From assembly GCA_937921595.1 (NCBI GenBank), contig CAKZTD010000259.1:1-32832 (forward strand): a stretch of 32,832 nt of DNA, read 5' to 3'. How positions within the stretch are numbered: the stretch's first letter is position 1; each line of letters begins with the position of its first letter. Under the pieces are notes generated by a model. It ran no database searches, was not told where the DNA came from, and worked only from the letters and a program-made list of their open reading frames with translations. The position numbers were made by a program, and so were the translations under genes. Below are positions 1 to 32,832 of this stretch, piece after piece. The DNA comes from an uncultured Saprospiraceae bacterium. GTDB taxonomy: Bacteria > Bacteroidota > Bacteroidia > Chitinophagales > Saprospiraceae.

Positions 1-22
1 TAAACATACTATGAGAAAACTA
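1..22 (+). repeat. Copy 1 (partial) of the ACATACTATGAGAAA direct repeat
   Basis: The window opens inside a repeat whose core ACATACTATGAGAAA recurs near 295-313 and 519-537. Only the start-codon-like end is visible here; any hairpin in front of it lies outside the window. Read on the plus strand it would begin a very short frame (MRKL...). The core also matches the region around the start codon of the small GG peptide at 2877 (ACATACTATGGGAAA). Confidence 0.6.
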
Positions 23-246
23 CACAGTTGCAATATCTTAGTATTTTTCCTAATATGATAGGCACATTTATGCAATGGGGATATATTAACATTAAAAGGT
101 ATATATTTTTTAGTTAATGGTATCTCAATTTTTAATATGTCACATAGAATCGATTCAAAGAAATTTTACACCATAAGTATAATACCTAGATTGCTCATGA
201 TAAATACCTAGTAGAGAAATTGGGAATTAAAATTTGACTTAGGGGC

Positions 247-320
247 AAAAAAAATTCCTACACCTCAGAAGGGAAGAAGATGTAGGAAAATTAAACATAC
301 TATGAGAAAACTAGGCTCAA
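247..320. repeat. Hairpin plus ACATACTATGAGAAA repeat, unit A
   Basis: A hairpin with arms TTCCTACA (255-262) and TGTAGGAA (281-288) is followed by the ACATACTATGAGAAA core and CTAGGCTCAA. The unit is homologous to the one at 468-545. An A-run at 247-254 lies before the left arm, so read on the minus strand the hairpin is followed by eight T residues and looks like an intrinsic terminator. Read on the plus strand it is a 5'-leader-like hairpin before a frame MRKLGSR that stops at once. I cannot decide which strand is used. Confidence 0.6.
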
Positions 321-467
321 GGTAGTATGAACTTAAGGTCTAAAAAACATATAATTAGGGAGTGGGTCGAAAATAAGGGTTAGTGGTTCGGATATTTTAG
401 AGAACGGTACGATAAGGCTTGTCAAAAAAGCCATAATTTGAAGCTTTTTTGATGCTGAATTGGAGAG

Positions 468-545
468 AAAAAATTTCCTGCATCTCAGGAGGGAGCAAGA
501 TGCAGGAAGATTAAACAAACATACTATGAGAAAACTAGGTCAAAT
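468..545. repeat. Hairpin plus ACATACTATGAGAAA repeat, unit B
   Basis: This is a second copy of unit A. The arms are TTCCTGCATCT (475-485) and AGATGCAGGAA (498-508), an 11-bp perfect stem. Relative to unit A, one base pair changed from A:T to G:C on both sides, so the pairing is kept. The loop CAGgAGGGA is also conserved. Six A residues at 468-473 become a T-run on the minus strand, which suggests a minus-strand terminator. The plus-strand frame after the core is MRKLGQIYVCFL and a stop. Confidence 0.65.
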
Positions 546-588
546 ATATGTCTGTTTTTTATAATATATCATCATAAACTATTAAAAG
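468..588 (-). ncRNA. Predicted short minus-strand transcript
   Basis: A promoter at 594-623 and a terminator-like hairpin ending near 468 would bound a transcript of about 120 nt on the minus strand, downstream of the histidine kinase. The only frame inside it is 11 codons (MMIYYKKQTYI). It could be a small RNA, a very short peptide mRNA or an inert leftover. This is inference from the two flanking signals; no known RNA family is recognised. Confidence 0.28.
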
Positions 589-593
589 GAAAA

Positions 594-623
594 CAAATAT
601 AATTAAAAGGTAATATTTAGCAA
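594..623 (-). promoter_or_regulatory. Bacteroidota-type promoter resembling the peptide promoter
   Basis: On the minus strand the sequence reads TTG, 19 bp, TATATTTG, matching the TTG/TAnnTTTG promoter of this phylum. The 11 bp CCGTTTTCTTG around the -33 element is identical to the promoter of the GG peptide gene (2940-2978), which suggests common control. CCGTC lies just upstream of it, giving two CCGT half-sites 8 bp apart. Confidence 0.5.
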
Positions 624-729
624 GAAAACGGAAAGACGGGAAGTTTTTAAAATTAAAAAATCTGAAGTTGATCTTGTTAAAAAATGCAGATGTACACTCC
701 TCACCTCTAACTCCTCAATCCTAAAAGTT

Positions 730-2646
730 CTATCCTTTCTGGATAATCTCCACAGGTATCAAGACCTCTACCCTAGTCCCTATTGGAGCACCGGTCACTG
801 CGTCACGCAAATCAAGGGTTTTCACGAAGACGCCCTTGTTTTTAGATTTATTGAGAATTTCCAAGCGCTCTTCTGTAATCGAAGTTCCCTTAGATTTATG
901 GTTGATGTGGTACTCGTCTTGCTCTTGTAGCTTTCTAACAGCTTCTCGGCCGATACCATTATCCTCGACAATACAAAGAATTGTATTATCATCATGGAGT
1001 TTGAAGTCGACTTTAATTAAGCCACTTTTCTTTTGGCGAAGACCATGCTCGATAGAGTTTTCAACATAAGGTTGTACGATCATTGTAGGAACGCCCATTA
1101 TGTCTTCTTCTATCTCATCATCAACTGTAATCTTATAAGTCATCGTATCCCCAAATCGAAGCTTCTGACTGATCAAAAGATAATTTTCTAAAAACTCAAT
1201 CTCTTTTTCTAGACTGATCACTTCTATATCTGAATACTCTAAACTTTGACGCATGAGATGCGCAAATTTAGCAAGGTATTTAGAAGCATTATTTAATTCA
1301 CTGGAAGTAATATATTTTTGAATAGAGTTCAATGCATTATACATGAAGTGCGGATTCATCTGCGACCTCAAGGCTTTTAACTGAAGACCAATCGCTTGGA
1401 GTTTTAAAAGTTCAGCTTCTTGTTTTTTCTTTTCTGCTTCGTACTTAAACTCCAGCTCCATCAATTGCTGCTGCTTGGTTTCTTCAAGATGTTTTTCATT
1501 GAATTGATTGTGCAAGCGTAAGTAATTAAAAGCCTCTTCAAAATTCTCTTTTCGAGAATTATAATTAGCCACCTCTTCACAAACTGTTGCTAATTGCTTA
1601 TAGTCTTTTTGTTTTTTAGCAAACTGGATCGAGTTTGCAAAATGCTTGATTGCTTTCTTATCCTTCCCCATTTCAGCATATAACTGCGCCTTGTTCATTT
1701 CCACCATTGAAAAATTGGAAAAATTAGGCACTTCATTATCACTATAAATCTTTTCTGCTCGCTGGTATAATTTCAAAGCTTCTTCATACTTTCCATCTCT
1801 AAAATAACAAGCTCCTAAATTCGCATAAGCTCCCGCTCTCGAGTTTTGGCTAATGTCATCTTTGATCTTGATCGCTTTTTTAAAATACGCTTCCGCTTTA
1901 TCATCTCTTCCTCTTCTCATATGTGCTTGCCCTGCATTCAGATAATGCCAAGACAATCGAGTTCGCATACCAAAAGTCTCACAAAGTTCTACTGCTTTTT
2001 CAAAGGACTTAACACTTTTAGAAACCTCATCCGTTCTTTCGTAGATTCGCCCTAGCGCACTCAAGATAAGCGTCCTAAAATAATGATCTTTAAGGTTCAT
2101 TTTTTTCAGCAAACGTATCTTCTTATCTGCTTCCAACAATAATTCAATTGCTTTTGGGTAATTATTATATTTTAAATGTAAAAATCCTTCTCGGCAAGTC
2201 AACCATGCTTCGAGTTGTTGATCAGGAAAATTTTTCAAAGACTTAGAAGCCTTATCCAAAAAGCCAGTAGCCTTCTCTAGCTCGTTAAGATTCATGCAAG
2301 TACCTGCATAATCGATATAACCTTCGATCTGTTGCTTAGTATCTCCTCGTTCTTGTAACAGAATCATAGCCTGCTTGAAATGCATTTCCGAGAGGTTATA
2401 ATTGTACAATTGATTTTCTATGAAGGCATTATTGATGTGATAGGAAAGTCTAAAATCTGGATTCTCAATTTCCTTTAGTAGAAGATCTTGCTCGTCAAGA
2501 TATTTTTGTGCTTTTAAAAAGTCGATAAAAGCATAGGTTCCAGCTAATTCATTTAATAGCTCTAAACGCTGATAAGGATCATTCGTTCTAGACAAACGAC
2601 CTTCTAAGCTTTTGAGATTGGGGAGCGAAGTAATTAACTGATTCAT
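730..2646 (-). CDS. Soluble TPR-containing sensor histidine kinase, LytS/YehU type
   Basis: This 638-residue protein has no signal peptide or membrane segment, so it should sense in the cytoplasm. Residues about 25-380 are a run of TPR-like helical repeats, and about 380-425 form a charged coiled coil. The His_kinase domain follows, with H433 in QMNPHFMYNAL, the N box near 525-536 (QPYVENSIEHGL), the G1 box VEDNGIGR (560-567) and a G2-like KGTSITEERL (586-595). Kinases of this family phosphorylate LytTR regulators, and one is encoded upstream (3139-3912). TPR domains often bind peptides, and a double-glycine-type peptide gene lies directly upstream, so that peptide is a candidate ligand; this is inference. 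The 18 bp between the upstream terminator and the ATG leave no room for a separate promoter, so expression probably depends on read-through. Confidence 0.93.
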   Translation of the reverse strand: MNQLITSLPNLKSLEGRLSRTNDPYQRLELLNELAGTYAFIDFLKAQKYLDEQDLLLKEIENPDFRLSYHINNAFIENQLYNYNLSEMHFKQAMILLQERGDTKQQIEGYIDYAGTCMNLNELEKATGFLDKASKSLKNFPDQQLEAWLTCREGFLHLKYNNYPKAIELLLEADKKIRLLKKMNLKDHYFRTLILSALGRIYERTDEVSKSVKSFEKAVELCETFGMRTRLSWHYLNAGQAHMRRGRDDKAEAYFKKAIKIKDDISQNSRAGAYANLGACYFRDGKYEEALKLYQRAEKIYSDNEVPNFSNFSMVEMNKAQLYAEMGKDKKAIKHFANSIQFAKKQKDYKQLATVCEEVANYNSRKENFEEAFNYLRLHNQFNEKHLEETKQQQLMELEFKYEAEKKKQEAELLKLQAIGLQLKALRSQMNPHFMYNALNSIQKYITSSELNNASKYLAKFAHLMRQSLEYSDIEVISLEKEIEFLENYLLISQKLRFGDTMTYKITVDDEIEEDIMGVPTMIVQPYVENSIEHGLRQKKSGLIKVDFKLHDDNTILCIVEDNGIGREAVRKLQEQDEYHINHKSKGTSITEERLEILNKSKNKGVFVKTLDLRDAVTGAPIGTRVEVLIPVEIIQKG

Positions 2647-2663
2647 TATAAGTTTAAATATAT

Positions 2664-2695
2664 GAAAAAAGGCTGCATTTTTTCAAATGCAGCCT
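2664..2695 (-). terminator. Intrinsic terminator between the GG peptide gene and the kinase gene
   Basis: The arms AGGCTGCATTT (2670-2680) and AAATGCAGCCT (2685-2695) form an 11-bp perfect stem with a 4-base loop. On the minus strand the stem is followed by six T residues (complement of 2664-2669). It lies 30 bp after the peptide stop codon and ends 18 bp before the kinase start codon. Confidence 0.85.
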
Positions 2696-2724
2696 CAATA
2701 TATTTGAGTTAAATATAATTTATA

Positions 2725-2877
2725 TTATTGCGGACAGTCGTTGCTAATTCCTCTATTATCGTTATTAGAGTGATTAGTTGTTCCTCCAATCATGGTAGAC
2801 ATATCATCTTTCTGAAGAACAGAATTCTGAAGGTCGTACATTAAGTCTGTTAAAAGGCTTTTATTTTTCTTTCCCAT
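2725..2877 (-). CDS. Small peptide with double-glycine leader motif
   Basis: This is a 50-codon gene. The protein starts MGKKNKSLLTDLMYD, continues with LQKDDMSTMIGG, and ends in a polar tail rich in Asn with one Cys (NDCPQ at the C-terminus). The lysine-rich start, the spacing and the M-x-x-(M/I)-GG motif about 33 residues in resemble the GG-leader natural-product precursors of Bacteroidota, which are cleaved after GG by peptidase-containing ABC exporters. The 17-residue tail after GG would be the released peptide. The gene has its own promoter (2940-2970) and terminator (2664-2695), which argues that it is real. It sits between the regulator and the kinase, as pheromone genes do in ComCDE-like systems. 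No maturation enzyme or exporter is in the window, so modification is unknown. Confidence 0.7.
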   Translation of the reverse strand: MGKKNKSLLTDLMYDLQNSVLQKDDMSTMIGGTTNHSNNDNRGISNDCPQ

Positions 2878-2939
2878 AGTATGTAGGTTTTAGAAAAATT
2901 ATTAATTCGGTTTTAGAAATTATTGTTTGTTAATCTTTA

Positions 2940-2970
2940 CAAATGTACAGCTATTTTGCCTTTTTAACAA
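2940..2970 (-). promoter_or_regulatory. Promoter of the GG peptide gene
   Basis: The minus strand reads TTG (complement of 2968-2970), 20 bp, then TACATTTG (complement of 2940-2947). This matches the Bacteroidota promoter. It lies about 63 bp upstream of the peptide ATG and downstream of the response regulator stop codon. Confidence 0.65.
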
Positions 2971-2988
2971 GAAAACGGTCAAAAACGA
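2968..2988 (-). promoter_or_regulatory. Candidate LytTR-type regulator site
   Basis: Directly upstream of and overlapping the -33 element, the minus strand carries CGTTTTT and then CCGTTTTC, two similar half-sites about 9-11 bp apart. The form ACCGTTTTC resembles LytTR/AlgR boxes. The half-site is repeated upstream of the promoter at 594-623. Binding by the LytTR regulator encoded at 3139-3912 is inference. Confidence 0.3.
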
Positions 2989-3138
2989 GGGTCTTTTGTG
3001 CACAGTAAATTAATCCTTTAAAATCAATTCAAACCGAAACAACATACTTAATTCACTGTAAATCAAATATTTAAACTAAAAACAAAGCCTCAAAAGTTAA
3101 TCAAATAATTTTTTTAGCATGTTTTTAAAAACATGATT

Positions 3139-3912
3139 CTAAATACCTTTCTGTAACTCGTTAATTTTCAGCATAAAAGCTGGTCGTCGTCGTCGCGACA
3201 CTTCGATTTTCTTACCATCATCCATAATTAAGTAACCTCCATCTCCTTTGACAAACTTCCGCATGTAATTCAAATTAATCAAATGACTTTTATGGACTCG
3301 ATAGAAATTTGCACTAGTCAATAGTTCCTCGTATGATTTTATAGTTTTTGAAGCGGTGATCTTGTCCCCTGTTCTCAAATGAATGTGAGTATAATTATCT
3401 TCTGCCTCACATCGAACGATATCTTTAATACTGATAAAATAAATTCCATCAAGAGCAGAGATACTCATTTTTTCAAAGGCATTAGGATGATTTCCGGGAA
3501 AGTAACGCTGTTCAAAAATATCCATCCTTTCCTGAATCTTGTTCGCATTTCCAGGCTGGATTTTACTGACGTTTTGTTTGAGTTCATCCGCATCTATAGG
3601 CTTGAGAATATAAGCAAGCGCACTGTATTTGAAAGCTTCTACTGCGTATTGATCAAATGCTGTAACAAAGATGATATCAAAATCCTTTGCACCATTAATT
3701 TCTTTCAACATTTGAAACACCAAACCATCTGGCAGGTTAATATCTAAAAAAGCTAGGTCAGGTTTTATCTTTGGATCTTTAAATAACTGAATTGCTTCCT
3801 TATTATTTTTCGCTTCACCGATCACTTCGACATTCGGACAGTGCTCTTTGAGCATGTTCTTTAGGTTCTCAATACCATTGACCTCATCTTCAACGATAAC
3901 AGCTTTGATCAT
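3139..3912 (-). CDS. LytTR-family response regulator
   Basis: This 257-residue protein has an N-terminal receiver domain (about 1-120) with the acidic pair E8/D9, the phosphoacceptor D57 in AFLDINLPDG, T85 in FVTAFDQYA and K104 in the ILKPID motif. The C-terminal LytTR DNA-binding domain covers about 150-250 and contains VRCEAEDNYTHIHL and FYRVHKSHLINLNYM. It is the likely partner of the TPR kinase at 730-2646, although the two genes are separated by the peptide gene and about 260 bp. A TAAATTTG sequence (complement of 3974-3981) 60 bp upstream could be its -7 element, but no good -33 element is in place. The obvious candidate targets are the two related promoters at 2940-2970 and 594-623. 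Confidence 0.94.
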   Translation of the reverse strand: MIKAVIVEDEVNGIENLKNMLKEHCPNVEVIGEAKNNKEAIQLFKDPKIKPDLAFLDINLPDGLVFQMLKEINGAKDFDIIFVTAFDQYAVEAFKYSALAYILKPIDADELKQNVSKIQPGNANKIQERMDIFEQRYFPGNHPNAFEKMSISALDGIYFISIKDIVRCEAEDNYTHIHLRTGDKITASKTIKSYEELLTSANFYRVHKSHLINLNYMRKFVKGDGGYLIMDDGKKIEVSRRRRPAFMLKINELQKGI

Positions 3913-4258
3913 CGATTTTTATTTTTGTAAGTATGTTTGTATCTGTTTTTCTCAACCAAGGAGAGCTCTTTTACAAATTTAACAAAAAAGTCCTAGTATG
4001 CTCTATATTTTATCAGTTGTTTCTTTTTTGAAAATTGCATGAGCTAAATCCCGAACCTTCTCATTCAACAAACGTAAAACATGCATTACGTTAAATCAAA
4101 ATTTAAATGTCAGTCAAAAAAAATAACAACTCTATTCAGGTAAATGATTGAGACCAATTTTGATTTCGTTTTGATTCTCGACTCTAACATCAACACAAAT
4201 TAAAGCAATACCAGACTTTCAAGTCTTTTTAGTACTTTGTGAAAAATTTTGGTTCAAT
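3913..4258. other. Divergent intergenic region without a clear gene
   Basis: This AT-rich stretch separates the response regulator (minus) from the K+ channel gene (plus). I see a possible -7 element for the regulator (TAAATTTG, complement of 3974-3981). A small hairpin AGACT-TTCA-AGTCT followed by T residues lies near 4212-4227, and a 27-codon minus-strand frame runs from 4086 to 4003. None of these is strong. Confidence 0.5.
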
Positions 4259-5104
4259 ATGCCTACGACTTTAGACCCAAGGAAAGAAAAAATACACGAA
4301 ATAATCTTTGAAGCTGATACCCCAATGGGTAAAGCTTTTGATATTGTTTTGATGATTTTTATCCTTTTAAGTGTATTGGTTGTAATGCTGGAAAGCGTAG
4401 ATAGAATTGCAAATAATCATCACCAACTCTTCTTCGTTCTGGAATGGATTTTCACCATATTTTTCACAATAGAATATATACTCCGTTTATACTGCACCTA
4501 TAACCCTAAAAAGTACGCAATGAGCTTTTATGGGATTATTGATCTTCTGGCCATCATCCCAACTTACCTAAGCTTGTTGATTGTCGGCACACATTATCTA
4601 GTAGTCATCCGAGCCTTGAGACTTTTAAGGATTTTCCGGATTTTTAAGTTGGTAAAATTCTTAAACGAAGGAAATATAATCATCCGAGCTTTAATCAAAA
4701 GCCGAGCGAAGATTCTCGTTTTCATGTTGTTTATATTATTGATGGTAACCATCCTTGGATCCATTATGTATCTTGTCGAAGCTGGTTATAATGAGAAGTT
4801 TGATAGTATTCCTAGATCTATTTATTGGGCGATTGTCACCTTAACTACTGTTGGCTATGGAGACATATCTCCATCAACAGAATTCGGACAATTCATAGCT
4901 GCTTTTGTCATGCTTTTAGGTTATGCTGTACTGGCTGTACCGACAGGGATTGTATCAGCAGAAATGGTTAGCGAAGCCAATAAAGAAGCAGCAACTTCAA
5001 CAAACACTCAAGCATGTCGTTATTGTAGTCAAGAAGGCCATGATGACGATGCTGTTCACTGTAAATATTGTGGCGAATTGTTAAATGAAAAAATTAAAAA
5101 ATAA
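4259..5104 (+). CDS. Voltage-gated-type potassium channel with C-terminal zinc ribbon
   Basis: This 281-residue inner-membrane protein has six predicted transmembrane segments and the arginine-rich S4 helix RALRLLRIFRIFKLVKF (118-134). The pore helix and selectivity filter TTVGYGD (196-202) are typical of K+-selective channels. The pore helix S6 (about 208-235) is followed by a short linker and four cysteines, C253-x2-C256 and C268-x2-C271, in the pattern CRYC...CKYCGELL. This is a zinc-ribbon-like module at the cytoplasmic end, and it is not part of the standard ion-channel fold. The next gene starts 3 bp after the stop codon, so the two are probably co-transcribed. Confidence 0.92.
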   Translation: MPTTLDPRKEKIHEIIFEADTPMGKAFDIVLMIFILLSVLVVMLESVDRIANNHHQLFFVLEWIFTIFFTIEYILRLYCTYNPKKYAMSFYGIIDLLAIIPTYLSLLIVGTHYLVVIRALRLLRIFRIFKLVKFLNEGNIIIRALIKSRAKILVFMLFILLMVTILGSIMYLVEAGYNEKFDSIPRSIYWAIVTLTTVGYGDISPSTEFGQFIAAFVMLLGYAVLAVPTGIVSAEMVSEANKEAATSTNTQACRYCSQEGHDDDAVHCKYCGELLNEKIKK

Positions 5105-5107
5105 TTA

Positions 5108-5521
5108 ATGAAAGATGTTGTAGACTTAATTGCAAGGATATTAATTGCTTGTATTTTTCTATTTGAGGCTTATGATTCGATTTCTTTTTTCAAGGGTACA
5201 AAATCGATTATGACAGAATACGGTATTACCTGGCAACAGGATATTCTTTTGATCACTTCTATTTTTTTATTGATCCTTGGAGGCCTTTTAGTTCTGATCG
5301 GCTATCGTTCTAATTTTGGAGCAGTCCTTCTTCTTTTGTATTGGGTCCCTGTGACTTTTATTGTTCATTCCTGGTGGAATGATCCTGTTGAAATTCAGCG
5401 TGTTGAGTCTTTTGCTTTTATGAAAAACATTGCCATTATGGGAGGCCTGATGATGATCTATGTCAACGGTAGTGGAAAGTATAGCGTGAAACGATTGTTT
5501 GCTACTACAAGGGTAAAATAA
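5108..5521 (+). CDS. DoxX-like small membrane protein
   Basis: This is a 137-residue protein with four hydrophobic segments (about 5-22, 43-62, 67-85 and 100-118). The start (VVDLIARILIACIFLFEAYDS) and the short loop before the second helix fit the DoxX/DoxD-like family, often described as a four-helix quinone- or redox-associated membrane protein of unclear function. It follows the channel gene by 3 bp. Its stop codon lies just before a bidirectional terminator shared with the convergent FAD-protein gene. Confidence 0.72.
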   Translation: MKDVVDLIARILIACIFLFEAYDSISFFKGTKSIMTEYGITWQQDILLITSIFLLILGGLLVLIGYRSNFGAVLLLLYWVPVTFIVHSWWNDPVEIQRVESFAFMKNIAIMGGLMMIYVNGSGKYSVKRLFATTRVK

Positions 5522-5535
5522 GTTAACAGAAGAAC

Positions 5536-5585
5536 AAAATAATAAGTGAGCAATAGGTAAATACTTTTTGCTCACTTGTTATTTT
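5536..5585. terminator. Bidirectional terminator
   Basis: The arms at 5536-5553 and 5568-5585 pair at 17 of 18 positions (core AAGTGAGCAA / TTGCTCACTT). There is an A-rich left end and a T-rich right end. It lies between the convergent genes ending at 5521 and 5596, so it can stop transcription from both sides. Confidence 0.85.
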
Positions 5586-5595
5586 ATTAGCTTGG

Positions 5596-7152
5596 TTATT
5601 CTAAAAATCGCTTCACGGCTTTCGCTACATTTTGACCATCCATAGCAGCAGAAATAATTCCTCCAGCATACCCGGCACCTTCTCCACATGGAAACAAGCC
5701 TACCATATCGTCATGCATAAAAGTTTCCTTATTCCGAGGTACTCTAACCGGTGAACTTGTGCGGCTTTCAGTACCGATTACGTTGGCTTCTGCTGTAAAG
5801 TATCCTTTTAATTTTTTACCAAAGGTGATCATCCCTTCTTGAAGTTTTTCTGTAATAAAATCTGGAAGCAATTGATCAACTAAACCAGAATGTAATCCAG
5901 GAATGTAACTAGAATCAGATAAGGTTCTCGATCGTTTTCCTTTTACAAAATCAGTCATCCTCTGTGCTGGAGCATTTTGAGAACCATCACCATCGGCAAA
6001 CATTTTTTGCTCTACTGATTTTTGAAATTCCAGGCCAGCAAACACACCGTATTTTTGATAGGCTCCGAGGTCTGATAATTCGACAGCGACGACCGTTCCA
6101 CTATTTGCAAAAGGTGAATCTCTACGAGACATCGACATTCCATTGACGACTAACTCTCCCGGAGCAGTGGAAGCAGGAACAACTAGCCCGCCGGGGCACA
6201 TACAAAATGAAAAAACACCACGATCTCCTACTTGGCAAGCTAGTCGATAACTTGAAGCAGGCAGTGCATCTTCTCTTTTTGACTGATTGTATTGTATTCT
6301 ATCAATAAGCGGTTGCGGATGTTCCACTCGAACACCAAGCGCAAATGGCTTAGCTTCTATTGTGATATTTTTTTCATGCAACAAGTAATAAATATCTCTT
6401 GCCGAATGCCCCGTTGCAAGGATAACTGCAGCTCCTAAATGTTCATCTTTTTCATTAACCTGAATTCCTTCGATCGTACCATTTTTTATAATAAAATCAG
6501 TAACCAAAGAATCAAAATGAACTTCACCTCCATAGGACTCTATAGTTGCTCTAATGTTTGAAACGATAACGGGTAATTTATTGGAACCAATATGCGGATG
6601 TGCATCGATGAGAATATCAGTTTTAGCACCATGCTCAACAAAAAGCTTCATGGCTTTATAAATATTCCCTCGCTTATGGGATCGGGTATATAACTTCCCA
6701 TCCGAGTAAGTTCCTGCTCCTCCTTCTCCAAAACAGTAATTAGAGTTTGGGTCGACAAGGCCAAATTGCTGAATGGCTTTCAGGTCTCTTCTCCTGCTTT
6801 GAACATCTTTGCCGCGATCAAAAATAATAGGCTTTAGACCTAGTTCAATTAATTCTAATGCCGCAAAATAACCAGCTGGACCAGCTCCTATAATCAGTAC
6901 TGGTATTTTATCATGAACAGGTTGAAGAGCATCCAAGAGAGCTGGTTCTGGTATTATTTTTTCACCAAAATATAACTCAACTCGCAATTGAAACAAAACA
7001 CCTCTCCCTCTTGCATCGATTGATTTTCGTACGACACGCCAGTCTTCCAAAGCTTTTCCATTTTGTTTGGAACACTTTAAACTTTCTTCGACAATTCTGG
7101 AATCATCATCTGATTCAGAAGGCCTAAGCTTGATTTCTACGACTTCTACCAT
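5596..7152 (-). CDS. FAD-dependent oxidoreductase, COG2509-like
   Basis: This 518-residue flavoprotein has a short N-terminal domain (about 1-80) before the dinucleotide-binding motif VLIIGAGPAGYFAALEL (85-101). It then has a conserved YCFGEGGAGTYSDGKLYTR segment, the motif SFCMCPGGLVVPAS and the C-terminal FAD contact FPCGEGAGYAGGIISAAMDG. These features define a widespread family of large FAD-dependent dehydrogenases related to the HI0933/YtfP group; the substrate is not known. There is no signal peptide, so it should be cytoplasmic. Upstream of its start codon lies a MITE-like element (7189-7398) rather than an operon partner, so it is probably a single-gene unit. Confidence 0.88.
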   Translation of the reverse strand: MVEVVEIKLRPSESDDDSRIVEESLKCSKQNGKALEDWRVVRKSIDARGRGVLFQLRVELYFGEKIIPEPALLDALQPVHDKIPVLIIGAGPAGYFAALELIELGLKPIIFDRGKDVQSRRRDLKAIQQFGLVDPNSNYCFGEGGAGTYSDGKLYTRSHKRGNIYKAMKLFVEHGAKTDILIDAHPHIGSNKLPVIVSNIRATIESYGGEVHFDSLVTDFIIKNGTIEGIQVNEKDEHLGAAVILATGHSARDIYYLLHEKNITIEAKPFALGVRVEHPQPLIDRIQYNQSKREDALPASSYRLACQVGDRGVFSFCMCPGGLVVPASTAPGELVVNGMSMSRRDSPFANSGTVVAVELSDLGAYQKYGVFAGLEFQKSVEQKMFADGDGSQNAPAQRMTDFVKGKRSRTLSDSSYIPGLHSGLVDQLLPDFITEKLQEGMITFGKKLKGYFTAEANVIGTESRTSSPVRVPRNKETFMHDDMVGLFPCGEGAGYAGGIISAAMDGQNVAKAVKRFLE

Positions 7153-7188
7153 GCTGCAAAAGTAATGATTATTCGATATTCGATACCA

Positions 7189-7398
7189 AGTTACTGCACA
7201 CTTTTGAATATTAAATTGGAAACGAGTTAGATAAGTAAACTAGAAAATGAGTGAATCCCCTTATGAAATGTAAAATAACAATGCTGAGCACTTAGGTCTC
7301 ACCAAATACTCACTCATTTACTCATCCGATCATTCGGACAAGAAACATTGAATAAATCATTAAAAATCAATAGTTTATAAGAAAAGTGGGTAGTTTAA
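7189..7398 (-). mobile_element. MITE-like element, copy 1
   Basis: This is a non-coding element of about 210 bp. The left end is GTTACTGCACACTTTT and the right end is the inverted AAAAGTGGGTAGTTTA. Inside there are subterminal inverted arms built from ATGAGTGAAT-like units (7244-7255 and 7308-7325). The core matches the copies at 15545-15755 (opposite orientation), 18358-18553 and 26558-26738. It carries no ORF, so any movement would depend on a transposase elsewhere. Confidence 0.7.
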
Positions 7399-7403
7399 AT
7401 TCT

Positions 7404-7832
7404 TTACTCCTCTTCTTTTTTGGTAGGCTCTGCTCGAACGAGTGTATTTTGATCTATAATATTGAAATCTTCAGGTACGAGAACTCGAACACGGATGATT
7501 TCAAAACATTCGCCTTTTCTGGTTTTTATAGGTTTACGTACTTTGTCGACAGATTTGAGATTAATCAAATTAGCAGAAGAATCTGCTTCTACATCATAAC
7601 GGCCTTGTTCTTTGAAAAAGTTATATATGTCTCTGGATGCAGAGTACAATTCGATATTGGTTTCGATCAAAATGGAGTTACCTGCCCATTCTACGATCTC
7701 ATACTCCCCTACCAAATCAAGTTTGATTTGATCTAGTTCTTCAATTTCAAAACTTTGGTGCAAGATCTTTTTGACCTGTGCATCAGCATAGTTTGAAAAG
7801 CATAAAAAAGAAAAGAAGATAAATAGTCTCAT
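7404..7832 (-). CDS. Secreted hypothetical protein (paralogue of 8039-8497)
   Basis: This is a 142-residue protein with a signal peptide (residues 1-18, ending ...YADA before Q19). The mature part is mostly beta-strand-like and contains the pattern FEIEELDQIKLDLVGEYEIVEW. The next gene upstream on the same strand has the same pattern (FNLKGSDVILLDLDGAVEVKEW), so the two are diverged tandem paralogues. Both also share a later segment ending in VLVPEDFNI / VFAPENVIV. The C-terminus is a charged tail (KKEEE). I do not recognise a named family; a periplasmic or surface beta-rich role is inference. Confidence 0.7.
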   Translation of the reverse strand: MRLFIFFSFLCFSNYADAQVKKILHQSFEIEELDQIKLDLVGEYEIVEWAGNSILIETNIELYSASRDIYNFFKEQGRYDVEADSSANLINLKSVDKVRKPIKTRKGECFEIIRVRVLVPEDFNIIDQNTLVRAEPTKKEEE

Positions 7833-7982
7833 AATAATTTAATTTCCCTACATCGGTATAAGCCAAAAATACGGCCATTACTTAGCTTTAGCAACCAAAG
7901 ACCTCATTATTAAGTTTATTTTAACAACAGTAGTTAGTTATTAGACCCATTTTATTTTGTTCTGTCACGTATAAAAATTAAT

Positions 7983-8015
7983 AAAGGGTATAATTCAAGT
8001 TGAACTATACCCTTT
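7983..8015 (-). terminator. Intrinsic terminator after the 8039-8497 gene
   Basis: A stem with arms AAAGGGTATA (7983-7992) and TATACCCTTT (8006-8015) is extended by TTCAA/TTGAA inside. On the minus strand it is followed by TTTATTAATTTTTA. It lies 24 bp after the stop codon of the minus-strand gene and would separate it from its paralogue downstream. Confidence 0.75.
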
Positions 8016-8038
8016 AAGGAGGAAGGAAGTCAATAATG

Positions 8039-8497
8039 TTATTTTGAAGACGGCACAGTAGTGATTGTAGTAGCGTTGGTTGACGCTTCATTAGCCATTT
8101 TTACAATAACATTCTCGGGTGCAAATACAGTGTAAACTATATTTTCTTTTAAAACCTTACCACGAACTTTGATTTCTTTATTCATAGCAGGTGCATATAT
8201 TTTAAAATCGTTTTCTTCTATTTTTGAGATCAGGTTATAACGTCCAACCTGAATCAAAGACTTCAACATAGACGCACTTCCGTCTTCCAAGTTGATATCC
8301 ATCTGAACTCTTACAATCCCTTTCTTCCACTCTTTGACCTCTACTGCACCATCTAAGTCAAGCAGTATTACATCACTGCCTTTTAGGTTAAACGATTTTA
8401 CAAGAGTTCTTTCGACTTGTGTTTGTGAATAGCTAACTGTTGTCACCAACAATAGCAGCCCGATATTCATTAATGCCACTAATTTTTTCATATTCAC
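8039..8497 (-). CDS. Secreted hypothetical protein (paralogue of 7404-7832)
   Basis: This is a 152-residue protein with a clear signal peptide (MNMKKLVALMNIGLLLLVTT, cleavage near SYS-Q). The mature part is a single beta-rich domain with an LDLDGAVEVKEW motif near residue 47, a GRYNL turn near 93 and a VFAPENVIVKM strand near 125. It ends in a low-complexity Thr/Ser tail. It shares its pattern with the protein encoded at 7404-7832. A strong terminator after the gene means the two paralogues are not simply one operon. The ATG two codons downstream is an alternative start. Function unknown. Confidence 0.75.
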   Translation of the reverse strand: MNMKKLVALMNIGLLLLVTTVSYSQTQVERTLVKSFNLKGSDVILLDLDGAVEVKEWKKGIVRVQMDINLEDGSASMLKSLIQVGRYNLISKIEENDFKIYAPAMNKEIKVRGKVLKENIVYTVFAPENVIVKMANEASTNATTITTVPSSK

Positions 8498-8570
8498 TAA
8501 TTTTTGAGATTCAATAATAATATAGAATAAAAAACGGCCAAAAGCAAGTATTTGACAAATATTGTTTTGC

Positions 8571-9383
8571 CTAAATAATGTTTCGCCTAATTTTAATTAG
8601 ACCAACTAATAGTTTTTCCAATTGATCTAATGGCAACATATTAGCGCCATCAGATTTAGCTTGTGCTGGATTTGGGTGTGTCTCAATAAATAATCCATCT
8701 ACCCCAACTGCAACACCTGCTTTAGCAATAGTTTCTATCATGGCAGGTTTGCCACCGGTTACTCCTGTATTCTGATTAGGTTGTTGTAAGGAATGGGTAC
8801 AATCAAGAATGACTTTAGCTCCAAAAGATTGCATCACAGGAATGCCTCTAAAGTCAACTACTAAATCCTGATACCCAAAAGTTGTTCCTCTTTCGGTTAA
8901 CATCACTTGATCATTTCCAGAGTCTAGAACTTTCTTCATAGCAAACTGCATCGCTTCAGCACTTAAAAATTGCCCTTTCTTGATATTTACGATTTTCCCA
9001 GTTTGAGCAGCAGCAATCAAAAGATTAGTTTGTCGGCATAAGAAAGCTGGAATTTGTAGAATATCTACATATTCAGCAGCAATCTTCGCCTCTTCGTCTG
9101 TATGTATGTCTGTTGTAACTGGTACACTAAAATGCTCTCCTATCTTTTTAAGAATCTTCATAGCTTTTGCATCACCAATACCAGTAAAAGAATCAATTCT
9201 GGAACGGTTTGCCTTTCGATAGGAACCTTTAAATATATATGGAATTTTTAATCGATCGCATATTTCAGAAACCTGAGCCGCAATGTCAAAAGCCATTTCC
9301 TCTCCTTCGATTGCACAAGGGCCGGCAATAAGGAAAAAATTTCCACTTTCTAAATGCTTTATATTTGGAATAGCTGCTAACAT
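8571..9383 (-). CDS. kdsA: 3-deoxy-8-phosphooctulonate synthase (Kdo-8-P synthase)
   Basis: The enzyme condenses phosphoenolpyruvate with D-arabinose 5-phosphate to give Kdo 8-phosphate, the first committed step to the Kdo of the lipopolysaccharide core. The 270-residue length is normal. Family motifs are present in order: IAGPCAIEGEE (19-29), FKGSYRKANRSRIDSF, the PAFLCRQTNLL segment, TERGTTFGYQDLVVDFR, DCTHSLQ and ETHPNPAQAKSDGAN. The Cys in GPCAIE together with the His, Glu and Asp of the later motifs marks the metal-dependent form known from Aquifex. It shows that the organism makes a Kdo-containing envelope. It is a monocistronic-looking gene with its own promoter at 9482-9512. Confidence 0.96.
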   Translation of the reverse strand: MLAAIPNIKHLESGNFFLIAGPCAIEGEEMAFDIAAQVSEICDRLKIPYIFKGSYRKANRSRIDSFTGIGDAKAMKILKKIGEHFSVPVTTDIHTDEEAKIAAEYVDILQIPAFLCRQTNLLIAAAQTGKIVNIKKGQFLSAEAMQFAMKKVLDSGNDQVMLTERGTTFGYQDLVVDFRGIPVMQSFGAKVILDCTHSLQQPNQNTGVTGGKPAMIETIAKAGVAVGVDGLFIETHPNPAQAKSDGANMLPLDQLEKLLVGLIKIRRNII

Positions 9384-9844
9384 TATTTTAAATACGGTTT
9401 GTTTTCAATTAGTTTGAAGGAATTATACGCTTCTTACTTCTATAACGCTCCAAGTCTCCAATTCGCTTCAATAATAAAACACAAATGTATTAGTAAATGT
9501 TCTACTTTTCAAACCAAAGTAAAGAATATTATTCTGCACAAGACTACACTATAAAACATTCACGGAATTATATTTCAAGCAAACAAACAAAACCAACTTA
9601 TGTTCCATAAATCTTAAAATAACAAGATTCTAAATTCGATATTTTTTGTTTTACAAAATCTGTGGTTTACGGTTAATTTTTCGTTAATTCATATAGGTTA
9701 TAGGACTAAATTATATTGAATCAGTTTTTTTAAGATATCCCTATTTTCTGAGTACAAAATGATTAAGAATATAGTTATGTAGTCATATGATCATATAGTT
9801 ATATAAGCTACATAGCTACATCATTTAGAATTAAAAATATATCT
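9384..9844. other. Divergent intergenic region with AT-rich palindromic repeats
   Basis: It holds the kdsA promoter (9482-9512). At about 9770-9825 there is a cluster of short AT-rich words (ATAGTTAT, TAGCTACAT and similar) around a perfect palindrome ATATGATCATAT (9785-9796), 50-60 bp upstream of the methyltransferase gene. I see no gene in it. Confidence 0.5.
9482..9512 (-). promoter_or_regulatory. Promoter of kdsA
   Basis: The minus strand reads TTG (complement of 9510-9512), 20 bp, then TACATTTG (complement of 9482-9489). Spacing and sequence equal the peptide-gene and pse-operon promoters. It lies about 100 bp upstream of the kdsA start codon. Confidence 0.6.
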
Positions 9845-10549
9845 ATGAATCCAGATCAAAAAGAAAGTATCTTAAGTTATTATGATCAATTAGCAAAAGA
9901 ATATGATCAAGATAGATTTGAAAATAGCTACGGAGTCTATCTAAATTCTCAAGAACGGAATTTGCTTTCCAAATGGTTAAGAAATCAATCTATTGAAGAC
10001 ACATTGGATGTGGGATGTGGAACTGGACGCTTGCTTGACTTCGCAAAATCAGGTGTGGATTTTAGTAAAAACATGTTATCTGAAGCTAGTAAAAAGTATC
10101 CTGATCGTCAACTTTTTCAAAGTGATATCTCTTCACTCCCTTTTAAAAAAAAGCAATTTAAGAGCGCATTTTCATTTCATGTTTTTATGCATTTGAATGT
10201 GGATACTGTTAAAAAAAGTCTAGATGAAGTTCATCGTATTTTAGAAAAAGGAGGCCTTTTCATTTTTGATTTTCCAAATCAGCGAAGACGAAAAGCGATT
10301 AATTATACAAAAGGAGGATGGCATGGCAATACGGCACTGGATTTAAAAATCTTGTCTAAGATGATTAAAGGAAAATGGAGCATTCAAAAGTCTGCAGGTT
10401 TTCTATTGTTTCCAATTCATCGGTTTCCGAAGTCAATTAGAAAATATCTTTGTGGATTGGATTCGGTTTTGTCTAGGACTTTTTTGAAGCATTTTGCATC
10501 TTACTATTGTGTTTGTCTGGTAAAACAAGAAAACAGAGGTGAGAGGTGA
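9845..10549 (+). CDS. Class I SAM-dependent methyltransferase
   Basis: This is a 234-residue cytoplasmic protein of the Methyltransf_11 type. The SAM-binding motif LDVGCGTGRLLDFA lies at 54-67. It is followed by VDFSKNMLSEA (post-I), an SDISSLPFKKKQF segment and LEKGGLFIFDFPN. The substrate cannot be read from the sequence. The VanW-family gene starts about 40 bp downstream on the same strand, so the two are probably co-transcribed. Confidence 0.83.
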   Translation: MNPDQKESILSYYDQLAKEYDQDRFENSYGVYLNSQERNLLSKWLRNQSIEDTLDVGCGTGRLLDFAKSGVDFSKNMLSEASKKYPDRQLFQSDISSLPFKKKQFKSAFSFHVFMHLNVDTVKKSLDEVHRILEKGGLFIFDFPNQRRRKAINYTKGGWHGNTALDLKILSKMIKGKWSIQKSAGFLLFPIHRFPKSIRKYLCGLDSVLSRTFLKHFASYYCVCLVKQENRGER

Positions 10550-10590
10550 GAGGTGCCTAGTTTTTAAAGTGCTAAACTTTGAAGTTTTTT

Positions 10591-11316
10591 ATGAAGTTTT
10601 TAAAAAAAATAATACCTGCGAATGCTCGATTACAGTTGAGAGTTTTTCAGAAGAATCTAAAGGATCTTTCTTCTGGGCAAAGGCGAGTTTTGGTTGGTAA
10701 AAATGCAGACAAAATTGATTGGCCATCTCAACTAAAACTAAGTCAGCCGATTAAGTCAAATAATTATTCTGAAAATAAAATTCATAATCTTCGTTTAGCG
10801 ACTTCCCATATTGAAACCCTTGTAATTCCATCGGAGCGTATTTTATCATTTTGGAAATTAATTCCTAAACCAGTAAAAAAAAATGGCTATAAAAAAGGTA
10901 GAAATCTAATTGGAGATGGACTATCCATAGACTACGGAGGAGGACTTTGTCAATTGAGTGGAATCTTATATCACCTTTCTTTGATTGGAGGTCTGAAGGC
11001 TTTTGAAAGACACCCACATAGTAAAGATATTTACACAGAGGAAACTAGGTATACGCCATTAGGGTCTGATGCGACAGTTGTTTACGGCCATAAAGACCTA
11101 AGGATTTTAAATCCACTTGATCAAGCGATTTCTTTTAAATTTGAAATAAAGGAACAAGAAATAATTGCTCATCTCTGTGCAGAACATCCGGTTACACCTC
11201 ATGAACTAATTTTCGAAGCTATTAAAAAGGAGAATTACAATAAAGCGATTGTCCTCCGAAAAATCGGAAAGGAGCTAGAATTGATTTCTGAAGATAAATA
11301 TGAAAGATTGAAATAG
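10591..11316 (+). CDS. VanW-family protein
   Basis: This 241-residue protein carries the VanW domain, seen in the segment SIDYGGGLCQLSGILYHLSL near residue 110 and the R-H-PHS-K pattern just after it. VanW proteins occur in some glycopeptide-resistance clusters and in many environmental bacteria; their biochemical role is not settled. No resistance genes are nearby, so the name carries no resistance implication here. I chose the ATG at 10591 over the in-frame TTG at 10579, since both begin with similar Lys/Phe-rich residues and ATG is the normal start. The C-terminus meets the convergent SPOR-protein gene after 11 bp. Confidence 0.85.
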   Translation: MKFLKKIIPANARLQLRVFQKNLKDLSSGQRRVLVGKNADKIDWPSQLKLSQPIKSNNYSENKIHNLRLATSHIETLVIPSERILSFWKLIPKPVKKNGYKKGRNLIGDGLSIDYGGGLCQLSGILYHLSLIGGLKAFERHPHSKDIYTEETRYTPLGSDATVVYGHKDLRILNPLDQAISFKFEIKEQEIIAHLCAEHPVTPHELIFEAIKKENYNKAIVLRKIGKELELISEDKYERLK

Positions 11317-11327
11317 AAAAGAAAATT

Positions 11328-12335
11328 CTATTCTGTAAGTACCCAAGCTCGATTATCGAAATTATCTCTCATCGCATCCAACTTATCTTTGATTTCTTCC
11401 TCATCTTGATAAGCAAATTGAATTCCTACTCGAGTTAATTTTCCTTTTTTATCCTGATAAACAGAATAACCAAGATCGATGATCTGCCCTACCCTTTTTT
11501 CAACTCCTGCTTTTTTACCAAATGCTCCAATAATGATGACACATTCTTTTGCTCCTGGAGAAAGTGTAGCAGATTCTGTATCTCGAATGTCAGTTGATTC
11601 TTCGACAATCAATTCAGGTTCTTCTTCAACAGGTTCAGACTTAGTGAGTGTATTGGCAAGACTTTCGACAATTGACATTTGCTCAACACTAGGTTTTTTA
11701 TTGATCATTCGATTTTCTTTGACCGGCATTGCAGAAGCAGCAATATCTGCATTTTCTGTTGTTCTATTGAAAAACATAAAAGAACCAATCATGATAATCG
11801 CAATCAAGGCAAATGGCATAATCGCTGTTGCCGTCCTTCTAAGATTAAAAGACTTACTTGCTGATTGCTGAGGAATAGCAGTATCAGAAGAAAGACTTCC
11901 CGCAGGCCTTGCTCTTAGAATTGGATAAAACTGAAGTGTAGGTAAGCCGTACACTTTAGTATTATAGTTTGTATTGTCTTGTAAAAACTGAATATTATTT
12001 TCGTAGTCTTTGTATAAGCGTCCCACACCAGGAAATAAAATGATCTCCCGATTGTCTAACATCTCAATCGTTCTGCTTACAAAATCTTTGATTGCTTTCT
12101 GGGCTTCGGTAAGTGTAACGCCCAAAGCCTCTTGAATACAATTAATCAAAATCCCATCATTGATGATCAAATTTTTATTGAATCCAAGTTTTTTTGAAGG
12201 TGGTTGGATCATGCCTTGTACATGATCAATAGCAGCAGGTTTATAGGTAGATACAAATCCTCCTAGATTCGGAATGATCAGTGAATCCCGTTCGTATAAT
12301 ATTTGTCCAATATGTTTTTTTACATCTATTACCAT
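11328..12335 (-). CDS. HU-CCDC81 and SPOR domain membrane protein
   Basis: This is a 335-residue protein. Residues about 1-140 form the two HU-like CCDC81 domains (IIPNLGGFVSTYKPA at 20-34, FPGVGRLYKD at 101-110). One membrane helix follows at about 168-190, then an acidic linker (234-256) and a C-terminal SPOR domain (about 264-333) that should lie in the periplasm and bind denuded glycan strands at the division site. This architecture is typical of Bacteroidota and is linked to cell division or cell-wall organisation. The cytoplasmic HU-like part may contact DNA or proteins; which one is not shown by the sequence. It is not in an obvious operon. Confidence 0.9.
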   Translation of the reverse strand: MVIDVKKHIGQILYERDSLIIPNLGGFVSTYKPAAIDHVQGMIQPPSKKLGFNKNLIINDGILINCIQEALGVTLTEAQKAIKDFVSRTIEMLDNREIILFPGVGRLYKDYENNIQFLQDNTNYNTKVYGLPTLQFYPILRARPAGSLSSDTAIPQQSASKSFNLRRTATAIMPFALIAIIMIGSFMFFNRTTENADIAASAMPVKENRMINKKPSVEQMSIVESLANTLTKSEPVEEEPELIVEESTDIRDTESATLSPGAKECVIIIGAFGKKAGVEKRVGQIIDLGYSVYQDKKGKLTRVGIQFAYQDEEEIKDKLDAMRDNFDNRAWVLTE

Positions 12336-12501
12336 CTCTGCCGTTTAAATGGACATTAAAGTTATAACAATTTTATCGAAAAGCAAAAAATATTATTCAA
12401 CTCCCTGAATATTAACAACTTATCAATTAAAAAATATCGTCAGTTATTAGACTATCTGAGTATACGGGCTTTTAAGAAAATGGTTGGGTTAATTTTGATG
12501 T

Positions 12502-12993
12502 CTAATCAATTTGTAAGCTCCGTCTTTCAAAAAGCAGATTATCTTTCCAAACGCCATTGAGTTGAGCGATCTTTTCCCTTCTGCCAACCAGACGAAAACC
12601 ATTGTTTTGATGAAGTATTATACTCGCAATATTTTCAGAAAAAATATTGGCTTGTAAGGTCCATATGCCATTCCTTTCAGAAGATTTGATAAGCTTTTTT
12701 AAAAGAAAACCACCTATCCCCTTCCCTCTTGCCAGGCGTCCAACATAAACACTAACTTCTGCAACACCTCGATAGACAGGTCGTTTTGAAACAGCACTTA
12801 GAGTTGCCCATCCTCCGATTTCCTTATCAATGAGGACTACCAAACGGCTATGAGATAAACACTTTTTATCAAAAGCATTCCAGTCAGGAGCTTCTGTTTC
12901 AAAGGTAGCTAAACCTGTACTTATACCTTCTAGGTAAATAGCCCTAACCGCTTGGTAATCTTCTTGATTGAGTTTTCTGGTTTCTAACAACAT
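12502..12993 (-). CDS. arsN: GNAT N-acetyltransferase, ArsN/phosphinothricin-type
   Basis: This is a 163-residue GNAT protein. The acetyl-CoA loop is RLARGKGIGGFLLKKL (86-101). The N-terminal GISTGLATFETEAPDW (23-38) and the AEVSVYVG strand (78-85) are hallmarks of the phosphinothricin/arsinothricin acetyltransferase family, which acetylates amino groups of toxic amino acids. Its start codon overlaps the DUF6428 stop region by 10 bp, so translation is coupled, and an ArsR gene lies upstream. Placement in an ars-type locus supports ArsN, but the substrate is not proven. It is separated from the pse operon by 6 kb and lacks PseH-type context, so it is unlikely to be the missing sugar acetyltransferase. 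Confidence 0.75.
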   Translation of the reverse strand: MLLETRKLNQEDYQAVRAIYLEGISTGLATFETEAPDWNAFDKKCLSHSRLVVLIDKEIGGWATLSAVSKRPVYRGVAEVSVYVGRLARGKGIGGFLLKKLIKSSERNGIWTLQANIFSENIASIILHQNNGFRLVGRREKIAQLNGVWKDNLLFERRSLQID

Positions 12994-13457
12994 TTGTTAT
13001 TTGATCCGCAACACGCTGATGCAGCTTCTTTTAGGTTTTGCAATTTGATTGGTTTACAAGCTGTTGGTTCGACATACATTTTCAAAACAATTTTATCTTC
13101 CTCTATGCTTATTTTTTTAACAGAGTAATTTGAAGTTGGTAAATTTTTATTCCCATACTCAAAGTAAATTTCTGTTTCCATTTTCATTGGTCTGATATTA
13201 TTTACTTTCTCCAATATCTTAAGCGCTTTTCCAGATTCCATGTATCTGGTTTTCAGTTCTATCGGATTGGTCCAAAGCTGAACGATGGTCTGATATTCTG
13301 AATGCTCTTTGCCTCCACAATCAACAGAATCAAAATAGAGATTTTTGACTTCGGTGATGTGATAAGCTTTGGGAACAAATTGATTTTCGCTGTATTCAAA
13401 AAGCAATTCTTTCTCTCGATTGTCCTCTAATAGTTCGATAAATTTACTGGTTTTCAT
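12984..13457 (-). CDS. DUF6428-family protein of ars loci
   Basis: This is a 157-residue protein with no signal peptide. The sequence, including KELLFEYSENQFVPKAYHI and a C-terminal AASACCGSNNKCC with four cysteines, fits the small family regularly found next to ArsR genes in Bacteroidota. The terminal CC...CC could bind arsenite or another soft metal; this is inference from the residues. A perfect 16-bp palindrome lies 18 bp upstream of the start codon (13476-13491), matching the operator in front of the ArsR gene. The acetyltransferase gene overlaps its 3' end. Confidence 0.75.
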   Translation of the reverse strand: MKTSKFIELLEDNREKELLFEYSENQFVPKAYHITEVKNLYFDSVDCGGKEHSEYQTIVQLWTNPIELKTRYMESGKALKILEKVNNIRPMKMETEIYFEYGNKNLPTSNYSVKKISIEEDKIVLKMYVEPTACKPIKLQNLKEAASACCGSNNKCC

Positions 13458-13475
13458 AATTCAATTTTTTAATTA

Positions 13476-13491
13476 ATCGTAATATTACGAT
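13476..13491. promoter_or_regulatory. ArsR operator in front of the DUF6428 gene
   Basis: ATCGTAATATTACGAT is a perfect 16-bp palindrome just upstream of the DUF6428 start codon. Fifteen of its 16 positions equal the site at 13959-13974 upstream of the arsR gene. Placement in front of both transcripts argues for recognition by the ArsR protein. Confidence 0.75.
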
Positions 13492-13501
13492 AGAGTTTTT
13501 A

Positions 13502-13524
13502 AAATAAAAAGCACTTGATGTGCT
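13502..13524 (-). terminator. Terminator between arsR and the DUF6428 gene
   Basis: The arms AGCAC and GTGCT (13510-13524, loop 5) are followed on the minus strand by TTTTTATTTT. The hairpin sits between the arsR stop codon and the second operator, so arsR and the DUF6428-arsN pair look like two separately started transcripts under the same repressor. Confidence 0.6.
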
Positions 13525-13628
13525 TGGTTATAAAACATTCTATTATCTAGTAGTCGTAATCTCTTAGCATTACTTTTGCTATTGAAACTTACCACTTATA
13601 GATCTATATCTACTTTCTTAGATTTTGG

Positions 13629-13946
13629 TTAACAGCAATTTATTTTTGTAAAAAACTTACCTAAAATTAGTCGAGCCTCTTCTATCACTTTTGGATTTAT
13701 ACAATAACAAATACTGGTCCCTTCAATGTCGCCATGGATCAATCCTACTTTCTTTAACTCTTTTAAATGTTGTGAAACGGTCGATTGAGAAAGCGGTAAT
13801 TCATCTACGATATCTCCGCAAACACATTTATTACTGACCGCTAGATATTGCAAAATAGCTACTCTTGCGGGATGGGCTAAAGCTTTAGCTAATCCTGCTA
13901 ATCGATTCTGTTCTCCCGTAAATAATTCTTTCTTTGTAGTACCCAT
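13629..13946 (-). CDS. arsR: ArsR-family metalloregulatory repressor
   Basis: This 105-residue protein is a winged helix-turn-helix repressor with the recognition region LPLSQSTVSQHLKEL (50-64). Cysteines occur at C41 and C43 (KCVCGD, next to the DNA-binding helix), C80 and C82 (ICYC) and C104-C105 at the very end. Pairs in or near the recognition region are typical of As(III)- or Sb(III)-sensing ArsR proteins, which release DNA when the metalloid binds. A palindromic operator lies 13 bp upstream of the start codon (13959-13974), so it should repress itself as well as the DUF6428-arsN unit. Confidence 0.9.
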   Translation of the reverse strand: MGTTKKELFTGEQNRLAGLAKALAHPARVAILQYLAVSNKCVCGDIVDELPLSQSTVSQHLKELKKVGLIHGDIEGTSICYCINPKVIEEARLILGKFFTKINCC

Positions 13947-13958
13947 GTTTTTATATCT

Positions 13959-13974
13959 ATCGTAATATTGCGAT
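13959..13974. promoter_or_regulatory. ArsR operator in front of arsR
   Basis: ATCGTAATATTGCGAT is an imperfect palindrome with one mismatch to the site at 13476-13491. Its position 13 bp upstream of the arsR start codon suggests autorepression. Confidence 0.75.
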
Positions 13975-14082
13975 TAATTATTTAGAAATGCAATTTTATT
14001 TTTAATAAAAATTATTTCCCAATAGAAAATTATAAGTGAGGAAAGAAAAAAAGAGGAATAAAAATACTCAAAGGAAAAGAAA

Positions 14083-14403
14083 TTACTCGCCGACCGGAGC
14101 CAACTTAACCACCAAACCATCCATCTCTTCTGAGATTTTAAGCTGACAGCCCAAACGGCTATTGTCTTCTACAAAAAAAGCTTGGTCCAACATATCTTCT
14201 TCATCGTCACTAGCATCCAACAATTTATGATCACTCTGAACATAACAGTGACAAGTGGAACAAAGTGCCATCCCTCCGCAAGTTCCTTCGACTGGCAACT
14301 CATAAGCTTTGCAAAGCTCCATCAAATTCAGACTCATATCCGTGGGAGCATCCAATACATGAGGTTTATCCTCTCGGTCTATTACAGTGATTTTAATATC
14401 CAT
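14083..14403 (-). CDS. [2Fe-2S] ferredoxin, adrenodoxin-like
   Basis: This is a 106-residue soluble electron carrier. The cluster ligands are the cysteines of GTCGGMALCSTCHC (C-x5-C-x2-C) and the later Cys in RLGCQLK, the pattern of the vertebrate/adrenodoxin class. It lies 42 bp downstream of the gene for its likely reductase (14446-15453), so the two probably form an NAD(P)H-to-ferredoxin pair. The final acceptor is not in the window. Confidence 0.92.
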   Translation of the reverse strand: MDIKITVIDREDKPHVLDAPTDMSLNLMELCKAYELPVEGTCGGMALCSTCHCYVQSDHKLLDASDDEEDMLDQAFFVEDNSRLGCQLKISEEMDGLVVKLAPVGE

Positions 14404-14445
14404 ATTTTTAATTATGAGGAGTATGAAGAAGTCTTACCTCTCTCC

Positions 14446-15453
14446 CTACTCCATTCCTTCTATCCCAGTTACGGTCGTATACTTGAATGATAATTTCTTA
14501 TCAGGATTGATGATTTTAAAAGCGGATTGGCACATCATAGTTGCTTCGTGAAAACCGCAAAGAATTAATTTCAATTTCCCTGGATAAGTATTGATATCTC
14601 CAATGGCAAATATCCCTGGAACATTTGTACTATAATCCAAAGTGTCAACTTCAATCGCATTTTTTGTAATATTCAATCCCCATTCTCCAATAGGTCCTAA
14701 CTTTGGAGACAAACCAAATAGCGGAATAAAATGATCCGTTTCTTTTTTGATTTCACCTTCCGTCTTGTGCTTGATGATGACTTCATTCAAACTTCCATTT
14801 CCTCCTAGTCCAACTACTTGAGCTTCTGTAACCAATTTAATTTTTCCGCTATCATTTAATTCCATCACTTTTTCAACAGAATCTAAAGCTCCACGAAATT
14901 GTGTACGTCGGTGAACCAAAGTTACCTCGCTTGCAACATCAGCCAAAAAGATCGTCCAATCCAAAGCAGAATCTCCTCCACCTGCAACCACTACCCGCTT
15001 GTTTCTATAAAATTCAGGATCTTTAATAATATACTCCACCCCATTATCTTCAAAATCAGTAATATTTGAAATCGGTGGTTTACGTGGTTCAAAACAACCA
15101 AGACCTCCCGCAATCGCAATTATTGGTGCTTCATGAACCGTTCCTTTACTCGTTGTCAATCTAAAATGTCCTTCCTCTGTTTTTTCAATCGTCTCCGCTC
15201 TCTCGCCTAATGTAAAACCAGGATTAAAAGGTTTGATTTGTTCCATCAAATTATCAACCAATTCTCCAGCCAAAACAGAAGGATAACCAGGAATATCGTA
15301 GATCGGTTTCTTTGGATAAATTTCCGTCAATTGCCCACCAGCCTGAGGAAGTGAATCTATCAGATGGCATTTCAACTTCAGCAATCCTGCTTCGAAAACA
15401 GTAAATAAACCAACGGGGCCGGCTCCTACAATTAATATATCAGTTTTGATCAT
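14446..15453 (-). CDS. Ferredoxin--NAD(P)H reductase, thioredoxin-reductase-like
   Basis: With the ATG at 15453 the protein has 335 residues. I chose this start because it puts the FAD motif (ILIVGAGPVGLFTVFEAGLL) directly at the N-terminus; the longer frame from 15498 adds 15 unconvincing residues. A second dinucleotide motif, VVVAGGGDSALDW, binds NAD(P)H, and FAIGDINTYPGKLKLIL is the C-terminal FAD contact. There is no redox-active CxxC, so it is not a true thioredoxin reductase but of the YumC-type ferredoxin reductase class. The ferredoxin gene follows on the same strand. Confidence 0.9.
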   Translation of the reverse strand: MIKTDILIVGAGPVGLFTVFEAGLLKLKCHLIDSLPQAGGQLTEIYPKKPIYDIPGYPSVLAGELVDNLMEQIKPFNPGFTLGERAETIEKTEEGHFRLTTSKGTVHEAPIIAIAGGLGCFEPRKPPISNITDFEDNGVEYIIKDPEFYRNKRVVVAGGGDSALDWTIFLADVASEVTLVHRRTQFRGALDSVEKVMELNDSGKIKLVTEAQVVGLGGNGSLNEVIIKHKTEGEIKKETDHFIPLFGLSPKLGPIGEWGLNITKNAIEVDTLDYSTNVPGIFAIGDINTYPGKLKLILCGFHEATMMCQSAFKIINPDKKLSFKYTTVTGIEGME

Positions 15454-15544
15454 TTTTTTTATTCTAAATATTTCGACATTTTTTGGACAAGGTGTCACAC
15501 TAAGAAGTCACAATGTTCTACAAAGATTTCAAAAAAAGGTTCTA

Positions 15545-15755
15545 GCGTATTATACATTTTTCTCTGGTAGAATTTTAATTTTCAGTGTTCTACTCAATAT
15601 TTTCTGCTGGAATGAGTAAATGAGCGGATGAGTGAATATTGAGTGTAGACCTAAGATCTAATCTTATTTTTTTGACATTTAGGAGGTATTCACTCATTTA
15701 TGAATTCGCTCATTTGCTCATTTTTATATCGGTATTCAAAAGTGTACAATAGTTT
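15545..15755 (+). mobile_element. MITE-like element, copy 2, with 11-bp flanking direct repeat
   Basis: This 211-bp element lies in the orientation opposite to copies 1 and 3. The ends GTATTATACATTTTT and (inverted) CTATTGTACACTTTT form terminal inverted repeats. Subterminal arms of ATGAGTGAAT/ATTCACTCAT type lie at about 15611-15638 and 15689-15725. AAAAGGTTCTA occurs immediately outside both ends (15534-15544 and 15756-15766) and reads as a target-site duplication. No ORF is inside. It accounts for most of the 337-bp gap between the reductase and the enoyl-CoA hydratase genes. Confidence 0.8.
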
Positions 15756-15835
15756 AAAAGGTTCTATTAAAATAACAAAACTCTCAAGGAATAGTTCTTC
15801 GCCCTTTGCCCTATTAGCTTCTTGCTCACTTGTTT

Positions 15836-16618
15836 CTATTTTCCTTGAAACTTAGCAGCTCTTCTTTCTGCAAAAGCACTTGCTCCTTCTTTAAAATCTT
15901 CTGAATTGGCGCAAGTTCCAAATTCTTCTACCTCTACTGAATAGCCATCAATTACGCCATTGAAATATGCATTGGCACATTCTACCACTTTACCGATAGC
16001 GATCGGAGCTTTTGTTCCAATCTTTTTAATAATCTCTTTTGCCTTTTTTACAGACTCCCCATGAGGAACGACATGATTTACCAAACCTAATCCCTTAGCT
16101 TCAGCAGCTCCAATCATATCACCAGTCATCATTAACTCAATCGCTTTTCCTTTTCCAACATGTTGAATCAATCGCTGCGTTCCGCCATAACCAGGAATAA
16201 TTCCAAGGTTTACTTCCGGTTGCCCGAAACGCGCTTTTTCACTAGCGATTCGCATATGACAAGCCATCGCTAATTCGCAACCACCGCCCAATGCAAATCC
16301 ATTAACTGCAGCGATTATTGGTTTTGGAAAACGTTCGATCATAAAAAAGATATCCTGACCTCTTTTAGCCAATTTCATGGCAGCCTTTTCATCCATTCCA
16401 ACAAACTCTTTGATATCAGCGCCAGCTACAAAACTCTTCTCTCCCGCTCCGGTGATGACAATTCCTTTCGCTTTTTTACGGCGAGGAGCCACATTGGTAA
16501 AAAAGTCATGTAGTTCGATCATCGTTTGATCATTCAAAGCGTTGAGTGCCTTTTCTCTATTGATCGTGAGGATGATGATTCCACTACTATTTTTTACCTC
16601 TAGGTTTTTATAATCCAT
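15836..16618 (-). CDS. Enoyl-CoA hydratase/isomerase family (crotonase)
   Basis: With the ATG at 16618 the protein has 260 residues, normal for the family; the frame upstream to 16669 adds 17 residues that do not fit. The oxyanion-hole motif is FVAGADIKEF (63-72). The two catalytic glutamates are E115 in GGGCELAMA and E135 in GQPEVNLGIIPGYGGTQRL, with the usual 20-residue spacing. Both are present, so hydratase activity on 2-enoyl-CoA is expected, with beta-oxidation or amino-acid breakdown as the likely setting. Confidence 0.92.
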   Translation of the reverse strand: MDYKNLEVKNSSGIIILTINREKALNALNDQTMIELHDFFTNVAPRRKKAKGIVITGAGEKSFVAGADIKEFVGMDEKAAMKLAKRGQDIFFMIERFPKPIIAAVNGFALGGGCELAMACHMRIASEKARFGQPEVNLGIIPGYGGTQRLIQHVGKGKAIELMMTGDMIGAAEAKGLGLVNHVVPHGESVKKAKEIIKKIGTKAPIAIGKVVECANAYFNGVIDGYSVEVEEFGTCANSEDFKEGASAFAERRAAKFQGK

Positions 16619-16670
16619 TATATTATTATTTATTTTTTTAAAATTCGCTGCGAAGATAGGTAGAAGCATT

Positions 16671-16796
16671 TTAATTTTCAGGCTTCAAGGTATAAATTGT
16701 TAGACCTTTCATAGGTTTATTAAACTGAGGAAAGAATTGAATAGAGAGGTATCCACTTTCAAATTCATACAGCGCAAATGGCCAATCACTAATCAC
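16671..16796 (-). CDS. Small 41-residue ORF coupled to the flippase gene
   Basis: A GTG-initiated frame overlaps the last 8 bp of the flippase gene and ends 53 bp before the hydratase start. The product has a composition typical of real protein (DWPFALYEFESGY, FFPQFNKPMKGL, ending in KPEN) and no low complexity. An in-frame TAA lies two codons upstream of the GTG, so it cannot be longer. It may be a coupled small protein or the tail of a gene whose front was lost when the flippase gene arrived. I do not recognise it. Confidence 0.4.
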   Translation of the reverse strand: MISDWPFALYEFESGYLSIQFFPQFNKPMKGLTIYTLKPEN

Positions 16797-18270
16797 GTTT
16801 TATAAATCGCCCTATACTCTTTTTCAAAATCTCATTAAACTCCGAGGAAAGATTAAAATAATAAGTGATCGAAATGTAAACACTCCCAATTACTATTGAT
16901 TTTATAAGAATATCTAAAACAGCAATATTGCTGGCAGGGATCATAACTCCAATAAGATAAGCCACTAATGCTACTACTAAAATCCACACCGTATTTTTAG
17001 AAAATGGCTGCATCTTGAATTTCCATTGGATGAAGATCAATTTTACAATATTATAAAGACTTAAAGAAAGTAAAGTCGCTAAGGCAACTCCGATAATTCC
17101 ATATTTCGGAATCAAAAGGATATTAGTAATAATATTAAAAACAGCCATGAGTAAAATCGCATAAAACCCGAATCGATAATGTTTCGAATAATTGATGATT
17201 TGATTATTTATACTCGTCCCCATATCCACTAATTTTGAAGCTCCTACCAAAAGGACTATGGCAACCCCTCCTATTAGATTCTCACCTTTCGGCATGATCG
17301 AAAACAAATCCTCAATAGATGCTGCAATACAAATAAACAGTAGCAAGCCAATCACCAAAAGATTCAAAGAAGAATTTTTATACAATTCTTTGATTGGAGT
17401 CATGTCTTTATTTTTCATCGCTTCTGCCACTACTGGACTAGCTATTTGATTAACCGCATTCGTAGGAATTGCGATTGTATTTGCAATGAAAGCTGAGATC
17501 GCAAAAATCCCCGTATTTTGAAGATCGATCAATGCGGTAATCATAAACGTATCAATCCGAAAAGCCAACATACTTCCCATGCTGCTAAAAAAGCTAAAAG
17601 TTGCAAAGCTTTTAATTTCATTAACTCGATCCTTGACCAACAAACTGAAATCTGGTTTCATATTCAATTGACCCAGCCATTTTATATACAAAACAATTCC
17701 GGTTACTGCCAAAGCAAAAGTTAAAATGATGCCGTAGACAATTATTTGTTCCGTAATCATACCCCAAATAAAAAGCAAGATCAAAATAGGTAAACTCAAT
17801 TTGATCAGATTCTGAAACAAAGTAGGAATGGCGATTCTTTTAAAATTCGAGCTATAATTATAAAACAACTGTTGAAAAGCAATAAGAATAGCTAATGGAA
17901 CTAAATAAGGTAGGTAAGCCTGATAAATAGGTTCTTTATCTGCAAATAGGTTATAAAATTGCTCTTTAAATAAAAGGCTGAATAGGATAAACAATAAGCT
18001 CCCAATAAAAACACCAGAAGTTAGAAAAAATAAAAAACCTGAATGCCCTTTCTTTTCATCTTTAAATTGTGGAAAAAATCGAATGGTTACTCCTCCAAAA
18101 CCAAGTAAAATAAATGGCGCAAACAAATAAGAAGTATCAATGACAAATCGAGCCAAGCCATAAACATCCGGATCTTGAGGATAAATAAAGATCATGCTGA
18201 TTGCAGCAATCCCTACCCCAATGTAATTAATCAGACTTTGTTTTATACTTTGTCGCTGTACAATACCCAT
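16789..18270 (-). CDS. Wzx-type polysaccharide flippase
   Basis: This is a 493-residue protein with about 12-14 hydrophobic helices over its whole length and a short charged C-terminus (IGRFIKRD). The start (VQRQSIKQSLINYIGVGIAAIS), the pattern around the first four helices and the total length match the oligosaccharide flippase branch of the MATE/MOP family, which moves lipid-linked glycan units across the inner membrane. It lies next to the pse operon but on the opposite strand, and is a plausible exporter for the glycan made there. It may be translationally coupled to the 41-residue ORF at its 3' end. Confidence 0.88.
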   Translation of the reverse strand: MGIVQRQSIKQSLINYIGVGIAAISMIFIYPQDPDVYGLARFVIDTSYLFAPFILLGFGGVTIRFFPQFKDEKKGHSGFLFFLTSGVFIGSLLFILFSLLFKEQFYNLFADKEPIYQAYLPYLVPLAILIAFQQLFYNYSSNFKRIAIPTLFQNLIKLSLPILILLFIWGMITEQIIVYGIILTFALAVTGIVLYIKWLGQLNMKPDFSLLVKDRVNEIKSFATFSFFSSMGSMLAFRIDTFMITALIDLQNTGIFAISAFIANTIAIPTNAVNQIASPVVAEAMKNKDMTPIKELYKNSSLNLLVIGLLLFICIAASIEDLFSIMPKGENLIGGVAIVLLVGASKLVDMGTSINNQIINYSKHYRFGFYAILLMAVFNIITNILLIPKYGIIGVALATLLSLSLYNIVKLIFIQWKFKMQPFSKNTVWILVVALVAYLIGVMIPASNIAVLDILIKSIVIGSVYISITYYFNLSSEFNEILKKSIGRFIKRD

Positions 18271-18357
18271 TAATTAGCGTCGATTTTGGCCCAAAGGTAG
18301 ATATTTAGGAATAAACAAGGAGTAATTAAAATTATTGAATATTTGCCCATTAATATT

Positions 18358-18553
18358 AAACTACTGTACACATTTGAATACCATCTTAGAAATGAGCGAA
18401 TGAATGAATTCGAAATGAGTGAATACCTCCAAAATGCAAAAAAAAGCTTTAGACTTAGTTTTTTCCGAATATTCACTCATTTGTTCATTCACTAATTCTG
18501 CTAAGAAGCATTAAGTGTAACACTAAATCTTATAGAATTTACCATAAAAGTGT
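18358..18553 (-). mobile_element. MITE-like element, copy 3
   Basis: The left end is AAACTACTGTACACATTT and the right end is the inverted AAAAGTGTATAGTAACTT. The subterminal ATGAGYGAAT / ATTCACTCAT arms lie at 18391-18424 and 18471-18494, and the orientation equals copy 1. Degenerate direct repeats (CATTAATAT and CATTAGCAT) flank it. It lies between the flippase start and the pse promoter. Confidence 0.7.
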
Positions 18554-18716
18554 ATAGTAACTTACATTAGCATATAAACTCCTCTCCCCTTTTCGTTCAA
18601 TTTAAGAATGCAGTAAACATCCAGTCAAATATGTCCATTTTACTGAAACATTTAGTCATAAAAACGATATAAATGTATCTAATGTTACGCCCCTAAATCC
18701 CTCAAAAACTAGATTA

Positions 18717-18747
18717 TTGCAATTGACATTCAGCTTTTATACCTTTG
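18717..18747 (+). promoter_or_regulatory. Promoter of the pse operon
   Basis: TTG (18717-18719), 20 bp, TACCTTTG (18740-18747) has the same spacing as the kdsA and peptide-gene promoters. It lies 85 bp upstream of the pseB start codon and is the only good match before the 12-kb gene run. Confidence 0.65.
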
Positions 18748-18832
18748 TCGGTATTATAAAGAATTTAAATATAAAAATATCTAAAAAAGCCTGTATTAAG
18801 GCTTGAATCAATTTTCAATAAAAATCACCTTC

Positions 18833-19870
18833 ATGATAGACCTTAATGGTAAATCCATTCTTATTACCGGCGGAACCGGTTCATTTGGAAAAATGTTTGT
18901 GCAGACCGTTTTAGATCGATTTCCAGATGTAAAACGATTAGTTATATACTCTAGGGATGAGTTGAAGCAGTTTGAAATGGCTCAAAAATTTCCTACTACG
19001 AAATATAAATCAATCCGTTATTTCATTGGAGATGTTCGTGATGCTGCTCGTTTTAAAAGAGCTTGTAAAGGAATTGAGATTATTATCCATGCAGCGGCAC
19101 TAAAACAAGTTCCTGCTGCAGAGTACAATCCTTTCGAATGTATTAAAACCAATGTGCTTGGTGCTCAAAATGTCATTGATGCAGCACTCGATACAGATGT
19201 AAAATCTGTTGTAGCTTTATCTACAGACAAAGCTGCAGCTCCTATTAATCTTTATGGTGCCACTAAGCTATGTTCTGATAAACTCTTTGTAGCAGCGAAT
19301 CGAATGAAAGGAGATCGTGATCTTGCCTTTTCTGTTGTTCGTTATGGAAATGTAATGGGTAGTCGAGGTTCTGTGATTCCATTTTTCATGAGCAAGAGAG
19401 CAGAAGGTGTCGTTCCGATTACGGATGATCGAATGACTCGATTCAATATCTCATTGGCTGATGCAGTTGAGATGGTACTTTTCGCAATTCATAATTCATG
19501 GGGAGGAGAAATTTTTGTTCCGAAGATTCCTTCCTACCGCATTACTGAATTAGCAGAAGCAGTATGTCCGGATTGTGAGCAAAAAGTAGTTGGTATCCGT
19601 CCTGGTGAAAAAATCCATGAGGAAATGATAACAGAGGCAGATTCCTACACCACTTTTGACCTAGGTCAATACTATGTAATCACACCTCAAGTTCCAATTT
19701 GGTCCATTGATAAATATTTAGAGCATTTCAATGCCTCAAGAGTAGAGCAAGGCTTTAGCTATAATTCAGGTACTAATGATGAGTGGCTAAGCGTTGAAGA
19801 AATGCGAACCTTGATCAAAGAACATGTTGATCCAAATTTTACAGTAGATGAAAAACATACCATACGGTAG
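18833..19870 (+). CDS. pseB: UDP-GlcNAc 4,6-dehydratase (inverting), PseB
   Basis: This is the first step of pseudaminic acid synthesis: it converts UDP-GlcNAc to the 4-keto-6-deoxy-L-arabino sugar. With the ATG at 18833 the protein has 345 residues; the TTG frame from 18803 adds an atypical N-terminus. The Rossmann motif GGTGSFG lies at 13-19, followed by YSRDELKQFEM (39-49). The catalytic set is D132-K133 (STDKAA) and Y141-x3-K145 (YGATK). The motif AALKQVPAAEYNPFECIKTN, typical of inverting dehydratases, is present at 88-107. The gene overlaps pseC by 23 bp. Confidence 0.96.
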   Translation: MIDLNGKSILITGGTGSFGKMFVQTVLDRFPDVKRLVIYSRDELKQFEMAQKFPTTKYKSIRYFIGDVRDAARFKRACKGIEIIIHAAALKQVPAAEYNPFECIKTNVLGAQNVIDAALDTDVKSVVALSTDKAAAPINLYGATKLCSDKLFVAANRMKGDRDLAFSVVRYGNVMGSRGSVIPFFMSKRAEGVVPITDDRMTRFNISLADAVEMVLFAIHNSWGGEIFVPKIPSYRITELAEAVCPDCEQKVVGIRPGEKIHEEMITEADSYTTFDLGQYYVITPQVPIWSIDKYLEHFNASRVEQGFSYNSGTNDEWLSVEEMRTLIKEHVDPNFTVDEKHTIR

Positions 19871-20993
19871 ACAAAATATTACCGATCAGGACATTCAAGC
19901 AGTTGTCGAAAGCCTAAAAGGCGATTTCATTACTCAAGGTCCTAAGATCCCGGAATTTGAAGAAAAGTTTTCCGAATACATCGGTTGTAAATATTCAGTA
20001 GCGGTTTCCAACGGGACCGCTGCTTTGCATTTAGCAGCTATGGCATTAGACGTTGATTCTTCTTCAAATGTCATCTGTAGTCCGATTACTTTTGCAGCTT
20101 CCAGTAACTGTATTTTGTATTGTGGAGGAAAAGTAACCTTTGTTGATATCGATCCAGATACGGCCACCATGGACATTGATGCGGTTCGAAATTTATTAGA
20201 AAATGCTCCCAAAGGCACCTACTCTGGGATCGTCCCAGTTGATTTCACGGGCTATCCTGTAAATTTAGAAGCTTTTAGAAAATTAGCGGATGAGTATGAC
20301 TTATGGATCATCGAAGATTCTTGTCATGCCCCCGGTGGATTTTTCAATGATAGTAATGGAGTGCAGCAAAATTGTGGTAATGGGAACTATGCGGATATCG
20401 CTATTTTTTCTTTCCACCCTGTTAAGCATATTGCTTGTGGAGAAGGCGGAATGATTACCACCAATAGTAAAGAGATTTACGAAAAGCTATTGATCCTCCG
20501 TACACATGGAATTACCAAACGTGCAGATCTAATGAGCGAGAATCACGGCGGTTGGTATTATGAAATGCAAAATCTTGGTTACAATTATCGGCTAACCGAT
20601 TTTCAAGCAGCCTTAGGAAGTTCTCAGTTAGAAAGAGCTCCAGAAGGATTGGATAGACGTCGAGCTATTGCAAAAAGATATGATGAAGCATTTGCAAATA
20701 CAGTGATCAAACCTTTACAAAGACATGATGGCCACGGTTATCATTTATATGTGATTCAGGTCGAAAATCGAAAAGAATTATACGACTATCTTCGAACTCA
20801 AAAAATATTTGCACAAGTACATTATATCCCCGTACATACACTTCCCTATTACCAGGGATTAGGTTTTGAAAAAGGAAGTCTTCCAAATGCAGAATCTTAT
20901 TATAAAAACTGCCTAAGTCTTCCAATGTATCCGACCTTGACTGATGAGGAACAAGAGTTTGTCATCGAGCAAGTCAAAAAATGCTGTCTATGA
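19848..20993 (+). CDS. pseC: UDP-4-amino-4,6-dideoxy-N-acetyl-beta-L-altrosamine transaminase, PseC
   Basis: This PLP-dependent DegT/AHBA-type aminotransferase puts the amino group on C4 of the PseB product, using glutamate. The 381-residue length is standard. The PLP lysine is K193 in SFHPVKHIACGEGG. The phosphate-binding SNGTAALHLA (54-63) and EDSCHAPGG (156-164) segments are present. The start overlaps the pseB end by 23 bp, and the stop overlaps the next start in an ATGA. Confidence 0.95.
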   Translation: MKNIPYGRQNITDQDIQAVVESLKGDFITQGPKIPEFEEKFSEYIGCKYSVAVSNGTAALHLAAMALDVDSSSNVICSPITFAASSNCILYCGGKVTFVDIDPDTATMDIDAVRNLLENAPKGTYSGIVPVDFTGYPVNLEAFRKLADEYDLWIIEDSCHAPGGFFNDSNGVQQNCGNGNYADIAIFSFHPVKHIACGEGGMITTNSKEIYEKLLILRTHGITKRADLMSENHGGWYYEMQNLGYNYRLTDFQAALGSSQLERAPEGLDRRRAIAKRYDEAFANTVIKPLQRHDGHGYHLYVIQVENRKELYDYLRTQKIFAQVHYIPVHTLPYYQGLGFEKGSLPNAESYYKNCLSLPMYPTLTDEEQEFVIEQVKKCCL

Positions 20994-21688
20994 AAAACCT
21001 CGCTATCATTCCGGCTAGAGGAGGCAGTAAACGTATTCCTGGAAAAAATATAAAGCATTTTTTAGGGAAGCCGATAATAGCTTATTCAATAGAAGCAGCT
21101 TTATCTTGTGGTTTGTTTGATGAAGTTATGGTTTCTACCGATAGTGATGAGATTGCGGAAGTAGCTAAAAAATATGGTGCTAAAGTTCCGTTTTTTAGAA
21201 GTAATAAAAATGCGGATGATTTTGCAACGACAGTAGATGTCTTGTTTGAAGTGTTAGAAAAATATGAAGAGCAAGGCATGAGTTTTAAAACGGGCTGTTG
21301 TGTTTATCCAACGGCTCCTTTTATAAATGGAGATACCTTGACCAAAGCATATCAACATTTTACAGAAAATAATTTTGATTCTGTTTTTCCGGTTTTGCGA
21401 TTTGAAGCTCCAATTCAAAGAGCTTTAAAATTAGGCAAAGACAATCGAGTCAGCATGTTTTATCCAGAACATCAAAAAAGTAGATCTCAGGATTTGGAAC
21501 CTGCCTTTCATGATGCAGGTCAATTTTATTGGTTCCGAATTGATCAACTATATGTCAATAAAAAACTATGGGCTCCAAACTCAGGTATGATTGAAATTTC
21601 TTCTATGGAAGGACAAGACATCGACAACCTCAAGGATTGGAAACTCGCCGAAATAAAATATAATTTGTTAAAAGATAACAAACATTAA
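20990..21688 (+). CDS. pseF: Pseudaminic acid cytidylyltransferase, PseF
   Basis: It activates pseudaminic acid with CTP to CMP-Pse, the donor for glycosyltransferases. The 232-residue protein begins with the nucleotide-binding motif IIPARGGSKRIPGKN and has the STDSDEIAEVAKKYGA, CVYPTAPFI and DAGQFYWFR segments of the CMP-NeuA/PseF family. I prefer the ATG at 20990 (ATGA overlap with the pseC stop codon) to the one three codons upstream at 20981. The stop codon overlaps the proposed ATT start of pseG. Confidence 0.94.
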   Translation: MKNLAIIPARGGSKRIPGKNIKHFLGKPIIAYSIEAALSCGLFDEVMVSTDSDEIAEVAKKYGAKVPFFRSNKNADDFATTVDVLFEVLEKYEEQGMSFKTGCCVYPTAPFINGDTLTKAYQHFTENNFDSVFPVLRFEAPIQRALKLGKDNRVSMFYPEHQKSRSQDLEPAFHDAGQFYWFRIDQLYVNKKLWAPNSGMIEISSMEGQDIDNLKDWKLAEIKYNLLKDNKH

Positions 21689-22742
21689 TAAGCCTTTAAA
21701 CATATTAATAAGAACCGATGCTTCCAATAAAATTGGACTAGGCCATGTTATGAGGGATCTAGTTCTTGCTGAACAATTTTCATCAAAAGGCCATCAAATT
21801 ACTTTTGCTTGTCTCCCTTTGGAAGGAAACGCTATTTCAAAAATCAAGGATAAAAAATACGCTGTCATTGAACTAGAAGATGGCAGCAAAGAGGAATTAG
21901 TTGAATGGATTAAAAGTCAACACATCGACCTCCTTATCATTGACCATTATCAAATTGAAAAACCTGAAGAGCTGTACATCCGTCAACAAACCAATACCTT
22001 AGTCTTTATCGTCGACGATCTCTATAAAGAACATGATTGCGATTTTATTTTAAACCATAATATCAGTGGGAACAAGGATCGATATGAAGGCAAAATACCT
22101 AAGGATTGCATCGTAATGGCAGGGCCTCAATATGCCTTGATTAGAAAGGAATTCCGAAATGCTGTAATCGCTCCTCGTGAAGTCGATTCTACTCAGTCAA
22201 TCCCTGTTTTCATCACTTTTGGCGGGAGCGATCCTACCAATTTATCAGAATTAGTGATTGATCATTTAAAAAAATTCCCTAATCTTTTACTCCATATATT
22301 CACAACAACCTCTAATTCTCATCTCGAATCTTTAAAAAACAAGGTAAATTCCCATAAAAATGTAGTTTTGCACATTAATGAAGCAGATTTAGCTTCAAAA
22401 ATGAAAACTTGTGCCTTTGCACTCGTATCACCATCAGTGACTTGTCTCGAAGCGATTTTTATGGAACTCCCATTGATTGCCATCCAAGCAGTTTCGAATA
22501 CGCAAAACACATTTAATTATTTAAAAAAGCATGACTTATTTGCTTTAGAAGTGGCAGAAATCGATACCTTGGAAAAGTATATTCGCCAATTATTGGAACC
22601 GGATTTTTACGATTCTTACTACCAGTATACGAAGCAAATTAAAGATCAGAATTTTAACACACAAAATAATAGTATCTATGAGCTTGTCATTACCAGAGCG
22701 AACGGAAAAACCGAGGAAGTCAGGAATCACCATGATTCTTGA
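21684..22742 (+). CDS. pseG: UDP-2,4-diacetamido-2,4,6-trideoxy-beta-L-altropyranose hydrolase, PseG
   Basis: It removes UDP from the diamino sugar by C-O cleavage. The conserved N-terminus RTDASNKIGLGHVMRDL lies partly before the first ATG (21750); in PseG the His of G-x-GH is the catalytic base, and an ATG start would delete it. The only in-frame stop upstream is TAA at 21669-21671, and no ATG, GTG or TTG follows it before the motif. The best start is ATT at 21684, overlapping the pseF stop codon in ATTAA, which gives 352 residues. The GT28-like C-terminal part has FGGSDP and SPSVTCLEAIFMELP. The 3' end overlaps comA by 65 bp. Confidence 0.9.
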   Translation: MNKPLNILIRTDASNKIGLGHVMRDLVLAEQFSSKGHQITFACLPLEGNAISKIKDKKYAVIELEDGSKEELVEWIKSQHIDLLIIDHYQIEKPEELYIRQQTNTLVFIVDDLYKEHDCDFILNHNISGNKDRYEGKIPKDCIVMAGPQYALIRKEFRNAVIAPREVDSTQSIPVFITFGGSDPTNLSELVIDHLKKFPNLLLHIFTTTSNSHLESLKNKVNSHKNVVLHINEADLASKMKTCAFALVSPSVTCLEAIFMELPLIAIQAVSNTQNTFNYLKKHDLFALEVAEIDTLEKYIRQLLEPDFYDSYYQYTKQIKDQNFNTQNNSIYELVITRANGKTEEVRNHHDS

Positions 22743-23427
22743 GAAAGGAATGAATCCTACCACTTTCAGAGATCACCTAAAACATTACCACGACAAGATT
22801 GATATTATAAAATTTACCTCCGGTATCGGAATGGTTGATACAGGGATCAAGGAAAAGTTAGCAACTTGTAAAGAGTTTGGTATAGAGACTTACTTTGGTG
22901 GAACATTGTTTGAAAAATTCTATCATGCAAAAGATTTGGATGGCTACGTTCAATTGTTGGAGGACTATGGGATCACAACATTAGAAATCTCTGATGGTGT
23001 TGTCGAAATACCAATGGAAGAAAGAAACCAACTCGCTCGTGACCTAAAATCTAAGTTCAAAATTTACATGGAGATTGGTTCAAAAGATACCGCATTTGTA
23101 ATGCCTCCATCCAAGTGGATTTACCAAATGGAAAAAGCTTTAGAAGCAGGCGTAGATTTTCTAATTGTTGAAGGAAGAGAAAGTGGAACCTCTGGTTTAT
23201 ACCGTGGATCGGGTGAAATGAGAACAGGATTATTAGAAGAAATCATCAATAATATTGACATAGAAAAAATAATCTTTGAAGCACCTAATAAAAAATCTCA
23301 GTGCTACTTGATCAATACCATTTCTCCAAATGTCAACCTTGGAAATATCCCTTTGTTTGATATCAATATTTTGGAAGTTCAGCGACTAGGTCTACGATAC
23401 GAGACCTTTTTTAATGAAAAAAAATAA
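22678..23427 (+). CDS. comA: Phosphosulfolactate synthase, ComA
   Basis: It adds sulfite to phosphoenolpyruvate to give (2R)-phospho-3-sulfolactate, the first step to sulfolactate (known from coenzyme M synthesis in methanogens and from Bacillus spores). The 249-residue length is normal. The N-terminal signature LPERTEKPRKSGITMILEKG is present, as are DIIKFTSGIGM, ETYFGGTLFE, ISDGVVEIP and IVEGRESGTSGLYR. The protein lies inside a pseudaminic acid operon, where it is not a usual member. The start codon lies within the pseG 3' end; homologues also begin just before LPERTEKPR. Confidence 0.93.
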   Translation: MSLSLPERTEKPRKSGITMILEKGMNPTTFRDHLKHYHDKIDIIKFTSGIGMVDTGIKEKLATCKEFGIETYFGGTLFEKFYHAKDLDGYVQLLEDYGITTLEISDGVVEIPMEERNQLARDLKSKFKIYMEIGSKDTAFVMPPSKWIYQMEKALEAGVDFLIVEGRESGTSGLYRGSGEMRTGLLEEIINNIDIEKIIFEAPNKKSQCYLINTISPNVNLGNIPLFDINILEVQRLGLRYETFFNEKK

Positions 23428-23432
23428 GACAC

Positions 23433-24470
23433 TTGACCACAATTTTAATTACTGCAGCAGGGAGTGGAGGCACCAATGCTTTACTCAACACCGTAAACAA
23501 CGATGCGTATCGATTCATCGGTACTAACATCGATCGTTACAAAGCGGCTTGCTCTGTCACCGACAAGACTTACCTCGTTCCAAGAGCAACAGAGGAAGAA
23601 GCTTACATTGAAGCCATCAATAAAATAATAGCGATTGAAAAACCAACGCTTTTAGTACCGAATAGTGATATCGAGGCAGAGATTCTTGCCAAGCATATCG
23701 AACGTATAAATACAAGCGTTTTTCTACCGAAATACGAAGTGATCGTTATCCTGCAAGACAAATATTTAATGTATGAGTTTTGTATAAAAAACGAGATCAA
23801 TGTAGCTAAGACAATGCCTTTAAAAAGCATTAATGATCTAGATAATATTCCAGAACACTTTTCAGATTTTCCACTATGGGCAAGAATCAGAACGGGTGCT
23901 GGATCTAAGCATACCTCTAAGATATTTTCAGTAGAACATGCAAAGATTTTCATCCAACATGCTACGACGGCATACAATGTAGAGGTCGAAGATTTCACCA
24001 TTTCAGAATACCTACCTGGAGATGATTATGCGGTAATGACCCTTTGGAAAGATGGTGAATTGGTTTTAATAAAAATGGCTCATCGAGCAGCTTATTTTGG
24101 CCTTCAAGGAGAATCGCCTCCTTATGTAATCAAATGTACTTATTCTCAAGAGATCGTAGATTTTGCTAAAGAAACCGTCAAAAAGTTTAATCCAAAAGCA
24201 AATGGTGTTTACAATCTTGACATCAAGTTTGATAAAAACAATGCCATCGCATTAACAGAAATCAATATCGGACGTTTCTATTATAACATGCCCATTTTTA
24301 ATCTGACTGGAAAGAACAATGCTTTTCAGGTATTCTTAGATGTCGCATTAGGAAATGAACATGGCTATAATTTAACTGATTGGGAAGAGAAATTTTTCAT
24401 TCGTGAAATGGATAATGCGCCTCATGTTTTCACTCAGGAAGAACTAAATCAAAGAGTAATCGATTTATGA
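23433..24470 (+). CDS. ATP-grasp ligase of the sulfolactate/Pse module
   Basis: This is a 345-residue ATP-grasp protein related to carbamoyl-phosphate-synthase-type and PylC-type ligases. It has an N-terminal pre-grasp fold (TILITAAGSGGTNALLNT), a mixed strand with R151 (WARIRTGAGSK), the EYLPGDDYAV motif (192-201) and the metal-binding segment NLDIKFD...TEINIGRF (261-282). Such enzymes activate a carboxylate as acyl phosphate and join it to an amine. Set between comA and comB, the carboxylate is probably sulfolactate, and the amine probably the C4-amino group of the PseC product; this is inference. The start codon is TTG, 5 bp after the comA stop codon. The end overlaps comB in an ATGA. Confidence 0.85.
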   Translation: MTTILITAAGSGGTNALLNTVNNDAYRFIGTNIDRYKAACSVTDKTYLVPRATEEEAYIEAINKIIAIEKPTLLVPNSDIEAEILAKHIERINTSVFLPKYEVIVILQDKYLMYEFCIKNEINVAKTMPLKSINDLDNIPEHFSDFPLWARIRTGAGSKHTSKIFSVEHAKIFIQHATTAYNVEVEDFTISEYLPGDDYAVMTLWKDGELVLIKMAHRAAYFGLQGESPPYVIKCTYSQEIVDFAKETVKKFNPKANGVYNLDIKFDKNNAIALTEINIGRFYYNMPIFNLTGKNNAFQVFLDVALGNEHGYNLTDWEEKFFIREMDNAPHVFTQEELNQRVIDL

Positions 24471-25162
24471 TTATAAATATTTTTCAAGGTAATGAACCGA
24501 TTGGAGTAAAAGGAGATGTCAATGTAATCATTGATGTGATCAGAGCTTTTACCACTGCTCATACTGCATTTAAAAAAGGAATCCAAAAAATATATTTGGT
24601 CAATGAAGTTGATCAAGCGATGAATCTTCGAAAAGAAAAAGAAAACCTCATTTTAGTTGGCGAAATCGATGCCTATCCTATTCCAGGATTTGATTTTACC
24701 AATTCACCAAATGCTTTGCAAACCACTGACCTGGAATTAGATGGAAAGGAGCTGGTTCAAAAAACAACCAATGGGGTCAAATCCGTTTTAAATAATTTGG
24801 ATGCTCAATATATTCTGGTTACTGGTTTTTCAAATGCTGATCCAATTATAAAATATATTCAATCTTTAGAAAACATTCAAACGGTCAATTTGATTGCTTC
24901 GCATCCAACAGGTGATGAAGATTTAGCTTGTGCCGAATACATCAAAGCCAAGCTCAATCAAGAAGAAATTTCAATTCCTGTAATGATGGAAAGAGTCAGA
25001 AATTGTGAAGCTGCTCAAAAATTTTACACCAAAGAAATGTTTGACGAAGAAGACATAAACATGGCCGCACAGATTGATCATGATGCAAAATTCGTTATGG
25101 AAGTACAATGCCAGAATGATTTGCCCTACATTGAGAAGGTTTACTTGGAAATGAGTGAATGA
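24467..25162 (+). CDS. comB: 2-phosphosulfolactate phosphatase, ComB
   Basis: It removes phosphate from the ComA product to give 3-sulfolactate. The 231 residues contain the family motifs IDVIRAFTTAHTAF (22-35), VGEIDAYPIPGFDFTNSP, KTTNGVKSV and TGFSNADP. It overlaps the ATP-grasp gene by 4 bp. The last three residues (MSE) and the TGA stop codon lie inside a degenerate MITE-like repeat (copy 4), so the original C-terminus may have been replaced. No ComC or sulfolactate dehydrogenase follows, so sulfolactate itself looks like the end product used here. Confidence 0.93.
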   Translation: MIINIFQGNEPIGVKGDVNVIIDVIRAFTTAHTAFKKGIQKIYLVNEVDQAMNLRKEKENLILVGEIDAYPIPGFDFTNSPNALQTTDLELDGKELVQKTTNGVKSVLNNLDAQYILVTGFSNADPIIKYIQSLENIQTVNLIASHPTGDEDLACAEYIKAKLNQEEISIPVMMERVRNCEAAQKFYTKEMFDEEDINMAAQIDHDAKFVMEVQCQNDLPYIEKVYLEMSE

Positions 25163-25250
25163 GTGAATTCATTAATGAGTGAATATCCCTCCCAGCTGTA
25201 AAGGGAACAAACTTAGAAATTATTAGCTGATCCTATGGGCATAGCATTAA
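25150..25250 (+). repeat. Degenerate MITE-like element, copy 4
   Basis: Two ATGAGTGAAT arms and the CCCTCC core of the family are present (25150-25195), followed by a core partly similar to copy 5 (AAACTTAGA and ATTATT words). The right inverted arm is not found. The repeat supplies the comB stop codon. Confidence 0.5.
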
Positions 25251-25405
25251 ATATTAAATTAATTCGGCAGCCAAAGGTTAGGGGAACGGCCTTTTACTTT
25301 TTAATGAAAATTAATTTAAAATCCGTTAAAAGTTATAAACTGTTTGAGCCAAAAATAGTGAATAAGGAAAGAAAGAGATGAAGTATACATTCTTGAGTTT
25401 TTTGG

Positions 25406-25457
25406 TTCTTTTTGTGTCAAGTCCTAGATCCCGATTTTATGTCGGGGACAAAAAGAA
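25406..25457. repeat. Long hairpin upstream of pseI
   Basis: An outer perfect stem TTCTTTTTGT (25406-25415) / ACAAAAAGAA (25448-25457) encloses an inner stem CCCGA / TCGGG (25430-25434, 25442-25446). It lies 46 bp upstream of the pseI start codon in an otherwise gene-free 341-bp stretch (25163-25503). There is no T-run on either strand right after the stem. It may affect mRNA stability or expression between comB and pseI, or be another small palindromic element. Confidence 0.45.
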
Positions 25458-25503
25458 AAGAGAAAAATAAAGTGGTTTTAAAATTTAATAAATTAAATTT
25501 TAT

Positions 25504-26562
25504 ATGAACGATACTCAAATGAAGTCCATTGATTTTGAACAACTGAAAAAAGGCAATCATACCTTTATCATTGCGGAACTTTCCGCTAATCACAATGGAC
25601 GATTGGATGTGGCACTAGCAACCATCAAGGCTGCTAAACGCGCAGGTGCAGATGCGATTAAGCTTCAGACTTTCAAGCCTGAAACCATCACCCTAAACGT
25701 AGATAGTGAGTATTTTTATGCAAACCCAAATGGCCCTTGGGCTGGTACACGTTTATTCGATCTTTATAAAAAAGCATTTACTCCTTGGGAATGGCATGCT
25801 GAACTTTTTGCAGCAGCAAAAGAAGAAGGATTACTTTGCTTCTCGTCTCCTTTTGATAAAACAGCCGTGGATTTTTTAGAACAATTTGATCCTCCAGCTT
25901 ATAAAATTGCTTCTTTTGAAATCACCGATATTCCATTGATTCGCTATGCAGCTTCAAAGGGGAAACCGATGATTATTTCTACTGGAATTGCAACAGAGGA
26001 AGACATCGAATTGGCGATCGCAACTTGCCGAGAAGTTGGCAATCACGAAATCGCTATTTTAAAATGTACTTCTCAATATCCTGCTCCGCCAAAAGAAGCT
26101 AGGCTGGCAACGATTCCTCAAATTGCGAAACAGTTCAATGTACTCTCTGGATTATCTGATCATACCCTAGGAATTGAAGCTCCGGTTATTGCCGTAAGTC
26201 TTGGAGGTAAAATTATCGAAAAACATTTTATTCTGGACAAATCCATTGGTGGTCCTGACGCTGGTTTTTCTTTGGATGAAAAAGAATTTACGGCGATGGT
26301 TCAAGCAGTTCGAAATGCGGAATTGATGATCGGTGAACATAGTTTTGAGCTGAATGAAAAAACCAAGCAAAGTAGAAATAACAGACGATCTCTTTTCGTT
26401 AGTGCAGATATCAAACAAGGGGAATTAATTACGGAAACGAATATTCAATCCGTACGTCCTGGCCAAGGCTTACACCCGAAACATTATGAGGAAGTACTTG
26501 GTAAAAAAGCTAAAAAAGATCTTGCCGCTGGTACGCCTTTGAGTTTTGATGATTTAATATAA
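25504..26562 (+). CDS. pseI: Pseudaminic acid synthase, PseI
   Basis: It condenses phosphoenolpyruvate with the free 6-deoxy-diamino-L-altrose to form the nine-carbon pseudaminic acid. The 352-residue length fits. It has the NeuB domain (IIAELSANHNGRLDVALA near 22-39, KLQTFKPETITL, SSPFDKTAVDFL, ISTGIATEEDIELAI, LSDHT) and the PseI-type segment EKHFILDKSIGGPDAGFSLD, which distinguishes it from sialic acid synthase. A C-terminal SAF (antifreeze-like) domain covers about 290-350. It is separated from comB by 341 bp containing a repeat and a hairpin, but stays on the same strand. Confidence 0.94.
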   Translation: MNDTQMKSIDFEQLKKGNHTFIIAELSANHNGRLDVALATIKAAKRAGADAIKLQTFKPETITLNVDSEYFYANPNGPWAGTRLFDLYKKAFTPWEWHAELFAAAKEEGLLCFSSPFDKTAVDFLEQFDPPAYKIASFEITDIPLIRYAASKGKPMIISTGIATEEDIELAIATCREVGNHEIAILKCTSQYPAPPKEARLATIPQIAKQFNVLSGLSDHTLGIEAPVIAVSLGGKIIEKHFILDKSIGGPDAGFSLDEKEFTAMVQAVRNAELMIGEHSFELNEKTKQSRNNRRSLFVSADIKQGELITETNIQSVRPGQGLHPKHYEEVLGKKAKKDLAAGTPLSFDDLI

Positions 26563-26738
26563 AAATGAGCGAATGAGTAAATTTATAAATGAGTGAATGC
26601 CCTCTTAAATATAAAAGAAACAAGCTCTGTACTTAGATGTTCTCTAATTATTCACTCATTCTTTCATTCACTCATTTTGATAAGAATATTGAATAAAGCA
26701 CTAAAAATAAAATTGCTCTCAGAAAAATCTATATAAAA
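26558..26738 (+). repeat. MITE-like element, copy 5, truncated at the left
   Basis: The ATGAGCGAATGAGTAAAT arm (26565-26582) and the inverted ATTCACTCATT arms (26649-26677) are intact. The right part (GAATATTGAATAAAGCACT, CAGAAAAATCTATATAAA) matches the right flank of copy 2. The left terminal repeat is missing because the element abuts the pseI stop codon. It accounts for most of the gap before the methylase gene. Confidence 0.65.
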
Positions 26739-26811
26739 TAAATGGAGTCCAGAAACCATTCAAAACGGGGCGAAACCGAAAAGCCAAATGAGTAGGACAA
26801 AATAATAACAC

Positions 26812-27435
26812 ATGAGTTTTACAACTGAACAAGAAACTTTTTGGGCTGGTGATTTCGGCAATGATTATGTTGATCGAAATAATATCCATGAAAGCATTGG
26901 CCGAAGAACGGCAGTTCTTTCTAAAATCATTAGTCGTACTAGAGATGCTAATTCCTTTTTAGAATTTGGAGCGAACATCGGACAAAATCTTGTAGCATTA
27001 AGAAACTTAAAACCTAATTGCGAATTAAGTGCAATTGAAATCAATGCAAAAGCAAGAGAGACTTTAAAAACAATTCCCAATACAAATATATTCGAAGGTT
27101 CTATCTTTGATTTTGAGTCAGCACAACTTGGACAACATGATTTCACGTTCACTTCTGGAGTTTTAATTCACATCAATCCAGATAAATTGGACGAAGTGTA
27201 TACCAAGATGTATGAATGTTCAAAAAAGTATATTTTAGTAAAAGAATATTACAATCCTAAGCCAGTAGAAGTTAGCTACCGTGGTCATACCGAAAGATTA
27301 TTCAAAAGAGATTTTGCGGGTGATTTAATGGACAAGTACCCTGACTTAGAATTAGTAGATTACAAGTTCCAATACCATAGAGATTATAATTTCCCAATGG
27401 ATGATTCTACTTGGTTTTTATTGAAAAAGTCGTAA
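26812..27435 (+). CDS. Pseudaminic acid biosynthesis-associated methylase
   Basis: This is a 207-residue methyltransferase matching the small family (TIGR03587 type) that occurs next to pse genes. The N-terminus TEQETFWAGDFGNDYVDRN is typical. The SAM-binding segment is FLEFGANIGQNL (49-60), with LSAIEINAKA after it and FTSGVLIHINPDKL near residue 110. It probably methylates pseudaminic acid or one of its substituents; the position is unknown. In this operon a hydroxyl on the proposed sulfolactyl group is one option, which is inference. Confidence 0.85.
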   Translation: MSFTTEQETFWAGDFGNDYVDRNNIHESIGRRTAVLSKIISRTRDANSFLEFGANIGQNLVALRNLKPNCELSAIEINAKARETLKTIPNTNIFEGSIFDFESAQLGQHDFTFTSGVLIHINPDKLDEVYTKMYECSKKYILVKEYYNPKPVEVSYRGHTERLFKRDFAGDLMDKYPDLELVDYKFQYHRDYNFPMDDSTWFLLKKS

Positions 27436-27445
27436 TAAAGCAAAA

Positions 27446-28342
27446 ATGGAAAAAGTAAAAAACAATTATACCGTACTCGCTAGCAAAGATGGAATCGATA
27501 TCGTAGACGATCATGAATTGGGATATATTCATGTCGATCCGATACCTTCTTCTGAAACATTGACTAAGCTTTATGAAGATGAATATTTCCAAATCGATAA
27601 GAAGGAATATTTTGAAAAGGCAAAGCGAGATGAAGAATGGAATAATCTAAATTTCCAGGATAAATTTACTTTTTTCGAAGAGCAAATAGGTCGAAAAGGT
27701 TCCGTTCTAGACATTGGTTCAGGCTCTGGACATTTTCTAGCTTTCGCTAAAAAATCTGGTTGGACTTCTAAAGGAATCGAACCTTCACCTATGGCTTGCA
27801 ATTTTTCAAATGAAGAACTAGGCCTTGATGTCGTGAATGGTTTTTATAACGAAGAAACGGCCAGCCAATTAGGGACCTTCGATGTGGTACATCTAAGAAA
27901 CGTTTTGGAACACTTGCCAAATCCATTGGAAATTTTGGAGCTCTGCAAAAGCAATCTCAAAGATGGTGGCATCATCTGCGTTAGTGTTCCTAACGATTTT
28001 TCTCCTTTTCAAAAGATCGCTACTCAGGAACTCGATGTGCCACAATGGTGGATCGTCCCTGACCATCATCTCAATTATTTCAATCCTCAATCCTTGGCGC
28101 ATGTCCTCGAGTCCACCGGATACAAAGTGACTCGAAAAGAATCCTCTTTTCCTTTGGATATGTTCTTGGTAATGGGCGATAATTATATTGGCAACGGAAC
28201 GATTGGAAAAGAGAGCCACCAAAAAAGAAAAGCTTTCGACCTGCGATTAAGCAAATTCGATAATAATCTAAGAAGAGATCTTTATCAATTTTTTGCAGAA
28301 AAAAATATCGGTCGAGAGTGTATTGTATATGCGGTTAAGTAA
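27446..28342 (+). CDS. Class I SAM-dependent methyltransferase of the pse operon
   Basis: This is a 298-residue protein with an N-terminal region of about 80 residues and then a UbiG-like methyltransferase domain. The SAM motif is VLDIGSGSGHFLAFAKK (87-103), followed by GIEPSPMAC, FDVVHLRNVLEHLPNPLEIL and LKDGGIICVSVPN. The C-terminal part (DVPQWWIVPDHHLNYFNPQSL) is common in methyltransferases of glycan clusters. It starts 10 bp after the first methylase, so they are co-transcribed. The substrate is probably a sugar or sugar substituent; an exact function is not visible. Confidence 0.82.
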   Translation: MEKVKNNYTVLASKDGIDIVDDHELGYIHVDPIPSSETLTKLYEDEYFQIDKKEYFEKAKRDEEWNNLNFQDKFTFFEEQIGRKGSVLDIGSGSGHFLAFAKKSGWTSKGIEPSPMACNFSNEELGLDVVNGFYNEETASQLGTFDVVHLRNVLEHLPNPLEILELCKSNLKDGGIICVSVPNDFSPFQKIATQELDVPQWWIVPDHHLNYFNPQSLAHVLESTGYKVTRKESSFPLDMFLVMGDNYIGNGTIGKESHQKRKAFDLRLSKFDNNLRRDLYQFFAEKNIGRECIVYAVK

Positions 28343-28371
28343 TTTCCAACTTTGCTCGAATTGACAAATTA

Positions 28372-29853
28372 ATGAAAGTTTTATTTTATTCCAATCAAGG
28401 TCTTGCGCCATTACATCTAGGTATTGAATTAGAAAATCTAGAAAGATTAAAAGCTGAAGGGCATGAGGTTTTTATTGTAAAATGCAATAACAAACTTGGT
28501 GGCTGTTATTTTAATCCTTGTCATAATCTTTTAGGTTGTGCGATTTGCGAAGCAAGAAGTGATGTCTTTCATAAAAAAATAAATGTCCAAAAAGAGCAAG
28601 TCTATTCCTTAAAAAATTATCCAGAAGCAGAAAAGGTAAATCTTCCTCATTTTAAAAATCTAGAAGAATTATTAGACTATAAATATGATGGCGTTTCCTT
28701 AGGTCGAGGCGTTGCTTCCTCGATTATTTCTCTTAGAAGAGATGCAGATATCAATAGCAATAATGAAAATGCTTTCATTGATTTTCAATTGCGAATGGCT
28801 ATCAATGTTCATCTCAATTTCACTCATTTCATTAAAGAATTCAAACCGGATGTTCTTTATTTTTTCAATGGTCGATTCGCCGAATGCTTTCCTTTAATTG
28901 GACTTGCAGAAAAGCACAATCTTCCGTACACCGCTATGGAAGTTTCCAGTTCGAAAAAACGGTTCGAGCTTTTTGAAAACAGTCTTCCTCATAGTATAAA
29001 AAAACGAGAGCAAAATCTTGAAAAAAGATGGAGTGAATCAGATCCAAACACGCGTGATGAAATTGCACAAAAATGGTTTGAAGAAAAAAGAGGAGGAACC
29101 ATTAAAACAGGCATTGTTTACACCGATGCTCAAAAAGCCAATCAGCTTCCAGAAGGTTTTGATCCATCCATTTTAAACGTAGCTATTTTCAACTCTTCCG
29201 AAGATGAAATGAAGGTCATCGAAGAATGGAAATTAGATCTTTATCAAACTCAAAACGAGGTCATTGAAAAAGTGGCAAAGCATTTTAAAGGCCACCCTAA
29301 TATTCATTTCTATTTAAGGGTTCATCCTAATCTTGGAAAAGTGAATAATGCTCAAAGTCGTGGAATTGAAAATCTAAAATTTGATAACCTTACGGTAATT
29401 CCACCCGCTTCATCAGTTGATACTTATGCTTTAATGTTAGCTTGTGATAAATCATTATCCTTCGGTTCTAACACCGGCATCGAAGCAACTTATTGGCAAA
29501 AGCCTTCTATCCTCTTTGGAAAATCTTTCTATCAAATACTTGATTGTGTTTACCATCCAGAAAGCTATGAAGCTTTATACCAACTGATTCAAGATCCCGA
29601 CTTAAAACCTAAATCAAAATCTTCTACTTATAAACATGCTTATTACGTAAGCACCTATGGTCGTCCGTTTAAGCATTTCGACTATGATGGAAAATTCAAC
29701 AGTCATTATCGAAAAGAAAAAATGGAACGTATTTACCCAAGGACGGTTTTGTACTTTTTTAAATATTTGTACAACTTCCCAAAATGGATAAAATATAACT
29801 ACATTGTGCGTCGAAAGAGCATCTTCAAATCCAATATTTGGAAACTCCGATAA
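28372..29853 (+). CDS. GT-B-like glycosyltransferase, capsule-transferase type
   Basis: This is a 493-residue protein with an N-terminal GT-B-like start (KVLFYSNQGLAPLHLGIELE). Its C-terminal signature is SFGSNTGIEATYWQKPSILFG (363-383), like the SS-G-EA-K-P-I-G motif of capsule polysaccharide and Kdo transferases (KpsS/KpsC type). A donor such as CMP-Pse is plausible, given the operon. Four cysteines, C45-x4-C50-x5-C56-x2-C59, lie in the N-terminal domain and could bind a metal or an Fe-S cluster; this is unusual for a glycosyltransferase. The last about 60 residues are basic and aromatic, which suits membrane association. Confidence 0.68.
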   Translation: MKVLFYSNQGLAPLHLGIELENLERLKAEGHEVFIVKCNNKLGGCYFNPCHNLLGCAICEARSDVFHKKINVQKEQVYSLKNYPEAEKVNLPHFKNLEELLDYKYDGVSLGRGVASSIISLRRDADINSNNENAFIDFQLRMAINVHLNFTHFIKEFKPDVLYFFNGRFAECFPLIGLAEKHNLPYTAMEVSSSKKRFELFENSLPHSIKKREQNLEKRWSESDPNTRDEIAQKWFEEKRGGTIKTGIVYTDAQKANQLPEGFDPSILNVAIFNSSEDEMKVIEEWKLDLYQTQNEVIEKVAKHFKGHPNIHFYLRVHPNLGKVNNAQSRGIENLKFDNLTVIPPASSVDTYALMLACDKSLSFGSNTGIEATYWQKPSILFGKSFYQILDCVYHPESYEALYQLIQDPDLKPKSKSSTYKHAYYVSTYGRPFKHFDYDGKFNSHYRKEKMERIYPRTVLYFFKYLYNFPKWIKYNYIVRRKSIFKSNIWKLR

Positions 29854-29860
29854 GTGAAAA

Positions 29861-31195
29861 TTGTTTAAAAAATCGATCTTGAAGCAATCATCCAAAAAGA
29901 AAGTTTTAATCATTACTTACTACTGGCCACCCAGTGGAGGAATAGGAGTTTTGAGATGTCTAAAGATTGCAAAATACCTGAGGGATTATGGTTGGGAGCC
30001 AATCATCTACACTGCTAAAGATGCACACTACCCTACTATCGATCACACCAATGAAAAAGATATCCCAGAAGATTGTACAATTTTGAAAAACAAAATCTGG
30101 GAGCCTTACCATATTTATAAATTCATTACTGGAAAAAAGAAAGACTCTAATGTCAATGATGTCCTGATGTCTATGGATCAAAAAGCAGGAATCGCCCACA
30201 AGCTTTCCGTTTGGATTCGCAGTAATTTTTTCATTCCAGATGCCAGAGCTTTGTGGATAAAACCTTCTGTAAAATTTCTATCTGCTTATCTAAAAGAAAA
30301 CCCAGTGGACGCAATGTTTACCTGTGGACCACCACATACCAATACGCGAATTGCGACTTTATTAAAAAATAAATTTGGGATTCCATATCTATCCGATTAT
30401 CAAGACCCTTGGACGCAGGTTGATTATTTCAAGCAACTTAATTTGACAAGCTGGGGATTAAAAAAACATCAACGTCTAGAGCAAGAAGCTTTTCAGGCAG
30501 CAGATGCGACGACCATCGTTAGTGAGTTTTGGAAAAAAGATTTAGCATCTATCGGTGGAAGAAACATCAATGTCTTATACTGGGGATATGATCCTGATGA
30601 TTATAAAAACATAACACCGATTATTGATCAAAAGTTGACTCTTTCTCACCTCGGAATTATGGGGCATGATCGAAATCCAAAAGTACTTTTCCAAGTCATC
30701 AAAGAACTGAACAATGAACTTCCTGGCTTTGAAAATGACTTCGAATTGAAACTGGTTGGACAAATTGATTTTTCGGTAAAAGAAGAATTTCAAAAGGCAG
30801 GTATCGAAAAAAATGTAAACTTTATCGGGCCTGTTTCAAGAGGCGAAGCCTTGCAAATGACCTGTAATAGTAATGCACTTTTATTACTGCTCAACCAACA
30901 GGATAATGCTCAAGGACGTGTTCCGGGGAAATTTTTCGAATACTTAGCTGCTCAAAGACCGATCATGGTGCTCGGTCCTACGGATGGAGATGTCGCGATG
31001 ATTACGGAGAAAACAAAACGTGGAAATTCTTTTAATTACAATGATCATACTGGCATTAAGAAAATGCTGAGCGACTTGTATGCACAATTTAAATCCGGTG
31101 ATTTAAAGCAATCTTTAGATGAAAATATTGAAGAATATTCTCACCCGATACTTACTGGAAAAGTTGCTGGTTTATTAGATAAGATATCGAAGTAA
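29861..31195 (+). CDS. Family 4-like glycosyltransferase
   Basis: This is a 444-residue GT-B glycosyltransferase. The N-terminal motif is YYWPPSGGIGVLRCLKIAKYL, and the C-terminal donor site has GKFFEYLAAQRPIMVLG with the glutamate spaced as in GT4 enzymes. The segment MFTCGPPHTNTRIA, YLSDYQDPWTQ is common in glycan-cluster glycosyltransferases. The start is TTG at 29861 (another in-frame TTG at 29879); no ATG is near. It begins 7 bp after the previous gene and is the last gene of the pse operon. Confidence 0.87.
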   Translation: MFKKSILKQSSKKKVLIITYYWPPSGGIGVLRCLKIAKYLRDYGWEPIIYTAKDAHYPTIDHTNEKDIPEDCTILKNKIWEPYHIYKFITGKKKDSNVNDVLMSMDQKAGIAHKLSVWIRSNFFIPDARALWIKPSVKFLSAYLKENPVDAMFTCGPPHTNTRIATLLKNKFGIPYLSDYQDPWTQVDYFKQLNLTSWGLKKHQRLEQEAFQAADATTIVSEFWKKDLASIGGRNINVLYWGYDPDDYKNITPIIDQKLTLSHLGIMGHDRNPKVLFQVIKELNNELPGFENDFELKLVGQIDFSVKEEFQKAGIEKNVNFIGPVSRGEALQMTCNSNALLLLLNQQDNAQGRVPGKFFEYLAAQRPIMVLGPTDGDVAMITEKTKRGNSFNYNDHTGIKKMLSDLYAQFKSGDLKQSLDENIEEYSHPILTGKVAGLLDKISK

Positions 31196-31253
31196 TTAAT
31201 TTGTAAACATAAAATAAGTTATCTAGTTTTACATTTTTCAAGAAAGCAATATA

Positions 31254-31324
31254 TGTGCTCTAATGTGTTTTATGTGTTTTCTAAAATGCGTTTATTCGAA
31301 CCACATAAGTCACATTAGGGCACA
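31254..31324. repeat. Imperfect 71-bp palindrome between convergent genes
   Basis: Two 23-bp arms (31254-31276 and 31302-31324, starting TGTGCTCTAATGTG and ending CACATTAGGGCACA) pair at 20 of 23 positions around a 25-bp loop. It lies between the genes ending at 31195 and 31359. No T-run follows, so it is not a plain terminator, and its sequence differs from the MITE-like family. Confidence 0.55.
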
Positions 31325-31358
31325 CAGAAAATTTATTCATTGTCCGAATTTAAATTAA

Positions 31359-32360
31359 TTAAGCTAAGTCTTTTCCCAAAATCATTTGATTAAACACTCC
31401 ACTCATAAAACCTAAACCATAACCAATCAATTGAATAAAACTAGTTAGCACAGCAGTGACCGCTACAGCAATATTTTTATTTCTAAATAAAGCATCAAAA
31501 AAGAAAAGTAGAACCAATAACAGGATTGGAATTGCAAAATATTTTGAAATAAAAAAAGAAAACAAGATCAGTCCAACTAGACCAACCGTAAAAACAGAAG
31601 GGAGTAAATGCACTAATTTTAAAGCTCCATTATTTCGCTTATGCAAGGTGATTCTCGCATAGCCAAAATTAAAAACTTGTTTAAAAAATTTGCTTAAACT
31701 AGTTCGTCTTTTATGGTAAACATAAGCATCCTTGAGCAAGGCTACTTTAAATCCTTTGTTATAAATATTGATACTCAATTCGATGTCTTCTCCTGCAGCT
31801 TTTGAATCCGCAAAGCGAGCACTTGGAAATCCGCCAGTAGCTTCAAATACTTCTCTGGAGAACCCCATATTGAAACTTCTCGGATAAAACTTATCGACCT
31901 TCTCCCCTCCTCCCCGAATTCCTCCAGTTGTAAAAAAAGAAGTCATAGAATAATTAATCGCTTTCTGCAAAGTGGTAAAACTTTCATGCGCTTTATCTGG
32001 TCCACCAAAACAATCGACGAAATTTTCTTTCAAGGATTTTTGAACTACCTCAAAATATTGAGGAGGAATCACACAGTCAGAATCTAGGAAAATGCAATAA
32101 TTTCCTTTGGCTCTTTCATAGCCATAATTTCGACTAATTCCAGGGCCAGTATTTTCTTTATAAAAATATTGAATATCAAAAACCGACTGGTATTTCTCTA
32201 CTTGTTTATCACATCGAACCGAAGATCCATCCTCCACAATCACGACCTCAAAATCAAGCACAGACTGCTTAGAAAGACTATCAAATAACTCCTCTATTTC
32301 ATCAGGCCTGTTATACACAGGAATAATCAGTGAGATCTTAAGTACTTCGTTTTCGGTCAT
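31359..32360 (-). CDS. Family 2 glycosyltransferase with C-terminal membrane segments
   Basis: This is a 333-residue inverting GT-A glycosyltransferase. The N-terminus is ISLIIPVYNRPDEIEELFDS, followed by VVIVEDGSS, GPGISRNYGYERAKG and the metal-binding DSDC in IFLDSDCVIPP. The GEDIELSINIYNKGF segment carries the acidic catalytic region. The C-terminal third has hydrophobic helices from about 250 to 325, so it is anchored in the inner membrane. I chose the ATG at 32360 over the TTG at 32366. It is convergent with the pse operon and lies 8 bp after the YfhO-like gene. Confidence 0.9.
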   Translation of the reverse strand: MTENEVLKISLIIPVYNRPDEIEELFDSLSKQSVLDFEVVIVEDGSSVRCDKQVEKYQSVFDIQYFYKENTGPGISRNYGYERAKGNYCIFLDSDCVIPPQYFEVVQKSLKENFVDCFGGPDKAHESFTTLQKAINYSMTSFFTTGGIRGGGEKVDKFYPRSFNMGFSREVFEATGGFPSARFADSKAAGEDIELSINIYNKGFKVALLKDAYVYHKRRTSLSKFFKQVFNFGYARITLHKRNNGALKLVHLLPSVFTVGLVGLILFSFFISKYFAIPILLLVLLFFFDALFRNKNIAVAVTAVLTSFIQLIGYGLGFMSGVFNQMILGKDLA

Positions 32361-32374
32361 TATCAAACTCTACT

Positions 32375-32832
32375 TTATTTCTTCTTCTTCTTTCTTGAAG
32401 TCGTTGGCTTCGTTTTCGTTTCCACTCTTTTGACGATCTTCTCTGGCTCTGGTTCATCCATCTTTTGTTTTAAAAAGTAACCAATGTAAGCCAATAAACC
32501 AAGGATAATTAAAAGCGAACAAATCAAAGATAGCGTCGAACCAATCGCATAAGAACGTGGTTCAAATTTAAATTCAATGGTATGCTTTCCTGAAGGAACT
32601 CGCAAACCTCTCAACACATAATTCACACGTATATGATCAACTAATGCTCCATCGACATAAGCATTCCATCCTTTATCAGGACCATACCATACTTCCGAAA
32701 ATACGGCCAACTGATCGCTGTTCGTGTTAGAAGCATAAGTCAGGTGATTTGGTTTATAACTCGACAATTGGATGATTCCATTTTTACTAATATTCAAACC
32801 AGCTAAATTATCCGCAAATTCTTTATGAACTA
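32375..32832 (-). CDS. YfhO-like membrane protein, 5' end outside the window
   Basis: The frame is open to the window edge, so only the C-terminal 151 residues are visible. The segment EVWYGPDKGWNAYVDGALVD, VNYVLRGLRVPSGKHTIEFKFEP is typical of the C-terminal beta domain of bacterial YfhO proteins. A transmembrane helix follows (SLICSLLIILGLLAYIGYF), then a charged Lys-rich tail. YfhO proteins are multi-membrane-spanning proteins linked to glycan modification. The glycosyltransferase gene starts 14 bp downstream, so they probably form one unit. Confidence 0.85.
   Translation of the reverse strand, partial: VHKEFADNLAGLNISKNGIIQLSSYKPNHLTYASNTNSDQLAVFSEVWYGPDKGWNAYVDGALVDHIRVNYVLRGLRVPSGKHTIEFKFEPRSYAIGSTLSLICSLLIILGLLAYIGYFLKQKMDEPEPEKIVKRVETKTKPTTSRKKKKK

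Follow-up and report, generated by a model that had tools for sequence, protein, structure and literature searches.

A gene cassette of ComA, an ATP-grasp ligase and ComB in a Saprospiraceae pseudaminic acid operon, and its possible role in sulfolactyl transfer

What are genes of the phosphosulfolactate families doing in an operon for a bacterial sugar? The question is raised by contig CAKZTD010000259.1 of an uncultured Saprospiraceae bacterium, where the whole stretch of DNA that was analysed (32,832 nucleotides, here called the window) carries on one strand the gene order pseB-pseC-pseF-pseG-comA-ATP-grasp-comB-pseI. The answer that we favour is that comA, the ATP-grasp gene and comB would form an acid-making and acid-attaching cassette that stands in for the acyltransferase PseH. 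In the route that we infer, in every chemical step as well as in which acid is made and which nitrogen accepts it, ComA would combine phosphoenolpyruvate (PEP) and sulfite into (2R)-2-O-phospho-3-sulfolactate, ComB would dephosphorylate this to sulfolactate, and the ATP-grasp enzyme would activate the carboxylate of sulfolactate with ATP and couple it as an amide to the 4-amine of the PseC product; this nitrogen would end up as N-7 of pseudaminic acid. The remaining enzymes, PseG, PseI and PseF, would turn the sulfolactyl sugar into a sulfonated pseudaminic acid, activated as the CMP form and destined for a surface glycan.

The operon and its acylation step

The canonical pseudaminic acid pathway of Campylobacter and Helicobacter runs PseB-PseC-PseH-PseG-PseI-PseF, and the genes for five of these six enzymes are found together in one run in the window, all on the plus strand and each over its curated NCBIfam equivalog cut-off. 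They are pseB, the inverting UDP-GlcNAc 4,6-dehydratase (18803..19870; TIGR03589, 521.5 bits, cut-off 407.75), pseC, the aminotransferase that yields the free 4-amine (19848..20993; TIGR03588, 463.3 bits, cut-off 423.5), pseF, the CMP-pseudaminic acid synthetase (20981..21688; TIGR03584, 306.9 bits, cut-off 205.7), pseG, the UDP-sugar hydrolase (21750..22742; TIGR03590, 192.8 bits, cut-off 153.55), and pseI, the pseudaminic acid synthase (25504..26562; TIGR03586, 499.5 bits, cut-off 340.25). The match of pseG starts at model position 19, and its conserved N-terminus already starts ahead of the first ATG. The difference from the canonical pathway lies in the acyl slot, since no PseH or other GNAT acetyltransferase and no formyltransferase gene was found among the genes of the operon, and the slot is taken by comA of the phosphosulfolactate-synthase family (22678..23427, plus strand; PF02679, 244.3 bits, cut-off 25), a predicted ATP-grasp carboxylate-amine ligase gene (23433..24470, plus strand; PylC-like_N, 34.6 bits, cut-off 27) and comB of the 2-phosphosulfolactate phosphatase family (24467..25162, plus strand; PF04029, 129.9 bits, cut-off 26).

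The first 65 nt of comA are shared with the end of pseG, 5 nt separate comA from the ATP-grasp gene, and the latter overlaps comB by 4 nt. The preliminary description had the three genes contiguous or overlapping and placed between pseG and pseI, and coordinates, family matches and gene order all agree with this. It also put them under one promoter, which was not confirmed: there is a match to a Bacteroidota promoter consensus upstream of pseB at 18717-18747, yet a gap of 341 nt follows comB, and because of this gap pseI may have a promoter of its own. Further downstream, also on the plus strand, are a pseudaminic-acid-associated methylase (26812..27435; TIGR03587, 281.5 bits, cut-off 112.05), a second methyltransferase that likely belongs to the same glycan locus (27446..28342; PF13489, 102.7 bits) and a possible glycosyltransferase of the locus (28372..29853), which has no Pfam match and reaches 34.8 bits with the NF046086 BFO_1060 family, under the cut-off of 200. 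No sulfite-supply gene was noticed among the scanned window proteins. Contamination of the contig was considered and rejected, since the flanking DNA on either side is collinear with that of two congeners, with 76% and 72% DNA identity in the best stretches.

The missing PseH is a weak argument when it stands alone, and we rejected it as such, because just one of 44 PseI genomes exceeds the cut-off of the PseH model TIGR03585, GNAT, formyltransferase and ATP-grasp are all unseen in 11 of the class's 43 other pse regions, and of 14 further PseI genomes tested (a sample of 14 of the 43, hand-chosen, plus two family members) just 4 have a strong match to the cluster-type GNAT, which the source genome lacks (28 bits). 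A GNAT is present in 30 of the 43 regions and a formyltransferase in 8; these counts, like that of 11, were made with profiles built from members of the clusters themselves and with several regions cut by contig ends. In the window and in loci L188, L189, L199, L200 and L201 there was no match to a PseH-like GNAT or formyltransferase profile, the GNAT profile being narrow enough to miss a Pfam-positive GNAT at 12505-12993 of the window. This GNAT was itself rejected as a PseH, since BLAST against 25 GNAT reading frames of pse clusters gave nothing at E 1e-3. A look-alike, cut by the end of the region, lies at the same flank in genome G864, whose cassette there is not a pse cluster.

A GNAT encoded elsewhere in the source genome could serve as PseH, as the PseH model gives 22 weak GNAT matches there, none of them over the cut-off. 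These matches lend something to the idea that sulfolactate is joined to another amine, of a glycan amino sugar or an amino compound, and that pseudaminic acid receives its acetyl group from an enzyme encoded outside the operon. Against it, the PseC product is the sole amine known to arise in the window operon, and the one window GNAT sits outside it, beside ArsR and DUF6428.

Recurrence of the cassette within the family

The comparative recurrence of the cassette with exchanged phosphatase and ligase, observed as directly as the gene order, the families and the kept residues, is the strongest new evidence. A ComA gene was found in 6 of the 289 family genomes searched, and five of the proteins, that of the window included, form one clade (support 97/89). 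The sixth (G946, locus L202) groups with the class-wide kind and sits at a contig end, and for both reasons does not enter the clade count; the ComA of G928 was trimmed at the N-terminus for the alignment because its open frame runs on upstream. In all five clade members ComA, a phosphatase and an ATP-grasp ligase stand in tandem, and in four the cassette is in or beside pse genes: between pseG and pseI in the window, L188 and L200, and adjoining pseI on the opposite strand in L201. After a first one had come to light, the other cassettes were recovered only through the ComA search within the family, not through the ATP-grasp gene. Nine of the ten pse proteins in L188, L200 and L201 are over their NCBIfam equivalog cut-offs, and the tenth, PseG of L200, has an in-frame stop in its frame and reaches 130.8 bits against 153.55.

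The partners of ComA are not constant. The phosphatase is ComB in the window and an unrelated His_Phos_1 protein in the other four cassettes, three kinds of ligase occur that resemble one another little or not at all (25% identity over 231 aa, BLAST E 0.001, between window and L199, and no real BLAST match for the remaining pairs of kinds), the ligase of L201 having a LAL_C2 domain, and the order is ComA-ligase-ComB in the window and ComA-phosphatase-ligase elsewhere. No ComB, His_Phos or cassette ligase was seen within at most 1.5 kb on either side of ComA in the 30 best-scoring class-wide loci, out of the 244 of 295 genomes with a ComA. That the trio recurs beside pse genes with its enzymes exchanged, and that class-wide ComA loci are without such neighbours, supports one shared function, and we think it probable that these are acyl cassettes in which ComA makes a three-carbon acid in phosphorylated form, the phosphatase releases it and the ligase links it as an amide to the PseC amine, in place of PseH.

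The preliminary description proposed a survey for comA-ligase-comB beside pse genes. Of the four related cassettes, three lie within pse clusters or adjoin them, and ComB completes the trio only in the window. Neither comA nor comB is present in any of the 43 other pse regions of the class, the window's ATP-grasp gene was found in 1 of 298 genomes of the order, and the exact trio turned up nowhere else in these two sets. The fetched flanks of the listed loci with relatives of the ATP-grasp gene, at least 22 from genome contigs and 6 from viral contigs, held no comA or comB at E 1e-6; neither plasmids nor phages gave a match to the window gene at E 1e-5, and no relative was confirmed when viral contigs were searched with the ComA of L188 (genome G920).

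The fifth cassette, L199, bears again on the acceptor. It lies in a different glycan cluster, which includes a DegT aminotransferase, and no pseI match was found in the fetched 20 kb, so that the cassette need not be tied to pseudaminic acid; a DegT-type aminotransferase also shares the fetched locus in 13 of the 28 listed loci with ATP-grasp relatives. As four of the five cassettes are nonetheless within or next to pse genes, and three are flanked by pseG and pseI, these observations leave another amine as a rather unlikely acceptor in the window.

Could comA and comB instead belong to a separate sulfolactate metabolism, for an osmolyte, a spore acid or coenzyme M, and be in the pse operon by chance? 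Both families do serve such pathways elsewhere, as is established for methanogens and holds for Bacillus spores, and both window proteins are over the Pfam cut-offs of these families. In contrast to those pathways, the source genome, with one ComA (E 1e-10) and one ComB match (E 1e-8), gave no match to the ComC family of sulfolactate dehydrogenases (PF02615) at E 1e-5, which speaks against a coenzyme M route by that gene; the same search was positive in 4 of 14 control genomes, Methanocaldococcus jannaschii included. The window ComA moreover belongs to a separate, drifted clade that is linked to glycans, the clade cassettes keep to pse genes in four cases of five with exchanged partner enzymes, and the entire trio is enclosed by the pse operon, and we hold a chance placement to be very improbable.

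For the wider reading of the acyl cassette we see about an even chance. It says that exchangeable cassettes, of one ComA type, two phosphatases and three ligases, N-sulfolactylate pseudaminic acid and other bacterial aminosugars, that they replace PseH and give the first sulfonated nonulosonic acids, and that they were apparently assembled three times, at a variable surface-glycan locus among others.

The three enzymes and the identity of the acid

The nearest solved chains to the window ComA are PDB 1u83 (E 3.6e-51) and 1qwg (E 6.2e-40), and its start at 22678 agrees with the N-terminus LPxRTxKPR common to ComA relatives. With the archaeal equivalog TIGR03849 it reaches 203.7 bits, the cut-off being 280. 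It keeps 36 of the 45 positions that are invariant in 32 other aligned ComAs, and the nine changes include D20 to E and G45 to T, which fall where strands 1 and 2 end in the modelled barrel (pLDDT 88.6). E171 and K209 are kept. In the clade as a whole D246 is changed to E and T238 to V, S or A in all five proteins, and the four others lose two charged residues that are otherwise invariant, E171 (to A or N) and K209 (to P). The nine changed positions of the window, together with the lost E171 and K209 of its clade mates, mean that the nucleophile may not be sulfite. ComA membership as proof of sulfolactate was also rejected, as 244 of the 295 genomes in the class carry one.

It is conceivable, but not probable, that the glycan-linked ComA clade uses another nucleophile or enol phosphate, so that some other 3-substituted lactate, or an acid akin to glycerate, takes the place of sulfolactate as the N-acyl group. 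Besides the drift of the clade, this would agree with the swap of ComB for a His_Phos_1 enzyme whose nearest PDB chains are phosphoglycerate mutase and CobC-like phosphatases, a type that suits some 2-phospho-lactate and not only phosphosulfolactate. Enolase forms 2-phosphoglycerate, so that a ComA would be superfluous for plain glycerate, and the window ComA itself keeps E171 and K209. An N-glyceroyl pseudaminic acid is known from Tannerella in the available text of PMC6120980, which likewise speaks for such an acid. Against it, the window phosphatase is a ComB, and its nearest solved chain, 1vr0 (E 1.5e-14), is described in the available text of PMC2954221 as solved with (2R)-3-sulfolactic acid.

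Judged by its sequence, this ComB is a PF04029 protein with the core residues of the family: it is over the Pfam cut-off, under the NCBIfam equivalog cut-offs, and keeps 15 of 16 near-invariant residues in a comparison of 27 loci and three solved chains, two of 29 loci having been dropped for want of a usable frame. (The species assignments of 1u83, 1qwg and 1vr0 are presumed, and the label of 2yyv is unsure.) 3-Sulfolactate is a best guess from the families, one that we put slightly above even, and we lean to the same small degree towards the full explanation with a sulfolactyl pseudaminic acid. The preliminary description had sulfolactate amide-linked to the nonulosonic acid; the amide link has gained from the recurrent cassette and, weakly, from the missing acyltransferase, while the identity of the acid is still drawn from family membership.

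For the ligase, three ATP-grasp models match the window protein under their cut-offs, and the predicted fold is ATP-grasp (pLDDT 91.6). Foldseek placed the model with 2pn1, RizA and BL00235, with a best E of 5e-18 to ATP-grasp enzymes, and a profile of 20 ligase relatives matches 2pn1, D-Ala ligases and one L-amino acid ligase. T275, E276 and N278 are invariant in all 20 aligned proteins, and the E-x-N motif (E276, N278) is one that we take to bind metal. By its model the protein is an ATP-grasp fold with this motif, and its amide-forming activity is a prediction. The L-amino acid ligases RizA, BL00235 and BacD appear to share the fold, but the window ligase is only 12-18% identical to them.

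Relation to known acylated and sulfonated glycans

The preliminary description knew of no described system of this kind, and we too found none in the open-access literature searched, where broad queries were followed to their best-ranked matches. Possible alternative enzymes for N-acylation or N-formylation do occur in the pse operons of the class, as epimerase-ATP-grasp fusions in 3 of the 43 regions and in the 8 regions with a formyltransferase, but these clusters have no ComA or ComB.

One parallel is the sulfonated peptidylamido-glycan on type B flagellin of Clostridium difficile. The available text of PMC5207245 and PMC5207246 describes a glycan that ends in Fuc3N and is capped with taurine, alanine and glycine, and mutants implicate an ATP-grasp gene in this sulfonated amide cap. 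Both cases would thus have a sulfonate put on a surface glycan by amide chemistry and an ATP-grasp gene, but the sulfonate is taurine in C. difficile and a proposed ComA-made acid, in a pseudaminic acid operon, in the window.

If the favoured explanation is true, a strong-acid sulfonate would sit within a bacterial sialic-acid-like sugar and alter surface charge and recognition, ComA would have a role beyond coenzyme M and spore chemistry, and the N-acyl step of nonulosonic acids would be replaceable by a cassette that makes its own acid. It would also give a sequence rule for finding more such sugars, namely ComA, a phosphatase and an ATP-grasp gene beside an aminotransferase. Tannerella forsythia makes Pse5Am7Gra, with a hydroxy-acid N-acyl group at position 7 like the one proposed here, although it is glyceroyl and not sulfolactyl, and the cluster has a pseH and, in the available text of PMC6120980 and PMC6388019, no gene assigned to the glyceroyl group. 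The cassette suggests where the genes for such unassigned hydroxy-acid groups, this glyceroyl among them, might be sought.

Organisation of the operon and its proteins

The window makes up all 32832 bases of contig C259. Its plus strand carries pseB, pseC, pseF, pseG, comA, an ATP-grasp gene, comB and pseI in that order, and behind them genes for a methylase associated with Pse, another methyltransferase and perhaps a glycosyltransferase. All five pse genes score above curated equivalog cut-offs. The preliminary description had comA, the ATP-grasp gene and comB contiguous or overlapping between pseG and pseI, and the distances bear this out: pseG and comA overlap by 65 nt, comA and the ligase gene are 5 nt apart, and the latter overlaps comB by 4 nt. 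A single promoter, also claimed, fits pseB through comB, which to judge by their spacing are likely co-transcribed, but pseI is set off from comB by 341 nt. The first ATG of pseG is at 21750, and the frame in front of it (21669-21752) already encodes the conserved PseG N-terminus (ILIRTDASNKIGLGHVMR). This stretch comes after a stop and offers no ATG, GTG or TTG: either the gene starts at an unusual codon or the assembly is wrong here. Elsewhere in the window (12505-13946, minus strand) GNAT, DUF6428 and ArsR regulator genes are adjacent, perhaps, at a guess, an arsenic-related group. The genome (8.04 Mb, 465 contigs) has a second nonulosonic acid locus on another contig (L179, contig C116), with NeuC, NeuB-like, NeuD-like and PseF-like genes.

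Both ComA and ComB score far above Pfam cut-offs and below NCBIfam equivalog cut-offs. Identity of the window ComA is 39% to both of two solved ComAs and, as a median, 42% to 30 ComAs from across the class (Bacteroidia); of the 45 positions invariant among these 32 it keeps 36. It is predicted as a barrel (pLDDT 88.6), and in this model the kept residues within or just past the strands include K45, E103, E132, K136, E165, R167, E168, E201 and K205 (window numbering). Two residues at the ends of strands 1 and 2 are changed, D20 to E22 and G45 to T47 (first numbers as in the solved ComA 1qwg); strand ends form the catalytic face in such barrels. Across the class, ComA occurs in 244 of 295 genomes, mostly as a single copy, and ComB and ligase neighbours were absent from the 30 loci checked (L009-L038).

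ComB keeps 15 of 16 near-invariant residues (30 sequences compared), and its closest solved relative is 1vr0, whose structure was determined with (2R)-3-sulfolactic acid (PMC2954221). The predicted model of the ATP-grasp ligase (pLDDT 91.6) has as its top Foldseek matches 2pn1, the L-amino acid ligases RizA and BL00235, biotin carboxylases and GAR synthetase. This fold points to ATP-dependent carboxylate activation and does not by itself specify the substrates. Relatives of this ligase lie near enolase-superfamily (MR_MLE) proteins at L047, L048 and L065, in two of the three with FMN_red as well, and beside a HAD phosphatase at L057 (by Pfam) and at L040 and L041 (by inspection of the sequence). 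Judged by these neighbours, it is as if the family may work with acids made locally.

The exact form seen in the window looks acquired and rare. A search of 297 other genomes from the order (Chitinophagales) gave no ligase match at E 1e-15. In 394 others from the phylum (Bacteroidota) the ligase has three relatives at E 1e-20, none of them next to comA within 1.5 kb flanks. For comB, 182 of these 394 genomes give only distant matches (E 1e-8), the best at E 2.1e-16 and 31%.

Recurrence of the cassette in Saprospiraceae

A family-wide search found ComA in 6 of 289 genomes. One, in G946, is of the class-wide kind and lies at a contig end; the other five, from the window, G920, G986, G916 and G928, form a single clade (support 97/89) in a tree rooted at its midpoint, in which the window branch is long. 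In all five loci comA, the phosphatase gene and the ligase gene overlap or are at most 14 nt apart (stop codons uncounted).

When 19.8 kb of the window was compared with five relatives at the DNA level, both flanks were present in two congeners. At the same site G920 has pseB-pseC-pseF-methyltransferase-pseG-comA-His_Phos phosphatase-ATP-grasp-pseI, its five pse genes all above equivalog cut-offs, and G864 carries another cassette, which includes a NeuB-like gene, and gave no match in the ComA search. In G986 the left flank also seen in the window adjoins pseB-pseC-pseF-pseG-comA-His_Phos-ATP-grasp-pseI, where the pseG-like frame (L200, 8823-9869, minus strand) is interrupted by an in-frame stop at codon 268, either a broken gene or a draft error. 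The site is a variable surface-glycan locus; in L188, L191, L200 and the window (13000-32800) it lies next to wzx, enoyl-CoA hydratase and redox genes, and the glycan cassettes differ among relatives. In G928 comA-His_Phos-ATP-grasp adjoins pseC-methyltransferase-pseG-pseI on the opposite strand, and in G916 it belongs to a glycan cluster that also encodes a DegT aminotransferase and a PF02719 dehydratase, with no pseI match within the 20 kb examined.

The four His_Phos phosphatases are 41-57% alike and by BLAST unrelated to ComB. The ligases are of three kinds, one shared by G920, G986 and G928 (45-75% alike), one in G916 and one in the window, and the best match across kinds is 25% over 231 aa (E 0.001). 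As a control, profiles of the partner proteins matched none of 30 class-wide ComA loci (up to 1.5 kb on each side). What is constant is a set of functions, ComA, a phosphatase and an amide-type ligase beside aminosugar genes.

A proposed acyl cassette and its acid

That unrelated enzymes are swapped in a constant neighbourhood is expected if each performs its textbook job on one intermediate. ComA would make a 2-phospho acid, the phosphatase would remove the phosphate and release the free acid, and the ligase would couple this acid to an amine. In pse clusters the PseC product, normally acylated by PseH, is the available amine. We consider this reading probable. The acid would most simply be 3-sulfolactate. 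With plain glycerate ComA would be superfluous, since enolase provides 2-phosphoglycerate. The identification of sulfolactate falls short of certainty because residues of the clade ComAs have drifted: D246 has become E in all five, and E171 and K209 are lost in four and retained in the window. Of the five, the window is the strongest candidate for true sulfolactate, on account of its residues and its ComB.

A glyceric-acid-type N-acyl group on pseudaminic acid, part of the original argument, is indeed known from Tannerella, whose N-glyceroyl form is described in a paper terming the responsible gene 'elusive' (PMC6120980). The sole precedent met in this analysis for a sulfonate amide-linked to a bacterial surface glycan is the type B flagellin of C. 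difficile, with a taurine-containing cap in which mutants implicate an ATP-grasp gene, its exact role left open (PMC5207245, PMC5207246). A flagellin-modification cluster of Shewanella likewise includes an ATP-grasp gene (PMC3765264). The claim that no such system has been described agrees with our searches of open-access papers, which found nothing joining sulfolactate with pseudaminic acid; entries listed for sulfolactic, sulfolactyl and variants included none about glycans, and broader searches had sulfolactate words in none of the best matches listed.

The acyl slot in other pse clusters

Among 247 genomes from the class, 44 have a PseI above cut-off, our own included, and the other 43 pse regions, some of which end at contig ends, served for comparison. 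In this survey comA, comB and relatives of the ligase were found in none of the 43 (tblastn, E 1e-4). By profiles built in this analysis, GNAT genes are present in 30 regions, formyltransferases in 8 and epimerase-ATP-grasp fusions in 3; 11 regions have none of the three. The acyl slot is accordingly variable in the class and includes ATP-grasp proteins in some clusters, and regions lacking a GNAT are not uncommon. One common pse-cluster GNAT has no close relative in our genome (best 28 bits); of 14 other PseI genomes tested, 4 have it at 211-277 bits and the remaining 10 lack it.

Fusions of an epimerase with a PylC-like ATP-grasp domain lie in the pse clusters L142 (by Pfam), L161 and L165 (by similarity), and in L134 by profile only, and are possibly another route to acylated pseudaminic acid. 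Two further pse clusters of the class contain a sulfotransferase-like gene (L154, 4173-5213) and a PhyH dioxygenase gene (L160, 5510-6325).
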